From Klebsiella pneumoniae (lineage in GTDB: Bacteria > Myxococcota_A > UBA796 > SXON01): DNA of 64,000 nucleotides. Positions 1 through 64,000 of the stretch are shown in pieces. The stretch is taken from contig CAMAWH010000012.1 in NCBI GenBank assembly GCA_945861635.1, positions 47,953 through 111,952 on the forward strand. The letters run 5' to 3'. Made by a program: the position numbers and the translations under genes. The notes under the pieces are model-generated. The model saw nothing but the letters and a program-made list of their open reading frames with translations, had not been told where the DNA came from and did no database searches. Within the stretch, counting starts at the first letter, position 1, and every line of letters starts with the position of its first letter.

Positions 1-166
1 ACGGCCCCCGGTGGACCCGATCGAAGCGCGCCTGCCAGCCGGGGACGCCGAGCGCGGTCAATCCGTCCAACACGTACTTCTCTTCGGCGCCCGCGCTCAC
101 GAGCGCCGCCACCGTCATGTCGCCGGCCAAGCCGGCAAACACATCCAACCACGCGACGCGGCCCAT
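1..166 (-). CDS. larC: LarC, nickel-pincer cofactor nickel insertase (5' part only)
   Basis: The ATG at 166-164 follows the larB stop directly (TAG then ATG), and the frame stays open to the window edge, giving 55 residues. The translation begins MGRVAWLDVFAGLAGDM and continues with a segment like VAALVSAGA, which fits the LarC N terminus (a D-x-F-x-G-x-x-GDM signature followed by an LxxLGVPG element). LarC inserts nickel into the dithiocarboxylated pyridinium mononucleotide made by LarB and LarE. Being immediately downstream of larB supports the call. The gene is cut by the end of the window, not visibly broken. Confidence 0.75.
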   Translation of the reverse strand, partial: MGRVAWLDVFAGLAGDMTVAALVSAGAEEKYVLDGLTALGVPGWQARFDRVHRGP

Positions 167-922
167 CTACCCTGGCCCGCGATTGATGCGCGACGCTGCC
201 ACCGCCGCGCCGAACCCATTGTCGATGTTCACGACCGTGACGCCGGGCGCGCACGCGTTCAGCATCGTCAGCAGCGCCGCAAGCCCGCCGAAGCTGGCGC
301 CGTACCCGACGCTCGTCGGCACCGCGACGATCGGCACCGCGACCAGCCCGGCAATCAGCCCCGGAAGCGCCCCGTCCATCCCCGCGACGACGATCAACGC
401 GCGGCAGGCGGCCAACCGATCGACGCGCCGCAACAGGCGGTGTACCCCCGCGATGCCGACGTCTGAAATGCGTTCAACCTCGTTGCCAAGCGCTTCCGCA
501 ACCACGGCGGCCTCTTCCGAAACGGCCGCATCACTCACGCCCGCGCTTACGACGCCCACCAACCCGACGCGGGGCGGCGCGCTCCCCACGCTGACAACCC
601 CGGCCAGCGGGTAGTGCTGCGCGGACGGAATCCGCTCCAGAATCCGTTGCGCCTTCTCGGGCGACACGCGCGTCGCAAGCGCATGCTGACCTGCCGCCGC
701 TAGGGTCTCCAGCAACGTCGCAATCTGATCGCTGTCCTTGCCCGCCCCGAAAATCACCTCCGGCATCCCCGTTCGCAGGGGTCGGTGGAGGTCGAGCGTG
801 GCCCACCCGAGCGCCGCTTCCGTCGCCGCGGCCCGAGCGCCCAGACGAGCCGCAGCCTCCTCCACTGCGATATTCCCGGAGCGCACACCATCGAGAAGCG
901 CTCGAATCGTGGCGTGATCCAT
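167..922 (-). CDS. larB: LarB, pyridinium biscarboxylic acid synthase (nickel-pincer cofactor biosynthesis)
   Basis: LarB carboxylates and hydrolyses nicotinic acid adenine dinucleotide, the first step of the nickel-pincer nucleotide used by lactate racemase and related enzymes. The 251-residue protein has a short helical N terminus and a PurE-like C-terminal domain. The C-terminal stretch NACAPGVTVVNIDNGFG carries the conserved Cys and Asn/Asp region typical of LarB, and an SAGVSDAAV segment lies mid-domain. I chose the ATG at 922 because the protein then starts MDHATIRALLDGVR, the usual LarB N terminus; upstream sequence is antisense to the S41 gene. larC follows with no gap. No larA or larE is visible, so those partners would lie outside the window. 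Confidence 0.9.
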   Translation of the reverse strand: MDHATIRALLDGVRSGNIAVEEAAARLGARAAATEAALGWATLDLHRPLRTGMPEVIFGAGKDSDQIATLLETLAAAGQHALATRVSPEKAQRILERIPSAQHYPLAGVVSVGSAPPRVGLVGVVSAGVSDAAVSEEAAVVAEALGNEVERISDVGIAGVHRLLRRVDRLAACRALIVVAGMDGALPGLIAGLVAVPIVAVPTSVGYGASFGGLAALLTMLNACAPGVTVVNIDNGFGAAVAASRINRGPG

Positions 923-950
923 GGTCCGCCCTATACCCTGTCCAACCGTC

Positions 951-3497
951 ATGCTGCTGATCCTCGTTACCCTTGCGCTCGCCGGTGATTTGCCGACGTA
1001 CCAGAACGCGCTCGGCCGCATCGACGAACGTTGGTTGTGGCCCGAGAAAATCGACCATGTCGCCATGCTCACCGCAGCCGGGCGCTCGCTTGAAGACCGA
1101 TTAGATTGGCTGCTCGTCGACGCAACGCCGACGGGTCTCCACCTGCATAGCGGGCGTTGGCAGGCCGATGTGGCGCTCGGAGGAGACCTTCCGGTGGCGC
1201 TCGCGCACCTTGAAGACGCCGTCCGTGCAGCGGGGCTCCCCATCGACGCCGATCTTGACCTCCGCGTCGAGATCCTGCGTGGCGTCGTCAGCACGCTCGA
1301 TCGGCACACCACGCTCCTGCACGCGGCCGGATTGGAGCGTTTCGACGAGCGTTTGAGTGGAACGCTCAGCGGCGTCGGCGTAACCATCGGGCTGGTCGAC
1401 GCCCGATTGACGGTGAAGGAACTCTTTGCGGACGGACCCGCCGCGCGCGCCGGTCTGCAAGAGGGCGATACCATCGCTCGCATCGACGGCATCTCGACGA
1501 TCGGCATGGTGCCCGCCGATGCGACGGGCCGGATTCGCGGTGCCGCGGGATCGCGCGTGGTCCTGACGATTCAGCGCGGAGAAGAGACGTTTGACGTCGA
1601 TATCGGCCGGGAGGAACTGACGATCCCGAACGTGGTGGCGTCCATCGGTCCGAACGGAGTCGGCGTCTTGACAATCGACCACTTCTCGGAGCAGACCACC
1701 CAGTACCTGCAGGCCGGGCTGGAGTCCCTCCGCAGCACGGGAAACACCGATGGCGGCGTGATCATCGACCTGCGCGGCAATACCGGCGGCTCGTTGATCC
1801 AATCTGCGAAAGCCGTGGACGCGTTTGTGAGCGAGGGCTTGATTGTCACGACGGAAGGGCGCAGCCGGAATCGCGTTCCGGGCCTGCTGCACGACATGCA
1901 GGCACGACCGGAGTACCCCGCGTGGACGATGCCGGTCGCGGTGTTGATTGACCATTCCTCCGCATCGGGCTCGGAAATCCTCGCGGGGGGGCTGTCGCGG
2001 CTCTCCCGGGCCCTGCTCGTGGGTGAAACGACGTACGGAAAGGGCACCGTACAGTCGATCTATCCTCTCGATCCGGCGATAAAACTCAAGCTCACCGTGG
2101 CCCAATACGTGCTCGCGGACGAGACGCGCGTCCACGGCGTCGGTCTGGAACCGGACGTGGTCGTCGAGCCCATCCGCTTCACCGAAGACGGCGTGTGGTA
2201 CGCAGACCCGGCGCGCGGGCGATCGGCGCGCGCTCGACTCTGGCGTGTCGAGGAGTCTGCCGGCTGGCGTGCGGGCGTGCCCGACGATGCCGGAGATCAA
2301 ACGCTCGCGCTCGCCGCAACGTTGTTGGGGAGCGTCCAGGGCGGCACGCGTAATGACGCGCTCACGGCCGTAGACGCGCTGTCGGGCGTGCTCACGGAAG
2401 CGGCCAACCGCGCAGTCGAGACGACGTTTGCGGTCCGTGACATCGACTGGACGCGCGCTTCGGGCCCGCCCGGCAGCGTGGAAATCGAGGCCAGCCTTGA
2501 CGTTCCGGGTGACATCGCCACCGGGCGCACCACCGAGCTCCGCGCGACCGTCCGCAACCTGGCCGGCCCGCTCCACCGCGTCGCCATCCGCCTGCACTCG
2601 GTCAACCCCGACCTCGACGATCTGGTGCTGCCCATTGGCGCGCTTGCGAGCGGGGCAACCGCCGTGGGCGTCGTCAAGATCCATCCCCTCCTCCACCACC
2701 CCGGTCGCACCGACGCGGTAACCGGAACGCTCGAGGCGGACGGCATCCCCCCGTTCGAGGTGTTCGATCGCCTCGTCACGGTGGCAAGCCCGGCACCCCC
2801 CACCCTGGCGATCGACGCGCGACTCGTGGGCTCCGGTGACGCCGCCCGCGTCGTGATGGACGTCCACAACACCGGTGAGAGCGCGCTCTCCGAACTGCAC
2901 CTCCAGTTCGACTACCCGTCGCAAGCAGGTTTGGCGCTCGCACTGCCCGTGGAGGCAACCGCATCGATCGATGCGCACCGAACGGCACGTACCGAATTGG
3001 GGATCTCCGTCGCATCGGGCAGCAAATTGCTTCCGCTCTCCCTTGAGGTTGAAGCCCCCGGCTGGCAGCGCATTGGCAAGTGGTCCTTGCCGCTCCGGCA
3101 CGACGGCGTGAGCACGCGCATCCGGCCTCCCAGCATCACCATCGACGATGCAGCGCCCGTGGCATCGGTAGGGCTCGGCGAGCTCACGGTCCACGTTACC
3201 GACGACGGACCGCTCGCGTACGTCACCGTCACGGCGGGCACCGAAACGGTCGATCGCACCCGCTGGGAGCCGATGAGGGTGCACGAGGAGCGGAAGATCG
3301 CCGCGCATCCGGGGTCCGGGCGCCGGATCAACCTCACGGTGCCCGTGCCCGTGCGCGCCGGCACGAACCGGTACGTGATCGTTGCCGAAGATCGTAGCGG
3401 TCTGCGCACCGAGCGCGAGGTCTACTGCTTCGGCGTCGCGACGGCCGAAACAACCGCGGATGGCGAACCGCCGGTGGGCATCGTGCCTGTGGACTGA
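951..3497 (+). CDS. S41 family C-terminal processing peptidase with PDZ domain
   Basis: Predicted exported serine protease of 848 residues. It starts with a short hydrophobic signal (MLLILVTLALAG), followed by a helical region, a PDZ domain (GVGVTIG to about residue 220) and the S41 catalytic domain. The nucleophile region reads DHSSASGSE and the catalytic Lys sits in TYGKGTVQS, the Ser/Lys dyad spacing of CtpA-like enzymes. The C-terminal 400 or so residues carry at least two Ig-like or CARDB-like beta domains, making it about twice the length of a plain Ctp. This layout resembles a myxobacterial S41 family I know as MXAN_5808-type. An ATG 30 bases upstream (921) is in frame, but 951 gives the cleaner signal peptide. 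It is divergent from larB and converges on the next gene with a 4-base gap. Confidence 0.88.
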   Translation: MLLILVTLALAGDLPTYQNALGRIDERWLWPEKIDHVAMLTAAGRSLEDRLDWLLVDATPTGLHLHSGRWQADVALGGDLPVALAHLEDAVRAAGLPIDADLDLRVEILRGVVSTLDRHTTLLHAAGLERFDERLSGTLSGVGVTIGLVDARLTVKELFADGPAARAGLQEGDTIARIDGISTIGMVPADATGRIRGAAGSRVVLTIQRGEETFDVDIGREELTIPNVVASIGPNGVGVLTIDHFSEQTTQYLQAGLESLRSTGNTDGGVIIDLRGNTGGSLIQSAKAVDAFVSEGLIVTTEGRSRNRVPGLLHDMQARPEYPAWTMPVAVLIDHSSASGSEILAGGLSRLSRALLVGETTYGKGTVQSIYPLDPAIKLKLTVAQYVLADETRVHGVGLEPDVVVEPIRFTEDGVWYADPARGRSARARLWRVEESAGWRAGVPDDAGDQTLALAATLLGSVQGGTRNDALTAVDALSGVLTEAANRAVETTFAVRDIDWTRASGPPGSVEIEASLDVPGDIATGRTTELRATVRNLAGPLHRVAIRLHSVNPDLDDLVLPIGALASGATAVGVVKIHPLLHHPGRTDAVTGTLEADGIPPFEVFDRLVTVASPAPPTLAIDARLVGSGDAARVVMDVHNTGESALSELHLQFDYPSQAGLALALPVEATASIDAHRTARTELGISVASGSKLLPLSLEVEAPGWQRIGKWSLPLRHDGVSTRIRPPSITIDDAAPVASVGLGELTVHVTDDGPLAYVTVTAGTETVDRTRWEPMRVHEERKIAAHPGSGRRINLTVPVPVRAGTNRYVIVAEDRSGLRTEREVYCFGVATAETTADGEPPVGIVPVD

Positions 3498-3501
3498 CGT
3501 C

Positions 3502-5523
3502 CTATTCGATAAAGCCCAGTCCAAGGTTGTTCGCGCCGACTGCCGCGTATGCGATGGTGCCGTTCGCACCATAGGTTGCGACGTCGATAACGTCGAAGCC
3601 GGTACTGATGTCGATATACTCCCACCCGATTTCCGGGCTTCCAATGGCCAGACGCGCCGTGCCATCTTCGTTCGCCCAGGCGATGGCGTACGTTCCGTCG
3701 GTGTCCTGCCAGGCGGAGGCCGTCAGCGGGTGATCCCCAGAGGCGCCGATCAACTCGCTGTCTCCAGCAAGATCGTAGAGAACAACGCGTCCAATTGCCG
3801 CATCCGCAACCACGAGCGTCGTTCCACCCCAATGCGGGGTCACGATGGCGTCGGGGTCATACGTCGGCGAGAGCAGGGTGCCTGTGAACGTTGGATAAAG
3901 CGCGGTGGCGTCAAAATCGTACTCGTAGAGCCCTCCTTGATAGTCGGTATAAATCCTGCCATCTGCGCCATCGATCGCGATCGCGCAGGTCGATCCGTAC
4001 GCGCTTCCGTCCGACACATTCTCAAATACCGTCGGGTTGGATGCGCCCGGCAGTTCATCGACGCGGACATAGGTCAGTACCCCGTTTCCGCCGCCATCAC
4101 ACCCAACCGCCCACACCTGACTGTCCGCATCGACCGCAATCGCTACGTCCTCAAATGGCTCAGGGGCAACCCCGGCTTGGGGACTGGCGTGGCCGACCGT
4201 GCCAGAGCCGAGCGGCCATGCGACCAACTGAATCGAGCGATCTCCGTTCGACTGCGTGAGCGCGATCGCACCGTAAAGGTAGTCCGAGTCGAACTTTACA
4301 TCCTGCGGGCCGCTGGCCGTGTAGGGCGGCAGGGTGCTGTTTCCAGACCAGGCGACCTGCCCCACAAACTCCGGATCGTTCGCCAATTCGGTATCCGCCC
4401 ATTTCAATGCGTAGCCGCTCTCGTACCAGTCGATGGCGTTGCCTCCCGGGACGTCCACCGTTCCCACAGACAGCGACAGGAAGATGTACCCATCCGCCGC
4501 ACCAAACACGGGACTCTTCGGGGATTCCCACGACCAGCCGACGAGATCGCGGGCGGCAAAACCGTCGTAACTGCCGTCACAGTCCTGATCGAGACTGTCT
4601 CCTCGGACCTCGTTCGCTCTGGGATGGATCGCGCCACCGCCTGCGCCGTCATCACAATCGCCGCCGGGCAGGAGGCCTGACCCCTCCACATCCGCCGTCG
4701 CAAGCCCGACGTTGGCGTCCGCCACGTAGCCATCCGCGTCCTGATCGTAGTCGTCATGGCCGTCACACGCCTGATCGACGCCGTCGTGCCAGATTTCCGC
4801 CGCACCCGGATTCTCGGTCGCCGCGGCGTCATCGCAATCCCCGGTGGGCAGGTGACCGCTGCCCTTCACGTATGTCGTCGCAAGGCCGATATATTCGTCG
4901 GGAATGTAACCATCTTGATCCTTGTCGTAGTCTTCCCGTCCGTCACAGTTCTGATCGATGCCGTCGTACGTGTCTACTGGATCTCGCCCTTCGGGATTCA
5001 CGCCCGGCAGTTCGTCGTCACAATCCCCGCCCGCGAGATTGCCGCTCCCCTCGACATACTTCGTCACCTTGCCAGCGTGTTCGGCCGCCACAAAGTGGTC
5101 CTCGTCACTGTCGTAATCGTCCTCTCCTCCGCAGTCCTGATCAATGCCATCGTAATAGTCGTCGGGCTGCTTGGGGCTCACGACCGGGTCGGTATCGTCA
5201 CAGTCTCCGGCCTTGAGCTCACCCGAGCCCTTGACGCCGTCCGTCGGCAGGCCCTGATATTCGTCCGGAACCCGCCCATCTCCGTCCTGATCGAAATCAT
5301 CCCCGCCTGCACAGTCCTCATCGATGCCGTCGTACCAGACCTCTTTGGCAGCCGTGGAGATTTCGGCATTTTTGTCGTTGCAATCTTCGGACTTCACGAC
5401 GCCATCTCCGTCGTCGTCCACCTGACCCTTGAGCGCCTCTACATCCGCGTCCGTTACCCAAGTACAACCGGCGCTAAGGCTCAGCGCGGCAAAAAGTAGA
5501 CTCGACACGGCATGTGTGCGCAT
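3502..5523 (-). CDS. Lipoprotein with five MopE-type putative metal-binding repeats
   Basis: Predicted 673-residue lipoprotein; the signal MRTHAVSSLLFAALSLSAGC ends in a lipobox (SAGC). Residues about 35-320 hold five acidic repeats of the form D-x-D-x-D-G ... GDCDD ... DGIDQDCDG, the putative metal-binding motif named after the copper protein MopE and common in myxobacterial secreted proteins. The C-terminal 350 residues look like a beta-propeller or sugar-binding fold with no recognisable active site (repeated aromatic and acidic blades). Its likely role is outer-surface calcium or metal binding; no enzyme activity can be inferred. The longer frame upstream overlaps the tlyA gene and was rejected because the ATG at 5523 gives a perfect lipoprotein signal. 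Confidence 0.85.
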   Translation of the reverse strand: MRTHAVSSLLFAALSLSAGCTWVTDADVEALKGQVDDDGDGVVKSEDCNDKNAEISTAAKEVWYDGIDEDCAGGDDFDQDGDGRVPDEYQGLPTDGVKGSGELKAGDCDDTDPVVSPKQPDDYYDGIDQDCGGEDDYDSDEDHFVAAEHAGKVTKYVEGSGNLAGGDCDDELPGVNPEGRDPVDTYDGIDQNCDGREDYDKDQDGYIPDEYIGLATTYVKGSGHLPTGDCDDAAATENPGAAEIWHDGVDQACDGHDDYDQDADGYVADANVGLATADVEGSGLLPGGDCDDGAGGGAIHPRANEVRGDSLDQDCDGSYDGFAARDLVGWSWESPKSPVFGAADGYIFLSLSVGTVDVPGGNAIDWYESGYALKWADTELANDPEFVGQVAWSGNSTLPPYTASGPQDVKFDSDYLYGAIALTQSNGDRSIQLVAWPLGSGTVGHASPQAGVAPEPFEDVAIAVDADSQVWAVGCDGGGNGVLTYVRVDELPGASNPTVFENVSDGSAYGSTCAIAIDGADGRIYTDYQGGLYEYDFDATALYPTFTGTLLSPTYDPDAIVTPHWGGTTLVVADAAIGRVVLYDLAGDSELIGASGDHPLTASAWQDTDGTYAIAWANEDGTARLAIGSPEIGWEYIDISTGFDVIDVATYGANGTIAYAAVGANNLGLGFIE

Positions 5524-5542
5524 CCGGCGGACCCTCAAACGG

Positions 5543-6271
5543 TCACGATACCACGGTGAGCCATAGCAGCCACTCCCGGTTTTTGGCGCGTGCACCCGGC
5601 ACCGGCGACTCGATGTGCCGCAGGGGAGCGAAGCCAGCTTCTCGCGCGGCGTCGGTGACCTGTAAAAGCGCCGCCTCGCGGGCGTCGTCATCGATCACCC
5701 GACCGCCGGGCAATAGCCTCTCGGCACCGACTTCGAATTGGGGTTTCACCAGCACCACCGCATCTCCAGACGCGAGCAGGCGGCGCGCCGCGGGCAGGAT
5801 GGCCCGCAGAGAAATGAACGAGAGATCGCCGACGAGGAGGGAAATCGGCTCCGGAAGGGACGCGAGCGTTCGTGCGTTCGTGCGTTCCATGGGCACAACG
5901 CGCGGGTCGGAACGCAGGCTCCACGCCAGTTGCCCGTAGCCGACATCGATCGCGTACACGCGGGCGGCGCCGCGCTGAAGGAGGCAGTCCGTAAACCCAC
6001 CGGTAGACGCCCCCAGATCCGCACAAATTCGCCCCGTCGGATCGATGGAAAAGGCATCGAGGGCGGCCTCCAGCTTTCGCCCACCGCGCGAGACGTATGT
6101 TTCTCGCTTCCGACGAAGTCGAATCGACGCCCCGGCGGAAATCACCGCGCCGGTCTTGTCCACGACGACGTCATTGACAAGAACGTTTCCAGCGAGTATT
6201 TCCTGCCGACAACCAATGATATCCGGCGCGAGCGCGAGACGGAGCAGCGCGTCGTCCAGACGCTCGGCCAC
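5543..6271 (-). CDS. tlyA: TlyA family rRNA (cytidine-2'-O)-methyltransferase
   Basis: 242 residues: an N-terminal S4 RNA-binding domain (about 1-60) followed by an FtsJ-like Rossmann methyltransferase. The SAM-binding loop is DLGASTGGFTDCLL, and KPQFE and the surrounding strands match TlyA/hemolysin A proteins, which methylate 16S and 23S rRNA. It starts with GTG right after the TAG of the polyprenyl synthase gene, so the two are translationally coupled. The xseB/ispA/dxs/tlyA neighbourhood is widespread in bacteria, and here the ispA-tlyA part of it is kept. TlyA homologues have sometimes been called hemolysins; the methyltransferase motifs make the rRNA role more likely. Confidence 0.92.
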   Translation of the reverse strand: MAERLDDALLRLALAPDIIGCRQEILAGNVLVNDVVVDKTGAVISAGASIRLRRKRETYVSRGGRKLEAALDAFSIDPTGRICADLGASTGGFTDCLLQRGAARVYAIDVGYGQLAWSLRSDPRVVPMERTNARTLASLPEPISLLVGDLSFISLRAILPAARRLLASGDAVVLVKPQFEVGAERLLPGGRVIDDDAREAALLQVTDAAREAGFAPLRHIESPVPGARAKNREWLLWLTVVS

Positions 6272-7087
6272 CTACGCGGTCCGCTCGACCGCGTATCGCG
6301 CCAGCGCCATGAGCGGTTCGGGCGATGGCAGGGGGCGAACCGCGGAAATCGCCTGCTCGACGTACGCACTTGCTGCCGCGACCGTTCCCGCGCGCCCGAG
6401 CAACTTTACAAAGCTGGGGGGGCCGGCCGCATCGGCGTCCTGGTCGGCGTCGAGCAGGTCGTCGTGTACCTGGAACGCGAGGCCGACGGCGGCGCCGTAT
6501 GTCGTAAGCGCCGCGAGCGTGGCACCCGTGGCCCCGCCCGAAATGCCACCCATGCGGACGGCGGCGCGGATGAGCGCGCCCGTTTTGGCGGCGTGCAGGC
6601 GCACGAGCGCGTCTATCGTCTCGATTCCGCCTGCGATATCGAGGTACTGGCCGGCCACCATGCCGGCGGCACCGCTGGCACGGGCCAGCTCGGAAACAAG
6701 CGGCGGATACGGAGCAAGCGTCGCGAACGCTTCCGTTTGTAGGGCATCACCGACGAGCACGGCCACTGCCTCTCCGTACATCTTGTGGACGGTGGGACGC
6801 CCACGGCGTTCGTCGTCGTCGTCCATGCACGGAAGGTCGTCGTGAACGAGGGAGTACGTATGAAGGAGTTCCACGGCGACGGCAGCCGGGAGTGCATCCG
6901 CAGCAACGCCACCGACGCACTCACAGGCGGCAAAGACGAGCAACGGGCGCATCCGCTTGCCGCCCGTCGTAAGGGGATAGCGGCAGGCAGCCTGAAGGGA
7001 GTGCGGAAATGCATCCGCGAACGCCCCAGCGAGCGCGGGTTCAAAGCGTGCGAGGTGGTCCGCCGCCCACGCCGCCTGCACGCTCAC
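6272..7087 (-). CDS. ispA: Polyprenyl (farnesyl/geranylgeranyl) diphosphate synthase
   Basis: Trans-isoprenyl diphosphate synthase of 271 residues that condenses isopentenyl diphosphate with allylic diphosphates. The first aspartate-rich motif is [14 protein letters not shown] and the second is [16 protein letters not shown] near the N terminus binds IPP. The four-residue spacing in the first motif (DDxxxxD) is the bacterial short-chain (FPP/GGPP) type. It begins with GTG overlapping the TGA of the upstream gene and is followed at once by tlyA. The chain length of its product cannot be told from sequence alone. Confidence 0.92.
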
Positions 7088-7767
7088 TTCAGCTCCGCGT
7101 CAACCTTCGCGATGTGCTCGGCGATCTGCGACGAAAAGGTGTTCTCCGGAAAGCGAGTGTTCACCAAAACCAGCGCCTGACGGACGGACTGTAGCGCGGC
7201 AACGCGCGCGGACCCCGCCTCCATGTCTCGCGCGGCGAGGAAGTCGTGCCCCGCGCGTTCCCGCGCCGCCGCGGCGTAGCCATCAATCGCCTCTTTTCGA
7301 AGCGCAATCGCCTCGGGATCGTCGATTTTTTCCAGCGCAGCGATGGCGTCCACGTACCGAAACGAGGCCAACGCGGCCCGTGCATCCGAAACGCGCGCGC
7401 GCGGATCCACGGCAGGTCCGACCTCCAACACCTCTTCCACAATCGGAACGATGATCGGTTCCGTAGCGTCGGGGGGGAGAATGCCGACCGTCCGGGCACG
7501 CTCCTCGATGGAAATGACCTTGTCCAAATATGCATATACGCGACGTTGCGCGAGAGGATCCTGGGCGCGCATCGCGACCATCAACTCGCGATCCTCGAGC
7601 AGACGGTCACGCCGATCGGCGTCGGTCGTCTCGCCGAGGAGGAGGTCCACGCGCTCTTCCAACCGGGCAAAGCTGACGGGCTCCGTGCCTTTTACGGCTG
7701 GTGAACTTCCCACATCTCCCCGGTAGGGAACGATGAGGCATGCAGCAAACAATACGGCAGACAACAC
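7084..7767 (-). CDS. Exported helical protein of unknown function, possible lipoprotein
   Basis: 227 residues with a short hydrophobic start ([15 protein letters not shown]) that could be a lipoprotein signal with an FAAC lipobox or a plain signal peptide. The rest is charged and alpha-helical, with an acidic, proline-containing middle ([15 protein letters not shown]) and TPR-like helices after residue 120. I recognise no family. It lies between a class A penicillin-binding protein and the polyprenyl synthase, which hints at a cell-wall or envelope link but does not prove it. Confidence 0.6.
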
Positions 7768-7781
7768 GGCGCGCCTCTAAC

Positions 7782-10700
7782 TCACAACTGATCCCAGATG
7801 CTGCCCGCGGGCGTCGCGGCAGTGGCCGGCGGCCCCGCCATCTCCGACGGCGGCGGCTCGACGCCCTCTTCTAGGTCAGCGGCGCCCAGTTCCGCGCCCG
7901 GGGCGTCAAGCGCCGCATCGGACGGCGGCAGTTCGCTGGCGCCCGCCGCGGCCACCGGCGTTTCCGTGAACGGTGCGAAGCGGCGAGCCGCTGGCGAACC
8001 GGCCACGGTCAGGGTTGTCGCGCCGGCGCCGGGGCTCCCCGTGGCAGGATCGACCTCGATCCGCGTCATTCCTTCCGACGGGGAATATTCCGGCTCCCCG
8101 CCTCGTCCGAGCAACCCCGCACTTGCGATGCCGCGTACGGTTTCGAGCCAAACCGGAAGCGCGCCATTGGCACCCTGCACCCGAAAAGACCCTCGGCGCA
8201 TCGAGGCGTTGTCGTCGTACCCGACGTACACCGCCACCGTCCAGGCCTCTCCCCATCGGCTGGGCGGATTCATGGATCGAGGTGCGAAGCCGATAAATGC
8301 AGCGTTTCGGTAATCGTTCGTGGTGCCGGTTTTCCCGGAGAGCGGCAGCGCAACTCCGCCGAGTTCGATGGCGCTGAGCGCGCGCCGACCCGTACCGTGC
8401 TTGACCACATTGCGTAGGATGTCCCCCACGAGTTCTCCGCTGACCGCGTCCGCGACGACCTCAGCGACCGGCTTCAGTCGGTAGAGCACATTTCCGCTGG
8501 CGTCCCGGATCTCCGCGATCAGGGCGACATGGCCTTGCACGGCGGGAACGTCGAACGTATGTCGCATGCCGATGACCGAACCCTCCTCATACCCCTGACC
8601 TGGAAACGACCAGCGTTGTCCGGCCAACAGTCCGGAGTACGCCGTTGCCATTTCGAGCAAGGTCGCGTCGGCCGCGCCCAGCGGCAACGCCAGCACGGAC
8701 GGCAGCTCCGCGGCAACGCCGAGCGCCGCGGCGAGGCGGGTCAAGTAGCGCACACCCACCAGCGTGCGAAAATCCGGATTCATGGCGAGAAGATCGGGAT
8801 CCCAGGGATCGCGACCGACAAGTTCTGCGGCGCGCCGATCCAATGCCGCGCGGAGCTCCCGCAAAGTCGATGCGTGAATCCGATTGTCAACGAGAAAATC
8901 CACTGGTGCATCGCCGATATAGGCCACCCAACCGGCGGGAGCGCGCCCGCACGCGACCTCGTGGGAAGCGTCCTGCGCCAGCGGCTCCGCGACGGCGAAA
9001 AGCAACGTCGGGTCATCCGCGCAGCGCGCTGCCAACTCCTCGAGGGAGAGCAGATTGTTGCCGAGTGCCAACAGCCGAGCCGTCCGCTCCGCGCTCGGCG
9101 CCGTGCGCATCACGCGCGCACGCTCCGCCGCACCGCCCCTCCCATACAACATCGACCGCACCGCCGCCGCGTCCTCCGGCACCGCGGAAAACGCGATTCC
9201 ACCCAGCACATCCTGACGCGAGAGCAAGAACGCGTACTCCTCAAAACGTTCCGGCGAGGACCGCATGCCTTCCGTATCGCGCAGGCGCTCCATCCACTGC
9301 TGCGCCGTTTCGTCGGCGCGCCGCGACAGGCCGACAAGCTCGGCCAGCCGTCGTAACTGTTCTGCGTTCAAGCGGTCGGTCAGGTGGTAGAGAAGCCACA
9401 CGCTGGAAAGATTTTCAGAGCGCGCCCCAGTCATCGACATCGAAACAAATGCGTCACTGGGATGGTCGGGGTGCGGGTAGTACCAAACGTCGCGGAATGG
9501 AAATACGTTACGACGATTGTCCAAGAGATCGGTCGGCAACCATCCGAGCTGCAGCGACGCAAAGTAGAGCAGGGGCTTCCACGTGCTGCCAAACTGGCGT
9601 TCGGCGTCGGTCACGCGGTTGAAGTTCCGATTATCGTTGCCACCGACCATTGCGCGGACCTGTCCGTCCTCCAACGCGACCACTGCACCCTGCAGGCGCG
9701 GTCGAATCTCCAGATCGCACGTCCCCGGCGTGTCACGAACACTGGCGAGCACGACGTCTCCCGCCACCAGTTCGTCGTGAACGGTCGTCCGTGCCGCGTC
9801 ATCGGCCTTGGCCGAGCCACTGCCGGTGCGCGCACGCGTCAAGGCCGTCGCTATGCGGCTCACGCCAAGCACGTCCACGACACAGGATCGACCACCCAAA
9901 TCGAGCGCGATGGTGTCACCACCAGTGACGACCTTCCCGACGTAGAACGCATGCCGCACCAGCGGCACGCCAGGCTGCATCACGACCGTCGTCCGCTCTG
10001 GAAGCCGGAGCGACGACACGCCAGATCGCTCGATGATCGGCGCGATTTCCGTGAGGTGGTGCCAGAGGGCCCAGGTGGCCTCCCTCTGTGCGTTCACGTC
10101 CACGGTGGTGATGATCTGGATGCCGGCAGTGGACGGGTTGTCGATCCCCGCGCGCTCAAACAACTGAATGAACGCGGGTTCTTCCAACTCGCGCTGGACT
10201 TCGTCGAGCACGACGCTCCGATCGTACTGGAAGGAGCCCCGACGAAAGTTCAGGGGCTTGGCCCCCACGTCTTCCGCCTCGCCCTCGGGGAGGTAGCCCA
10301 TCGCGACCATGCGCCGAAGCACATACGACGTACGTGTCTCGGCCAGCGCCCTGGCTCCGGCGCGTCGCTCTTCCGACTCCCCGATGAACGGGTTGTAGCG
10401 CGAGGGCGCCTTCACCATTCCGGCGATGAACGCGCATTCTTTCAGCGTGAGTTCGCGCGGAGCCTTGTCGAAGAAGTAGCGGGCGGCAATGCCGAGCCCA
10501 CGACCGTTCGCGGAAACGTGGAACTGGTTGGCATAGAATTCGAGAATGTCTTCCTTAGTAAAGTGCGCCTCTAGGCGAAGCGCGTTGGCGAACTCGACGG
10601 CCTTGGACCGCAGGGTCCGATCGGGTCGATAGAACAGGTTCTTGGCGGTCTGTTGCGTGAGCGTGGAACCCCCGGCAACCACGGCTCCCGCGTTGAGGTT

Positions 10701-11039
10701 CTGCCACATGGCTCGCATGACGTGCTTCGGATCCACACCCGGATGGCGGAAGAAGTTGCCATCTTCCGCGGACACGATGGCGTGCTTCCAGTCCTCTGGA
10801 ATTTCTGCGTACGGCACGTACGACCGATGTTCCTGGTCGAAGAACACCCCGATCCGCGAGGCGCCGTCACGATAGAATACCGGCGACTCCTGTGCGATGA
10901 TCGCGAGCACCGCTTCCCGCGTAAATTGCGGGCCCGGATCGTCCACGACCCAGGCCTTGTACGCCCACGCGCCGGCCGCTGTCGCGAAAACCGCGGTGAC
11001 GAGGCTGATCTTCAGGATGCGAATCAGAAATCGTTTCAA
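7782..11039 (-). CDS. Class A penicillin-binding protein (PBP1-type transglycosylase/transpeptidase) with a large insertion
   Basis: Bifunctional peptidoglycan synthase of 1085 residues, anchored by one N-terminal TM segment (about 10-30). The GT51 glycosyltransferase domain has the catalytic Glu92 in SAEDGNFF and the motif GGSTLTQQ. The transpeptidase domain has the nucleophile Ser485 in GSTWKP, an SEN motif shortly after, and SGKTGTTND with Lys903. The distance from SxxK to KTG, 418 residues, is roughly twice that of ordinary PBP1 enzymes because of a helical insertion. The gene starts with TTG overlapping the stop of the upstream glycosyltransferase (TTGA); upstream frame lies inside that gene. 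The C-terminal tail is rich in Pro, Ala and Glu. Confidence 0.93.
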   Translation of the reverse strand: MKRFLIRILKISLVTAVFATAAGAWAYKAWVVDDPGPQFTREAVLAIIAQESPVFYRDGASRIGVFFDQEHRSYVPYAEIPEDWKHAIVSAEDGNFFRHPGVDPKHVMRAMWQNLNAGAVVAGGSTLTQQTAKNLFYRPDRTLRSKAVEFANALRLEAHFTKEDILEFYANQFHVSANGRGLGIAARYFFDKAPRELTLKECAFIAGMVKAPSRYNPFIGESEERRAGARALAETRTSYVLRRMVAMGYLPEGEAEDVGAKPLNFRRGSFQYDRSVVLDEVQRELEEPAFIQLFERAGIDNPSTAGIQIITTVDVNAQREATWALWHHLTEIAPIIERSGVSSLRLPERTTVVMQPGVPLVRHAFYVGKVVTGGDTIALDLGGRSCVVDVLGVSRIATALTRARTGSGSAKADDAARTTVHDELVAGDVVLASVRDTPGTCDLEIRPRLQGAVVALEDGQVRAMVGGNDNRNFNRVTDAERQFGSTWKPLLYFASLQLGWLPTDLLDNRRNVFPFRDVWYYPHPDHPSDAFVSMSMTGARSENLSSVWLLYHLTDRLNAEQLRRLAELVGLSRRADETAQQWMERLRDTEGMRSSPERFEEYAFLLSRQDVLGGIAFSAVPEDAAAVRSMLYGRGGAAERARVMRTAPSAERTARLLALGNNLLSLEELAARCADDPTLLFAVAEPLAQDASHEVACGRAPAGWVAYIGDAPVDFLVDNRIHASTLRELRAALDRRAAELVGRDPWDPDLLAMNPDFRTLVGVRYLTRLAAALGVAAELPSVLALPLGAADATLLEMATAYSGLLAGQRWSFPGQGYEEGSVIGMRHTFDVPAVQGHVALIAEIRDASGNVLYRLKPVAEVVADAVSGELVGDILRNVVKHGTGRRALSAIELGGVALPLSGKTGTTNDYRNAAFIGFAPRSMNPPSRWGEAWTVAVYVGYDDNASMRRGSFRVQGANGALPVWLETVRGIASAGLLGRGGEPEYSPSEGMTRIEVDPATGSPGAGATTLTVAGSPAARRFAPFTETPVAAAGASELPPSDAALDAPGAELGAADLEEGVEPPPSEMAGPPATAATPAGSIWDQL

Positions 11040-12064
11040 GAGGCAGCCTGCTTCAACAGCTCGAATGTTCGTTCGTAACCGCCGACGGCGGGGTACCGCT
11101 CGGCTGTCGCCCGACACAATGCGCGAAGGGCGGGATCGTTTCCGATTTTTTCCACGCGCTCAAAGCCTTGGCGCAAGGCGGGAAGATCGTCCACGGTCAT
11201 CCAGTCCTCGGGTAGGATTTCGGAGGCGCCATTCGCGGACGTGGTCAATACGGGAATCCCACACGCAAGCGCTTCCAGGCAGCTGTTCGCAAACGGATCG
11301 TAGCGCGTGGGTAGAACCATGACGTCGGCAGACTGCAAGAATCGTTCCGGCTCGCGCACCAGCCCCAGAAAACGCACGTGGGCGGGCGCCGCGACGGGCG
11401 GATCATTTCCGGCCACGAGGAGCGTCCATCCGGCCGGAAGAGCAGCGATCGCAACATCAAGCCCCTTACGACGGGCGCCACTTCCGAGGAACACGGCGAG
11501 CGGACCCGGAATGCCGAGTTGCTGGCGCGTGACGCGCCGCACCTGAGGATCCGGGGCGAAAAGTCCAAGGTCAACGCCATTGTAGACCACCTCCACCGAC
11601 CGAGGGCGGTAGTCGCGTCGAATGCCGGCCGCGCCCAGCTTGGAGTTCGCGATCACGATGCGGGCGGACTCAATCGCGCGGCGATCCAGCGCGGTTTCCA
11701 GACGATCCATCGGGGATACCCACCTTCGAAGCGGGTGCAAACGCCGGAGGTACTCCGCGTGCGAGCCGTTTCCTGCCCGAAAGAGCTGATGCCCCGGCGT
11801 GCGCCCGAAGCCCATCACGGCATCGAAGGACGCCGCAGCAAGTGCGCGGCGCGCGGACCACCAAAGACTGATGAGTTTCGCTGGACGGAACATCGGAAGG
11901 TGCAGGAATCGGATGCCCGGCTCGGCGTCCAGATCGGAGCGAACGTCATTGCAGAGAACCGTCACGTCCTCGCCTCGACCGACGAGGAAGCGCGCAAACC
12001 CGACCAGCCAACGTTCCATCCCGCCGTTCGTCGTGAACCGCCGATGCACGAGCGCGATCTTCAC
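11036..12064 (-). CDS. GT4 family glycosyltransferase (group 1, GT-B fold)
   Basis: 342 residues. The N terminus (KIALVHRRFTTNGGMERW) is the usual GT4 acceptor-binding start, and the C-terminal half has the sugar-nucleotide site with FLGSGARRKGLD and PTRYDPFANSCLEALACGIP, the E-x7-E type motif of the family. Such enzymes build lipopolysaccharide core or other surface glycans. It begins with GTG overlapping the stop of the GT2 gene (GTGA) and overlaps the PBP start by 4 bases. With the GT2 it forms a small envelope-glycan pair; the sugar donor cannot be told. Confidence 0.88.
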   Translation of the reverse strand: MKIALVHRRFTTNGGMERWLVGFARFLVGRGEDVTVLCNDVRSDLDAEPGIRFLHLPMFRPAKLISLWWSARRALAAASFDAVMGFGRTPGHQLFRAGNGSHAEYLRRLHPLRRWVSPMDRLETALDRRAIESARIVIANSKLGAAGIRRDYRPRSVEVVYNGVDLGLFAPDPQVRRVTRQQLGIPGPLAVFLGSGARRKGLDVAIAALPAGWTLLVAGNDPPVAAPAHVRFLGLVREPERFLQSADVMVLPTRYDPFANSCLEALACGIPVLTTSANGASEILPEDWMTVDDLPALRQGFERVEKIGNDPALRALCRATAERYPAVGGYERTFELLKQAAS

Positions 12065-12765
12065 CGCCGACCTCGTGTCCACTTCAGCAGCACACCGAGC
12101 GCCCCCATGCTCGCAACGAGCAGGCCGGGCACCCCGTCGAGAACGCCGAGACGCAGGACGTAGCCCGTGAAGAAATGCCAGAGCGGGCGGGCAGCGATAT
12201 CGAGGATCGTTCCCCGCCTCGCACCGATGGTAGCGTAGCGATCGAGGGTATCGAAGTGTTCGGCCAACGTGCGATAGGGGATGTGCTCCAGATCGCTCCG
12301 TAAAAACCCGATCGTGCCGCGAACCACCAGCACGTCGTGCGGATCGACGCCTCCCCACTCAGCCGCGTCACGACGAGACAGCCGCACTTTGCGGTCCGGA
12401 TACCAATGGCCGTGCGCCAACGCGTGACCAAGCCACACGTTCCGCCGCGGCATGGAGTATCCACTCGCCATTGGGTGGCGAAGAACCTCACATATCTCAT
12501 CGCGAAGCGCATCCCCCACCCGCTCGTCGGCGTCAATGGAGAGCACCCAGTCGCCCTTCGCCTCCGTCCACGCGCGGTTCTTCTGTGCAACAAACCCCGG
12601 CCAGTCGGTCTCGACGACGCGCGCACCGGCCGCTCGAGCAATGGCAACGGTGTCGTCGGCACTGCCGCTGTCGAGCACGATGACCTCATCGGCAAAGGAG
12701 ACCGACCGAATCGCGGCTCCGATGCGATCGGCTTCGTCGCGGGCGATGATCACGGCAGACAGCAC
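12061..12765 (-). CDS. GT2 family glycosyltransferase, WaaE/KdtX-like
   Basis: 234 residues of the GT-A fold. It starts VLSAVIIARDEADRI, has DSGSADDTVAIA and the metal-binding DXD-like site SIDADERV, and ends in a short hydrophobic segment (about 190-225). The small size and the W-P-G-F-x-x-Q-K-N motif match the WaaE/KdtX group that adds heptose or glucose to lipopolysaccharide inner core. A GTG start at 12765 fits this N terminus; the longer frame upstream is antisense to the divergent peptidase gene. Confidence 0.87.
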   Translation of the reverse strand: MLSAVIIARDEADRIGAAIRSVSFADEVIVLDSGSADDTVAIARAAGARVVETDWPGFVAQKNRAWTEAKGDWVLSIDADERVGDALRDEICEVLRHPMASGYSMPRRNVWLGHALAHGHWYPDRKVRLSRRDAAEWGGVDPHDVLVVRGTIGFLRSDLEHIPYRTLAEHFDTLDRYATIGARRGTILDIAARPLWHFFTGYVLRLGVLDGVPGLLVASMGALGVLLKWTRGRR

Positions 12766-12795
12766 GGGGCCCCGTAAATCGCTATCTTCTACATC

Positions 12796-13833
12796 ATGGG
12801 CGATGTGGAAACGAGATTTTCGGACTCCTATGAAACGGCGAGGGCGCGCTTCCGGGAAGCCACGCGCACGCTTCCCAACGGTAGCCTGCCCGTCGTCGAT
12901 GGGTACACGATCGACTGGGCGTGGTTGGGAAACCCTGTTGCCGCCGACGTTCTCGTCATCACCAGCGGGCTGCACGGGGTTGAGGGATACGCCGGCAGCG
13001 CCGCGCAACTCGAAATGTTGGGCGCACCCGACCCCACGCCGACGCTGTACCTGCACGCGCTCAATCCCTGGGGAATGGGAAATCTGCGGCGCGTCAACGA
13101 GAATAACGTGGACCTCAATCGGAATTTTCTACCGCCGAACGAGAACTGGACGGGGGCGGACGCCGGGTATGCCCTGCTGGACGGAACGCTGAACCCGCCG
13201 TCGGCACCGGCATTCGATTGCTTTCTGGCGCGCGTCGGGTGGCTCACCCTCCGATACGGATATGGGAAGCTGAAGAATGCGCTGATGAGCGGACAACATT
13301 CGCACCCGAAGGGGCTGCAATACGCCGGAGCTCAGCTGGAGGTCGGGCCGGGGCGCCTGCTCCACTTTCTTGACGACGCGTTGGCCGGCAAACGACGCGT
13401 GGTCCACGTTGATCTGCACTGCGGACGGGGGAAATACGGGACGTACACCCCCCTCCTCGACGGTGGGAACACGTCAGAGCAGGCGATTCGCGTGCGGGAC
13501 GCGTTCGGGCCCGGCGTGAAGGCCTGGGAGCCCGACGATCCCCTTGCCTACACGATCCGCGGGGGGTTGACCGCGGAAATGCAGCGCAGGTATTCGTCGG
13601 CGCGGGTCGATGCGCTGACCGTGGAGTTCGGAACGTACGCGGACCTTCGCCTGCTTCAGGCGTTTCGGGACGAAAACCGGGCGCACCATTGGTCCGGTGG
13701 CGCGCTCGATCATCCTGCAAAATTGGCGCTGCTCGAAGGGTTCTGCCCGGGCGACCCCGCTTGGCGCGCGGGCGTCTTGCGGCACGCCATCGACATTCGG
13801 CAGCGGGCCAGCGTGCTCCTCGCGCACGATTGA
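12796..13833 (+). CDS. M14-like metallopeptidase, DUF2817 family
   Basis: 345 residues resembling zinc carboxypeptidases. The likely ligands are His60 and Glu63 in LHGVEG and the His of HVDLHCGRG; NENNVDLNRNF is the substrate-binding part of the family, and the Glu in LTVEFGTY is the candidate catalytic acid. No signal peptide is seen, so it is probably cytoplasmic. The substrate is unknown; related proteins cleave amide bonds of small peptides or acyl amino acids. It is divergent from the GT2 gene and stands 102 bases upstream of the tRNA gene. Confidence 0.85.
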   Translation: MGDVETRFSDSYETARARFREATRTLPNGSLPVVDGYTIDWAWLGNPVAADVLVITSGLHGVEGYAGSAAQLEMLGAPDPTPTLYLHALNPWGMGNLRRVNENNVDLNRNFLPPNENWTGADAGYALLDGTLNPPSAPAFDCFLARVGWLTLRYGYGKLKNALMSGQHSHPKGLQYAGAQLEVGPGRLLHFLDDALAGKRRVVHVDLHCGRGKYGTYTPLLDGGNTSEQAIRVRDAFGPGVKAWEPDDPLAYTIRGGLTAEMQRRYSSARVDALTVEFGTYADLRLLQAFRDENRAHHWSGGALDHPAKLALLEGFCPGDPAWRAGVLRHAIDIRQRASVLLAHD

Positions 13834-13935
13834 TTCGAGGATGAGCTTGCGAAAGGCTCCGACGGTGCGAATCTGGATGCAGCCGTGTGCCGTGGCGCCC
13901 GCGAACCCGGCACGATAATGAAGCGCCCCTTCCGC

Positions 13936-14012
13936 GGCGACGTAGCCAAGTGGTCTAAGGCAGTGGTTTGCAAAACCACCATTCGGCGGTTCAAATCCGC
14001 CCGTCGCCTCCA
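13936..14012 (+). tRNA. tRNA-Cys (anticodon GCA)
   Basis: The 77-nt sequence folds as a tRNA: the acceptor stem GGCGACG pairs with CGTCGCC at 14002-14008; the anticodon arm GTGGT-TTGCAAA-ACCAC gives anticodon GCA; the T arm is GGCGG-TTCAAAT-CCGCC; the discriminator is T (U73), the cysteine identity base; and CCA is encoded at 14010-14012. It is the only tRNA gene in the window. The next coding frame reads through it (see the following entry). Confidence 0.97.
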
Positions 14013-14442
14013 ATTTCTTGCGGGCTGGGTCGCGCTGTCCGGGGCGTGCAACGACCCGCCCGAACCGCCCCCCGAAGTCGTTCCCGCGGGCTCGCCCAGC
14101 GCCACCGCGCCGCACGTTCAGTGGCAAACGTGGGCGGACGCGGAGGCCGGGTCGCGACCGTGGGTGGAGTTCCACGATGCACCCGATGGGCCGGCGATCG
14201 CCATCGCCGCGGATCCCGATGTGACGACATTTCTGAATGATCGTTTCGCATCCGTGTTTTTCAACGAACCGGGGACGCCCGGAATACTCTTCATGTCGGC
14301 CTCCGGATGCGTGCTCACGCATTGGCTCCGGCCCAGCACGCCCGCCGCATTCATCGAGGCGGCCAACGCGGTCATCGTCCTCCCGGAGACCACCGATCCG
14401 TCGTCCATCGCCGACAGGCCTCCGTGCCCGCCCCGCCGGTGA
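13963..14442 (+). CDS. Small thioredoxin-fold-like lipoprotein, start unresolved
   Basis: The frame that continues after the tRNA encodes a lipoprotein-like segment (FLAGWVALSGAC, lipobox SGAC) and then about 130 residues whose pattern (a short W-containing helix, FLNDRFASVFF, a PGILFMSASG turn) resembles a thioredoxin fold without the CxxC motif. There is no ATG, GTG or TTG between the tRNA 3' end and the signal peptide. The nearest in-frame starts (GTG 13963, ATG 13918) lie in or before the tRNA gene. The coordinates given use the GTG inside the anticodon arm and may well be wrong; the true start may be a rare codon after 14012. Function is unknown. Confidence 0.45.
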   Translation: MVCKTTIRRFKSARRLQFLAGWVALSGACNDPPEPPPEVVPAGSPSATAPHVQWQTWADAEAGSRPWVEFHDAPDGPAIAIAADPDVTTFLNDRFASVFFNEPGTPGILFMSASGCVLTHWLRPSTPAAFIEAANAVIVLPETTDPSSIADRPPCPPRR

Positions 14443-14471
14443 GTTAAGCACGCGGCCCTCGGAGGCCCGGA

Positions 14472-15095
14472 ATGCTGCAACAGGCGATGCTCAACTTCGC
14501 ACTGAACGGCGCGGAGTGGGTGCTCTGGTTGCTCGTCGTGCTCTCGCTCCTTTGCGTGTTCATCGGCATCGAACGCGTCATCTACCTTACGACGCAGAGC
14601 GCACCGCGCGGCCCCTTCGAAGCGGCGGTTGGCGCGTTTCTCAGCGGGGGTGAGCGCCTCGCGCTGGAGGGAGCGCTGAAGGGAATGCGCGGCCTGGAGC
14701 CGCGGGTTCTGCTTGCAGGACTCGGCGCCAAGAAGGAGAGCGCGATGGAACCGGCGATGGCGGGTACGCTCGCGTTCGAACGTTTGCGCTTGGAGCGCGG
14801 CCTGATCATCGTCGGCACCGTGGCATCGACCGCCGCGTTCATCGGCCTGTTCGGCACGGTCCTCGGCATTATCGAGGCGTTTCATCACCTCTCCCTCCAG
14901 GCGGACGACGGCGGAAAGGCGGTCATGGCGGGGATTTCGGAGGCGCTCGTCTCTACCGCGGTGGCATTGATGGTCGCGATTCCTGCGGTCGTACTCTACA
15001 ACTATCTGGGCAGGCGCGTTCGCGACCTGACGGCGCGCGCAGAGAGCCTCGGGTTGCTGATCATCGCGCGGGTGCGCACCGACGGAGTTCCGTAG
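14472..15095 (+). CDS. exbB: ExbB/TolQ-type proton channel subunit
   Basis: 207 residues with three hydrophobic helices (about 16-36, 113-135 and 155-180) and the family signature GLFGTVLGIIEAF. ExbB forms the pentameric inner-membrane proton channel that drives TonB. It has a strong ribosome site (GGAGG ten bases before ATG) and is followed directly by exbD, then tonB and a TonB-dependent receptor, so the four act as one energised uptake unit. TolQ and AglR are homologous; the neighbouring tonB gene favours ExbB. Confidence 0.9.
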   Translation: MLQQAMLNFALNGAEWVLWLLVVLSLLCVFIGIERVIYLTTQSAPRGPFEAAVGAFLSGGERLALEGALKGMRGLEPRVLLAGLGAKKESAMEPAMAGTLAFERLRLERGLIIVGTVASTAAFIGLFGTVLGIIEAFHHLSLQADDGGKAVMAGISEALVSTAVALMVAIPAVVLYNYLGRRVRDLTARAESLGLLIIARVRTDGVP

Positions 15096-15515
15096 GTGGC
15101 CGGCGGGAAGCTCGGCGGGTCGGCGGACGAGCCGATGACCGAGATCAACATCCTGCCATTCGTGGATATCGTGCTCGTGGTGCTGATCATCTTCATGGTG
15201 ACGGCCACGTACATCGTGGCGCCGTCGATCAAGGTCACCCTGCCCGACGCAGCAACGGGCGACACGACGGAGCAATCCTCGCTCGGCATTACGGTGGCAG
15301 CGGATGGCAGCTGGTACCTCGACGGACAGCCGATCACGGAAGCCGGGCTGCGCGCGCGTGTGCGGACGGAGAAGGCTGCAAAAAAGGACGTCGTGTGCCT
15401 GATCGAGGGAGACAAGGACGCGCGTCACGGTGATGTTACCCACGTCATCGACGTCGTGAAGCAAGAAGGTGTGGCGAAGTTCGCCATCAACGTCGAACCC
15501 GTGGCAACGCCCTGA
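15096..15515 (+). CDS. exbD: ExbD/TolR-type proton channel subunit
   Basis: 139 residues with one TM helix near the N terminus (about 20-42) and a periplasmic domain. The functional acidic residue is Asp24 in LPFVDIVLVVLIIFMV, equivalent to the essential ExbD aspartate. It begins with GTG right after the exbB stop (no gap), and its own stop overlaps the probable start of tonB. Confidence 0.9.
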   Translation: MAGGKLGGSADEPMTEINILPFVDIVLVVLIIFMVTATYIVAPSIKVTLPDAATGDTTEQSSLGITVAADGSWYLDGQPITEAGLRARVRTEKAAKKDVVCLIEGDKDARHGDVTHVIDVVKQEGVAKFAINVEPVATP

Positions 15516-16243
15516 GCCTGTCTCCTTTTGGCCAGCGCGGCCGCGGCGAGCGGGCGGGACCATGGACCGCAGGCCTGCTGTCGCTGCTCGTGCACGCGGG
15601 ACTCGCCGGCGGTCTTGCCGCGAACCCCGTGGCAGCGAAACAGGCGTCAAAATGGGTAGAAGTCGCGGTTGCGCAGAGAGCGCCCCCGCCGCCACCGGAG
15701 CCGCCTCCCCCGCGGCCCGAAGAGAAGCCAAAACCAAAGCCCAAAGCCGTGAAGTTTGAGGACATCAAGCCACCGGAGCCTGCGCCGCCCATCGCACCGA
15801 CGGAATCACCCAAGGCAGCGCGCCGGATTCAGGGCCTCAATTCTGCATCGTTTACGACGACCGGGCAAACCGGTCTCAGCGTGCGCGCCGGAACGACGAC
15901 GGCGGTAGCGGCTGGAAAGGAGACGATGTCGTTGGGAGAGGCCAACGCACCGCGTGCGTATACGGCGGTAACGACGCAGCCGCGCAAGATGTTTCAGCCG
16001 ACAATGGACGTGACGGATGAAGCGAAAAAAGCCGGAATCGAAGGGGAGATTCGGGTTGCCCTCGACATCAGCGCCGAGGGGCGGGTCACCCACGTCAAGG
16101 TGCTGAAGGGGCTCGGCTACGGCCTGGATGAGGATTGCGTGCGGGCGTGGATGAAATCGAAGTGGCGACCCGCGGCGCAGGATGGCACAGCGATCGCCGT
16201 TCTCGGGGTGCCCGACAAGTGCACCATCATCGCAACTGAATGA
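15512..16243 (+). CDS. tonB: TonB energy-transducing protein, probable CTG start
   Basis: About 243 residues: an N-terminal membrane anchor (a W-T-A-G-L-L-S-L-L-V-H-A-type helix), a Pro/Lys/Glu-rich linker (PPPPPEPPPPRPEEKPKPKP) and a C-terminal TonB domain (EGEIRVALDISAEGRVTHVKVLKG). It passes proton-motive energy from ExbBD to outer-membrane receptors. The first ATG/GTG/TTG in frame is the GTG at 15590, which would start in the middle of the anchor helix. A CTG at 15512 overlaps the exbD stop by 4 bases (CTGA), like other couplings here, and restores the full anchor, so I place the start there. The stop overlaps the receptor start. Confidence 0.82.
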   Translation: MSLSPFGQRGRGERAGPWTAGLLSLLVHAGLAGGLAANPVAAKQASKWVEVAVAQRAPPPPPEPPPPRPEEKPKPKPKAVKFEDIKPPEPAPPIAPTESPKAARRIQGLNSASFTTTGQTGLSVRAGTTTAVAAGKETMSLGEANAPRAYTAVTTQPRKMFQPTMDVTDEAKKAGIEGEIRVALDISAEGRVTHVKVLKGLGYGLDEDCVRAWMKSKWRPAAQDGTAIAVLGVPDKCTIIATE

Positions 16244-18870
16244 TGCTTCTCACCGCTATGGCCATCGCCGGGGAGCCTGTCGTTGCCTCGCCGACGGAAG
16301 CGGCCCAACCGGAAACGGCGCAACCGGTTGGCGCGGGTGACGAGTTGCCGCCGCTCGTGAAAGATCCCGCGCTTCTCGCGTTCATTCAGGCGCCCTACCC
16401 GGAGGAGGCAAAGGCGGCGTCCCTCGAAGGAAAGGTGCTTCTCGCCATCGAGATCGACGCCTCGGGCCAGGTGGTCGATGTGATCGTCGAGCGCGCGGCC
16501 GGTCACGGATTCGACGAGGCGGCCGTGGCGGCGGCGAGACAGTTCACATTCTCGCCGGCGCAGGACGCGGCCGGGCCGGTTCCCGTCGTGATCGAATTCG
16601 AATATGGCTTCGTTTTGGACAGCACGACCGTCGCGGCTGCGGTCCCGGAGTCCCCGTTGGAGAAGCCTGTCAATCTCGACGGCGTCGTCGTCGAGATGGG
16701 CACGCGGCGGCCGCTCGCGGCGTTCGTTGTGCGCATTGAACCCCTCGGCTTGGAGGCGACGACGGATGCCAACGGTGCATACAGCTTCCGCGGGCTTGAA
16801 GCCGGCCCAACCACGATTCGCGTGGTCCACCCGGGCTACGACACGCTCACGAAAAATGTGGACATCACCGCCGGTGACGTCACCACCGCCCGATTGTGGG
16901 TGCGCAACCAATCCTACGCCGACGCCGGCGTCATTGGCGTGTACCGCAAGGAAACGGCCGATGTCACGCGGCGAACCATCACGATGGAGGAGATTCGTCG
17001 CATACCCGGGACCTTTGGGGATCCGATTCGGGTGGTGCAGAGCTTGCCGGGAGCGGCACGCTCGCCCTTCGGCACGGGGCTCCTGATCATTCGCGGCGCC
17101 GACCCGCAGGACTCGTCCGTCTACGTCGATGGCATCCGAATTCCCTATATCTACCACCTTGGTGGCTTCGAATCGGTCATCAATCCCGACCTGGTACAGG
17201 CCGTGGACTACCTTCCCGGCGGATTCGGCCCCAGGTACGGCCGTAGCACCGGCGGCATCGTGGACGTCACGACCAAGCAGGCATTTCCGGAGCGGACGCA
17301 GGTGCGGTGGTCCACCGATCTCCTCGACACCGGCGTGATGGCGGCAGGCTCCGTCGGAAAGAATCACCAGCACGGCTTCGGGGTGGCGGCGCGCCGTTCC
17401 TACATCGACGCGATCCTTCCCGCGTTTCTGGACACCGGCTTTGTCGTAAAGCCGTCCTGGTGGGACTATCAGGCGAAGTATCAATGGCAGGGGAAAACGG
17501 CGTGGAAGGCGTCTCTTCTGGCCTTTGGTTTCGAGGACGTCTTGACAGCATCCACTCCGCCCGGGTTCGCGCAGGGCACGGATCAGGACTCGCAGGGCGA
17601 CCTCGGGACGCGGTACTCCACGCATCGCGTCATTGCGATGTTTGAGGCGCCGATTGGGCACAACGTCGATGTACGCATCGTCCCCAGCATCGGAAACGAC
17701 GCGGCAGCATTGGACATCGGCAATTCGTGGCGTCTGGAAGAATCGCGATGGGTCGCCGAAATCCGCGCTGAGGCCGGTTGGCAGCCGAACGAGCACCTCC
17801 GAGCCGCGTTCGGCGTCGACTTTATCGGTGGTTGGTCGGATTTCACCGTCGTGCTGCCGTTCGACCCCGCCTCGTTCGCGCAGACCGACCCGCTTGCCGA
17901 GCGGGAGCCCTTCGAGATCAAGGACACCGCCACCGGATGGGGACCCGACCCGTACGTTTCGGCCGAGATTCGACCCCTGGCCGACCCCGACGCCATGCTC
18001 ATCGCCCCCGGATTCCGGTTCATGTACGTCACCGTTCCCGGCGAGCTGGCTGTAACCGGCCTTGATCCTCGCCTGACCGCGCGCTGGCGCTTCTTGAAAG
18101 GAAGCACCGTTAAGGGCAGCGTCGGCCTCTACCACCAGCCGCCGCAACCGTTCCAGAGCTACCGGCATGATGACACCGAGATTCAGCTTGGAGCCGAACA
18201 ATCGTTCGCGTCGTCGCTCGGATTCGAGCAGCAGATCACCCCTGCCGTTCATGCGGACGTGGAGGGCTTCTACAAGGATCTCTCCAATCTGATCGTCAAC
18301 AATCCGAATTTTGCCTCGCTCGACGACCAGTTTTTCACGAATGAGGGCGTCGGGCGGGTCGTCGGTCTGGAGGCCATGGTACGCCACGACCCCGTCGGCA
18401 AATTCTTCGGTTGGATCAGCTACACCCTGTCGCGGTCCGAGCGCCGCGACCATCCACGCGATGACGGGTACCTGTACGACTACGATCAGACGCACATTCT
18501 CACCGGCCTCGCCGGGTACACGCTGCCGTTCGACATCAATGTGTCGGCCAAGGCACAGTACACGACGGGAAATCCGACGACCCCGTACAACCTCGGCATT
18601 TACGACGTCGATCTCGACACGTACAACGGGCTGCAGACCGGCGCCTACAACGCCGACCGCCTGCCGCCGTATTGGACCGTCAGCGCCCGAATTGACAAGC
18701 TCTTCACCTTCAAATCGTGGCAACTGGACCTGTACCTGGATTTGCTGAACGCCCTGCACGGCGAAAATCCGGAGTTCGAAATCTACAATTACGACTACAC
18801 GGAGCACGCCTTCATCTCGGGTCTACCGTTCATCCCCAGTCCCGGTTTCGAAGCGAGGTTCGAGTTCTGA
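16240..18870 (+). CDS. TonB-dependent receptor with an N-terminal TonB-like domain and carboxypeptidase-regulatory-like domain
   Basis: 876-residue outer-membrane protein. After a short signal (MMLLTAMAIAG) it has a TonB C-terminal-like domain (about 40-125: QAPYPEEAKAASLEGKVLLA, VIEFEYGF), a carboxypeptidase-regulatory-like beta domain (about 145-230), a plug (RTITMEEIRRIPGTFGDPIR, RGADPQDSSVYVDG, GGFGPRYGRSTGGIV) and a 22-strand-type barrel ending in a C-terminal Phe (FEARFEF). The substrate cannot be predicted. It overlaps tonB by 4 bases, so it is probably the main client of this ExbBD-TonB set. The TonB-like domain in the receptor itself is noted in the findings. Confidence 0.88.
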   Translation: MMLLTAMAIAGEPVVASPTEAAQPETAQPVGAGDELPPLVKDPALLAFIQAPYPEEAKAASLEGKVLLAIEIDASGQVVDVIVERAAGHGFDEAAVAAARQFTFSPAQDAAGPVPVVIEFEYGFVLDSTTVAAAVPESPLEKPVNLDGVVVEMGTRRPLAAFVVRIEPLGLEATTDANGAYSFRGLEAGPTTIRVVHPGYDTLTKNVDITAGDVTTARLWVRNQSYADAGVIGVYRKETADVTRRTITMEEIRRIPGTFGDPIRVVQSLPGAARSPFGTGLLIIRGADPQDSSVYVDGIRIPYIYHLGGFESVINPDLVQAVDYLPGGFGPRYGRSTGGIVDVTTKQAFPERTQVRWSTDLLDTGVMAAGSVGKNHQHGFGVAARRSYIDAILPAFLDTGFVVKPSWWDYQAKYQWQGKTAWKASLLAFGFEDVLTASTPPGFAQGTDQDSQGDLGTRYSTHRVIAMFEAPIGHNVDVRIVPSIGNDAAALDIGNSWRLEESRWVAEIRAEAGWQPNEHLRAAFGVDFIGGWSDFTVVLPFDPASFAQTDPLAEREPFEIKDTATGWGPDPYVSAEIRPLADPDAMLIAPGFRFMYVTVPGELAVTGLDPRLTARWRFLKGSTVKGSVGLYHQPPQPFQSYRHDDTEIQLGAEQSFASSLGFEQQITPAVHADVEGFYKDLSNLIVNNPNFASLDDQFFTNEGVGRVVGLEAMVRHDPVGKFFGWISYTLSRSERRDHPRDDGYLYDYDQTHILTGLAGYTLPFDINVSAKAQYTTGNPTTPYNLGIYDVDLDTYNGLQTGAYNADRLPPYWTVSARIDKLFTFKSWQLDLYLDLLNALHGENPEFEIYNYDYTEHAFISGLPFIPSPGFEARFEF

Positions 18871-19715
18871 TGCTGTTTCTTCTTCTCGCGTGCGGTACTG
18901 AAAACCTTTCGCAAGCATGGCAAATCGACCGCCTACGCATTCTCGCGGTCGCGTCGGAGCCGGCAGAGCCGCGCCCGGGGGACTTCGTGACGTTCTCGGC
19001 ATTGACGGTGTCCCCGAACGTCGCGGTCGCGGCGACGGTCTGGACGATGTGTGCGGACGCTGGCTCCGACGAGTACGGTTGCACCGGAGACGCAGGCGCC
19101 ATCGACGTGAGCGGCGACCCGGAGGCGTTCGACTACGACGCGTTTGTCGCCGCGGGCGGAATCGGCATCGAGCCGTTCCTGCCGCCCACGTGGACGGTGC
19201 CCGCCGATCTCCTCGATCACCTCGACGCGGACGCTAAAAGGGAAGGAACGACCGCGCTGTTGAACCTGCTCGCCGTGCCGGACCAGGAAAACGTCGGGGA
19301 AGCTGACGTGGAAATCGCCTTCAAGCGTGTTCCTGTCAGCCTTGCGGAGACGCCGAACCACAATCCCGGCCTCACGGGTTGGCGCGTGGACGGAAACGCA
19401 TTGGCGCCGGACGCAACGGTGACCCTTTCGCGCGGCCAGACCTACGAGATCGAGCCCATCCTCTCCGAGGATGCAGTTGAAAACTACGTGTACCGCACCA
19501 AGGAAGGGGCGGACGAAGATCGAACGGAGGAACCGTATTTCTCGTGGTACCTGGAAGAAGGTTTGTTCGACCAGCCAAACTCGCTGTATCCGACCGTTTC
19601 AGTCGCGTACGCGGTGCCGGCGAAGCCGACTGCGGACAGTGGCACCGTTTGGGCCGTCATGCGGGATCGGCGCGGCGGCATGGCATGGCTGACCCTCCGG
19701 GTCCGCTACGAATAG
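18870..19715 (+). CDS. Lipoprotein of unknown function linked to the TonB receptor
   Basis: 281 residues with one of the short lipoprotein signals typical of this genome (MLFLLLACG, lipobox LLAC). The mature part looks beta-rich and has no family I recognise. It overlaps the receptor stop by one base (TGATG), so it is probably a surface partner of the receptor, perhaps a substrate-binding lipoprotein. Function is inferred from context only. Confidence 0.7.
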   Translation: MLFLLLACGTENLSQAWQIDRLRILAVASEPAEPRPGDFVTFSALTVSPNVAVAATVWTMCADAGSDEYGCTGDAGAIDVSGDPEAFDYDAFVAAGGIGIEPFLPPTWTVPADLLDHLDADAKREGTTALLNLLAVPDQENVGEADVEIAFKRVPVSLAETPNHNPGLTGWRVDGNALAPDATVTLSRGQTYEIEPILSEDAVENYVYRTKEGADEDRTEEPYFSWYLEEGLFDQPNSLYPTVSVAYAVPAKPTADSGTVWAVMRDRRGGMAWLTLRVRYE

Positions 19716-19742
19716 GGCGAGCCCCGCGGGGCGCCGCAGCCG

Positions 19743-20195
19743 CTACGGATTCGGCGGCGCCGGCGTCGAAACCACCGGAGCGGCCTCGACGACGAACGGG
19801 CCGGAGCGGGCGGCACCCAGCTTCTTGCACGCTGCCATCACGAACGGTTGACCGGCACTGCAACTCGTGCCCCACGTCAGCACCGCGCGATACTCCCCAG
19901 CCGCGGGCGCGGGGACCGTCAGCGTCAGTTCTTTGTCAACGACCGCCGCCGCAACGGAGTGCGGGCACGTTACGCCCGCCACGGAAGTCCACGCCTCGCC
20001 TTCGTGTTTCTCCAGTTCAATCGGCTCACATGCGTCGATCCAGAGCTTCGCGCCCCCGGCCGCCCGAACCCGCACGGCCACGGCCTGACCGGCCTGAACG
20101 GGCGCGGTTGGCACATCAAGCTTGGGATCGCCACCCGCTGCGAACCCCACGCTAACCACCCAGATCACACCGGAAAGCCAAACTTCCGCGAGCAT
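19743..20195 (-). CDS. Small secreted Ig-like protein
   Basis: 150 residues: a signal peptide (MLAEVWLSGVIWVVSVGFAAGG) followed by a single beta-sandwich-like domain with two Cys pairs (IDACEP, GVTCPHS, GTSCSAG, MAACKK) and a Pro/Thr-rich tail. The ATG at 20195 has a good GGAGG ribosome site; the upstream frame lacks a signal. It converges on the lipoprotein gene at 18870-19715. No enzymatic motif is seen. Confidence 0.65.
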   Translation of the reverse strand: MLAEVWLSGVIWVVSVGFAAGGDPKLDVPTAPVQAGQAVAVRVRAAGGAKLWIDACEPIELEKHEGEAWTSVAGVTCPHSVAAAVVDKELTLTVPAPAAGEYRAVLTWGTSCSAGQPFVMAACKKLGAARSGPFVVEAAPVVSTPAPPNP

Positions 20196-20220
20196 CGCCT
20201 CCTCCCGTCCGCGCATCCGT

Positions 20221-20288
20221 AACCGTGCGAACCGTGATATGGTGCGGCGCCCCGAAGGCCCCCCCCTTCGGGGTTGCCGCATATGCGG
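20221..20288 (+). promoter_or_regulatory. Structured leader region before the barrel/TPR operon
   Basis: This gap holds, in order, a 7-base direct repeat AACCGTG at 20221-20227 and 20230-20236 (9-base period), a 9-bp stem-loop (CCCCGAAGG at 20250-20258 pairing with CCTTCGGGG at 20265-20273, loop of six C), and a perfect 12-base palindrome CCGCATATGCGG at 20277-20288. It could be an operator, an attenuator or a terminator without a T-tract. No clear -35/-10 pair was found. It precedes the ATG at 20320. Confidence 0.4.
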
Positions 20289-20319
20289 TACCCCTGCGCA
20301 GGAGCACCGGAGAGCTCGA

Positions 20320-21252
20320 ATGAACGGAGTCGAAGCAAAGCGCTTCTCACAACCTCGAGTCGCTAGCGGGCGCCGCTGGTTTCGCGCCGTCCGGAATTCC
20401 GTGGCCGCCGCGCTGATCGCGGTGCCGGTCAGCGGGCTCCTCAGTTCCCACGCTGAGGCGAAGGACAACAGCGCCACGCAGGCGCTGGGAGAATTCCGCG
20501 GCAAGAAGATTCCGAAAAACGTGATTCAAAACAAGTTCTTCCTGAAGACGAACCGGTTTGAACTCGCGCCGATGCTTGGGTATGTCCCCAACAACTCGTT
20601 CGTCGACAACTACGTCGGCGGCGCAATACTCGCCTACCACTTCACCGAAACATTGTCGGCAGAAGGCAACTTCTTCGTCAATCCCCTGCCGGCGAGCCTG
20701 GGCGTGAAGAACCTTACCAAGACGCTGCTCGACATCGCCTATCAGGGTGACCAGAACACGACGTTCCAGCAACCGCTCGACAGCTTGTTCTACAGCGCCG
20801 TCTTTTCGGTGCGCTTTTCGCCGGTGTACGGAAAAATCAACCTCGTTGGTAACGGCGTCATCAACTTCGACGTCTACGGAACCGCGGGGCTGGGAATCGT
20901 GGGCATCTCGAAGAACATCGCAACCGTCAGTGACGAGTACAAGACCAGCGGCGGCGTGAATGCCGACGGTTCGGCTGTCGATCCCGTGGCCCTGAACCCC
21001 AGCCCACCGATCGACAACCGTTTCGCGGTAAACCTTGGGGTTGGGTTTGACTTCTTCCTCTCGCAATCCGTTGCTCTCAAGCTCGACGCCCGCGCGCTGA
21101 ACTACGTCGGGCCGGCGGGCGATTACGGCAACACCGACCCGAAGACGGGTGATCCGATTGCCCCAGAAAGCGCGCTTCAAAGTGCGTTTGTAACCACAGC
21201 AGGGATCAGCATCTTCGTGCCGAAGATGAAGCCCCGCGTCTTCAACTTTTAG
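20320..21252 (+). CDS. Outer-membrane beta-barrel protein, GltA/GltB-like
   Basis: 310 residues with a signal peptide (about 20-48, ending in SSHAEA) and a barrel-like domain with alternating strands (KTNRFELAPMLGYVPN, GGAILAYHFTETLSAEG, SVRFSPVYGKINL) and a C-terminal Phe. NCBI-style annotation would call it an outer membrane beta-barrel domain protein. The next gene is a paralogue (shared features: KNxIKxG/RYEL-P-GYVxNxxFxxxYxxG). Two adjacent barrels followed by TPR proteins match gltA-gltB-gltC of Myxococcus. ATG has an upstream GGAGAG. Confidence 0.72.
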   Translation: MNGVEAKRFSQPRVASGRRWFRAVRNSVAAALIAVPVSGLLSSHAEAKDNSATQALGEFRGKKIPKNVIQNKFFLKTNRFELAPMLGYVPNNSFVDNYVGGAILAYHFTETLSAEGNFFVNPLPASLGVKNLTKTLLDIAYQGDQNTTFQQPLDSLFYSAVFSVRFSPVYGKINLVGNGVINFDVYGTAGLGIVGISKNIATVSDEYKTSGGVNADGSAVDPVALNPSPPIDNRFAVNLGVGFDFFLSQSVALKLDARALNYVGPAGDYGNTDPKTGDPIAPESALQSAFVTTAGISIFVPKMKPRVFNF

Positions 21253-21263
21253 CCGGAGCGGAC

Positions 21264-22136
21264 ATGCTGACACTCGCACTCTCCGCGACCCTGATTTCGG
21301 GATTCGCCCACGCCGAAGACACCGCCTCCAACGCGGATATCTCAACCCCAGTCACGATCGAGGACACGTTCGTGGCCGAAGGTGAAGACGAGTCGGCGGT
21401 CGAGGATGAAGACGCACCGGAAGACTCCGTTAAATCCGAACGGGATGCGGTAAAATCCGGAAAAACCGAGGCGGCCGCTGTCGACAAGAAGCCGACCCGC
21501 AAGAAAATCATCAAGACGATCCAGAAGAAGAACTTCATCAAGGTTGGCCGGTATGAGGTGGGTCCGAGCGTCGGTTTCGTCGCAAATGACCCCTTCCTCA
21601 ACCGGTACATCGTCGGCGCGGTGATCGACTACCACCTGACGGAGATTTTCGCGCTCGAAGCGCAGCTCGGCTACGCGCCCATCCTGGGGCAGGGCGGTTG
21701 CGACGATCCCGATTGGAAGCAGCTCTCCTGCCAGTTGCTGGAAAAGAACAGCGTGTCGCCCGACATCTCGCGCCTCACGGCCCATGGTAGCTTCGGACTT
21801 GCCTTTTCCCCAATCTACGGAAAGGCGGCGGTCGGACGCCGGATCATCGCGTTCGACATCTACGGCAACTTCGGCATCGGCGCGACACAGACCACGGACG
21901 ACCTCGTCGCATTGCAGGCCGAGAATGAGCCGGCGGCCATCGCGACGCAGGAACAATGGCACCCCACGACCATCATCGGCGGTGGCGCACGGGTGGCGTT
22001 CAGCGAGGGGCTTGCTGCCCGGATGGAGGTCAAGTCCATGACCTACATCGAAACGGTCAATTCGAGCACTCTCGAAATGAAGAACAATCTCATCGTCCAG
22101 GCCAGCGTCTCCTTCTTCTTCCCGGGGATGAAGTAA
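21264..22136 (+). CDS. Outer-membrane beta-barrel protein, paralogue of the previous gene
   Basis: 290 residues: a signal peptide (MLTLALSATLISGFAHAED), a very acidic low-complexity stretch (about 30-70, EGEDESAVEDEDAPEDS), a basic segment (KKPTRKKIIKTIQKKNF) and a barrel-like domain closely parallel to the preceding protein (VGRYEVGPSVGFVANDPF, DYHLTEIFALEAQLGYAP, GLAFSPIYGKA), ending FFFPGMK. It overlaps the next gene by one base (TAATG). The role is inferred from the Glt-like gene order. Confidence 0.72.
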   Translation: MLTLALSATLISGFAHAEDTASNADISTPVTIEDTFVAEGEDESAVEDEDAPEDSVKSERDAVKSGKTEAAAVDKKPTRKKIIKTIQKKNFIKVGRYEVGPSVGFVANDPFLNRYIVGAVIDYHLTEIFALEAQLGYAPILGQGGCDDPDWKQLSCQLLEKNSVSPDISRLTAHGSFGLAFSPIYGKAAVGRRIIAFDIYGNFGIGATQTTDDLVALQAENEPAAIATQEQWHPTTIIGGGARVAFSEGLAARMEVKSMTYIETVNSSTLEMKNNLIVQASVSFFFPGMK

Positions 22137-23971
22137 TGATTCTCCTCCTCGCGTTGGTCGCACCCGCGCACGCCCTGACCTGCGACGAAGTGATGAACAT
22201 GGTGAACGTCCACGTTCCCACGAACATCGTGATTCAAACGATCAGCGAATCGGGTGAAAAGTACTCGTCTGACTTCGTCCGCTGCCTGACGAACGAAGGC
22301 GCACCGGCGGAGGTCATTGCCGCCGCGAAGCAGCAGATGGTCCAGGCCGCCGCGCCAGCAGAGGACTCGGCGCCGGCGGAAGACTCCGGCAACAAGGTGA
22401 AGAAGAAGTCCGACGCCGCACGGGAGGAATTTGACAGCACGGAGGAAGTCGGTTCCAAAGGCAAGAAGTCGAAGGAACTGACCGACGCCACGGACGACAC
22501 GGAAGACACGGCCAAGGATCCGGAGGCGCTCGACGACGCGGTGAAGCAGTACAACGCAAAGAAGCCGCTGACCGCTTCCGCCGCGCTCTTCAAGATGCTC
22601 CAGGACGGATCGTTTCCCGATAAAGAGGGTAAGATCCTATATTATCTCGGCCGGTCGTTCTACGATCTGCAGATGTACCACTCGGCGCAGTACTACTTCA
22701 TCGAAGTGCTGAAGAAGGGGCCGTCAAACCCGTACTTCAAGTACGCGCTGCCGAAGCTGGTGTCGATTGCCAAGTTCACGGGTGACGACTCCGATCTCCA
22801 GCGCATCGTCGCGAAGATCCCGCCAGAGGAGTACCCGCGCAGCGCGCGCACGCAGCTCTACTTCCTGCTTGGAATGAAGCTCTACGACCAAGAAAAGTTG
22901 ACCGAGGCGAAGAAATACTTCGCTCAGATCCCCGAGAAGTCCGACCTGTATACGCGCTCCAAGTACATGGAAGGCGTCATCAACAACAAACAGGGCAAGC
23001 TGAAAAGCGCGGTGCGGTCGTTCAACGAAGTCGTTCGAACAAAGGGCGAAGCGCAGACGCAGCAGGAGTTGGAGGACCTCGATCGCCTCCGTGACCTGTC
23101 GGTGATGAACGTCGCCCGCATCTACTACGGCATCGAAAAGTTTCAGGAGGCCAATACCTACTACAGCGTCGTGCCGCGTCAGAGCCGGTACTGGCCGCAG
23201 TCCCTGTTCGAAAGCGCGTGGACGAACTTCATGCTCACTGACCTGAATCTTACCCTCGGGCAGATTCTTACGGTGGAGAGCCCATTTTATGGACAGGACG
23301 AGTTCATCCCGGAAGCGACGATCCTGAAGTCGCTGACCTACTTCAACTTGTGCGAGTATGACGACGTCGAGCGCACGCTTCTGGAGTTCGAAGGTAAGTT
23401 CCAGCCCGTGCACACCGAGATGAAGGACGTGCTCACGACGTACTCCTCGGAAGAAGGCAAGAAGCTCGCCGATCAGGCCTACGAGAAGTACTTCGAAGGC
23501 AAGGGCCAGACGACGCTGCCGAAGTCCATGTTCTCTCGCATCCTGCGCAATCAGGAGTTGGCGGGCATCGTGAATCACCTTCAGGTCATGGACCGTGAAG
23601 AGCAATTGATCGCGACGCAGAAGTCACAGTGGAAAAACAGCGTCGGCGAAAACCTGAACAAGGTCCTCGCGGAGGATCGGCAGCGCCTCAAGACGCGCGC
23701 CGGCAAGCTGATGCTCGGCGAAATGGCGACGCTCACGAACTATCTGGGTGACCTGCTCGGCCAGGCGGAGATCATCCGGTTCGAGGTCGTGGACGCCCGA
23801 CGCGCCGACTACACCTACAAGATGCAGAATCAGGACCTCACGGATTCGTCGCGGGGCATCCAGCTCGATTTCGCAACCTCATCACAGTTCATTTATTGGC
23901 CGTTCAACGGCGAGTTTTGGCAGGACGAACTCGGATACTACCGATATACCGAGCAAGCCACCTGCAAGTAG
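22136..23971 (+). CDS. TPR-repeat exported protein, GltC-like
   Basis: 611 residues: a short signal (MILLLALVAPAHA), a Cys-containing N-terminal domain (TCDEVMNMVNVHVP, RCLTNEG), an acidic/charged linker (about 75-135), and TPR-like helical repeats across 150-420 (ILYYLGRSFYDLQMYHSAQYYF and similar). The C terminus (about 450-611) is helical and rich in Gln and Lys. Position and layout fit GltC, the periplasmic TPR protein of the Myxococcus gliding complex. TPR proteins diverge fast, so a name-level assignment needs an alignment. Confidence 0.7.
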   Translation: MILLLALVAPAHALTCDEVMNMVNVHVPTNIVIQTISESGEKYSSDFVRCLTNEGAPAEVIAAAKQQMVQAAAPAEDSAPAEDSGNKVKKKSDAAREEFDSTEEVGSKGKKSKELTDATDDTEDTAKDPEALDDAVKQYNAKKPLTASAALFKMLQDGSFPDKEGKILYYLGRSFYDLQMYHSAQYYFIEVLKKGPSNPYFKYALPKLVSIAKFTGDDSDLQRIVAKIPPEEYPRSARTQLYFLLGMKLYDQEKLTEAKKYFAQIPEKSDLYTRSKYMEGVINNKQGKLKSAVRSFNEVVRTKGEAQTQQELEDLDRLRDLSVMNVARIYYGIEKFQEANTYYSVVPRQSRYWPQSLFESAWTNFMLTDLNLTLGQILTVESPFYGQDEFIPEATILKSLTYFNLCEYDDVERTLLEFEGKFQPVHTEMKDVLTTYSSEEGKKLADQAYEKYFEGKGQTTLPKSMFSRILRNQELAGIVNHLQVMDREEQLIATQKSQWKNSVGENLNKVLAEDRQRLKTRAGKLMLGEMATLTNYLGDLLGQAEIIRFEVVDARRADYTYKMQNQDLTDSSRGIQLDFATSSQFIYWPFNGEFWQDELGYYRYTEQATCK

Positions 23972-24023
23972 TCACACTCGCCGTTGCCCATCGTTTCTCA
24001 CGGTCAGACGTGGAGTTGTCTGA

Positions 24024-27000
24024 ATGACCCGCATGTTTCCCCATCGCTCCAGCCTGCTTTTCGGCCTCGTTCTCGGCGTTCCAGCGCTGTTCAACGCGCT
24101 CGCCCCTACACCTGCGTTCGCCCAATCCGATGACCGGAAGGAAAAAACCGAACGCCGCGTGCTGAAGGCGAACGACACGAACCTCGCCACTCGCCAGTCG
24201 GCCGAGTACCGCGAGAAGGCCCGCGCCGCGCGACATGAATCCATGGACCGGCTCAAGCAGCTGATCAAGGATTACAGTGGCTCGCCCGAAACCAAGGCCG
24301 AAATGCTGCTGCGACTTGCCGACCTCTACTTTGAGGAAGGTCGCGAGCTGTACCTTGATGAGATGCAGCGGAATCAGGAGGAAACGGACAAGTGTTTCAA
24401 CACGCCCGGCTGCGACATGAAAACGATCACGCCAGACAACGTGAACTCGCGCCAGTGGCAAGACAAAAGCATCAAGCTCTACAAGCAGATCCTGACGAAC
24501 TATCCGCAATTCGCGCGTGCGGACGAGGCCACGTTCTTCCTCGGTCAGGCCCTGTCCGACACGGGCCGCGCCGACGAGGCGAATGAGAATTTCACCCGAC
24601 TCGTCAAGACCTACCCGGAGAGCATCAAGGTTGCTGACGCGTACGTCCTGATCGGCGAATACTGGTTCGATCAAAATCAGGCGTACAAGGCGCTCGCGGC
24701 CTATCAACGCGCCGCCGCCTACAAGGACCACGAGAAGTACGCGTTCGCGAACTACAAACTTGCGTGGTGTTTCTACAACGTAGGCGAATACGGCAAGGGC
24801 ATCGACACGATGAAGACCGTCGTGTCCTACTCCATGGCGCAAGAAAACGCGCAGGCCGGCAGCAAGAAGTCGTCGATTCAACTGCAGGAGGAGGCGCTCA
24901 AGGACTTGGTGCGCTTCTTCGCCGACGCCGGAGAAATGGACGAGGCCTACCGGTATTTCTCGCAGCTCGGAAAGAAGGACCTGATCCGCGACATGCTCAA
25001 ACGGCTCGCGACGACGTACTTCGAGCAAGGCAAATTTGAACAGGCTATTCAGACATACCGTAGGTTGATCGCGGAAGATCCGAACGGTGCAAACGCGCCC
25101 GACTTCCAAAACGAAATCATCAGCTGCTACACGAAAATGGGGCGGAAAGAAGACACCGTCGCGGAAATTGAGCGGTTGCTGAAGACCTATGGCAAGGAGT
25201 CCGCCTGGGCCCGTGCCAACGCCGCGAACCAGGACGCCGTCAAGCAAGCACAGGAATTCATCGAGAAGTCGCTGCGCACGGTCGCCATGAACTACCACAA
25301 CGAAGCCAAAAAGCTCCGTACGGGAGATCAGGCGAAACAGGCGTACGCGCTGGCGGAAAAGGCATATTCCGTCTACCTCGACGAATTCCCGGATACCAAG
25401 TACAGCTACGACATTCGCTACTCCTACGGCGAATTGCTGTACACGATCAAGAAATTCGACGTCGCGTATGAGCAATACATGAAGGTCGTCGCCCTTGATC
25501 CCAAGGGTCAGCACTCGGAGTTCTGCGCGGAATCTGCGATCTTTGCCGCGGACAAGATGCTGGAACGCACCGCCAAAAGCGGTGGCGGTGGCGGCCCCGA
25601 CCCCGGCAAGAAAACGGACGCCGTGGAGCTCAACGACTGGGAAAAGAAGCTCCTCGCCGCCTTGGACCAGTACCCGAAGCTGTTCCCCACGTCCGCCAAG
25701 AACCGGAACATCATCTACAAATCCGCTTACCTCCTATACAACAAGAACCAATTCAAGGAAGCCTCCGACCGCTTCCGCGTCGTCATCGGCATGGATCCGA
25801 AGTCCAAGGAAGCCGAGCAGGCGGCCAACCTCATCCTCGACTCGTTCAACTTGATCGAGGACTGGGTGAACTTGAAGGACGTGTCCAAGGCGTTCTTCGA
25901 TCAGCAGGGCCTCGGCTCGTCGGACTTCAAGAAGGAAGTGTACGGCGTCTACGAGAACGCTTCGCTGAAGGGCATCGAGGTCGCATTCAAGAAGTCCTCC
26001 GACAAAGTCAGCGGCGCTGCGAATTACTGGGCATTCTATAAGGAATTCCCGACATCGGCGAACGCCGACCTGGCGCTGAACAACTCGAGCGTGTACTACC
26101 ACGACGTCGGCCAGACGGCCGATTCGATGAAAGTACGCTTGGAGCTGATCTCCAAGTTCCCGAAGTCAAAATACTATAAAGACCAGGTGGCGTCACTGGG
26201 CTTCGACTACGAATCCATTGCGGATTTTGGCGAGGCTGCGAACTGGTACGAAAAGTTGTTTGCCCTTGACAAAGCTCACCCCGGCTCGGCGGATGCGCTG
26301 TACTCCGCGTCGTTGTTCCGACAGGCCCGAGGGGAGTGGGAGCAGTCCATCAAGGACTACCAGCAATACATGACGGCGTACCCGGAAAAGCCGAATCAGA
26401 ACGGCCTGACGCTCGAGATCGCGAAGATCTACGAGTCCCACCAGAAGATCCCAGAGGCCGCCAAGATCTACCTGCAGTTCTTCACAAAGCCGCCCGTCAG
26501 CGCGTCGATGGACGAGATGATGTTCTGCCGCCTCCGATACGGCCTCCTGATGGACAAGCTGGGCCAAGGGGCGAAGGTCGGCCAACACTGGAAGGACACG
26601 CTTGCTACCTATGAAAAGGCAAAGGCGAGTGGCGCGGCGATGGAACTCTCGAAGGAGTACGTCGGCCAAATCATGTTCATCCTCGCCGAGAGCCAGTACA
26701 ACGCCTACATGGCCCTGAGCATCAGCGGACCGGGTGACAAAAAGCTGCCCCAGAAGCAGGTGGACAAGCTCCTGAAAGAGCAGCTTGTCGCCAAGGCCAA
26801 GGGCATGCAGGGCGTCGAGCAGACGTACACCGCCATCATCGCAACCGGCGCTGGTGAATGGGGCCTGGCGTCCCTCTCGCGGGTGGGCCACGCGTACGAA
26901 AATCTGGGTGAGAGCCTTGTAAACTCCTACCTGCCGACGTACCTCACCACGGATCAGGCCGAGATGTACCACATGGCCCTTGAAGACAAGGCCTTTCCCG

Positions 27001-27203
27001 CCACTGAAAAGGCGGTCAACGCCTACGCCGAGGCGCTCAAGAAATCCTACGACCTCAACCTCTACAACGAAAATTCGGCCGAGGCGACGCGTCGTCTCGG
27101 TGTGCTGCGTCCCGCGGACTTCCCGGGCCTGTTCGAGCAGGTTCCGGCGCCACGGTTCACTGCCCCTTCCGAATTCACCGCGTCCTTCGAGACCGAGCCT
27201 TAG
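24024..27203 (+). CDS. Large TPR-repeat exported protein, GltD-like
   Basis: 1059 residues with a signal peptide (about 1-34, cut at TPAFAQ) followed almost wholly by TPR-type repeats (ADEATFFLGQALSDTGRADE, AFANYKLAWCFYNVGEYGKG, ARAYxx patterns to about residue 930). One Gly-rich spacer (SGGGGGPDPG) lies near 520. Repeats are grouped in blocks separated by linkers, which suggests a long solenoid spanning the periplasm. It sits between the GltC-like and GltE-like genes. The assignment is by position and repeat type. Confidence 0.7.
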   Translation: MTRMFPHRSSLLFGLVLGVPALFNALAPTPAFAQSDDRKEKTERRVLKANDTNLATRQSAEYREKARAARHESMDRLKQLIKDYSGSPETKAEMLLRLADLYFEEGRELYLDEMQRNQEETDKCFNTPGCDMKTITPDNVNSRQWQDKSIKLYKQILTNYPQFARADEATFFLGQALSDTGRADEANENFTRLVKTYPESIKVADAYVLIGEYWFDQNQAYKALAAYQRAAAYKDHEKYAFANYKLAWCFYNVGEYGKGIDTMKTVVSYSMAQENAQAGSKKSSIQLQEEALKDLVRFFADAGEMDEAYRYFSQLGKKDLIRDMLKRLATTYFEQGKFEQAIQTYRRLIAEDPNGANAPDFQNEIISCYTKMGRKEDTVAEIERLLKTYGKESAWARANAANQDAVKQAQEFIEKSLRTVAMNYHNEAKKLRTGDQAKQAYALAEKAYSVYLDEFPDTKYSYDIRYSYGELLYTIKKFDVAYEQYMKVVALDPKGQHSEFCAESAIFAADKMLERTAKSGGGGGPDPGKKTDAVELNDWEKKLLAALDQYPKLFPTSAKNRNIIYKSAYLLYNKNQFKEASDRFRVVIGMDPKSKEAEQAANLILDSFNLIEDWVNLKDVSKAFFDQQGLGSSDFKKEVYGVYENASLKGIEVAFKKSSDKVSGAANYWAFYKEFPTSANADLALNNSSVYYHDVGQTADSMKVRLELISKFPKSKYYKDQVASLGFDYESIADFGEAANWYEKLFALDKAHPGSADALYSASLFRQARGEWEQSIKDYQQYMTAYPEKPNQNGLTLEIAKIYESHQKIPEAAKIYLQFFTKPPVSASMDEMMFCRLRYGLLMDKLGQGAKVGQHWKDTLATYEKAKASGAAMELSKEYVGQIMFILAESQYNAYMALSISGPGDKKLPQKQVDKLLKEQLVAKAKGMQGVEQTYTAIIATGAGEWGLASLSRVGHAYENLGESLVNSYLPTYLTTDQAEMYHMALEDKAFPATEKAVNAYAEALKKSYDLNLYNENSAEATRRLGVLRPADFPGLFEQVPAPRFTAPSEFTASFETEP

Positions 27204-27217
27204 ACGGAGTCCCGAGC

Positions 27218-28825
27218 ATGTACCGCACTCTTCTCATTTCTCTCCTTCTCGTCGGATGCGGCGAAAAGAAGCCCGCAAACACCGACCCGTCGGGGCAGTC
27301 GACCATCAACCCGAAGCAGGAATACGCCGCTGGCGTCAAGATGCTGACCGGTGACAAGATCGACTACCCGGGAGCGCTCGCCCACTTCGAGGCCGCGCTC
27401 TCCGTGGACTCGACGTACGCCAAGGCTGCTTTCAACGCTGGATATGCCGCGGAACGCGCTGGCGATCTGCCAAAGGCGGAGTCCTGGTACAAAAAAGCGA
27501 TGGAGTTGCAAGCCGACTACACCGCAGCGCTCTTCAATCTCGGCAACACGCTGAAGGCGGCGGGCAAGGCCGACGAGGCCGTCGCCTTGTACAAGGGTTT
27601 CGTCGACGCGCACCCCGAAGACAAAGACGCAAGGAACAACCTCGTCGATGCATTGAGCGCGGCGGGAATGTACGATGAAGCGATCGGGCAAGCCCGCGAC
27701 GTCCTCGCGCGGGATCCGAAGAACGTCGGCGCGTACCGCAACCTGTCGCGCGCCTACTATGCGCGGGGGGACTACGATATGAGTCAGTTGGCGTCGCAAA
27801 AGGCGCGCACGCTCAACGACACGGACCCGGGAATCTACAATAATCGGGGGGTCACCTTCCTCGCTCAGAACAAGGAAGCGTCCGCGATTCAGGAATTCAA
27901 GACGGCGATCAAACTCGACCCGGGCAACGTCGAGGCCAACCTGAATCTCGGCTACATCGCCGTGAATTCGGGTGACTACGGGCTTGCCCAGACGTGCTTT
28001 GAGGCGATCGTGAAGAAGTATCCAGGAAACGACGCCGCTCAAATGGGCTACGCGATCGCGTTGCGGGGGTTGAAAGAGTACGATCAAGCCGACAAGATCT
28101 ACGACGCGCTGCTCAAGAAGGATGGGGGAAACCGCACGTTGGTGGAGAACGCGGCAACTCTGCACGCGCGGTACACGAAGAAATTCGACAAAGCCATGAA
28201 GATCCTGACGGACTTCCAAAACGTCATGGCGGGGAAACTCAGCCCGGACGACGAACTCTACGCACGCATCGAGTCTGTGAAAAAGCTGGAGGACGCGGAC
28301 AAGGAGGCGAAGCGGCTGATTCAGGTCAAGCTCGACGAGGCCAAGAAGCGTCAGGAGCGCAACGAAAAGTTGCTCACCACAATGGCTGACGACATCAAGA
28401 AGCTCAAGACCGACGTGCCGAAATACTCGTCCTGCATTGATGCCGACTCGATCGACATGGTGAACATGATCATCGAGCAGGCGCAATCGGTCATCGACGC
28501 CAAGGATGCCGACAGCGCACCGGACACGCAGACCTTTGTCGATCAGGCGAAGGCGATGATGGAGCAGGCGGCGGCCGTGGCAGGATGCGGAACAGCGCCG
28601 CCACCGGAGCCGACCCCGGCACCCGAGCCGACCCCAGCACCCGCTCCGACCCCAGCACCCGCTCCGACTCCGGCACCCGCTCCGACTCCGGCACCCGCGC
28701 CGGCCGCTGAGCCCGCGCCGGCACCCCCGACACCCGCCCCGGCAACGCCTGCCCCGGCTCCCGAGGCACCTCCGGCGCCTCCTGCAGCCGCCCCGGCACC
28801 CGCCCCGGCGCCCGCCCCCGGCTAG
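27218..28825 (+). CDS. TPR lipoprotein with Pro-Ala tail, GltE-like
   Basis: 535 residues. A lipoprotein signal (MYRTLLISLLLVGCGEKK, lipobox LVGC) is followed by several canonical TPRs (AAFNAGYAAERAGDLPKAES, AALFNLGNTLKAAGKADEA, GIYNNRGVTFLAQNKEASA) to about residue 330, a coiled-coil-like charged region, and a 75-residue tail of PxPAP-type repeats. The tail could cross peptidoglycan or bind cell wall. The lipoprotein plus TPR layout matches AglT/GltE of Myxococcus. Confidence 0.75.
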   Translation: MYRTLLISLLLVGCGEKKPANTDPSGQSTINPKQEYAAGVKMLTGDKIDYPGALAHFEAALSVDSTYAKAAFNAGYAAERAGDLPKAESWYKKAMELQADYTAALFNLGNTLKAAGKADEAVALYKGFVDAHPEDKDARNNLVDALSAAGMYDEAIGQARDVLARDPKNVGAYRNLSRAYYARGDYDMSQLASQKARTLNDTDPGIYNNRGVTFLAQNKEASAIQEFKTAIKLDPGNVEANLNLGYIAVNSGDYGLAQTCFEAIVKKYPGNDAAQMGYAIALRGLKEYDQADKIYDALLKKDGGNRTLVENAATLHARYTKKFDKAMKILTDFQNVMAGKLSPDDELYARIESVKKLEDADKEAKRLIQVKLDEAKKRQERNEKLLTTMADDIKKLKTDVPKYSSCIDADSIDMVNMIIEQAQSVIDAKDADSAPDTQTFVDQAKAMMEQAAAVAGCGTAPPPEPTPAPEPTPAPAPTPAPAPTPAPAPTPAPAPAAEPAPAPPTPAPATPAPAPEAPPAPPAAAPAPAPAPAPG

Positions 28826-28837
28826 TCTCACCGAACT

Positions 28838-28867
28838 TTGACCGGAACCAATCCCTCGGCCTATTGT
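28838..28867 (+). promoter_or_regulatory. Predicted sigma70-type promoter for the cglF-gltG segment
   Basis: TTGACC (28838-28843) is followed after 18 bases by TATTGT (28862-28867), a close match to the sigma70 consensus. It lies in the gap after the GltE-like gene and would give a leader of about 38 nt before the ATG at 28912. It suggests that the CglF/GltG-like genes can be transcribed separately from the upstream barrel/TPR genes. Confidence 0.5.
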
Positions 28868-28911
28868 CGGAATGGCTCGCGCCAGCGACAATCCCCCTCC
28901 ACGGAGTCCCC

Positions 28912-29190
28912 ATGGATCGTCTCCTCCCCCGAGTCCTCCTTTCAGGTCTGGCCGCGCTCGGCTTCTCCGCGTCTGCGTTCGCGCAGGACGAAGAGAACAC
29001 CGAGGGTCGCAAGGTCACCTACAAGCAGAAGACGGAAATCGACTTCGAAGGTCTCGACGTCAACGGTGAACTGGTCAAACCCCAGAGCGCACTTGTACTC
29101 GATCGCAAGAAGGCCAGCTTCAATCCCCTCATTCATCTTCGGCAAGACTTCAACGCAGAGATGGAGCAATCCGTCGACGAAGTGAAGTAG
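28912..29190 (+). CDS. CglF/GltF-like small periplasmic protein
   Basis: 92 residues: a signal peptide (cut near SAFAQ) and a short mature domain with the stretch TEIDFEGLDVNGELVKPQ and SFNPLIHLRQDFNAEM, a pattern I associate with the adventurous-gliding protein CglF (GltF) of Myxococcus. The ATG at 28912 has an upstream CGGAG. It lies between GltE-like and GltG-like genes, as gltF does between gltE and gltG in M. xanthus. This is a key anchor for the Glt reading of the cluster. Confidence 0.7.
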   Translation: MDRLLPRVLLSGLAALGFSASAFAQDEENTEGRKVTYKQKTEIDFEGLDVNGELVKPQSALVLDRKKASFNPLIHLRQDFNAEMEQSVDEVK

Positions 29191-29217
29191 CCACGCGCTG
29201 ATTTTCTCCCTCCGAAC

Positions 29218-29232
29218 GGCCGTTCTACGGCC
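29218..29232 (+). promoter_or_regulatory. Short stem-loop before the FHA gene
   Basis: GGCCGT (29218-29223) pairs with ACGGCC (29227-29232) around a TCT loop, just upstream of the AGAGGA ribosome site and the ATG at 29246. It may tune translation or processing of the GltG-like gene. No T-tract follows, so it is not a typical terminator. Confidence 0.3.
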
Positions 29233-29245
29233 AAGAGGACGTGTC

Positions 29246-31099
29246 ATGGCCGGGAACACTGCATCCGTAGCGTTGACCTTCGAAATCTACCGTGGGCAGG
29301 AATTCGTCCGTCGTGACGAACTCCGCGCGGAGAGCGTAACGATCGGAAAGGGGCCCGCTGCGCTCCTACGAATCGAGGATGACGCGTTGCAAGACCTGCA
29401 CGCGGTCCTCAATGTCAACGACGACGGCAGCGTCCAACTCCTCGACCTCGTCGGGGACTCCTCGACCACCGTGAACGGAGAAGCCGTTTCGAACGTCGTT
29501 ATCCGCTCCGGGGACACGATCGGCTTCGGCGGCCTGCGCATCCTCATTACGATTCCGGACGAGCGCACCGCGTCATCGGTGGGAGCGCGCGAACCGGATG
29601 TTGCGGAGACGACGGACGACCACGACACCTCCCCTTCGGGCACGGAGATGCCAGAGCTTGATGAGGACGAACCTGTAGAAGACGTGATGGCATTCGTCAT
29701 GCGCGCCAGTGCCAGCGCAAACGACGCCGGCGCCGACCGCTCACGGGGCCGCGTGCTCGAAGTCGCCCAGGTATTTGGCGATTCGGTGGTCGATATCAAG
29801 CACTTTCATCGCAAGGCCGTCACGCTGGGTAGCGGCGTCGAAAAGAAGTTCACCGTCAGCGGCTTCGAGGAGAACTGGCGTTCGGCCTTCTTCGTTCCCA
29901 CCGACATGCTCGAAAACAAGGCCGAATACCGCCTCTTCGAGAACGCGGGCAACGTCTGGACGGCCAACATCAGTGACAAGTGGGCTGGCTTCGTAGACAT
30001 CGGCGAGACGCGCCGAACGTTCGCGGAGATGATCGCCGATGGCACGGCGAAAAGCGCCGGTTCAGGTGGGTACCGCATCGACATCGGGGAAGACGCGCGG
30101 CTCGTTGTCGACCTCGGCAGCACGATCTTCGTCGCCCATCAGGTGTACCCGGGCAAAAAGGTGATCGGCAAGATGGGAGAGGGCATGGACTACCCCTTCC
30201 TCGGAATCGTGGGATTCATCGCGTTCGTCGCGGTGATGCTCGGCATCGCTATCGCCGTCATGCCGCCGCCGCCCGACACGTCGAAGTACGCGCTGACGGA
30301 CCACATGGTGGAGTTGCTCCTGCAGAAGCAGGAAGAGCTCGACAAGAAGAAGCCCGACAACAACCCCGACGCGGGTGAAGGCGCCAAAGCCAAGAAAGAA
30401 GAGGGCAAGGTCGGCAAGAAGGACGCGAAGATGGACAAGGCGAAGGGCGAAAAGGTCCAGATGCAAAAGCAGCAGCTCGACAAGGAAATCGCCGACAACG
30501 CCGGCGTCCTCGGCGCCCTGCGTGACGACTCGCAGCTCGACTCCGTCCTCGGCGCCACCGGCTTGAATGCCGATATGATGAGCGGTATCGGCGGCCTGAT
30601 CGGCGCCAAGGGTACCCAGATGGGCGCCGGCGGCCTCGGCGCGCGTGGAAGCGGCCTCGGCGGCGGCGGAACGGCGGAAGGCCTCGGCGGCCTCGGCACG
30701 AAGGGTCGTGGGTCCGGTGCCTCGGGCTACGGCTCGGGCGGCGGCAACTTCGGCTCGAAGGGTGAAGGCGGCATCGGCACCGTAGGCGGTGACCCGATCA
30801 TCCTGGGCGCGCTCGACAAGTCACTCATCGACGCCGTCATCAAGCGCAACATGAACCAGATCCGGTACTGCTACCAGCGCGAGTTGACCAAGAACCCGCA
30901 GCTCGGCGGCAAGATTACGGTCAAGTTCGTCATCGCGAAGGATGGAACGGTGTCCTCGGCCACCACGAAATCCTCGACGATGGGCAGCCCCGCCGTAGAG
31001 TCCTGCATCAACGGTCGCTTCATGCGGTTCCAGTTCCCGGAACCGAAGGGTGGCGGCATCGTCATCGTGTCCTACCCGTTCATCTTCTCGCCGGGGTAG
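29246..31099 (+). CDS. FHA-TM-TonB-like envelope protein, GltG/AgmX-like
   Basis: 617 residues. Residues 1-100 form an FHA phosphothreonine-binding domain (SVTIGKGPAALLRIEDD, LHAVLNVNDDG, TTVNGEAV). A second, basic region (about 165-300) precedes one TM helix at about 315-337 (FLGIVGFIAFVAVMLGIAIAV). After a Lys/Glu coiled-coil and a Gly-rich stretch (about 460-510) comes a C-terminal AgmX/PglI-type TonB-like domain (MNQIRYCYQRELTKNPQLGG, MRFQFPEPKGGGIVIVSYPF). This is the layout of GltG: cytoplasmic FHA, inner-membrane helix, periplasmic TonB-like domain that reaches outer-membrane partners. It may be driven by the ExbBD-like pair upstream; that is an inference. Confidence 0.8.
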   Translation: MAGNTASVALTFEIYRGQEFVRRDELRAESVTIGKGPAALLRIEDDALQDLHAVLNVNDDGSVQLLDLVGDSSTTVNGEAVSNVVIRSGDTIGFGGLRILITIPDERTASSVGAREPDVAETTDDHDTSPSGTEMPELDEDEPVEDVMAFVMRASASANDAGADRSRGRVLEVAQVFGDSVVDIKHFHRKAVTLGSGVEKKFTVSGFEENWRSAFFVPTDMLENKAEYRLFENAGNVWTANISDKWAGFVDIGETRRTFAEMIADGTAKSAGSGGYRIDIGEDARLVVDLGSTIFVAHQVYPGKKVIGKMGEGMDYPFLGIVGFIAFVAVMLGIAIAVMPPPPDTSKYALTDHMVELLLQKQEELDKKKPDNNPDAGEGAKAKKEEGKVGKKDAKMDKAKGEKVQMQKQQLDKEIADNAGVLGALRDDSQLDSVLGATGLNADMMSGIGGLIGAKGTQMGAGGLGARGSGLGGGGTAEGLGGLGTKGRGSGASGYGSGGGNFGSKGEGGIGTVGGDPIILGALDKSLIDAVIKRNMNQIRYCYQRELTKNPQLGGKITVKFVIAKDGTVSSATTKSSTMGSPAVESCINGRFMRFQFPEPKGGGIVIVSYPFIFSPG

Positions 31100-31117
31100 G
31101 GGGTCGTCGTGACGGAT

Positions 31118-31136
31118 GCCCCGCTTGGCGCGGGGC
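31118..31136 (+). terminator. Terminator-like hairpin after the GltG-like gene
   Basis: GCCCCGC (31118-31124) pairs with GCGGGGC (31130-31136) around a TTGGC loop, followed by a moderately T-rich stretch. It lies 19 bases behind the stop codon, so partial termination before the CglE-like gene is plausible. Confidence 0.45.
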
Positions 31137-31194
31137 CTTCGTGTTTCGCTCACTCGCCTTCCGTGGTATTCATTCGCTCCCGTTGAGGTCGTAG

Positions 31195-31944
31195 ATGTTC
31201 CTGCTCGCCGCTGCGCTGATCACCTCGCCGACTGCCTTCGCTCAGGACGAGGACAGTGAAGATTCGGATACCGTCAGCGAGGACGAGGACGAGGGCAGTA
31301 GCAAGAAGAAATCGAAGAAGAAGTCTTCGGGCAGGAAGGAAAGCGCGGGCAAGATCCGCGAAATCGTTCGTGGGGTATACGCGAAAGCCGACGTTGGCGG
31401 GGCCGGTTACCTCCTCGGATTGAAGGACTCGGTGCAAGCCGGCACCCTCGTGGGTCTCGGCGTGGGTCAGGACTTCGTGGACAACGAAAAGCAGTCGATG
31501 GCTTGGGAAGTGAACATTCTTCAGGGCATCCACAATGGCGGCGCCGCGGCACTCCAGACCTCGCCTGACATCCAGTGCCCAGGCGGGCCAGCGGTCTGCA
31601 CCGAAGGCGACCTTCGCACGTATTCCCTGCAGGCGTCCTACGAGTTCTCGGCGTACCCGACGCGCCGAATCGGCATCGGCTTCCGCGTCGGCGCCGGCGC
31701 GATGTACAGCCCGTTGCTCATCGATGCGACGGCGTACAATGAGGAGATCATTCCTTCGCCGGCGTACGGAGGCGCCGACCCGGGGTTCCACGGCGGCATC
31801 CACCCGTACGGGTTCGGCGGACCCGCGTTCGAGTACTACACGAAATTGAGCCACTTCTCGGTCGGCATCAACGCGGACGTGTTCTACGCGGTAGGCTGGG
31901 ATCTTGGATTGAATGGCGCGGGGTCGCTGAAGTATACGTTCTAG
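31195..31944 (+). CDS. CglE/GltH-like outer-membrane protein
   Basis: 249 residues: a signal peptide (MFLLAAALITSPTAFA), an acidic then lysine-rich stretch (about 20-52), and a barrel-like domain whose opening (RGVYAKADVGGAGYL, GVGQDFVDNEKQSMAWEV) resembles CglE (GltH) of Myxococcus. It ends in an aromatic residue (KYTF), as outer-membrane barrels do. It closes the Glt-like cluster. The assignment rests on remembered family pattern and position. Confidence 0.65.
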   Translation: MFLLAAALITSPTAFAQDEDSEDSDTVSEDEDEGSSKKKSKKKSSGRKESAGKIREIVRGVYAKADVGGAGYLLGLKDSVQAGTLVGLGVGQDFVDNEKQSMAWEVNILQGIHNGGAAALQTSPDIQCPGGPAVCTEGDLRTYSLQASYEFSAYPTRRIGIGFRVGAGAMYSPLLIDATAYNEEIIPSPAYGGADPGFHGGIHPYGFGGPAFEYYTKLSHFSVGINADVFYAVGWDLGLNGAGSLKYTF

Positions 31945-31957
31945 GCGGCGGACCGCG

Positions 31958-31986
31958 CTGCAACCGCCCAACGCAGGCGCTATACT
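31958..31986 (+). promoter_or_regulatory. Possible sigma70 promoter for the choice-of-anchor lipoprotein
   Basis: TATACT at 31981-31986 is a near-perfect -10 box; 17 bases upstream is CTGCAA (31958-31963), a weak -35. The start codon at 32036 follows a leader of about 43 nt with GGAGG close to the ATG pair. Confidence 0.4.
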
Positions 31987-32035
31987 CCCCGCTTCGTGCT
32001 ACGCCCGTCCACCCAACCCCGAAGCTAGCGGAGGC

Positions 32036-33187
32036 ATGATGTTGTCGTTCGCCGCTGCATTGTTCGCCACCGTCGGATGCGTCGGACTGGAGCGCATTCC
32101 CCAGAAGGGCACCCCCGAGCGTGACTCAGGCGTATCCGCGGCAACGCTCGGAGCCCTCAGTTTAAGCGCCTCAGAGTTTGCATTTGGCGACGTGTCGGTA
32201 AACGCCACCGCCGCGGCAGACACGACGCTGACCAACACGGGAGATGGCGCCCTGCATGTTGACGCCACGCTCGCGGGTGAGGATGCGTTTTCCACCACCG
32301 TGACGGGCCTCGACCTTGCCGGCGGCGCAACAAGCGTCGTCACCCTCGACTTCGCACCTCTGCAAGCGCGGGAGTTCGTTGCGACGCTGACGCTCGCGAT
32401 TGATGGGGGAGACAGCCTCGATCTCCCCGTCACCGGCACAGGAACGGACGGAGGAGAGGACACGGACACCGGGACGGAACCCGCCGACGAAGGCGATGTC
32501 GACGTCAAGTCTCCGTCCATGGCGTTCGGGAAAATCGACGTGGACGACGACGCGACGATGACGGTGGAGGTGTCCAACATCGGCCTGGCGGATTTGTCGG
32601 TCTCGAATGCGATCACCACGGACCCGGCCTTCACGATCAGCGGGGATTTCGCGTCGGCACGCGTGCTTGCTCCGGGAGATCGCAAGTCGCTGACGATCAC
32701 GTTTCTGCCTACCTCAGAGAAGGTGTACGCCGCCAAAGCAACGCTCACGACGGACGATCCCGACGAGGGCCGCGTGGACATCGATCTCAGCGGGGAGGGC
32801 GTCAGCCTCTGCGAAATCTGCAGCCCCCTCATTGACGTGGACACCGGCGGCTCCGACCCGTACAGCGTCACCGATTTCAACACGCTCCTCGGCCCCGACA
32901 AACGCGTTTTCACCATCCAGAACGTCGGTGACAAGGACCTCGACGTGTCCGACGTCTCGGTGAACAACGACTTCATTTCCACGTGCGGCACGTTCACACT
33001 CGGCGGCTGGACCGGCGCCAAATCGGTGAAGCCCTACGCCACGACGACCTTCAACGTGACGTATGACACGACCAGCGGCTGCATCGATTTGGCGCAGCAG
33101 AGCCTCGACGCCAACGTCATCCACATCCTGTCGAATGACCCCGGCGAACCCGACTATGTCATCGGCATCGGCGGGCTCGGGTTCTGA
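32036..33187 (+). CDS. Choice-of-anchor D (ASH-like) domain lipoprotein
   Basis: 383 residues with a lipobox (FATVGC) after a short signal. Two or three ASH/choice-of-anchor D Ig-like domains follow (LSASEFAFGDVSVNATAAAD, KSPSMAFGKIDVDDDATM, LPTSEKVYAAKATLTTDDPD), with an acidic Thr/Asp linker between the first two. Such proteins are common on myxobacterial surfaces, with unknown ligands. GGAGG is 1 or 4 bases from the two adjacent ATGs, so the second (32039) may be the true start. Confidence 0.78.
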   Translation: MMLSFAAALFATVGCVGLERIPQKGTPERDSGVSAATLGALSLSASEFAFGDVSVNATAAADTTLTNTGDGALHVDATLAGEDAFSTTVTGLDLAGGATSVVTLDFAPLQAREFVATLTLAIDGGDSLDLPVTGTGTDGGEDTDTGTEPADEGDVDVKSPSMAFGKIDVDDDATMTVEVSNIGLADLSVSNAITTDPAFTISGDFASARVLAPGDRKSLTITFLPTSEKVYAAKATLTTDDPDEGRVDIDLSGEGVSLCEICSPLIDVDTGGSDPYSVTDFNTLLGPDKRVFTIQNVGDKDLDVSDVSVNNDFISTCGTFTLGGWTGAKSVKPYATTTFNVTYDTTSGCIDLAQQSLDANVIHILSNDPGEPDYVIGIGGLGF

Positions 33188-33323
33188 CGGGGAGAGTGAC
33201 TCCGCTGCGGCAACGGGTTCACGTCCGTTTGCCTTGCCGGCGTGTCCACGTTAGCAGCCGGTTCCGCGCGGCTCCCGTGCGCCCACCCGTATGACGGCCC
33301 CGCCGTCCGATGCGAGGATCCAT

Positions 33324-33977
33324 ATGGCAAATTCGAAGATCGGCCTGATCGGCCGCAAACTCGGCATGACGCAAATTTTCGACGCTGCGGGCAACGCCTG
33401 GGGCGTCACGGTCATCGAGCTGGGCCCGAACATCGTTCTCCAGTCGAAGACGAAGGCGGGCGCAGACGGCTACTCCGCCGTCCAACTCGGCTACGGAAAA
33501 AAGCGCCTCAAGAGCGCCAACTTGCCGGAAGTCGGCCACGCCAAGGCCGCGGAAACGGAGCCCGCCGCCTTCATCCGGGAAATCCGGCTGAGTGACGCGG
33601 AAGCGCAGGCCTGGCCGAAGGGCATGTCGCTCAACGCGGCCGACGTGTTCAAGGCCAACGATCTCGTCGATGTCCAGGGCACGTCCAAGGGCAAGGGATT
33701 CGCCGGCGTCATGAAGCGCCACAACTTCAAGGGCTTCAAGGCCACCCACGGCGTCCACGAGTACTACCGTCACGGCGGTTCCATCGGGACGCGCCTCACC
33801 CCCGGTATGACGTTCAAGGGGATGAAGATGCCGGGCCACATGGGCAACGCCAACGTCTCGGTGCAGAACATGCGGATCGTCCGCGTAGACGCCGAGAAGA
33901 ACCACGTGTTCATCCGCGGCGGCGTTCCCGGTCCGGACGGCGGCTTCGTCGTCGTTCGTCAGGCCGCGAAGGCCTGA
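33324..33977 (+). CDS. rplC: 50S ribosomal protein L3
   Basis: 217 residues, full length. Typical L3 features are GLIGRKLGMTQIFD at the N terminus, the GTSKGKGFAGVMKRHNFKG loop that reaches the peptidyl-transferase centre, and GHMGNANVSVQN. The ATG at 33324 has GAGG seven bases upstream. It normally leads rplD and rplW in the S10 operon; here it stands alone between an unrelated lipoprotein gene and a convergent CoA-transferase operon, which is odd. It could be a relocated gene or a second copy. Confidence 0.97.
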   Translation: MANSKIGLIGRKLGMTQIFDAAGNAWGVTVIELGPNIVLQSKTKAGADGYSAVQLGYGKKRLKSANLPEVGHAKAAETEPAAFIREIRLSDAEAQAWPKGMSLNAADVFKANDLVDVQGTSKGKGFAGVMKRHNFKGFKATHGVHEYYRHGGSIGTRLTPGMTFKGMKMPGHMGNANVSVQNMRIVRVDAEKNHVFIRGGVPGPDGGFVVVRQAAKA

Positions 33978-34030
33978 TTCCGGGAAGTCGCGAGGCGTCG
34001 CTGCGCCGCGCTGCGTTTTACGTCCTGTGG

Positions 34031-34687
34031 CTAACCGTCGAGCGGAAGCCGGCGCAGGTCTTCCGCCACGCGGAAGGCGGCGCCGGTTGCGTTTTTTACC
34101 TGCTCGACAGAGAGATCCTCGGCAATTTCACGGAGGGTCAGGCCACCGTCGAAGGTGAACACGCCGTAGTCGGTAATGAGCAGGTGGACGCAGCCGACCC
34201 CGGTCAACGGCAGCGTGCAGCGATCTAGCAGCTTCGACTCCCCCTTCGCGACGTGCTCCATTGTGACGACGACGCGACGCGCCCCCGCGACGAGATCCAT
34301 CGCCCCACCCATCCCCTTCACCATCTTGCCCGGGATCATCCAATTCGCGAGGTCTCCCGAGGCGGAAACCTGCATGGCGCCCAGAATGGTCAGGTTGATG
34401 TGCCCGCCACGAATCATCGCAAAGCTGTCCGCGCTCGAGAAGTAGGACGCCCCGGGCACCGCGGTGACCGTTTGCTTCCCGGCATTGATCAAGTCGGCGT
34501 CCACCTCACTATCCATCGGAAATTCACCCATTCCAAGCAGCCCATTCTCCGAGTGCAGGACGATGTCCATGCCTTCGGGAATATGATTGGCAACCAGCGT
34601 GGGGATGCCGATGCCGAGGTTGACGTAGTAGCCATCCCGCAGTTCCTGAGCGGCACGTTTCACGATTCCATCGCGACTCAAGGGCAT
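34031..34687 (-). CDS. scoB: 3-oxoacid CoA-transferase subunit B
   Basis: 218 residues. The catalytic Glu47 lies in the family motif [22 protein letters not shown] and [18 protein letters not shown] are typical of subunit B. With subunit A it transfers CoA from succinyl-CoA (or another donor) to a 3-oxoacid such as acetoacetate, as in ketone-body use. It follows subunit A with a 1-base gap and lies in the same minus-strand run as guaB. Confidence 0.94.
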
Positions 34688-34688
34688 G

Positions 34689-35381
34689 TCAGCTCCTTAC
34701 CGTGCGCTTTTCGATGCGCTTTTCATAGGATGTACCAACGATAACCCGCTGGACGAAGATGCCGGGGGTGTGGATGTCATCGGGATCGAGTGTCCCCACC
34801 TCGACCAACTCCTCCACCTCGGCGATGGTGATCCGGGCCGCCGACGCCATCATTGGATTGAAGTTGCGCGCCGTCTTGCGGTAGACGAGGTTGCCCAAAC
34901 GGTCCCCTTTCCACGCCTTGACCAGCGCAAAGTCAGCGACCAAGGCGCGTTCCATGACGTAGGTGCGCCCGTCGAATTCTCGCACGTCCTTTCCTTCCGC
35001 AACCACGGTTCCCGCGCCGGTAGCCGTGTAGAAGGCAGGAATTCCCGCCCCCCCCGCACGAATGCGTTCCGCCAGCGTGCCCTGCGGGCAGAGTTCGACT
35101 TCTAACTCGCCGGAAAGGAACTGGCGTTCGAACTCCTTGTTTTCTCCAACGTAGGAGGAGATCATCTTTCGCACCTGCCGCGTCTGCAGGAGCAAGCCGA
35201 GCCCGCAGTCATCGACGCCGGCGTTGTTGGAGATGAACGTCAGGCCCTTCACCCCGCGATCGCGCACGGCAAGGATCAGCGTTTCCGGGATGCCGCACAG
35301 CCCGAAGCCGCCCGCCATCAGCGTCGCGTTGTCGTGTATGTCAGAGACGGCTTCCGCCGCGTTGGCACGAACTTTGTCCAC
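34689..35381 (-). CDS. scoA: 3-oxoacid CoA-transferase subunit A
   Basis: 230 residues, beginning with GTG 3 bases after the guaB stop. The CoA-binding Gly-rich motif is [25 protein letters not shown] and [11 protein letters not shown] are standard subunit A segments. It pairs with the next gene. Coupling of a CoA-transferase to guaB has no obvious metabolic reason and may reflect shared transcription only. Confidence 0.94.
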
Positions 35382-35384
35382 GTT

Positions 35385-36860
35385 CTACTCCATCCGATAG
35401 TTGGGGCTTTCGCGGGTGATGATGACGTCGTGTACGTGGCTTTCACGCAGGCCCGCGGCCGTCATGCGGACGAAGGTCGCCTTTTCCTTCAACGTCGCAA
35501 TCGTGGCGCAGCCGGTGTAGCCCATCGCCGCTTTCAACCCACCGATGATTTGGTACACGGTGTCGCCAACCGGGCCCTTGTGGGGAACGCGCCCGACGAT
35601 GCCTTCGGGGACGAGTTTTCGCGTTTCGGCCTCCGGATCGCCCGCGTCATCCTGGAAATATCGGTCGGAACTCCCCGCTTTCATCGCCTCGATCGAACCC
35701 ATGCCGCGGTAGGCTTTGTAGCTGCGGCCCTGGTACAAAAGCATCTCTCCCGGCGCTTCGTCCGTGCCCGCAAAGAGTGACCCCATCATTACGACGTCGG
35801 CACCGGCCGCAAAGGCCTTCGCGACGTCGCCCGAGTACTTGATTCCGCCGTCCGCGATGATGGGCACGCCGTACTTCGCAGCGGCGGCCGCCGCATTCGA
35901 GATGGCGGTCAATTGCGGCACGCCCACGCCGGCGACCATGCGCGTCGTGCAGATGCTGCCTGGGCCAATGCCCACTTTCACAGCGTCCGCGCCGGCCTCA
36001 ATGGCCGCAACGGTTGCCTCCGCTGTTGCGACGTTTCCGAGCACGATCCGCAAATCCGGCCACGTCACCCTTGTCGCGCGAGCAGCTTGAAGCACGCCTT
36101 CACTGTGACCGTGCGCCGTATCGATCACGATGATGTCAACGCCCGCGTCCACGAGCGCTTGAATCCGCTCCTCCCGGTCGGCGCCGACCCCAACGGCCGC
36201 GCCGCAACGGAGGCGTCCCCGGGAATCTCGCGTCGCAAGCGGGTGGCGAGCGGTGGCCTCGACGTCCTTGAAGGTGATGAGGCCGCACAACTTCCCGATC
36301 GAATCGACGACGAGCAGTTTCTCCACACGATGTTCCTGCATCAGATCGCGGGCCCTTTCGAGGTCCGTTCCCGGCGGGCAGGTCACCAACCCCTCTCCTG
36401 TCATCGCGTCGGACACAGGGCGATCGAGGTTCCGTTCATACCGCAAGTCACGATTGGTGAGGATGCCGACCACCCGCTCTCCATCGAGGATGGGCAGGCC
36501 GTTGATTCCCCGTTCGCGCATGAGGTTCCGGGCCTCGCGCAGCGTGGCACGCGGGTCGAGCGTGACCGGGTCGGTGATGACGCCGGTCATCGCCTTTTTG
36601 ACCCGGCGAACCTGCTTTGCCTGCATCGCCGCGCTCATGTTCTTGTGGAGCACGCCGAGTCCGCCGAGACGCGCCATGGCAATCGCCATTTCCGCCTCGG
36701 TCACCGTATCCATCGCCGCGCTCAGAAGCGGCGTTTCCAGCGTAAAATCGCGGGCGAGCCGGGTAGCCACGTTCGCGTCACGCGGCAGGATCGTGGAGTG
36801 CCCCGGCTGGAGCAGAACGTCGTCGAAGGTCAGGCCGAGAGGGGGGTCGGCAGGCAGCAT
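35385..36860 (-). CDS. guaB: Inosine-5'-monophosphate dehydrogenase
   Basis: 491 residues, usual length. It oxidises IMP to XMP with NAD, the committed step of GMP synthesis. The catalytic Cys lies in [11 protein letters not shown]; an inserted pair of CBS domains spans about 90-205 ([32 protein letters not shown]); the flap has [10 protein letters not shown]. Start ATG at 36860. It heads a minus-strand run with the CoA-transferase genes. Confidence 0.97.
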
Positions 36861-36934
36861 GGCGCGGTCTATCCGACGCGGCGGGTTCGCGGCAACGGGA
36901 TTGACTTTCGCTCAAGACGCCCCAGCCCCGACCG

Positions 36935-37954
36935 ATGGAGGGTCGGGAGGCATCCTTGCCGGGCGACACCCTTTCGAGCCTGCGGCCGGCCTGCGAAGCC
37001 GGGTTGACCGCGTTCATCACCGTGGGAAATGAGCGGTTCTCCACGACTCTCCTTGACTTCTCCGATGACCGTCTCACGATCGACTCGCCGCGACCAGCGC
37101 ACGGTGCCATGCTGATGACGACCGGCGCCGAGGTCACGATCGACTACCTGTTCGCCGGAATACCGCACCAAATCGTTTCGCGTGTACTCCGCGTAGAAGA
37201 TGGTGAAATCATCATTGCACCACCCGACACGGTGACGCGGCTCCAGCGCCGGCGCTACTTCCGCGTTCACCCGGTGGACGGCGTTTCCGCGACGCTGAAA
37301 ATCGGCGAGGCGCGCGTTGTTCGCCCGTTGGTTGACGTCTCGGCCGGCGGGATCGGTATACGCCTCGCGGAAGACGAAAGCTTCGCCTTCGGCACAAAAG
37401 CCATCGTACAATTTCCGCTGGGTGACGGCGCCAGTTTTCTGGCGACCGGCGTGATTCGACACATCGAATCTCGCGAAACGGCGGTCGGTCGTGAGCGCAT
37501 CGCCGGGGTGGAGTTCGATGACCTCAACGCCCGCGAGCGCGAACGGCTGGTCGTATGGGTAACCGCTCGCGAACGGGAGCTATTGCAGCGTCGCCAGCGT
37601 CAGCGAGCCATCGTGCCTCGCGATGCGGTGTTCGTGTTGCACGGGCCTGGCAATCGCGTCCGCATCCGCGCTGCCCTCGACGTCAGCACGACTGGCGTTT
37701 CCGTACTTGCCATGCAGGAAGATGCCGACCTCGTGCCCGGCGCTCGCGTTGTGCGCGCCGAGTTGAGACTACCCGGCGAACCGCCGTTCATCAGCAGTGT
37801 GCTCGTACACCAGCAACGTCAGCTCCAGACAGCAGGTTCGACGCAGACGATCACCGCGCTCGAGTTCGTGCGATTCCCCGCCGCCGAGGGCGCCCGATTG
37901 GGCCGCGCGCTCGACCGCTACGTGCCGGTCCTCCAGAGGCTTGTGCGCGGGTGA
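36935..37954 (+). CDS. YcgR-like protein with a PilZN and two PilZ-type domains
   Basis: 339 residues. Residues 20-95 fit the YcgR N-terminal domain. The first PilZ domain has the complete c-di-GMP signature: the R-x3-R part at 105-110 (RRRYFR) and D134-x-S-x-G-G (DVSAGG). A second PilZ-like domain follows (about 225-335) with DVSTTGVS but a weak arginine motif, so it may be degenerate. It probably binds c-di-GMP and acts on motility or surface functions. It is convergent with a diguanylate cyclase gene. Confidence 0.8.
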   Translation: MEGREASLPGDTLSSLRPACEAGLTAFITVGNERFSTTLLDFSDDRLTIDSPRPAHGAMLMTTGAEVTIDYLFAGIPHQIVSRVLRVEDGEIIIAPPDTVTRLQRRRYFRVHPVDGVSATLKIGEARVVRPLVDVSAGGIGIRLAEDESFAFGTKAIVQFPLGDGASFLATGVIRHIESRETAVGRERIAGVEFDDLNARERERLVVWVTARERELLQRRQRQRAIVPRDAVFVLHGPGNRVRIRAALDVSTTGVSVLAMQEDADLVPGARVVRAELRLPGEPPFISSVLVHQQRQLQTAGSTQTITALEFVRFPAAEGARLGRALDRYVPVLQRLVRG

Positions 37955-37966
37955 TCGGGCAATTCC

Positions 37967-37984
37967 AGAGCGGCGAACCGCTCT
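37967..37984 (+). terminator. Stem-loop between convergent genes
   Basis: AGAGCGG (37967-37973) pairs with CCGCTCT (37978-37984) around a CGAA tetraloop, 12 bases behind the PilZ stop. A second, weaker pairing (CCCCGG 38081-38086 with CCGGGG 38097-38102) follows. Neither has a T-tract. The rest of the 203-base gap shows no gene. Confidence 0.35.
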
Positions 37985-38157
37985 CGATCACGGACCGTCC
38001 CGCACGTTGAGTCCGTGGAAGTCAAGCATGGCAGTCACGTCCACGCTCGCCCCAACCACCCGCGCCGGCGCCGCGTGCGCCCCCGGTCCTATCGGGCCGG
38101 GGTTCGCAGTAAGTCGCCGTCCAAAAAACTGACGCATTCGGCCGGCGACGGCGGCCG

Positions 38158-39714
38158 CTATTGGCGGCCCTTCGGCACCTCGAAGGCGACCCAGGTCACC
38201 TGATTGCGTCCGCCATGTTTGCTGGCGTACAAGCCCCGGTCTGCGGCCTCCGTCAGCGCGACGATGATCGCGTCCTCGTGGTTTCCACCCATCAGGGCCC
38301 CCTGGAAGGTGGCACCGCCGAACGACGCAGTGACGGTTACCGGTCCCTTAGGCGACGTCATCGTGGTTCCTGCCAGCTCGCAGCGCATGGCGTCGGCGAT
38401 CCGGCTGGCGGTCGCCGCATCCGTTTCGGGAAGGAGCACGGCCAACTCTTCGCCACCAAGCCGAGCTTTGATGTCACTCGTGCGCGAGACCCGCATGATC
38501 GCGGCCGACACCGCCTGGAGCACCGCATCCCCGAACGGATGGCCATAGGTGTCGTTGACGTTCTTGAACTTGTCGAGGTCCACCATGACGAAGGACAGCG
38601 GCTTGCCAGACTCCGAGGCGCGCCTCAGTTCGAGACGGAACAGCTCCTCGAAGCGGCGGCGATTCGGCAACCCCGTAAGTGGATCGAAGTACGCGAGCCG
38701 TTCGAGGCGTCCGTTGGCCTCCTGCAACTGCGTTGCCAGCTCGTTCTTCTCGGTCAGCGTGCGTTCCAGCCGCTGCGTCAGCTCTTCGTAGGAGACGTTC
38801 ATCTGAACGAGACTGCGATTCGCCTCGCGGATGATCTCCTCAAACGTCGGCTGTCTGGCGACACGCATGCCGAGGCCGTTGGCGGCTTCTTCCAGTTCGA
38901 CCGACACCGCGGCGAGCATGGTATCGACCGCCCCCGGGCCCATTCCGCAATCGCGCTCCAATCCGGCCCGTGCTTCTTGCAGCGCCGCGCGATTGGCCGC
39001 GGCCGTGAAAACCGAGCTGATCGTGTCCGCATGCATCGCAACGCGCGTGAGCGGGCGGAGGGCGGCGGGCACATCCGGCGAGTCCGGATTGTGGTGGAAC
39101 GCGAGGGCCGTCGTCAACGCTTCTGGCAAGCCCCATCGTGCACCAAGGAAGCTCGCCAACTTGTCGTGCGTCGTGCCGAACCGCGTCTGTTCTTCCATGC
39201 GCCGTTCCGCCGGACCGAGTGCACGTACTTCCGGCCAAGACTGAAGTTGCTCACGATTCGACTTGAGCAGCGCGAGCATCCCGAAGTCCTGCAGGAGCCC
39301 AATCGTGAACGCCTCGTCGGGATTCCCGATGCCAGCGTGGCGAGCCAAAAGGCGAGCGGCAACCGCGCGGCGAAGCGAGTCCTCCCAGAAACTTTTCAGG
39401 TCCTCCGCACGGAAACCCGAGCTGCGGAGCGAGTCGCGCACCGCGAAACAGATGGCAAGGTTCCGAAGGGCGCGAGTGCCGAGTACAGCCGCAGCGCGTG
39501 CTCCAGTTCCGATCTGAACTTTCAGCCCGTAGAAGGGAGAGTTCACCGTGCGGAGCAGTTCCGCGGTGAAGACGGGGTCGGAGGAGATGACCACCCCGAG
39601 TTTATCGACCGAGACGTCCGGATCCGAGGCCAGACGTACAATCTTTGCGATCGCAGCCGGTGGAGAGGGAATGTCGGCTGGAGACACAGATTGAGGCAGC
39701 GATGCGTCATGCAT
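38158..39714 (-). CDS. HDOD-GGDEF signalling protein (probable diguanylate cyclase)
   Basis: 518 residues: an HDOD domain (about 10-215, LGTRALRNLAIC, GLLQDFGMLALL), a helical linker with coiled coil (about 285-340, ELTQRLERTLTEKNELATQL), and a GGDEF domain (345-510) with DPLTGLPNRRRF and FVMVDLDKFKNVNDTYGH. The active-site loop reads GGEEL, an accepted variant of GGEEF, and an RTSD inhibitory I-site sits five residues before it, so cyclase activity with product inhibition is likely. No membrane segment or signal peptide. Confidence 0.88.
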   Translation of the reverse strand: MHDASLPQSVSPADIPSPPAAIAKIVRLASDPDVSVDKLGVVISSDPVFTAELLRTVNSPFYGLKVQIGTGARAAAVLGTRALRNLAICFAVRDSLRSSGFRAEDLKSFWEDSLRRAVAARLLARHAGIGNPDEAFTIGLLQDFGMLALLKSNREQLQSWPEVRALGPAERRMEEQTRFGTTHDKLASFLGARWGLPEALTTALAFHHNPDSPDVPAALRPLTRVAMHADTISSVFTAAANRAALQEARAGLERDCGMGPGAVDTMLAAVSVELEEAANGLGMRVARQPTFEEIIREANRSLVQMNVSYEELTQRLERTLTEKNELATQLQEANGRLERLAYFDPLTGLPNRRRFEELFRLELRRASESGKPLSFVMVDLDKFKNVNDTYGHPFGDAVLQAVSAAIMRVSRTSDIKARLGGEELAVLLPETDAATASRIADAMRCELAGTTMTSPKGPVTVTASFGGATFQGALMGGNHEDAIIVALTEAADRGLYASKHGGRNQVTWVAFEVPKGRQ

Positions 39715-39836
39715 TTCTAGAATCCTGCTTGGGGTTCATCACAAGAAATCGGCTCGCCGCGGAAAGACTGAAGCACATTTCATTGACAGCCGGCCTCCGA
39801 CCACGTAAATGCGCGGATCCAAATTCGGAGGTTTTT

Positions 39837-40694
39837 GTGCTTTTTGCGCTTTTTGCCCTGCTCACCGCCTGCGGCCCCAAGGCCGTCACCCCCGTCGCTC
39901 CCGCCGCCGCACCCGTTGCGGTCGATGCCCTCGACGCGCTGAAAGCCGAGGCGGCAAGCCTATGGGAACAGCGCGGAGACAAAGCCCAGCTCCAAGCCGC
40001 GCTCGCGAAATACGCGTCCATCCACGCTACCGACCCTGCCGACCGTGACGCCGTCTACCACCTCACGCGGGGCTGGTATTTTCTTGGGGACGGTCACGAG
40101 ACCGAGAAAGAGGCGAAGCTCTCGACCTGGGCCACGGCCATTGAGTACGGCAACAAGTGCTTGGCGATGAACAAGGAATTCTCTGACCTTCTCGCAAAGG
40201 GCGATGAGACGGAGGCGTCGTCCGCCCGCGTCTTCGGCAAGGACGACGTCGGCTGCCTCTACTGGACGTCCTCGGCGCTCGGCAAGTGGGCGAAGATGAC
40301 GGGCATCGGCGTCACCCTGAAGCACCTGCCGACCGTGAAGGCGTACATGACGCGCGTCGGCGAAATCGACAGCGCGTACTACTACAACGGTCCGGAGCGC
40401 TATTGGGGTGCCTACTACTCGGCGATCCCCTCCTTCGCCGGGCAAGACCTGAACAAGTCCAAGGACTTCTTCGACAAGTCCCTGGCCGGGAACCCGAACT
40501 TCCTCGGCACGCACGTGCTCCTCGCCGGTGAATGGGCGGTGAAGAAGCAGGACAAGGCCACGTTCGAGAAGGAGCTGAACTGGGTCATTGCGGCTGACGC
40601 CGGCTTGATTCCGGAAGTGAAGCCGGAGATGGAGGCCGCGCAGCGCATGGCGAAGGATCTGCTCGCCCAAGAAGGCGACCTGTTCGCGAACTAG
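39837..40694 (+). CDS. TatT-like lipoprotein (TRAP-transporter-associated TPR family)
   Basis: 285 residues. GTG at 39837 follows GGAGG with 5-base spacing and gives a clean lipoprotein signal (VLFALFALLTACGPK, lipobox LTAC). The helical mature part (DAVYHLTRGWYFLGDGHE, YWTSSALGKWAKMTG, PERYWGAYYSAIPSFAGQDLN) matches the TatT family of TRAP-associated periplasmic TPR lipoproteins. No TRAP transporter genes are adjacent, so its partner is unknown. Confidence 0.8.
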   Translation: MLFALFALLTACGPKAVTPVAPAAAPVAVDALDALKAEAASLWEQRGDKAQLQAALAKYASIHATDPADRDAVYHLTRGWYFLGDGHETEKEAKLSTWATAIEYGNKCLAMNKEFSDLLAKGDETEASSARVFGKDDVGCLYWTSSALGKWAKMTGIGVTLKHLPTVKAYMTRVGEIDSAYYYNGPERYWGAYYSAIPSFAGQDLNKSKDFFDKSLAGNPNFLGTHVLLAGEWAVKKQDKATFEKELNWVIAADAGLIPEVKPEMEAAQRMAKDLLAQEGDLFAN

Positions 40695-40697
40695 TCG

Positions 40698-41477
40698 ATG
40701 GAGACTCGCTTCGTCGATAGTGCCGATGGCACCAAGCTCCGCGTCGTCCGTTGGGGTGACGCCGGGCGGGATGTCCTCTGCATCGGAGGGCTCGCCGAGC
40801 ACGCGGGCCGATACGACCACGTGGCGAACGCGTTCGTCGCGGCCGGCTGGCGTTTCACCGTCGTGGAAATGCGGGGACATGGGCACTCCGGCGGCCGCCG
40901 GAGCCATGTTTTCCGGTGGAGCGAGTACGTGGACGACGTGAAGGCCGTCCTTCCGCTGATGGAGGGAGACTGGGTGATGCTCAGCCATTCCATGGGCGGG
41001 CTCATCGCGTGCGAATCGCTGAATGCCGGTGTGAAACCAGCGAAGTTGGTCCTCTCCAATCCGCTGCTCGCGCTGAAGCTCACCGTCCCGCCCGTCAAAG
41101 CCGCCGCGGGAAAAGTGTTGTCAAAGGTGTGGCCCACGTTGGCCCTGGCCAACGAGGTGAAGGGTGAAGCGCTCTCCCGCGATCCGGCCGTCGGCATCGC
41201 GTACAATGCCGACCCGCTCATCTGCCACAAGGTCACGGGCCGCTGGTTCACCGAGATGCTGGCGGCGCAAACACGGGCGATGGCGGCGAACTATTCAGTA
41301 CCGATGGCCTTCTTTCTCGGTTCGGCCGATCCCGTAAATGACCCTGCCGCATCGAAAACCCTCGCTGCGAAAAAGAACAGCTTTGTGAAGGTCTACCCCG
41401 ACATGCGGCATGAGATCTTCAACGAGATCGGCAAGGAGGGAGTGATCGCCGACGTCGTCGCGTGGGTGGCGGGTTGA
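40698..41477 (+). CDS. Alpha/beta hydrolase, monoacylglycerol-lipase-like
   Basis: 259 residues. The catalytic Ser is in LSHSMGG, the likely acid is Asp in GSADPVND, and the His is in DMRHEIFNE; RGHGHSGGR forms part of the oxyanion region typical of the lysophospholipase/monoglyceride lipase group (serine aminopeptidase S33 fold). No signal, so cytoplasmic. It starts 3 bases after the TatT-like gene and runs into pyrE. Confidence 0.87.
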   Translation: METRFVDSADGTKLRVVRWGDAGRDVLCIGGLAEHAGRYDHVANAFVAAGWRFTVVEMRGHGHSGGRRSHVFRWSEYVDDVKAVLPLMEGDWVMLSHSMGGLIACESLNAGVKPAKLVLSNPLLALKLTVPPVKAAAGKVLSKVWPTLALANEVKGEALSRDPAVGIAYNADPLICHKVTGRWFTEMLAAQTRAMAANYSVPMAFFLGSADPVNDPAASKTLAAKKNSFVKVYPDMRHEIFNEIGKEGVIADVVAWVAG

Positions 41478-41488
41478 GCCCCAGCGCC

Positions 41489-42025
41489 ATGCGGGAACGC
41501 CTGATCGCCGTCCTGAAAGAACGGTCCTATCGTCGCATGCGCGTGACGCTTGCGAGTGGACGCGAAAGTGATTTTTACGTCGATGGAAAGCAGACGACGC
41601 TCCATGCAGAAGGCGCCTGGCTGATCGGAAATCTCATCCTCGACGCGCTCGCGCCGGACGTCGTCGGCGTGGGTGGGCTGACCATGGGCGCGGACCCGAT
41701 CGCCGCGGCGGTTGCGGCGGTGTCCTTCCACCGAAATCGGCCGGTCCACGCCTTCATCGTGCGGAAAGAGGCGAAGGGCCACGGCACGCTGGTTTGGGTG
41801 GAGGGTCGTGGAAACCTGCCGGACGGCGCGCCCGTCTGCATCGTCGAGGACACGTGCACGACCGGCGGATCGCTGCTCAAAGCGGTCGATCGCGCGGAAG
41901 CGGACGGGCTCCGCGTCGTGCAGTGCCTCACCATCGTGGATCGGGAGGAAGGCGCGGCGGAAGCGCTGGCCGAACGTGGTTTCCTGCTGCATACGCTTGT
42001 GCGGCGTAGCGAGCTCGAATCGTGA
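41489..42025 (+). CDS. pyrE: Orotate phosphoribosyltransferase
   Basis: 178 residues from the ATG at 41489. It converts orotate and PRPP to OMP in pyrimidine synthesis. The PRPP-binding loop is VCIVEDTCTTGGSLL, and SGRESDFYVDGKQTTLH and RKEAKGHG match OPRTase substrate loops. A TTG at 41474 overlaps the stop of the lipase gene (TTGA), the same arrangement used by the penicillin-binding protein gene, and would add five residues; either start is possible. Confidence 0.94.
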   Translation: MRERLIAVLKERSYRRMRVTLASGRESDFYVDGKQTTLHAEGAWLIGNLILDALAPDVVGVGGLTMGADPIAAAVAAVSFHRNRPVHAFIVRKEAKGHGTLVWVEGRGNLPDGAPVCIVEDTCTTGGSLLKAVDRAEADGLRVVQCLTIVDREEGAAEALAERGFLLHTLVRRSELES

Positions 42026-42528
42026 TTCTCGTTGCTGCTCTCGCGCTCGCCACGCCCCGACAGGACTACGCAAAGGCGCATGACGCGTGGACGGAAACGC
42101 ACCGCATTTACGACGGCTGGGACAACGCGCTGACCGTCCGCGCCACGCTCCTTTCCGCCCAGATGCGCGACGCGCGTGCCGCCCGGACCGCCGACATGAC
42201 CGGCGAGGACGTCGTAAGCGATCCGTCCGGCAACGACTCGCTGTCCTTCGTCCTCACCATCGCAACCGCGTCCCGTGACGACGACGAATTGGCGGGCGCA
42301 CAGCAGGCATGGACCTTCCACGCCACCCGTAACGGCGCCTCGTGCGGTCCGGCCGCCCTCACCAGAGTGAAGTTCCCAACACCGTTGGATCGCGGCCTGA
42401 ACCCGAAGCTGACCCGTTGGGACACGCTCTGGATCGCCCGATTCGACCCGTGCACCTCGGTCGGGACCATCACGCTGACCGTGGACGGCCCGCGGGGGCA
42501 CGGGGCGATGCAGTGGAACGCCCAATAA
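42022..42528 (+). CDS. Small exported protein of unknown function
   Basis: 168 residues starting with GTG that overlaps the pyrE stop (GTGA). It opens with a short hydrophobic signal (MILVAALALATP) and continues with a mostly beta-strand domain containing two Cys (GASCGPA, FDPCTSV) that may form a disulfide. No family recognised. Confidence 0.65.
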   Translation: MILVAALALATPRQDYAKAHDAWTETHRIYDGWDNALTVRATLLSAQMRDARAARTADMTGEDVVSDPSGNDSLSFVLTIATASRDDDELAGAQQAWTFHATRNGASCGPAALTRVKFPTPLDRGLNPKLTRWDTLWIARFDPCTSVGTITLTVDGPRGHGAMQWNAQ

Positions 42529-42570
42529 AGCGGCGTGCGATGGGACGGGCCCGCGCGTTAGGCGAGGGCG

Positions 42571-43965
42571 ATGGATCATGCCGGACGGCGTCGAGCCCTG
42601 ACGATGCACGTCGGCACGCCCGTGCTGCTCGTCAACAACGGCCGCCGTGCCCGCAATCTGCCGATGAACCAGCTGCCCTTTCGCTCGGATTCGAGCTTCC
42701 TCTATTTCACGGGCTGCGCGGAACCGGGGGCAGCCGCGTTGTTGGAGGACGCATCGTGCACGCTGTTCTTGACGCCCCCCGAACCGGGCGATGAACTCTG
42801 GCACGGCCACGTTGACACGTTGGAGGACCGCCGCGTTCGCTACGGTGTAGATTGCGTGCGCGGGCTCGACGAACTGATTTCGGCTTGCGATGTTTACCTG
42901 CAATCCGGGCGCGATATTGCCGCGCTGGCCGTTCCCGACTCGGACCAAACCGGCCTTGCTGCCCGTGCTTCCGGAACGGTGCTGTCGTACGCGTCGAATC
43001 CTGGCGCCGACGCGCTTGTCGGCGCGATCATCGCGCTGCGGCGCCGTCGGGACGCCGCCGAGTTGGCCGAGATGCGGGTAGCCGCGGAGATCAGCACGAT
43101 TGCGCATCTGGCCGCGATGCGAGCAACGCGAGTGGGCGGCACGGAGCGCGAAATTGCGGCGCTGTTCGACGCGGTCGTCGCCGCCAACGGCGCCACCACC
43201 GCCTACCACTCCATTGCCACAGTACGGGGAGAAATCCTACATAATCCCGACTATGACAACGTGCTCGGTGCCGACGATATGTTCCTGCTGGACGGGGGCG
43301 CGGAGGTCGCGAGCGGCTACGCAAGTGACGTGACGCGCACCTGGCCGGTGCGCGGCCGCTTCGACGCCCGGCAGCGGGATGTGTACGAGATTGTTCTCGC
43401 GGCCCAATGCGCTGGAATCCAGATGGTCACTGCTGGAGCGCGGTATGCGAACATCCACTGGCATGCGACGCGCATCCTCGCGGAAGGGCTGAAAGGGCTG
43501 GGCCTGCTCCGCGGCGAGGTCGATGGCCTGGTGGAGAGCGGCGCCACCGGCCTTTTCTTCCCCCACGGCCTCGGCCACCTCATTGGCCTCGACGTGCACG
43601 ACCTCGAAAATTTCGGCGATCGCCCGGCCTACGGACCCGGACGCAGCCGGCCCCACCAGTTTGGCGCTCGCTTTCTCCGAATGGACCTCGACCTCGAACC
43701 GGGGATGGTCGTCACGATTGAGCCCGGGATCTACTTCGTCCCCGCAATTCTGCACGATCCTGTGCTGCGCGCCGATTTCGCGCAACACGTGGATTTTGAC
43801 GCTGCGGAACGCTGGCTCCGCTTCGGCGGAATCCGCATCGAAGACGACGTCGTCTGCACCCACGGCGCGCCGGAGGTGCTCACGGCCGCGATTCCGAAGA
43901 CGATCGCCGACCTGGAGGCGCAGATTGGCGCCGGTCCTTCCGCAAGAGAGAGGCTTTCCGCATGA
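42571..43965 (+). CDS. pepP: Xaa-Pro aminopeptidase (M24B, PepP-type)
   Basis: 464 residues: an N-terminal aminopeptidase P domain (LVNNGRRARNLPMNQLPFR, FLYFTGCAEPG) and a C-terminal pita-bread catalytic domain. The dinuclear metal ligands are visible: Asp in LDGGAEV, Asp in YASDVTRTWP, His in HGLGHLIGLDVHD, Glu in VTIEPGIYF and Glu in IRIEDDV. It releases N-terminal residues next to proline. The ATG at 42571 or the one at 42604 could be the start. It overlaps the TolC-like gene by 4 bases. Confidence 0.9.
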   Translation: MDHAGRRRALTMHVGTPVLLVNNGRRARNLPMNQLPFRSDSSFLYFTGCAEPGAAALLEDASCTLFLTPPEPGDELWHGHVDTLEDRRVRYGVDCVRGLDELISACDVYLQSGRDIAALAVPDSDQTGLAARASGTVLSYASNPGADALVGAIIALRRRRDAAELAEMRVAAEISTIAHLAAMRATRVGGTEREIAALFDAVVAANGATTAYHSIATVRGEILHNPDYDNVLGADDMFLLDGGAEVASGYASDVTRTWPVRGRFDARQRDVYEIVLAAQCAGIQMVTAGARYANIHWHATRILAEGLKGLGLLRGEVDGLVESGATGLFFPHGLGHLIGLDVHDLENFGDRPAYGPGRSRPHQFGARFLRMDLDLEPGMVVTIEPGIYFVPAILHDPVLRADFAQHVDFDAAERWLRFGGIRIEDDVVCTHGAPEVLTAAIPKTIADLEAQIGAGPSARERLSA

Positions 43966-45098
43966 TCCTGCTTGTCGCAAGTTTTGCCCGCGCGCTCACT
44001 CTGGAAGAAGCCGTCGCTCGCGCGGCGGAGGTCGATCCCACCGCAATCATCGCCGAGTTGGCATGGAAACGGTCACAGTTGAGCGCGGCCGAATCGTGGG
44101 TCGGCCTCGGGCCGAGTCCCGGCGTCAGTGCAACCCGGCTGTGGTCGACCGGCGCCGTCTCCGATCGCGTCACATTTGACGCGCAGATCGCCTCGTTGTC
44201 CGTACCGGATTGGTTCCTTGCCGGTCAAGCGTCCGCGTACGTCGGCGCGGCGCGGTGGACGTCGAGCGCAACGCGACTCGACGCACAGTATGCGGCTGCG
44301 GCCCTCTACGAATCGGTGATTGCCGCGCAGGGCGCGCTCGACGCGGCGCACGAAACGCAGGGATTCGCCGAGTCCACCGTACGCGCGTCCAAGGCACGCG
44401 TGGCGGCGGGCCTGGAAAGCGAGCTGATTGGGCGGTCCGCGGAGATCAGCCTGCTCGATGCGCAAGCCAATACCGAGCTTGCGGAAGCCGGCGTTACTAT
44501 CGCCTCGGCACGGCTCCAGCGGGCGCTGCAGATGGCGATCGGCGCGCTGGAGCCGCCGACACGCTTTGCACTGCCGACCGACACCGCCGCCTCGCCGTGG
44601 CTTCGCGCCTCGGCCGCAGCGGTCACGGCGGCGAAGCTCGGCCACAACGCCGCTATCGCCGGGTGGCTCCCCGCCGGAGGCATCTCCGCGTCAACGCCGC
44701 TCTTCCAGACGGACTGGCAGTTCGCCCTCACCGGGACGTGGCAGTTCGATGGCGTCGTCGGCCCCTTTCTACGGGAGCGAGAAACCGCGCTCGATGTCCG
44801 GATCGCCGGCACGCAATACGACGCCTTGCAGCGCGATCTGGACCTGGGCCTCGTCGAAGCACGCGCGAACGCAAGCGCAGCGCACCGCGTTGCCGAGGCC
44901 GCCCGCGCCCGCGAGTCCCTCGCGAAGGAATCCGTGAAGGTCGGCCAGACGCGGCTGGAGGTCGGCCTGGCAAGCACGCTGGAGGTGCTACGCCTCCAGG
45001 ACGACGCCGCCGCCGCAACGTTCGGGCGCGTGCAAGCCGAGCTGAACGAGGCGTTGGCGGTGCTGGAAGCGCGCCGAGTCGCCGGGATCGAGTGGTAG
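43962..45098 (+). CDS. TolC-family outer-membrane channel protein
   Basis: 378 residues: a short signal (MILLVASFARA), then two internal repeats of long helices with strand turns, as in TolC-type efflux porins (LTLEEAVARAAEVDP near the N terminus; VGQTRLEVGLASTLEVLRLQDD near the C terminus). It is shorter than typical TolC (about 430-470). No inner-membrane pump or adaptor gene is next to it, so its partner is unknown. It overlaps the pepP stop (ATGA). Confidence 0.85.
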   Translation: MILLVASFARALTLEEAVARAAEVDPTAIIAELAWKRSQLSAAESWVGLGPSPGVSATRLWSTGAVSDRVTFDAQIASLSVPDWFLAGQASAYVGAARWTSSATRLDAQYAAAALYESVIAAQGALDAAHETQGFAESTVRASKARVAAGLESELIGRSAEISLLDAQANTELAEAGVTIASARLQRALQMAIGALEPPTRFALPTDTAASPWLRASAAAVTAAKLGHNAAIAGWLPAGGISASTPLFQTDWQFALTGTWQFDGVVGPFLRERETALDVRIAGTQYDALQRDLDLGLVEARANASAAHRVAEAARARESLAKESVKVGQTRLEVGLASTLEVLRLQDDAAAATFGRVQAELNEALAVLEARRVAGIEW

Positions 45099-45101
45099 GC
45101 G

Positions 45102-46694
45102 CTACACCCGCCGCTGCAGAACGGTGTCGTGAATCCAGCGCGGGTCGGCCTCAGGAAAGTCGAGCGTATAGTGGAGGCCGCGGCTCTCACGCCGTCGTAA
45201 GGCGCTTTCGATGACCAGGTGTGCAACCGTCGCAAGGTTGCGCAGCTCGACCAACGGACCCGTCAGCTTGAAGTTCCAGTAATAATCCTGAATTTCCTTC
45301 TGCACATGCTCGACGCGGCTGCGCGCGCGCTCCAGTCGGCGTGTCGTCCGCACGATGCCGACGTAATTCCACATGAACCGGCGCACTTCATCCCAGGTTT
45401 GGGTGATCACGACCTGCTCATCACTGTCAACGGCTTTCCCAGGGTCCCAATCCGGAAGATCCGCCGGCAGGGGCGTGTCGGGCAAGCGCGTAACGGCCGC
45501 GCGGACCGCGTGTTCCGCGAACACCAGCGCCTCCAGGAGCGAATTGCTTGCGAGGCGATTGGCACCGTGCAAACCGGTACATGCAACCTCTCCAATCGCG
45601 AACAGGTTGTGGACGCTCGACTCGCCCGTAAGCTCCGTTTGGACGCCGCCGCAGAAATAATGGGCGGCGGGAACGACGGGAATCGGTTGCGACGCGATGT
45701 CGATGCCCAACTCCGCACAGCGCGCCTGGATGTTCGGAAACTTGTGGTTGAGCATGGCACGATCGATGTGGGTCATGTCGAGGAAAACGCAGTCATCTCC
45801 TCTCCGTTTCAATTCCGCGTCGATTGCCCGCGCGACGACATCCCGGGGCGCCAGCTCCTCTCTCGCGTCGTAGCGGGGCATGAACCGCTCCCCCGTCGTG
45901 AGCACAAGGCGCCCGCCCTCCCCCCGCAACGCCTCAGAAATCAGGAAACTCTTTGCATGTGGGTGAAACAGGACGGTCGGATGGAACTGGACGAACTCCA
46001 TGTTTGCGACGCGAGCGCCCGCTCGGTAGGCCATCGCAATGCCATCTCCAGAGGCGATGTCGGGGTTGGACGTGTAGAGGTACACCTTCCCCGCCCCACC
46101 GGTGCAAAGGACGACGATCTTCGCAGGTTCTACGCTGACAACTCCCGTCGTGAGGTCCAACAGGTAGGCACCGAGCACCCGATCCGGCTCCACCGGCACC
46201 GCGCCTCGACGCCGCGCAAGCGAGTTTTCCGTCACGAGGTCAACCCCAATCACATGCTCCAGAATGCGGATGTTCGGCTCTGCAACCGCCGCTACGAGCA
46301 AGGCGCGCACCATCTCCGCGCCGGTCAGATCATCGGCATGCAGGATTCGCCGCCGACTGTGCCCGCCCTCCCGATGCAGGTCGTACTCGCCGCCTTCCTT
46401 CGAAAAGCGCACGCCGAGGTCGATCAACTCGCGCACGCGTGCGGCGGCTTCCCCGACCGTCGCCTCGACCACTTCACGCCGGCACAACCCCGCACCCGCT
46501 ACAAGCGTGTCACGGACGTGCTCCTCGACGTCATCGTCCTTGTCCCAAACGGCCGCGATACCGCCCTGAGCGTACCGCGTATTCGACTCCTCCCGGCGGG
46601 TTTTGGCGACCACAAGCACGCTGCCGTGGCGCGCGGCCTTCAGCGCGAACATGAGGCCCGCGACGCCGGTACCGAGCACGAGGAAATCGGCCAT
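45102..46694 (-). CDS. nadB: L-aspartate oxidase
   Basis: 530 residues; it oxidises L-aspartate to iminoaspartate in NAD synthesis. The FAD-binding N terminus is VLGTGVAGLMFALKAA; NTRYAQGGIAAV, HREGGHSRRRILHADD, TGGAGKVYLYTSNPDIASGDG and GLHGANRLASNSLLEALVF are family hallmarks. The longer frame upstream (to 47078) lacks such motifs and includes the antisense of the mini protein, so the ATG at 46694 is used. It converges on the TolC-like gene with a 3-base gap. nadA and nadC are not in the window. Confidence 0.95.
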   Translation of the reverse strand: MADFLVLGTGVAGLMFALKAARHGSVLVVAKTRREESNTRYAQGGIAAVWDKDDDVEEHVRDTLVAGAGLCRREVVEATVGEAAARVRELIDLGVRFSKEGGEYDLHREGGHSRRRILHADDLTGAEMVRALLVAAVAEPNIRILEHVIGVDLVTENSLARRRGAVPVEPDRVLGAYLLDLTTGVVSVEPAKIVVLCTGGAGKVYLYTSNPDIASGDGIAMAYRAGARVANMEFVQFHPTVLFHPHAKSFLISEALRGEGGRLVLTTGERFMPRYDAREELAPRDVVARAIDAELKRRGDDCVFLDMTHIDRAMLNHKFPNIQARCAELGIDIASQPIPVVPAAHYFCGGVQTELTGESSVHNLFAIGEVACTGLHGANRLASNSLLEALVFAEHAVRAAVTRLPDTPLPADLPDWDPGKAVDSDEQVVITQTWDEVRRFMWNYVGIVRTTRRLERARSRVEHVQKEIQDYYWNFKLTGPLVELRNLATVAHLVIESALRRRESRGLHYTLDFPEADPRWIHDTVLQRRV

Positions 46695-46728
46695 GCGGCA
46701 CCTTACTCCGTGGCGGCGTGCCGAACCG

Positions 46729-46953
46729 TCACTCGGCCGGGGCTTCCATCTCGATGAAGCCCTTGGCAAGCATCTTTTTGACCATGCCGGTGACGTACAC
46801 CTGCGCGGCCGGCACATCGTCAAAACGGAAGTGGATCGGCGTTGGCGCCTTTCCGAGCGGCGACAACGCCACCGTGACCTCGGTGCCCTCGCGACCGATC
46901 TGCCACATCGAGTCGCCTTCCAGGCCCTCCAGCACGAACCGCCGCACCTGCAT
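46729..46953 (-). CDS. WGR-like single-domain mini protein
   Basis: 74 residues forming one small beta-rich domain. The pattern (RRFVLEGLEGDSMWQI at the start, AAQVYVTGMVKKMLAKGFIEM at the end) resembles the WGR domain seen in PARPs and MolR-type regulators, though the Trp-Gly-Arg triplet itself is not kept. A GGAGG lies upstream of the ATG. It is read from the same strand as nadB and precedes it by 34 bases. The family match is tentative. Confidence 0.5.
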   Translation of the reverse strand: MQVRRFVLEGLEGDSMWQIGREGTEVTVALSPLGKAPTPIHFRFDDVPAAQVYVTGMVKKMLAKGFIEMEAPAE

Positions 46954-47081
46954 CGAAATCCCATCCTCCGGGCCGCGCTGCTATCGCGCCCGGGCGGACT
47001 GCCAAGCGTGATTCCTTCGATCTTCTCCACTCGCCATCCGTCTGGTCCCCGCGGTACACTCGTCAGGATCGGAGGCAACGG

Positions 47082-47582
47082 ATGACGGACCGCCGCGAAA
47101 TGCTCCAGTGGGCCGTCTTTGGTGCGGTGGCCGCTGCCGTGATGCGGCCGGCGGCGGCAGCGGATTCGGTGGCGGCGACTCCGGGCGCGCCCTCTCCGAA
47201 AACGCCTGACAATCTCTCCTCAACGGGACTTATTTCTGTCCAGAGCGGACGAACGCTGGGCCTCGGATGGGCGCTCGTTTCGGCCGCGCCGCCCACCTCT
47301 GGAGCGATAACGCTGCACCTGGCCCACGACGACGGCCGGGGGGTGCGCGTCGACCTCTGCCTGCGAGAAGGAAGCGCACGAGGCCCGGCCGCCACCGAAT
47401 TTGTCGACTTCATCGTCATGGACGGTGGAAACGGCACCGCGCCGGTAGACGAAGCATTGGGAAGGGCGCTCCGCGTGCTCGCCGCCGAGCTTGAGGAAGT
47501 AGAAGCCCTGCACCTGACGGAGCTTTCGCTGTTGGAACCCCACGCCGACCGCACCTGGCGGTACCCGGACGCGCTCGGATGA
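47082..47582 (+). CDS. Tat-signal exported protein at the head of the Hxs locus
   Basis: 166 residues. The N terminus (TDRREMLQWAVFGAVAAAV) carries a twin-arginine followed by a hydrophobic stretch, a likely Tat signal, then an Ala/Pro linker and a compact domain of about 110 residues with no motif I recognise. GGAGG precedes the ATG by 6 bases. It overlaps the HxsD-like gene (ATGA), so it is the first gene of the modification operon. It could be a periplasmic partner of the modified peptide; function is not known. No clear sigma70 promoter is visible in the 128-base gap upstream. Confidence 0.65.
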   Translation: MTDRREMLQWAVFGAVAAAVMRPAAAADSVAATPGAPSPKTPDNLSSTGLISVQSGRTLGLGWALVSAAPPTSGAITLHLAHDDGRGVRVDLCLREGSARGPAATEFVDFIVMDGGNGTAPVDEALGRALRVLAAELEEVEALHLTELSLLEPHADRTWRYPDALG

Positions 47583-48007
47583 CGGAAAATCACCTCATTA
47601 CGAACGTCGAAGACCGTCGGGTGCGCTTCAGCGTGCCCGAAGAAATCTACGATCTCGACGTCATCATGGGGGCGGCGTACCTCTTTCTCGACCGCTGCTA
47701 CGTCTTTCTCGACCGCGTGGCCGATAAGCGCGTGCAGGTCGTCCTGCGCACGCGGGAGCCGATTGAGGACGATGCACCGCTGCACGCCCTGGCCGGGGAC
47801 TTCTCGAATGAACTCTTGAATCAGGCACTGCGTAAGAACATCGGCGACTCGAACGCCAAGATCCGTGAAATGATCATGGCGCGCGCGCTTTTCTCGGCCG
47901 ATGGACCGTCTACCATCGACCGCCTCCTCGCGGAGCTTGACGCCGAGGAAATGGCGTCGGATTCCCTCGATATTCCCGTTCCATGGGAGACCCCGAAGGA
48001 TGGCTGA
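47579..48007 (+). CDS. hxsD: HxsD-like protein 1 (His-Xaa-Ser system)
   Basis: 142 residues. The core segments VPEEIYDLDVIMGAAYLFLDRCYVFLD and GDFSNELLNQALRKNIG (quoted in parts) match my recollection of HxsD: an EIY-x-x-x-x-I-x-x-AAY-x-F-x-D-R-C strand-helix pair followed by an F-x-NELLNQALR helix. HxsD is a small partner of HxsB/HxsC, possibly a peptide-recognition or chaperone subunit. A C-terminal acidic extension (about 105-142) is not part of the core. It overlaps its neighbours on both sides. Confidence 0.75.
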   Translation: MTENHLITNVEDRRVRFSVPEEIYDLDVIMGAAYLFLDRCYVFLDRVADKRVQVVLRTREPIEDDAPLHALAGDFSNELLNQALRKNIGDSNAKIREMIMARALFSADGPSTIDRLLAELDAEEMASDSLDIPVPWETPKDG

Positions 48008-48227
48008 GCCGATCCGCATACGCTTCCACCGGTCGATCTACGACCCCACGGCCGTGCGCAAAGCGGCCGATCGTTTCGTGCATATTGCCGATGTCACCGT
48101 GGAAGATCACGAGCACGACACCGTCGTCACGCTGGTTCCTGCACGCGAATCGCTGCGGGCTCGCCTCGCCGACGAGGTGTCGAATCACGCGCTGTTCGAG
48201 TCGATCGTCGCCGCGAGGAGCGCGTGA
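48000..48227 (+). CDS. HxsD-like protein 2 (short paralogue)
   Basis: 75 residues from the ATG at 48000 (8-base overlap with the previous gene). It has the same layout in shorter form: FHRSIYDPTAVRKAADRF, then a strand pair, then LADEVSNHALFESIV in place of the FxNELLNQALR helix. This suggests a second, diverged HxsD-type subunit. The longer upstream frame is out of register with any conserved sequence. It overlaps the HxsB-like gene by 4 bases (GTGA). Confidence 0.65.
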   Translation: MAEPIRIRFHRSIYDPTAVRKAADRFVHIADVTVEDHEHDTVVTLVPARESLRARLADEVSNHALFESIVAARSA

Positions 48228-49744
48228 ACACCCCACTCGTAGTGGATCCCGGGTCGCTCAACCGGGAAAAGGTCGGATTTTTCCGCTACGGCATGGTGGG
48301 CGATCGGGTTTTACTGACCACGGACGGCGGCGAGCACCAGTTTCTCCAACCGGAGGAATTCCGCCGATATTTGACAGGCAACATCGAACCCGACGACGCG
48401 CTCTACCCGGAAATGCGCCGGAAGGGATTGTTCAAGCACGATTTCGACGTGGATGCGGCGGTTGCGCGTATCCGACGCAAAAAGGGATTTCTGGGATCGG
48501 CCCCTCACTTGCACGTCGTGGTGACCACGCTGCGGTGCAACCACGCCTGCAAGTATTGCCATGCGTCACGCACGGACATGGATCGCGTTGACACCGACAT
48601 GTCGCTGGAAACCGCGCGCAACGTCGTGGATCTCGCGTTCCAAAGCCCCTCGCCCGTCGTCAACTTCGAGTTTCAGGGCGGGGAGCCGACGGCCAACTTC
48701 GCGGTGATCCGCTTCATCTGTGACTACGCGCTGGAAAAGAATCGATACGAAAATCAGGAAATCCTGCTCTCGTTGGTATCGAATCTCTCCTTGATGGACG
48801 ACGAGAAGTTGCAATTCCTCCTTGACCGCGGCGTGATGGTCTGTACATCGCTCGACGGACCCGCCGATTTGCACGACCATAATCGCTCGTGGCAGGGAAA
48901 GGGCTCCAGTTACGCTACCGTGACCGGTTGGATGGATCGCCTGAACGCCGGCTGGGTGGCACGGGGATTGGATCCCGATTTGTTTCACGTCGATGCGTTG
49001 ATGACGACGACCCGGGCATCGCTCACGCGCGGCCGGGAAATCGTCGATGAATACGTTCGGCGCGGCATTCGCAGCATCCATTTGCGGCCGCTCAATCCAT
49101 TTGGCTTCGCCGTCAACACCTGGAAACAGATCGGCTACACGATGGAGGAATTTCTCGCGTTTTACAAAGATACGCTGGCGTACATTCTCGAATTGAATCG
49201 ACAAGGAATCTTCATCCAGGAGCGGCAGGCCTCCATTTTCCTGACCAAAATGCTGACGCCGGACGATCCCAACTACACGGATTGCCGCTCGCCGTGCGGA
49301 TCCGGCACGGCCACACTGGCGTACAACTTCGATGGGAGCGTATACACGTGCGATGAAGGCCGGATGGCCGCCCACATGGGAAACGATTTCTTCAAGTTGG
49401 GTCACGTCACCACGTCCACGTTCCGCGAGATCATGAACCACCCGACCGTGCGCGCACTGGCCGTAGCAAGCGTCCAGGATGCGCTTCCTGCCTGCTCAAC
49501 CTGCGTGTTCAAGCCGTCGTGCGGCATTCAGCCCCTGCACAACTACATGTTCGAGGGCGATATTTTCGGCCAGCGCCCGCGTTCCCGCAAATGCATTGAA
49601 TTCTACGGGCAGCAGGCGCATCTCTACGGGCTGCTGGCGGGGGATACCGACGGCGGGCTGGAACGCATCTTCCGCCGCTGGACCATACAACGGTCACGTC
49701 CGGGAACCATACCGTACCTGCCCGGAACCGAGGGGATCGCATGA
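48224..49744 (+). CDS. hxsB: HxsB-like radical SAM/SPASM maturase
   Basis: 506 residues. An N-terminal domain of about 95 residues (VGFFRYGMVGDRVLLTTDGG, FLQPEEFRRYLTG) is typical of HxsB. The radical SAM motif is C105-x3-C109-x2-C112 (LRCNHACKYCHASR), with the GGE motif in FEFQGGEPTANF. The C-terminal SPASM domain for two auxiliary [4Fe-4S] clusters is complete: CRSPCGSGTATLAYNFDG, YTCDEG, ACSTCVFKPSCG and RKCIEFYG. It should act on the adjacent Ser-His-Gly repeat peptide. GTG start overlaps the previous stop. Confidence 0.88.
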   Translation: MNTPLVVDPGSLNREKVGFFRYGMVGDRVLLTTDGGEHQFLQPEEFRRYLTGNIEPDDALYPEMRRKGLFKHDFDVDAAVARIRRKKGFLGSAPHLHVVVTTLRCNHACKYCHASRTDMDRVDTDMSLETARNVVDLAFQSPSPVVNFEFQGGEPTANFAVIRFICDYALEKNRYENQEILLSLVSNLSLMDDEKLQFLLDRGVMVCTSLDGPADLHDHNRSWQGKGSSYATVTGWMDRLNAGWVARGLDPDLFHVDALMTTTRASLTRGREIVDEYVRRGIRSIHLRPLNPFGFAVNTWKQIGYTMEEFLAFYKDTLAYILELNRQGIFIQERQASIFLTKMLTPDDPNYTDCRSPCGSGTATLAYNFDGSVYTCDEGRMAAHMGNDFFKLGHVTTSTFREIMNHPTVRALAVASVQDALPACSTCVFKPSCGIQPLHNYMFEGDIFGQRPRSRKCIEFYGQQAHLYGLLAGDTDGGLERIFRRWTIQRSRPGTIPYLPGTEGIA

Positions 49745-50154
49745 GTATACCTACCGATAAATCCCGGGCGTTTCCGGGCGTGCGCGCCGGCAGCGACTGG
49801 AAGGCGGACGACGAGTTTCCCGTCCTGAAACGGGAAGCCGCGCATTTCCTGCAACCGCGAGAAAAAGCGGCGGCCAACCAAGCAAGTGATACCGTGGCGC
49901 AAAGTCTCCTCCTGCTCCAGGCGACCGCCGGTGAGTTGGACCTCGATCCAGGTTTCCTGGATCGGAGCGGACAGGCCCCAAGCCGCGCCGCGCTCCTTGC
50001 GCAACATTGCTCGCACGGCTCGCATGGCTCCCACGGCTCCCACGGCTCCCACGGCTCCCATGGCTCGCACGGCTCCCACGGCTCGCACGGCTCCCACGGC
50101 TCCCACGGCTCCCACGGCTCCCACGGCTCCCATGGCTCCCACGGGCAGTGGTAA
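49741..50154 (+). CDS. HxsA-like RiPP precursor with 15 Ser-His-Gly repeats
   Basis: 137 residues. Residues 1-90 are a leader-like, partly helical region (TVAQSLLLLQATAGELDLD) ending in AQHC; residues 91-135 are 15 tandem Ser-His-Gly units (equally read as His-Gly-Ser), and the chain ends Gln-Trp. His-Xaa-Ser tails define HxsA precursors of Hxs systems, whose upstream partners HxsD and HxsB are present here. The leader is followed by a single Cys (residue 90) directly before the repeats. It overlaps the HxsB stop (ATGA); its 3' end overlaps the start of the next radical SAM gene by 23 bases. The modification chemistry is unknown. Confidence 0.85.
   Translation: MSIPTDKSRAFPGVRAGSDWKADDEFPVLKREAAHFLQPREKAAANQASDTVAQSLLLLQATAGELDLDPGFLDRSGQAPSRAALLAQHCSHGSHGSHGSHGSHGSHGSHGSHGSHGSHGSHGSHGSHGSHGSHGQW
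50011..50145 (+). repeat. Tandem 9-bp coding repeat, 15 copies
   Basis: Fifteen copies of a nine-base unit, mostly TCCCACGGC, with variants TCGCACGGC, TCGCATGGC, TCCCATGGC and a last TCCCACGGG. Differences are nearly all synonymous (TCC/TCG, CAC/CAT), so the Ser-His-Gly pattern has been kept by selection while copy number could change by slippage. The unit CATGGC supplies the ATG used by the next gene. Confidence 0.97.
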
Positions 50155-51115
50155 GTCCTCCCTGATTCTCGTCGTCACCCGTCGGTGCGATCTGCGTTGC
50201 GCGTACTGCCCGACCGCCAAGGATGGTGAGCCGGATCTAAGCGTTGCGGATGCGTTGCGCGCGCTGACCCTTTTCGTGGACCGATTCGGGGGCGGCGATT
50301 GCAAGATATTTGGGGGAGAACCTCTGCTCATGCCCGACGTTGTGCACGCCGTGATCGGTGCCGCGCCGCCGAACGTGTCGATGTACGTGTCGACGAACGG
50401 CACCCAACTCACACCGGCGTGGCTCGAAATCCTTCGGAAATATCCGCACGTCACCCTTACATTGAGCCTGGACGGGCGCGCGCGCGATCACGACGGGCTC
50501 CGACGCGGCGCGAAACAGGTTGCAACGTCGCACGCCGACGCGCTTCGAATATTGCCTGAACTCTTGACGTTGCCGCGCTTCGTGGTCACCCAAACCATCG
50601 CGCCGTCCACCGCAGCGCGCGCCGCGGAAAACTTCAGGTACCTCCTGTCTCTGGGCATCCGCCGGTTCAACCTGCTGCCCGGGTATTATCTGCCGTGGAC
50701 GGCCGACCAACTCTCCGCGCTGGAAAATGCGTTTCAGGAAATCGCAACCGAGTTTCAGCAGGCATGGCAACGCGGGGATCGTTTGTACCTTCGCAACCTG
50801 TTTACGCGTGCACCCACGCCATTTTACAATACCGGAATGGTGGTGGACAGCGACCGTCGGATTTATCCGTCCAATCTCATTCTTGCCGGAGCGCTCGACC
50901 ACCTGCGCGACGCCTTGGCGCTCGGGAATCTCGACCAACCTCCGTCGCGTGAACAACTCGAACAAGCGGCCCAGCGTGTGCCGGCACAGCTTGCCGCGAA
51001 TCTGCCCCCACGGGTGCTGGAATCGACCTACGCGGTGGACGGGGCGTTGACGCGCCTCTGCAACAGCCTGTATCCCGCATACTTTGAGCGGCGGGCGCGG
51101 GAGGTGGCGGCGTGA
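50132..51115 (+). CDS. Radical SAM protein 2, no SPASM domain (HxsC position)
   Basis: 327 residues starting at an ATG inside repeat unit 14. The motif C19-x3-C23-x2-C26 (RRCDLRCAYC) and FGGEPLLMP are intact. The C-terminal half has no Cys-rich auxiliary-cluster region, only a few isolated Cys. The gene right behind the precursor holds the place HxsC has in classical loci, but I cannot confirm the family. The frame continues upstream as an Ala-Pro-Thr repeat that is the shifted reading of the SHG repeats, so the longer versions are rejected. It overlaps the following gene by 4 bases (GTGA). Confidence 0.85.
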   Translation: MAPTGSGKSSLILVVTRRCDLRCAYCPTAKDGEPDLSVADALRALTLFVDRFGGGDCKIFGGEPLLMPDVVHAVIGAAPPNVSMYVSTNGTQLTPAWLEILRKYPHVTLTLSLDGRARDHDGLRRGAKQVATSHADALRILPELLTLPRFVVTQTIAPSTAARAAENFRYLLSLGIRRFNLLPGYYLPWTADQLSALENAFQEIATEFQQAWQRGDRLYLRNLFTRAPTPFYNTGMVVDSDRRIYPSNLILAGALDHLRDALALGNLDQPPSREQLEQAAQRVPAQLAANLPPRVLESTYAVDGALTRLCNSLYPAYFERRAREVAA

Positions 51116-52101
51116 GTCCACAGGCTGTCGACGCTCTGGTCACGCCTACCGCAGCGCCGGCGTGGATTTCCCCCACCACGGGCCAACCGATGCGGCGGTT
51201 GGAATTGCACGTCACCTACGTGTGTCCCGAGCGCTGCACGTTCTGTTCGGAAGATCATCGAATGCAGGCGTTTTCCGCCTTTCCGGTCACATGGGGTAGA
51301 GTGGCGCGAATTCTACGGGAACAGGCCGGTCGCGGGGTGGAGGCAGTCCATTTCACGGGCGGCGAACCCACGATTCACCCGCAGTTTGTGGAAATTCTTA
51401 AGTTGGCGAAACGCTTGGGGCTGAGAACCAGCATCGGCACCATCGGCACGCGGCTGGCGGATCCGACGTTTGCCGAAGCGGTGATGCCGAATCTCGATGA
51501 AGCATTATTTTCGCTGCACGGGCCCGATGCCGAAACGCATGACGCGCTGACCCGGAGGACGGGCAGTTTTGACCGTGTGCTTCGCGCGATTTCCCACGCC
51601 AGACGAAAACCGGGCTTTCGCCCCTTTATCAACACCGTTCTGACGCGCCAGAACCTGGCTCGGCTGCCAGAAACCGTCACATTGGCCCGAGAGTTGGATG
51701 CGTCCCTGTTGATTATTTCCAACGTCACGCCGGAAGGACTTGGCGACGACGGGTATGCCGACCTGACCGTTCGACTCGCCGACCTGACTCAGGCCGTTCC
51801 TGCCGTATTGGACGCTGCCGGCGGGATGATCGTTCGCTTCTTCGGCCTGCCGATGTGCGCGCTCGGCCCGGCGCGAATGCACGCCAACGACCTTCATTGG
51901 AATCCCCGCGTCACGATCGAATGGGCGCGGCACCCCGACCGCGTGTCCCTCGATCCGATCTATTCGTGGACGCCCGATCGCAAGCGGGAGCATGCGGCAG
52001 TTTGCATGGGATGTTCCTATCGTTCCCTGTGTTTCGGGGTTTTCGCCGCCTATCTCGAATTGCATGGGCCGGCAGAATTGGCGCCCGTGGAGGCTGCATG
52101 A
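51112..52101 (+). CDS. Radical SAM protein 3 with C-terminal CxxCxxxxxC cluster motif
   Basis: 329 residues. Radical SAM motif C38-x3-C42-x2-C45 (YVCPERCTFCSED), GGE motif in HFTGGEPTIHP. Near the end, C298-x2-C301-x5-C307 (CMGCSYRSLC) followed by FGVFAAYLELHG resembles a reduced SPASM/twitch auxiliary-cluster site; an upstream Cys (PMCALGP) may be the fourth ligand. The same end motif recurs in the later radical SAM proteins of this locus. GTG start, ATGA overlap with the next gene. Confidence 0.85.
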   Translation: MSPQAVDALVTPTAAPAWISPTTGQPMRRLELHVTYVCPERCTFCSEDHRMQAFSAFPVTWGRVARILREQAGRGVEAVHFTGGEPTIHPQFVEILKLAKRLGLRTSIGTIGTRLADPTFAEAVMPNLDEALFSLHGPDAETHDALTRRTGSFDRVLRAISHARRKPGFRPFINTVLTRQNLARLPETVTLARELDASLLIISNVTPEGLGDDGYADLTVRLADLTQAVPAVLDAAGGMIVRFFGLPMCALGPARMHANDLHWNPRVTIEWARHPDRVSLDPIYSWTPDRKREHAAVCMGCSYRSLCFGVFAAYLELHGPAELAPVEAA

Positions 52102-53120
52102 ACGACGGCGCGGAAATCTGGCGGGACACCCGCAAAAATGTCGAAATCAATGTGGGCAAGATTTGTAATAATAAGTGTGTATTTTGCCTCGACGGTCTGC
52201 CCGCCACGGACCTGCGCCGGTACATGCCGTGGCCGGATATGCAGGCGGAGATCCAGCGTTGGTATGCGTCGGGCACCCGTTCATTGGGATTTCTTGGTGG
52301 TGAGCCGACCACATATCCGTGGATTCTCGACGCCATCCGACTTGGGCGCGACCTCGGCTACACCCGGATTACCCTGGCGACGAACGGCACCAAATTTTTC
52401 CGACCGGAATTCGTGGACAAGGTGTTGGACGCCGGCCTGACGCGCGTCACGATGAGCATGCACGGGCATACTCCTCGGCTCGAGGATGCGCTTACGCGCG
52501 TGCCCGGTAACTTCGAGAAGAAAGTAGCCGGACTGAAGACATTGTTGGCGCGTCGTGACGCGGGTTTTCTTCGGGACAACGTGTCCGTGAACATTGTAGT
52601 AAACGCATGGAACTACAAATATCTGCCGGCAATTCTCCGATTCTTTTACGAGCTCGGGTTGGACGATGTGCGCGCAAACTTTGTGCGGGCGGAGGGCTAT
52701 GCGGAAACGGAAACGTCGTTGATCCCACGATTCACGGACGTCGTACCCTACGTCGTGAAGGCGATCCTCCTGAATGAATTCAAGTATCGACGCACATTTA
52801 CCGTCGGGAGTTTTCCGCTGTGCGTGCTCCCACCGGAGCTGCTCGGCAATAAAATGCTGGCTCGGAAATACGTCGGAGAGTTTCGCGACCTCGATACGGA
52901 TTGCTCCATCCGCACGCTGACAAGTGACGGATTTCCCGAGGGAATCGCAACCATCGAGGGCGGTCGGGCGCGGTTCAACTGGCAGGAACGGAAGCGTTTC
53001 GACCTCAAGACACACCCCGAGGGGCACTGCGAGGGCTGCCGATACACGGATGTGTGTGAGGGCGTGTGGAAGAACTACCTGCCGATTCACGGCCCGGGCG
53101 AGTTCAAGGCGATTCCGTAG
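52098..53120 (+). CDS. Radical SAM protein 4 with C-terminal CxxCxxxxxC cluster motif
   Basis: 340 residues. C23-x3-C27-x2-C30 (KICNNKCVFCLDG), GGE in FLGGEPTTYP, SMHGHTPRLEDALT at the substrate side; a C-terminal C311-x2-C314-x5-C320 (CEGCRYTDVC) with extra Cys in FPLCVLPP and TDCSIRT as possible fourth ligands. The codons around the cluster motif (52161-52187) are strikingly AT-rich for this genome. It closely resembles radical SAM protein 5 in its motif surroundings (CxFCLD, SxHGHTP), so the two may be paralogues. Confidence 0.85.
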   Translation: MNDGAEIWRDTRKNVEINVGKICNNKCVFCLDGLPATDLRRYMPWPDMQAEIQRWYASGTRSLGFLGGEPTTYPWILDAIRLGRDLGYTRITLATNGTKFFRPEFVDKVLDAGLTRVTMSMHGHTPRLEDALTRVPGNFEKKVAGLKTLLARRDAGFLRDNVSVNIVVNAWNYKYLPAILRFFYELGLDDVRANFVRAEGYAETETSLIPRFTDVVPYVVKAILLNEFKYRRTFTVGSFPLCVLPPELLGNKMLARKYVGEFRDLDTDCSIRTLTSDGFPEGIATIEGGRARFNWQERKRFDLKTHPEGHCEGCRYTDVCEGVWKNYLPIHGPGEFKAIP

Positions 53121-54233
53121 ATGCGATGGTTGGAGCTGCGCACGGGATATTCGGTGCGAAAGGACCACGCGGCCAGCAACGGGCCGGACGCGAGGCTGGG
53201 TGACGCCGAATCGCTGTTGGGAGCGTTGGACGGCGGTGGAGGCGGAATCTGGTTGACCGGAGGCGAGGTTGCCACTCGGCCGGACCTGACGGCGTTGATC
53301 ACGGGCGCCCGCTCCCGCGGATTTTCCCGAATCGGGCTCGAATCGAATGGACACATCGTCAGCGTGCTTGGGGCCGCAGCACAATTGCGCGGGCTCGGGC
53401 TCACCGACGCGACGGTGGCTGTCCACGCCCGCGATCCCGGGGTGCATGACTGGATTGTAGGGGCGAACGGTGCGTTTCGGCGAGCGGTCGCCGGCGCACG
53501 GGCGCTCGTGCGCGCGGGCATCGCGACACGCATCGTCAGCGTCGCAACGCGAACGAACATGGGCGAGTTGACCGCGCTTGCCCGTCTGGCCGCGGCTATC
53601 GGTGCCGGACATCGGATTCGCGTCGCGGTCGAGCGGGCACCATACGATCCGCACGCACGTATGGTGGTGCCAAGATTTTCATTGCTGCAATCGCACGTGA
53701 CTTCCGCCCTCCGGGCCGCCACCGACGCGCGAATCGAAGCGGACATCGTGGGGATGCCCCTGTGTTTCTTGCCTACCTTGCTGCCCCAGTCGGCCGACCG
53801 GTTGGACATTCCAAGACGGGGTTTGCTGTGCGCCGTCGCGGCCGATGCCCCGGCGCCAATGCCGGTGAAGGGGCCGCCGTGCGGCGGGTGCCGCCTGTCG
53901 GTCACCTGCCCAGGAGCGTCGGCCGCCTACATCGCACGCTGGGGATGGGATGAATTCCGCCCACCGGGTGCCGCCGAACGTCCACCGGACACGGACATCG
54001 TATCGCTCCACGTGGCAGCAACGGACGAGTCTTCCCGGTCCCTTCGGCAGCGTTTGGTACACGCAGCCACAAACCGGGCTGTCCCGGCAACGCACCTGCA
54101 CCTCACGGGGTGTGCCTCCGAGCACGCGTCCCTCCCCATTCTCCTCCGCGAAGCACGCCGCTTGGGGTTTGACACGATCGACGTCGCGGGGCGCGGTCCG
54201 ATCGAGAATGATGGGTCAGCCCCCATCGAGTAA
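53121..54233 (+). CDS. Pseudo-radical SAM protein (no CxxxCxxC) with C-terminal cluster motif
   Basis: 370 residues, starting with ATG directly after the previous stop. The barrel is recognisable (WLTGGEVATRPDLTALI, IGLESNGHIVSV), but the N-terminal cluster motif is absent: the matching segment reads YSVRKDHAASNG. The C-terminal auxiliary-type motif is kept (CGGCRLSVTCPG). A tail of about 85 residues follows, with HLHLTGCASEHASLPILL then ARRLGFDTIDVAG, which looks like the first strands of another radical SAM barrel with the GGEP motif lost. It cannot cleave SAM in the usual way; a scaffold or peptide-binding role is likely. Its end overlaps the convergent HExxH gene by 18 bases. Confidence 0.75.
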   Translation: MRWLELRTGYSVRKDHAASNGPDARLGDAESLLGALDGGGGGIWLTGGEVATRPDLTALITGARSRGFSRIGLESNGHIVSVLGAAAQLRGLGLTDATVAVHARDPGVHDWIVGANGAFRRAVAGARALVRAGIATRIVSVATRTNMGELTALARLAAAIGAGHRIRVAVERAPYDPHARMVVPRFSLLQSHVTSALRAATDARIEADIVGMPLCFLPTLLPQSADRLDIPRRGLLCAVAADAPAPMPVKGPPCGGCRLSVTCPGASAAYIARWGWDEFRPPGAAERPPDTDIVSLHVAATDESSRSLRQRLVHAATNRAVPATHLHLTGCASEHASLPILLREARRLGFDTIDVAGRGPIENDGSAPIE

Positions 54234-55358
54234 CGGACTCGCGTCGAATTCACGGGCTAGCGCGTCCAAGCCCGCCAACAACCTGGCTCCAATCACCGTG
54301 GTGACCGCCTCTTGCCGCAAGACCGCCATCCCCTCACGATTCACGCGCCGGACCGCCCGAAGCCGCTCGGGAGCCGTCGGATAGGAACCCAGGGCAACCA
54401 GCTCCCGCAGCATCGCCTCTACCGGCAAAAACGCGTGCACTGCCAACAGGAGCCCCCACAGCGGGCGAAGGTCCGGACGGACGGGTGATACAACGAATGT
54501 ATCCGCATTCTGTAGCAAAGGATCCGAGTACGACAGAAGATTCGCCTTGTTGTGCTGGCACTCGTGGACCAGCGCCTCCGCCATGATCACCGGGTCCGGG
54601 TGCAGTGACACATAGACTTGCCCAATGGCCTCCCGGTAAGATGCTGACAAACTACGCTCGGCATCCGTCCCCACTGGAGTGATACATGAAAGTATCAACT
54701 CATGTTCCGACGCGAGATCGGGTAATACGCCGCGAATCAACGCGCGTGCTTCATTAATCCGCACCATCCATGTTTCAGTCGATGCCTCACCTAGCGCGAT
54801 GGTGTTGCCCGCCTTCTCGGGGTGTGCATCGATGTGGGCGAGTGGATTCGCATCGCCTAGCGCGAACCAGCCGCCGCACGCCAGCCCTCGAAACGCGTCC
54901 TCGATACCGACGAGCTCCCACTCGTCATGCCGGGCAGTCGATACGCGTCCCGGCATGAACAGGACGCCCACAAGTGGCGGGTCGTATCGCCGGGCCACGC
55001 CGAGAGGCGGATTGGTCAGGGCCGCCACCGGGGCGGACCACCACACCCCCTCGGCCGGTAGGAGTCGCCGGCGAGCCAGCTCCAACAGCAGGTTTGGCAT
55101 CGCGATGCCAAGCGCCCCCGCGTGCAGGGGGGCGCCCACCGCCGGGAGCAGGAGCGCCGCCGACACCTGCATGGGATGACTTCGATAGAGTGAAGCTACT
55201 GTTTCGCGCGCCGCGTTGTACGGCGGAACGAGAAATCCCGGCAGCGGCAGCGGCCAATCGAGCAAACGCCGCAAGCTCTGGCGCACGTAGTGCGCGCGTG
55301 CCGGTCGGAGCCAATCCTCGCCGGCGACCGGGATCGTATAGGGTGCCGCCGGGAGCAT
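54216..55358 (-). CDS. alphaKG-HExxH type peptide beta-hydroxylase
   Basis: 380 residues. The HExxH motif at 265-269 (VHECQHNKANLLSYSDPLL) followed by SPVRPDLRPLWGLLLAVHAF fits the HExxH-motif RiPP enzyme family (TIGR04267-type), whose members act as alpha-ketoglutarate-dependent iron beta-hydroxylases on precursor peptides. It is not a protease of the thermolysin kind, which lacks the R-x-D-x-R-P-L-x-G-L-L extension. The start at 55358 gives the known N-terminal helical part; the longer frame reads into the radical SAM gene. The only enzyme of the locus on the minus strand. Confidence 0.8.
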   Translation of the reverse strand: MLPAAPYTIPVAGEDWLRPARAHYVRQSLRRLLDWPLPLPGFLVPPYNAARETVASLYRSHPMQVSAALLLPAVGAPLHAGALGIAMPNLLLELARRRLLPAEGVWWSAPVAALTNPPLGVARRYDPPLVGVLFMPGRVSTARHDEWELVGIEDAFRGLACGGWFALGDANPLAHIDAHPEKAGNTIALGEASTETWMVRINEARALIRGVLPDLASEHELILSCITPVGTDAERSLSASYREAIGQVYVSLHPDPVIMAEALVHECQHNKANLLSYSDPLLQNADTFVVSPVRPDLRPLWGLLLAVHAFLPVEAMLRELVALGSYPTAPERLRAVRRVNREGMAVLRQEAVTTVIGARLLAGLDALAREFDASPLLDGG

Positions 55359-55380
55359 GCTACGGTGGGGCCTATCCCAC

Positions 55381-57060
55381 ATGGACGCTACGCTGCCCCT
55401 GACGCTCGACCACGAGCGCGTCGCCAACGAAATCAAGCATTGGGTTCGCCTGACCGCGGCGTGCAACTCCAAGTGTATTTTCTGCCTGGACGCAGAGGCG
55501 CAGGACGGCAGGTTCATGGCCTTCGACGATATCCAGACGGAAATCCGACGCGGTCGCGACGAGAAGGGCGCGACGCGGCTCGTGGTCAGCGGCGGAGAGG
55601 CCACGCTGCATCCGCAGTTTCACGACGCCGTGCGGTACGGAAAATACGTCGGCTATCGTTGGGTGCAGACGGTTACCAACGGGCAGCGCCTGGCCGATCG
55701 CGGGTATTTACTTTCCGCCCTCGACGCCGGACTCGACGAGATCACATTTTCCCTCCACGGGCACACCCCGGAGCTGCACGACCGCTTGACTCGAACCAAG
55801 AACGGCTTCGAAAACCTCATGCGCGGGATGGTGCGTGCCGTCCGCCTCGATCGCTGCGTCGTGAACGTAGACGTCTGTATCAACCGTCAGAATGTGGAGC
55901 ACCTCGAAGCGATCGTGGCCCTGTGCGCACGCGTCGGCGTGCGGGAATTCGATCTCCTCCACATCATTCCGCAAGGCGTGGCGTTCGAAAATCGCGAGGA
56001 GTTGTTCTACGACGTCGACCAACACGCCGACAGTCTCCGGCGAGCATTCCGCCTGGCGCGCCATCCTGATTTCCACATTTGGACCAACCGGTTTCCGGTC
56101 CAGCATCTGGAGGGCATGGAGGAGTTGATTCAAGACCCTCATAAAATGCTCGACGAGGTCGGCGGGCGGCGCCGGCAGTTCCGCCGCTACCTCGACACGG
56201 GCGCACCGATAGAGTGCCGAGACAAGGCGCGTTGTCCGCATTGTTTCATTGAGCCTTTCTGCTCGGCGCTCGATCGCCACGTGTCGGACCAGCGTGCCGG
56301 GGCATTCACGGTCTGGTGGGTTGGGGATCGGCACGATCTGGTGGACCGCCGCCCCCCCGGCACAATTCAGGTCGGAACCAACACCATGCCCGCCGCGCCA
56401 GTTCCCGTATACCTCCGGGCGGCGAGTTTCGTAGACGCCGTATTTCCGGCAGGCTCACGGGCCGTCGCCACGCGGCCAGAGCACCTGGACCAACTGGCCG
56501 GGGTGAACGTTGATGTCGAGGTTCATCTGACGAAAGAAATGTGCGCTGGTTTGGTCGGTCGCGCCATTGCAGCCAACTGGATCCTCCACGCGCCAACATA
56601 TTTGCACGCGGCGGAGTCGGCCGCGCTCGACCCTGACTATCGGGGTTTTTTCACGGGACTGGCGCCTGGCGCGCGCGCCCAGAACTTGCCAGCCTGCCTC
56701 GCTCCCGGCGCCATGCTGGAAGCCGCCCCCCGCATTCTTGACGCCTCGCTGTTTCACCAGACCGGAGAAATGGCGATTGATGCTTTCGTGGATGGGTACG
56801 TGCAACATGAGTATCGCGCGAAATCGCTGCGATGTTCCAGCTGTGCCGTGAACCACGCCTGCCCAGGCGCGCAATTGCAATATCTACGTGCGCACGGATT
56901 CAAACAACTCCAGCCCCTGACGCAAGCCGTTTCCGTGCCCGTGTTCACGTCTCCCCGCCTACGAGACGGCGTCGTCCCACAGCCGGGTTCCGTTCGACTG
57001 CCCTTGCCCGGAAACGCCCCCGTTCCCTTCATCGATACCGCTCCCGGTCGGCGTTCCTGA
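55381..57060 (+). CDS. Radical SAM protein 5 with a long C-terminal second domain
   Basis: 559 residues. C28-x3-C32-x2-C35 (TAACNSKCIFCLDAE), GGE in VSGGEATLHP, and a cluster motif CPHCFIEPFC at about 288-297 end the first unit. Residues about 320-559 form a second part with no cluster motif at its start, but ending in another CSSCAVNHACPGAQLQYLRAHG. This looks like a fused degenerate radical SAM half or a second auxiliary-cluster domain. The start at 55381 (not the ATG at 55357) leaves 22 bases to the divergent hydroxylase gene. It touches the next gene by one base (TGATG). Confidence 0.82.
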   Translation: MDATLPLTLDHERVANEIKHWVRLTAACNSKCIFCLDAEAQDGRFMAFDDIQTEIRRGRDEKGATRLVVSGGEATLHPQFHDAVRYGKYVGYRWVQTVTNGQRLADRGYLLSALDAGLDEITFSLHGHTPELHDRLTRTKNGFENLMRGMVRAVRLDRCVVNVDVCINRQNVEHLEAIVALCARVGVREFDLLHIIPQGVAFENREELFYDVDQHADSLRRAFRLARHPDFHIWTNRFPVQHLEGMEELIQDPHKMLDEVGGRRRQFRRYLDTGAPIECRDKARCPHCFIEPFCSALDRHVSDQRAGAFTVWWVGDRHDLVDRRPPGTIQVGTNTMPAAPVPVYLRAASFVDAVFPAGSRAVATRPEHLDQLAGVNVDVEVHLTKEMCAGLVGRAIAANWILHAPTYLHAAESAALDPDYRGFFTGLAPGARAQNLPACLAPGAMLEAAPRILDASLFHQTGEMAIDAFVDGYVQHEYRAKSLRCSSCAVNHACPGAQLQYLRAHGFKQLQPLTQAVSVPVFTSPRLRDGVVPQPGSVRLPLPGNAPVPFIDTAPGRRS

Positions 57061-58112
57061 TGGCGAATCTCGGCTACCTCCAGCTCACGCGGGAGTGTCG
57101 GCAGCACTGCCGGTTCTGCTCGAATCCACCCAGCGGAGTGTACCTGTCGGACGCCGAGATGCAGGAGGCCCTGGACGATCTCGTGACGCGCGGGTACGAC
57201 GGAGTCATCCTTACCGGCGGCGAACCGACCTTGGCGCCGCTGCTGCTTCCCGCCGTCGAGTTCGCCAAGTCGCGGGGGTTGTTCATCCGCATGATCACGA
57301 ATGGCCAACGGGTCTCCGAATTGGATTTTCTGCGGGGTTTGGTAGACGCCGGCCTCACCCACCTCCACCTTTCCCTGCACTCGGGGCGGCGTCAGGTGCA
57401 TGATTTCTTGACGCAAACTCCGGGCAGTTTCGATCACATCGATGCCGCGCTCGGCCATGTCGCGGCCCTTGGTATCACCGCCGATATCAATACGGTGATC
57501 AACGCGTACAATTCAGACCACCTCGACGAAACCGTGCGTTGGGTGGTTGCCAATCATTCGCACGTTCGGCATTTTGTTTGGAACAACATGGACCCGAACA
57601 TGAATCGTGCGGAGCGCAACCCGGACGTCATTCCGCGCCTCGGAGAGTTCGAGTTGTCTCTGCGCCGGTCCATGGAGTTTCTCACGGCCACCCGACGAAC
57701 GTTCCGAGCGGAGCGCGTACCGCTCTGCTACATGCCCGATTTCGCCGAATCATCGACGGAAACGCGGAAGATCGTAAAGGAAGAGGAGCGCTGCATTCGT
57801 TTCCTCGACAAGAAGGGCTTTGTGCTGCAAAAACAATTCCTGCATGGAAAGGCGGAGGCTTGCAATCATTGCACGCTCGACCCGATATGTGCCGGCCTCT
57901 ACAGCATGTCGTACCATTACGACCCCGCCGAGTTGTTTCCTGTTGTGCGAGATCCCGTCGCCGTCATGCGGCGGGTATTGCGCGCGGAGCCTTCTCCCGA
58001 GTTGGTTGAACGCGTGTTGGCGCGCCGCGGAATGCGCTCGGACGAGCAACCCGATGACCACGGACAGCGTACCCCCGGCGCCTCCAGTCTTTCCGGAAAT
58101 GACCATGCCTGA
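57060..58112 (+). CDS. Radical SAM protein 6 with C-terminal CxxCxxxxxC cluster motif
   Basis: 350 residues from the ATG at 57060. C13-x3-C17-x2-C20 (RECRQHCRFCSNPP), GGE in LTGGEPTLAP, LSLHSGRRQVHDFLTQTPGS on the substrate side; the C-terminal CNHCTLDPIC with a preceding ERCIRFL may hold one auxiliary cluster. The tail (about 290-350) is charged and disordered-looking. It overlaps the ferredoxin gene, its probable electron donor. Confidence 0.85.
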   Translation: MANLGYLQLTRECRQHCRFCSNPPSGVYLSDAEMQEALDDLVTRGYDGVILTGGEPTLAPLLLPAVEFAKSRGLFIRMITNGQRVSELDFLRGLVDAGLTHLHLSLHSGRRQVHDFLTQTPGSFDHIDAALGHVAALGITADINTVINAYNSDHLDETVRWVVANHSHVRHFVWNNMDPNMNRAERNPDVIPRLGEFELSLRRSMEFLTATRRTFRAERVPLCYMPDFAESSTETRKIVKEEERCIRFLDKKGFVLQKQFLHGKAEACNHCTLDPICAGLYSMSYHYDPAELFPVVRDPVAVMRRVLRAEPSPELVERVLARRGMRSDEQPDDHGQRTPGASSLSGNDHA

Positions 58113-58350
58113 TCCGAACAAAAAACACCCGCAGAACGCTGCTGGTCCGTGGTACGTGGATTCCACGTGCATTTCCTGCGACACGTGTACCGACATTTCA
58201 CCCGAGATATTTTCCCGCGACACGAACCGAAAGGCCTTTGTGCGGGAGCACCGCCCTGGCGAGTCGGACCTGTTTCGCTTCGCGGTAGAAAGCTGCCCGG
58301 TGGAGGCGGTGGGAGCAGACGAGCCGCCGGATCAGGGGCAGCGCCGGTAG
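58105..58350 (+). CDS. Single-cluster [4Fe-4S] ferredoxin
   Basis: 81 residues. The cluster ligands are C-x2-C-x2-C in CISCDTCTDISPEIF and a distant CPVEAVG, the pattern of one-cluster ferredoxins. The segment FSRDTNRKAFV is the usual loop between them. It overlaps radical SAM gene 6 by 8 bases, so it is probably the dedicated electron donor for the radical SAM enzymes. An ATG 6 bases upstream (58099) is equally in frame. It converges on the membrane protein gene with a 19-base overlap. Confidence 0.88.
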   Translation: MPDPNKKHPQNAAGPWYVDSTCISCDTCTDISPEIFSRDTNRKAFVREHRPGESDLFRFAVESCPVEAVGADEPPDQGQRR

Positions 58351-60080
58351 AAGCCAACGTCGAAGCCGCCGGTGGGTAACGGTAGGTCAACGTCACTCAC
58401 GCCGACGATCGTTTCCACGGCAACCGGGCAGGCCGTGCGGACGCACGCCGGCGCTGACACATCGTTGATACATGCCAGGCCGTGATACAAAATCGATGGT
58501 TCATCGCTGTCCGACCAGCGTGCCTTGCCCATGGATTCCATGACCATCCGGAACTTTTCGGCATGGGAGGCGGAGCTGACGAAGCGAATCCGAGCGTCCG
58601 CCGGCAGCGTCGGAACCGTCTCCGCGAGAAAGCGGAATTCGCGCGCCTGCGGATATTCTGGGACGGCGTGCCACAGATACGGTGCCGCGCCAGCAAGGAG
58701 CAGGAGCCACCCCCATCGTCGTAAGGCGTAAACGCCGTATCCGACGAGCAGTGCCCAACCAACCTGCGCGGGGAGCTGGAGGCGGATAGCATCGGCCAGC
58801 GGCCACACCTTCGTCACGACCGCGCCGGTTCCCAAGGCGATCGTCGCAATCGCCAGCCACCGCAGGGCGCGCGGCGCACACACCATGCCGACGAGTGCCA
58901 GCGCCCACCAGGCCGGAGGCGTGAACCCCGCGTGGAGGAAAAGCTGAAACGCTCGTTCGGGCTCGGGCATGCCGATGCGAGGGGTGAGCGCGTGGGTAAG
59001 CGTCTCCGCATCCAACAATGTTTCCGGTTGTAGAACGGCGGTCGACACCGGCAGTGTCGAAGCCCGCCCGAGCACGCCCAGCACAAGTGCACCCACGAAG
59101 GGAAGGCGGAATCGGGACGGGTTCCCCCAGAGAAGGGCCGCCGGGAGCACCGCGAGAGGAAGCGCGTCCGGCCGGGTGTAGACCATCGCCACAGTTGCAG
59201 CGACGGCCGCCATGCCTCCCGCCCCCCCCGCAGGGGCCGCCACCAGCGCCGCCAGCAACAGCGTCGTCACAGGAATGTGCAGCGCCTCACTTCGGGACAG
59301 GGCCAGATGCGCAGGAAGCAGGGTCAGCGCGACCGCCGCGGCAAGCGCGGGGCTGTCTGTACGCGCCCATCGGCACACCAGCACGTAGAGCAGCGCCGGG
59401 GCCAGCGCTGCCACCACCAGATTGCCCGTGAAAATGCTGGACGGCGTGGCCCCGAGCACCGCGACGAACGGTGCCATGACCACCGCAAACCCCGGACCGT
59501 ACGGCGTTCCCCACTCCCACCCGAGTCCGATGCCGAGCTTCTCGTAGCCGGCCCCCCCGCCGTTGAAAATACCCGGCGAGACGACCGCCAAACGGACGCA
59601 TAGGGCGACGACAACGATGGCGATCGGTCGCCATGTCCACCGACGAATCGTCGTGAGGGCTGCCACCAGACCGACGACGGCAAGCGCCCCCAGATAGCGG
59701 CCAACGGCGCCAGCGGATGCCTGGATTGGACTCTCCGGCGTTCCCGTTCGCGGACGCAAACGGGCGTCGGAAGCGGCCAACCGTTCGCATAGCGGCGAGA
59801 GGTCGATGCTGTCCGTCTTTCCGGAGCCGAGGTCGTAGCGCGGGTAGATCGTCAGGCCGTGCGTTGCGCAGAGTCCTTCGTGCACCGGGTCAGCGGTCGT
59901 CAGTTCGGCGGGCAGCGTGCCCCCGGCGCTATCGACCCAATACCGCTCATACTCGGAATGCACCTCCACGCGCACGACGCGGCCATAGCCGATAATGTCT
60001 CCTACAGCGGCAATCTCGCCGGCCGGAACGTCCCGCGGATCTTCTGCGACGGCGCTTGCTATCGAGGCGAACCACCACAC
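58332..60080 (-). CDS. Multi-pass membrane protein, GT-C glycosyltransferase-like
   Basis: 582 residues. An N-terminal periplasmic part (about 15-125) precedes roughly ten hydrophobic helices (from about 130 to 470) and a C-terminal extracytoplasmic domain. The segment GWEWGTPYGPGFAVVMAPF after the first helices resembles the first external loop of ArnT/PMT-type GT-C enzymes (YGPG), which move sugars from polyprenyl carriers. No clear catalytic Asp pair was assigned. GTG start, divergent from the Ig-repeat gene. Whether it belongs to the Hxs locus is unclear; opposite strand and envelope character argue against it. Confidence 0.75.
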   Translation of the reverse strand: MWWFASIASAVAEDPRDVPAGEIAAVGDIIGYGRVVRVEVHSEYERYWVDSAGGTLPAELTTADPVHEGLCATHGLTIYPRYDLGSGKTDSIDLSPLCERLAASDARLRPRTGTPESPIQASAGAVGRYLGALAVVGLVAALTTIRRWTWRPIAIVVVALCVRLAVVSPGIFNGGGAGYEKLGIGLGWEWGTPYGPGFAVVMAPFVAVLGATPSSIFTGNLVVAALAPALLYVLVCRWARTDSPALAAAVALTLLPAHLALSRSEALHIPVTTLLLAALVAAPAGGAGGMAAVAATVAMVYTRPDALPLAVLPAALLWGNPSRFRLPFVGALVLGVLGRASTLPVSTAVLQPETLLDAETLTHALTPRIGMPEPERAFQLFLHAGFTPPAWWALALVGMVCAPRALRWLAIATIALGTGAVVTKVWPLADAIRLQLPAQVGWALLVGYGVYALRRWGWLLLLAGAAPYLWHAVPEYPQAREFRFLAETVPTLPADARIRFVSSASHAEKFRMVMESMGKARWSDSDEPSILYHGLACINDVSAPACVRTACPVAVETIVGVSDVDLPLPTGGFDVGFYRRCP

Positions 60081-60107
60081 CTCGTCGAACTACCACGTTC
60101 GCCGCCA

Positions 60108-60136
60108 TTGAGGGTCGCCCAGAAGCCCCGTATACT
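60108..60136 (+). promoter_or_regulatory. Predicted sigma70-type promoter
   Basis: TTGAGG (60108-60113), a 17-base spacer and TATACT (60131-60136) form one of the best promoters in the window. Transcription would begin near 60143, after the TTG that could otherwise start the next gene, which raises the start-codon question discussed in the findings. Confidence 0.55.
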
Positions 60137-62729
60137 GGGCGCGTCGAGGTGTGTCATTCGCAGCGCGTTCGCACTTTTGGTCCTGGCCGGCTGCGGCGAT
60201 ACCACCGTGAGCAAATTCAGTGAGCCGCCGATTGTGGCTATCGAGAGCCCCGCGACGGGCTCCACCATCGATGAGGGCGTCTCGATCGAGATGAGCGGGC
60301 GCGTCGTGGATAAGCGATACACGGACAGCCTTGATCAAGAGCGGGCCGTGTGGGCCGTAGACGGCGCAAAAGTCTGCGAGGCCGCCGTTTTCGATACGAA
60401 CGGGCTGAGCACGTGCGCCCATATATTTTCCGCGGGGCCGGCCACGGTCAGCCTGACGGCAACCAACCCGGACGGCCGGACGGCGAATGCAATTTCTGAG
60501 CTTACCGTCAACGTGAATCACGCGCCGAGCGCGGAAATCACCTCCCCGGTGAATGGCACCGAATATTACAGCAATTCCCTGACCGATTTCGAAGGGTTTG
60601 CGACGGACGGTGAAGACCTCTCGGAGCTGCTCACCGTGCGGTGGGAGTCGTCCATCGATGGAATTCTGCCGATCACCGCCCCGCCGTCTGGGGACGGCAA
60701 GATTTCAGGCAGCACCACGCTCACCGTCGGCGAGCACCGCCTCCTGCTCACCATCACCGATACCACCGGCCGCACGGGCACGGATTCCACCAGCATTTAC
60801 GTCGTCGCGGGCAGTCGGCCGGATCTCGAATTGTTGTCGCCTGTTTCCGGCGACCTGGCCAACTACGGCGACAAGGTGAATTTTGAGGCGCATGTTACCG
60901 ACGCGGAGGACGACCCTGCGGATCTGCTGTTCAGTTGGACGTCCAGTATCGACGGCGAGTTCCGCACCGACGGCGCGTCCTCGTCCGGAGACGCAGGATT
61001 CACCTACGATGGGCTTACGAACGGCACGCACACCATTACGGTGACGGTGACGGATACGGATGGAATCACGGCGCGCGACAGCGCGACGTTGTACGTCAAT
61101 ACGCTTCCCTCGGCCCCGACCGTCCTCATTTCTCCCGACCCTGCGGGCTCCGATGATGATTTGGCGGTGAATATCACCGGCCCCTCGGTAGACGGAGAAG
61201 GCGACCCGATCACGTATTCGTACCTTTGGTATCAGAACGGCGTCGTCACGACCTACATTTCCAATCCCCTCCCCCGCGCGGCCACGACACGCGGAGAGAT
61301 TTGGACGGTCGAAGTTGCGCCCAACGATGGTCACGGAGATGGGCTGGTGGGTCTGGACAGTATTTCCATCGGAAATGGCCCGCCCTCGGCCACCGGCGTC
61401 AGTATTTCGCCGGCCACGGCGTACACCGACGACATGCTGACCGCCATCGTGACGGGTTGGTCCGACCCGGACGGAGACGTCGAAGGCTACCATTACCAGT
61501 GGTTCAAGAATGGCGCGCCCATCGCCGGCGCCACCGATCCAACGCTCGCGGGAACGTATTTTTCCAAAGGCGACGATGTGGTGGTGGAGGCGACCCCATG
61601 GGATGCCGCGGATGAAGGTGCGCCGCTCGCCTCGGGCACGCGAACGATCCAAAATAGCGTACCGACAACACCGGGTGTTGCGGTCATTCCCGAGCGGCCG
61701 GAGCAGGACGACGGGCTGGAGTGCACGATCATCGCTGCGTCCACCGACGCCGACGGTGACGCCATCACCTACACCTACAGTTGGACCAACAACGGCTCGG
61801 CAACCGGCCTTGCCACGTCAACCGTGGCGGCCTCCTACACAAGCGATGGCGAGACGTGGGAATGTACGGTCACCCCCGCGGATAGCTCGGGCGCCGGAAC
61901 GGCAGGCGTCGATTCCGTCGTGGTCAACGACTACACGGCGCCGGACGCGCCGATCCTGACCGCAATCGATGAATATCGCAACGAAACAAGCGCCGTCATC
62001 TACGGCACGACGGAAGCCAACGTCGATGTCACGCTCTACATGGTCACATCCACGGGAACGAGCACGGACACCACCACGGCGTCGGCGGCCGGCTCGTTCA
62101 CGTTCTCGGAGGCCCTGACGCGCGGTTCGTCGTACAGTGTCTACGCCACCGCCACCGACAGCGCCGGCAATACCAGCGCTGTGTCGAACACGCTGTCCAC
62201 CGAGGTGTGCGACCCCTACGACGATTACGAGGACTCCACGGGCTACGGAGATTCGTGCACCAACCCGGTTATCGATTGGGCCACGGTTGCGGACGACGGC
62301 GCAACGACCATCACGCTGACCGGAAATATACTCGAAAGTTCGGACGAGGACTGGCTGCTGGTCGAAACGTCCGATAGCGTCGGACCGGGCATTAATTACT
62401 ATCGTTTCCATGTGGAAATGACGCATGGAACCAGCACATACGGCTTCGCGGTCTATGAGGGCGGGTGCACGAACGCATATCTGGACTGCGCCGCCGGGAG
62501 CAGTTCCGACCCGGAGGGCTCCGGCTATTCAGAATATGAATATTATGCGCAGGACGTTGGCGATGGCGGACACACGATTCCCGGAGAAACGCGGTACTGC
62601 TACGACGGCCACGGCGAATATAATAATTGCGATGACCTGTCGAGTGACTACTACATTCACGTCTTCCGAAACACCTCGAGCTATTCCTGTGAATACTACG
62701 AGCTGGAAATCACCAACGGAACCTGGTAG
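60108..62729 (+). CDS. Large Ig-repeat surface lipoprotein, start codon uncertain
   Basis: About 860-875 residues. A lipoprotein signal (RSAFALLVLAGCGD, lipobox LAGC) is followed by about seven Ig/cadherin-like modules: three opening with VAIESPATGSTIDEG-type strands, three with SPATAYTDDMLTAIV and DPDGDVEGYHYQWFKNG motifs, and one APILTAIDEYRNETSAVIYG module; the C-terminal 180 residues are a separate Tyr/Cys-rich domain. It is probably displayed on the cell surface. No ATG or GTG stands at a sensible distance before the signal. The coordinates use the TTG at 60108; an ATT at 60156, preceded by GAGG, would give a 13-residue signal like those of neighbouring lipoproteins. Confidence 0.75.
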   Translation: MRVAQKPRILGASRCVIRSAFALLVLAGCGDTTVSKFSEPPIVAIESPATGSTIDEGVSIEMSGRVVDKRYTDSLDQERAVWAVDGAKVCEAAVFDTNGLSTCAHIFSAGPATVSLTATNPDGRTANAISELTVNVNHAPSAEITSPVNGTEYYSNSLTDFEGFATDGEDLSELLTVRWESSIDGILPITAPPSGDGKISGSTTLTVGEHRLLLTITDTTGRTGTDSTSIYVVAGSRPDLELLSPVSGDLANYGDKVNFEAHVTDAEDDPADLLFSWTSSIDGEFRTDGASSSGDAGFTYDGLTNGTHTITVTVTDTDGITARDSATLYVNTLPSAPTVLISPDPAGSDDDLAVNITGPSVDGEGDPITYSYLWYQNGVVTTYISNPLPRAATTRGEIWTVEVAPNDGHGDGLVGLDSISIGNGPPSATGVSISPATAYTDDMLTAIVTGWSDPDGDVEGYHYQWFKNGAPIAGATDPTLAGTYFSKGDDVVVEATPWDAADEGAPLASGTRTIQNSVPTTPGVAVIPERPEQDDGLECTIIAASTDADGDAITYTYSWTNNGSATGLATSTVAASYTSDGETWECTVTPADSSGAGTAGVDSVVVNDYTAPDAPILTAIDEYRNETSAVIYGTTEANVDVTLYMVTSTGTSTDTTTASAAGSFTFSEALTRGSSYSVYATATDSAGNTSAVSNTLSTEVCDPYDDYEDSTGYGDSCTNPVIDWATVADDGATTITLTGNILESSDEDWLLVETSDSVGPGINYYRFHVEMTHGTSTYGFAVYEGGCTNAYLDCAAGSSSDPEGSGYSEYEYYAQDVGDGGHTIPGETRYCYDGHGEYNNCDDLSSDYYIHVFRNTSSYSCEYYELEITNGTW

Positions 62730-62787
62730 GGCGTACGCGCCAACATTCCGCCACCCACGTTCCGGCCGGCATCCGCCGACGTTTTCG

Positions 62788-62816
62788 ACGTCGTGTCGGT
62801 TCTACGACGTGTTTTT
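62788..62816 (+). terminator. Rho-independent terminator
   Basis: ACGTCGT (62788-62794) pairs with ACGACGT (62804-62810) around a 9-base loop, followed by GTTTTT. It lies 59 bases behind the stop of the Ig-repeat lipoprotein gene. Confidence 0.65.
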
Positions 62817-63260
62817 GCCAGTCGGTGCGCGTCCGCGGAGGCGCCGTCAGACGGACGAATCCGGCGTTGGCGGCACACCCCAGGGGGGGAAAGGCCCGGC
62901 GCCGCGCGTGGCAGCGGCGGGTGGACACCGACCGGGCGATGTTCGAGGGTCACATCTCCCCTTCCTCGGTTTCTACCGTTGGTTTCCGGAGGTGTCCGGA
63001 GACGGGCGGGTGCGTCGTAAGCCGCAGATCGTTTGACCCACGTGGGCCGCCGCAAACTTTATTTTTCCCAACCTCCACCGCCAAAAACGCGCAGTCGTGG
63101 GGCGCCATCCGTGCCCGTTTGGCGGCGTCGCGCGGAAGGGGGCTCCCAGCCACCAGAAGCGGCGAACCGGCACGTCGCCGACGCGAGCGTTGCTCGTGTC
63201 GCTCCGCGCGCATCCTGACCCCCCGAAAAACACCGAAAATCGGCGCAATACGTGGACGGC
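62817..63260. other. Gene-free stretch
   Basis: About 444 bases in which open frames are short, disagree in strand and show no family pattern. The only structure seen is an imperfect hairpin near 63179-63203 (GACGCGAGC with GCTCGTGTC, one G-T pair) and short homopolymer runs (GGGGGGG near 62884, CCCCCC near 63221). It may hold the promoter of the HNH gene; I could not pick one out. Confidence 0.5.
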
Positions 63261-64000
63261 ATGAACGCCACATCGCTGACTCCTGAACTCGATCTCGCCC
63301 GATCCCTCGATGCACGTCTGGTCGCCGCTCGCAAAGCACAACGCGGCGCGGAGTATTGCCTGGCGATTCTGCTCGCCGAGCTGGCCGATACGGGCGGTCA
63401 CCGCCTTCTCGGGTACGCATCCATCGAGCAGTATGCGATGGCGGCGCTCGAATTGACGTCGCGCGTGGCCCGCGATTTGCTGCGCATCGGAAGGAGCATG
63501 CCGGAGTTACCCAGGCTGAACGCGGCACTCGCCGCCGGCGAAGTGGATTGGACGAAAGCAAGAGAGGTGGTGCGCGTCGCGACCGCGGAAACCGACGCTT
63601 CGTGGACCGAGCGCGCCAAAACGATGTCCGCTCGGGTGATCGAGCGCGAGGTCGCTGCCGCCCGCATCGGGGATCCCGCACCGACCGGCGATCCCGACCC
63701 CGAATTACGCCCCGCGCGTGCTCGGCACTCCTTTGAGATGGAGGCCGCGGACGCCGAAGTTCTGTACCAGGCGCTCGCCCTGCTGCGCGCTCGTAGCGAT
63801 CTCGGACGGGAGGAAATTGACGACGGCGCACTCCTCGCCTGCATGGCGCGCCAAATCATCGCGACCGCCGACCCCCCAGACACGGCCAACGCACCGGCGG
63901 AGACCCCCACCGGCGAACGCTACCGCATCGTCCTCCAGCAGTGCCCCTCCTGCGAGCGTTTCGACGCTCCTGCCGCCGAGGTGTCCGAGACGATCGCCGC
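63261..64000 (+). CDS. HNH endonuclease family protein, 13E12/DUF222-type (5' part only)
   Basis: The frame from the ATG at 63261 is open to the window end (246 codons). It starts with a helical DUF222-like domain (LAILLAELADTGGHRLLGYASIEQYAMAAL in parts, then a LPRLNAALAAGEVDWTKAREV segment) and reaches an interdomain stretch with CPSC (IVLQQCPSCERFDAPA). In full-length relatives from Myxococcota an HNH nuclease motif follows; that part is beyond the edge. Such genes are often multi-copy and may be mobile or selfish; nothing here shows mobility. Confidence 0.75.
   Translation, partial: MNATSLTPELDLARSLDARLVAARKAQRGAEYCLAILLAELADTGGHRLLGYASIEQYAMAALELTSRVARDLLRIGRSMPELPRLNAALAAGEVDWTKAREVVRVATAETDASWTERAKTMSARVIEREVAAARIGDPAPTGDPDPELRPARARHSFEMEAADAEVLYQALALLRARSDLGREEIDDGALLACMARQIIATADPPDTANAPAETPTGERYRIVLQQCPSCERFDAPAAEVSETIA

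Follow-up and report, generated by a model that had tools for sequence, protein, structure and literature searches.

An Hxs-variant peptide locus with an SHG-repeat precursor, six radical SAM proteins and an alphaKG-HExxH protein

Hxs systems consist of HxsA, HxsB, HxsC and HxsD (Haft and Basu, as cited in PMC9062424). They are named from sequence, and our literature search found no Hxs chemistry, no paper on HxsA4, HxsC4 or HxsD_rel, and no RiPP cluster with at least five radical SAM genes. Clusters with three to five radical SAM genes are mentioned in the available text of PMC9062424, which also describes the TvgA/TvgB poly-cyclopropylglycine RiPP, a repetitive core in which several repeats are modified by a radical SAM enzyme. 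A second point of reference is the triceptides and ChlB/ChlH-type fusions. According to the available text of PMC11002830, 3-CyFEs join C2 of His to Cbeta of Ala or Arg at i/i+2, and MscB joins Phe to Cbeta of Ser at the same spacing; in the available text of PMC12636437, ChlH hydroxylates His and Asp and requires a preinstalled cyclophane.

The locus described here resembles Hxs systems in having HxsB and HxsD above the NCBI cut-offs beside a His-Xaa-Ser repeat precursor of the HxsA type. It differs in having no HxsC and in adding five HxsC-like paralogues, a PapB-like radical SAM protein, an alphaKG-HExxH protein, a ferredoxin and a further protein, A. With triceptides and ChlB/ChlH-type fusions it shares an aromatic residue with a partner at i+2, and a protein (J) that can be aligned with ChlH; however, its HxsB scores far below the cyclophane maturase cut-offs, J is a separate gene, there are five further motif-bearing radical SAM proteins and the core is a repeat polymer. 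The TvgA/TvgB system resembles the locus in its repetitive core, and a putative dioxygenase gene belongs to its cluster; its repeat, however, is TVGG, its radical SAM enzyme is a single one, and the available text on it (PMC9062424) mentions neither HxsB nor HxsD. Because NCBI curators had already named HxsA4, HxsC4 and HxsD_rel, the parts of the locus were known but the full set was not. The two kinds of precursor reported below, and the sorting of one kind with enzymes F and G and of the other without them, are new here.

Gene content of the locus

Genes A to M occupy 47082..58350 of the window, by which we mean the whole stretch of 64,000 nucleotides that was analysed. The open frames agree with the first description. 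Gene A (47082..47582, plus strand) encodes a 166-residue protein of an unnamed family, probably exported given its Tat-like RR N-terminus, in which R4 and R5 are invariant (23 of 23 aligned sequences). At least 39 homologues were found among the candidates sharing most words that were scored, none with a Pfam domain; a search of Pfam and NCBIfam with A itself gave nothing at E ≤ 1, and its structure model matched no PDB entry at E ≤ 0.001. The original prediction of two HxsD-like proteins and an HxsB-like maturase is borne out by profile searches. Gene B (47579..48007, plus strand) encodes HxsD (TIGR03976, 64.2 bits against a cut-off of 50), gene C (48000..48227, plus strand) an HxsD-like protein (HxsD_rel, NF038315, 52.2 bits against 41) and gene D (48224..49744, plus strand) HxsB, a radical SAM/SPASM maturase (TIGR03978, 494 bits against 370) with the motif CNHACKYC and a SPASM domain. 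HxsB does not reach the cut-offs for the cyclophane maturases XyeB (46.5 bits against 450), GrrM/OscB (42.7 against 310), YhhB (46.9 against 445) and AmcB (44.6 against 425). Among solved structures, the one closest to it in sequence is 5wgg, titled 'radical SAM domain protein', which we take to be CteB, a thioether enzyme. Gene E (49741..50154, plus strand) encodes the precursor, a leader followed by HC(SHG)15QW (HxsA4, NF038313, 91.2 bits against 55).

The CX3CX2C motif is present in six proteins, HxsB included (D, F, G, H, K and L), the number first proposed. F (50132..51115, plus strand; CDLRCAYC) is a radical SAM protein that is PapB-like by a weak profile match (NF047865, 92.9 bits, below the cut-off of 340) and is without a C-terminal CX2CX5C motif. 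G (51112..52101, plus strand; CPERCTFC) is HxsC-like and has this C-terminal motif. H (52098..53120, plus strand; CNNKCVFC) has HxsC4 as its closest family, with a match that spans nearly the entire protein, but scores 156.8 bits against the cut-off of 500 (NF038332), which no locus protein reaches. K (55381..57060, plus strand; CNSKCIFC) is HxsC-like with an extra C-terminal domain that brings a second CX2CX5C (CPHCFIEPFC and CSSCAVNHAC; structure model pLDDT 88), and L (57060..58112, plus strand; CRQHCRFC) is also HxsC-like. L is the best match in the locus to HxsC itself (TIGR03977), at 82.6 bits against 267.9, so that no protein of the locus reaches that cut-off. The five HxsC-like paralogues occupy the place of HxsC. 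The assignment to the Hxs type thus holds for HxsB, HxsD and the precursor but not for HxsC, and the locus is an Hxs variant rather than a standard four-part system. A related Elusimicrobia contig (L189) contains eleven frames with the motif, counted by motif only.

The remaining genes are I (53121..54233, plus strand), a radical-SAM-fold protein in which CX3CX2C is replaced by VRKDHAAS; J (54216..55358, minus strand), an alphaKG-HExxH protein (TIGR04267, 83.5 bits against 40; HECQH); and M (58105..58350, plus strand), a single-cluster ferredoxin (Pfam Fer4_13, 53.5 bits against 24.5) that is a likely electron donor and is 65–80% identical in four relatives. The matches of J and M agree with what had been read from the sequence. 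J aligns with ChlH (8s5f, E 3.1e-6) through HExxH, and H265, E266 and H269 are invariant in 10 aligned sequences; J is a putative beta-hydroxylase. No protease or exporter is among the family matches of the locus. Nearly all genes were said to overlap; with the starts chosen for F (50132) and K (55381), 10 of the 12 neighbouring pairs from A to M do so, by 1–23 bp, whereas H and I abut and J and K lie 22 bp apart. Because J runs on the minus strand, the plus-strand genes form at least two units, A–I and K–M, one on either side of it.

The precursor and its two endings

The core of E contains exactly 15 SHG units, confirming the earlier count, and is the only tandem array detected in 47000-58400. 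In 81 whole cores with 4 to 49 units each, 1318 of 1340 units are SHG, and the departures fall on Gly (19) and His (3) but never on Ser. Across these cores Ser and His are thus conserved, and the position of His-Xaa-Ser that tolerates most change is the middle one. Codons differ between units, including AGC/TCN serine switches. As residues stay constant while codons vary, we ruled out DNA slippage as the sole keeper of the repeat. E also matches Pfam collagen (33.3 bits), which we read as a probable effect of low complexity rather than a sign of collagen.

Precursors fall into two kinds, (SHG)nQW and (SHG)nSW, and we compared the genes around each. Presence and absence were scored by tblastn because the heuristic gene caller missed or mis-started some genes. 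F is near QW precursors in 32 loci, absent from 1 and cut off in 4; near SW precursors it is present in none, absent from 42 and cut off in 1. G, like F, accompanies QW and not SW precursors. The same sorting is seen inside three genomes that have both kinds (G212, G180 and G151); among QW loci, L046 is without F and G, and L044 without G. This pattern ties F and G to the QW-type precursor as its probable partners, through few independent events: two changes of ending are enough on the HxsB tree, so many of these loci repeat one old split. H is less regular: of the 27 QW loci in which its presence could be judged, 9 are without it, and it is present in 40 of 377 genomes of the phylum (E ≤ 1e-70).

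Recurrence of the gene set

HxsA4 and HxsB occur together in 110 of the 377 genomes of the phylum, HxsA4 alone in 3, HxsB alone in 15 and neither in 249. The idea that precursors standing apart from HxsB mark this enzyme as dispensable was dropped, as HxsB is present in all of 21 genomes picked by hand, the majority with a precursor that does not lie beside HxsB; the sample includes G363, where one precursor also adjoins HxsB. Fifteen same-family loci were fetched, and the order A–L is repeated in all 7 that are long enough, with M in all 4 that reach that far. The repeated gene order in relatives, and the repeat kept at the protein level despite synonymous codon changes, place the locus beyond chance. 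Two outcomes had been named beforehand as counting against the original prediction, a failure of the HxsD and HxsB profiles to match and neighbours that never co-occur elsewhere; given the family matches and the recurrence of the set, neither was found.

Loss of the cluster motif in gene I

A pseudo-radical SAM protein had been listed among the parts of the system. The motif is indeed absent from I, but CX3CX2C is kept in 11 of 11 aligned relatives (8 in the same place of the locus and 3 I-like genes elsewhere). The loss is lineage-specific, and on this comparison a pseudo-radical SAM protein is no constant component of the system. A frameshift or assembly error is disfavoured, because a search of all three plus-strand frames of the I stretch found no CX3CX2C, and an identical protein occurs on two contigs, as judged among candidates sharing most words and for records that may share the same reads. 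The low codon score of I was discarded as a sign, as G scores about equally.

Proposed maturation

From this gene content we infer a series of chemical steps, their order and the destination of the product. E is predicted to be modified stepwise by the enzymes of the locus, with HxsB likely closing His-to-Ser links, a proposal that we regard as an even bet. HxsD and the HxsD-like protein probably bind the conserved leader, bringing the core to HxsB, which would act iteratively, linking each His (i) to Ser (i+2), a spacing that three-residue cyclophane enzymes also use. Beta-hydroxylation of core residues by J would follow, with His as the most likely target. F and G may make or read a QW-specific step, and H, K and L (and I in relatives) may contribute other oxidations or links, for which M and host flavodoxins probably supply the electrons. 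The low scores of HxsB against the known cyclophane maturases, its nearest solved structure and the lack of a leader peptidase or exporter among the family matches speak against this scheme. In the lineage of the window, I would be at most a scaffold, since it has lost its radical cluster. The product probably ends outside the cytoplasm, given the Tat-like N-terminus of A.

Alternative explanations

The repeat could instead carry no cross-links, the enzymes performing single-residue oxidation or epimerisation, which would leave a linear polymer rich in His that binds metal or haem. A His in every third place fits this, the range of unit numbers is as expected of a polymer, and in family f16 all 5 loci fetched have an SHG precursor at the head of what looks like a cytochrome c maturation operon, a hint of haem or metal. 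However, a fully invariant Ser at i+2 with a more tolerant middle residue fits an i/i+2 link better than plain metal binding, and J is a relative of ChlH, for which a cyclophane had to be in place beforehand in the case examined; we consider the linear polymer rather doubtful. The fullest version of the cross-linked reading, in which six radical SAM enzymes build about 15 strained, beta-hydroxylated His-Ser rings with Gln-Trp as an address and one member as scaffold, is itself unlikely. There, Gln-Trp would tell this battery from the Ser-Trp system that lies beside it in some genomes.

The locus could also be two adjoining systems, A–I maturing the SHG peptide and J, K, L and M modifying another substrate. 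The opposite strand of J would fit this, as would the other genes (2.6–7.1 kb) that separate I from J in 6 of the 8 same-family loci showing both, presumably DUF502-like and ABC-F-like in L023 and L024 and his-operon-like in L025. Several order-level loci have K and L, or just L, upstream of A rather than downstream, and homologues of K, L and J are also found near SW precursors. Set against this, I and J meet directly in L029, L030 and the window, the array in E leaves no second repeat precursor in sight, J, K and L are never more than 12 kb away from the precursor in the family loci, nor in many at order level, and an L homologue adjoins the precursor in the SW loci L069 and L070 (41 and 24 bp away). 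We judge two separate systems to be quite unlikely. The gaps in H, the upstream K and L, and the presence of K, L and J near SW precursors nevertheless mean that not every enzyme need act on E or be specific to it. A decaying locus, in which the cluster loss in I marks a pathway leaving use in this lineage, is highly improbable. All three cysteines are gone and the end branch of I is long (0.89, compared with 0.04–0.24 for F, G, H, K and L of the window and up to 0.51 for same-family I), but I still has an open frame, 370 codons long, together with its auxiliary CX2CX5C, the remaining genes have open frames, and identity to same-family relatives is 61–82% for the six motif-bearing radical SAM proteins, 47–55% for J and 40–55% for A.

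Implications

The locus offers a handle on Hxs systems, with short identical units and a core set of HxsD, HxsD-like protein and HxsB. Its five HxsC-like paralogues show how a peptide line grows by adding one type of radical SAM enzyme, and the loss of the cluster in I is a natural case of an enzyme becoming a pseudoenzyme within an otherwise intact set. The difference between QW and SW endings predicts which enzymes pair with which precursor, even inside one genome. Were the roughly 15 hydroxylated rings real, this would be, to our knowledge, the most enzyme-rich radical peptide line known. If the His-to-Ser link proposed for HxsB is true, we would expect a covalent His polymer of a new kind, possibly one that binds metal or haem.

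Gene content of the locus

The stretch at 47082–58350 is filled by thirteen genes, here A to M. Those passing NCBI curated cut-offs are B (HxsD), C (HxsD-like), D (HxsB), E (the precursor, of the HxsA4 family NF038313) and J (an alphaKG-HExxH protein on the minus strand); the ferredoxin M passes its Pfam cut-off. F, G, H, K and L are radical SAM proteins, I has the radical-SAM fold without the CX3CX2C cluster motif, and A (166 aa) has no family match. G, H, I, K and L all match the HxsC and HxsC4 profiles below their cut-offs, and they group together in a midpoint-rooted tree, with F separate. The His-Xaa-Ser (Hxs) locus of the original prediction is thus a variant one, with HxsB, HxsD and an HxsA4-type precursor over cut-off and HxsC below it. 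The modelled structure of K (pLDDT 88) has a radical SAM domain resembling those of BlsE and SkfB, followed by an extra C-terminal stretch with its own CX2CX5C, a candidate site for a second auxiliary cluster. A literature search that took in few subscription journals gave no match for this set of enzymes, for the way it is conserved or for the precursor rule described below.

Conservation in relatives

Of the family's 21 other genomes, 15 carry HxsB at 69–76% identity. The neighbours recur as predicted: among the 15 same-family loci fetched, all seven that are long enough keep the full order A to L (L023, L024, L026, L027, L029, L030 and L033; the other eight end early at contig or slice ends), and M is present in 4/4 of those extending to its place. 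I and J adjoin directly in L029, L030 and the window, and are separated by 2.6–7.1 kb containing other genes in six of the eight same-family loci that show both. At the order level, A-B-C-D-E-F-G is kept in most loci, with H too in many; K and L, or L alone, stand upstream in several. Second HxsB-like genes (45–48%) also occur within the family or order, at L053, L054 and L055; in two of these three loci the adjoining gene, on the opposite strand, is a radical SAM gene resembling I, and no SHG array was found in these slices.

Precursors and neighbouring enzymes

A leader motif centred on LPxLxKxxxxFLQ is common to the precursors, and their core usually begins HC; the core of E is HC(SHG)15QW. 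Across 81 whole cores, taken from the window and L021–L115, SHG accounts for 1,318 of 1,340 units. The departures affect Gly 19 times (15 to Ala), His three times and Ser never. Synonymous positions change freely, and serine codons move between the AGC and TCN types. Ser and His are therefore the conserved residues of the unit, and the central one of His-Xaa-Ser tolerates change best.

Two kinds of precursor can be told apart by their tails, QW or SW. From 95 loci (L021–L115) hand-picked from hit lists, we scored 80 clear-tailed arrays (37 QW and 43 SW); those that lacked a stop, contained N or ended differently were left out. A gene was called present when a tblastn match exceeded a set score within 12 kb. 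F is near 32 QW arrays (1 without, 4 cut) and no SW array (42 without, 1 cut); G near 31 QW (2 without, 4 cut) and no SW (42 without, 1 cut); and H near 18 QW (9 without, 10 cut) and no SW (41 without, 2 cut). Weak paralogues of the G and H kind (27–33%) do exist near SW precursors. The last 20 loci were added once the pattern was known, several being chosen for H or a second HxsB; among them F accompanies QW in four of five cases (the fifth ends 314 bases on) and SW in none of six. Three genomes hold both kinds of precursor, sorted by F and G (L096 versus L067 in G212, L064 versus L097 in G180, and L061 versus L103 in G151). The tie of F and G to QW precursors is clear, but few independent events lie behind it, because tail type needs only two changes on the HxsB tree: one old split and the Elusimicrobia locus L161. 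F and G are linked to QW; the link of H, K, L and I is one of neighbourhood only.

L161 has a QW tail and distant homologues of F, G and H, as does a second Elusimicrobia locus (L157); the L161 precursor mixes SHA, SHG and SHC units.

Proposed chemistry

Three-residue cyclophane enzymes link an aromatic residue to the Cbeta of the residue two further on; examples include a bond between His C2 and either Ala or Arg, and one between Phe and Ser (PMC11002830). H-G-S in the repeat has the same spacing, and on this ground we propose that HxsB may form His-to-Ser links, which would be made one unit after another. By score, however, HxsB falls outside the three-residue cyclophane enzyme families, so the proposal is an analogy. 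J aligns with ChlH (8s5f) across the HExxH region (E = 3.1 × 10−6); ChlH places beta-hydroxyl groups on His and Asp of a peptide already bearing a cyclophane (PMC12636437).

The motif-less protein I

I lacks the motif, as originally seen, reading VRKDHAAS at the cluster site; a pseudo-radical SAM protein as a standing part of the system did not hold, since CNxxCxFC is kept in 11/11 aligned relatives (eight at the same locus position and three I-like genes elsewhere). The window's I retains the flanks of the lost site, GGE and the C-terminal CX2CX5C. No plus-strand frame across the site restores CX3CX2C, and records of this protein exist for two contigs. Its end branch is long (0.89), in a family that is fast-evolving as a whole. 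We read I as a probable recent loss of catalysis, leaving either a scaffold or a gene in decay.

Distribution

Among 377 phylum genomes, HxsA4 exceeds its cut-off in 115 and HxsB in 125. A co-occurrence table taking in 113 of the 115 gives 110 genomes with both, 3 with HxsA4 only, 15 with HxsB only and 249 with neither. The HxsA4-only genomes (G229, G252 and G292) are 89%, 68% and 58% complete, and several HxsB-only genomes have sub-cut-off HxsA4 matches. Some precursors lack an adjoining HxsB; 21/21 such genomes, chosen by hand, do carry HxsB. H, one marker of the expanded set, occurs in 40/377.

Related loci take other forms. In family f16, all 5 loci fetched have an SHG...SW precursor as the first gene of what looks like a cytochrome c maturation operon (CcmE, CcmF and CcmB by Pfam in L082; by homology to it in L081, L083, L089 and L095). 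Within 15.5 kb, an Elusimicrobia contig (L189, CALEIX010000178.1) holds eleven CX3CX2C frames; two of these match HxsB by tblastn, and no SHG precursor was seen in that stretch. On a Parcubacteria contig (L182, LCLB01000001.1), a fragment resembling HxsB is accompanied by several consecutive radical SAM genes of the HxsC-like type and by a His-Xaa-Ser peptide that has CCC close to its end. Minicystis rosea DSM 24000 (L183, CP016211.1) has homologues of K (37%) and L (47%) and an H-like protein (31%); the 21 kb covered there contain no SHG array.

Probable export and a possible surface partner

No protease or exporter is among the family matches of the locus. A search scoring only candidates that share most words found few relatives of A (39), and no convincing structure match was found for its fold. 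Two arginines near its start are kept in 23/23 aligned sequences, as in Tat signals; because of these, the product's site is likely to be outside the cytoplasm. At 60177–62729 (plus strand), 1.8 kb downstream of the locus, lies a lipoprotein-like Ig-domain protein (Pfam Big_13). Among the 17 order-level loci L036–L052, 11 have a homologue of it (39–44% identical) directly 5' of A, which suggests that this protein may be a surface partner.
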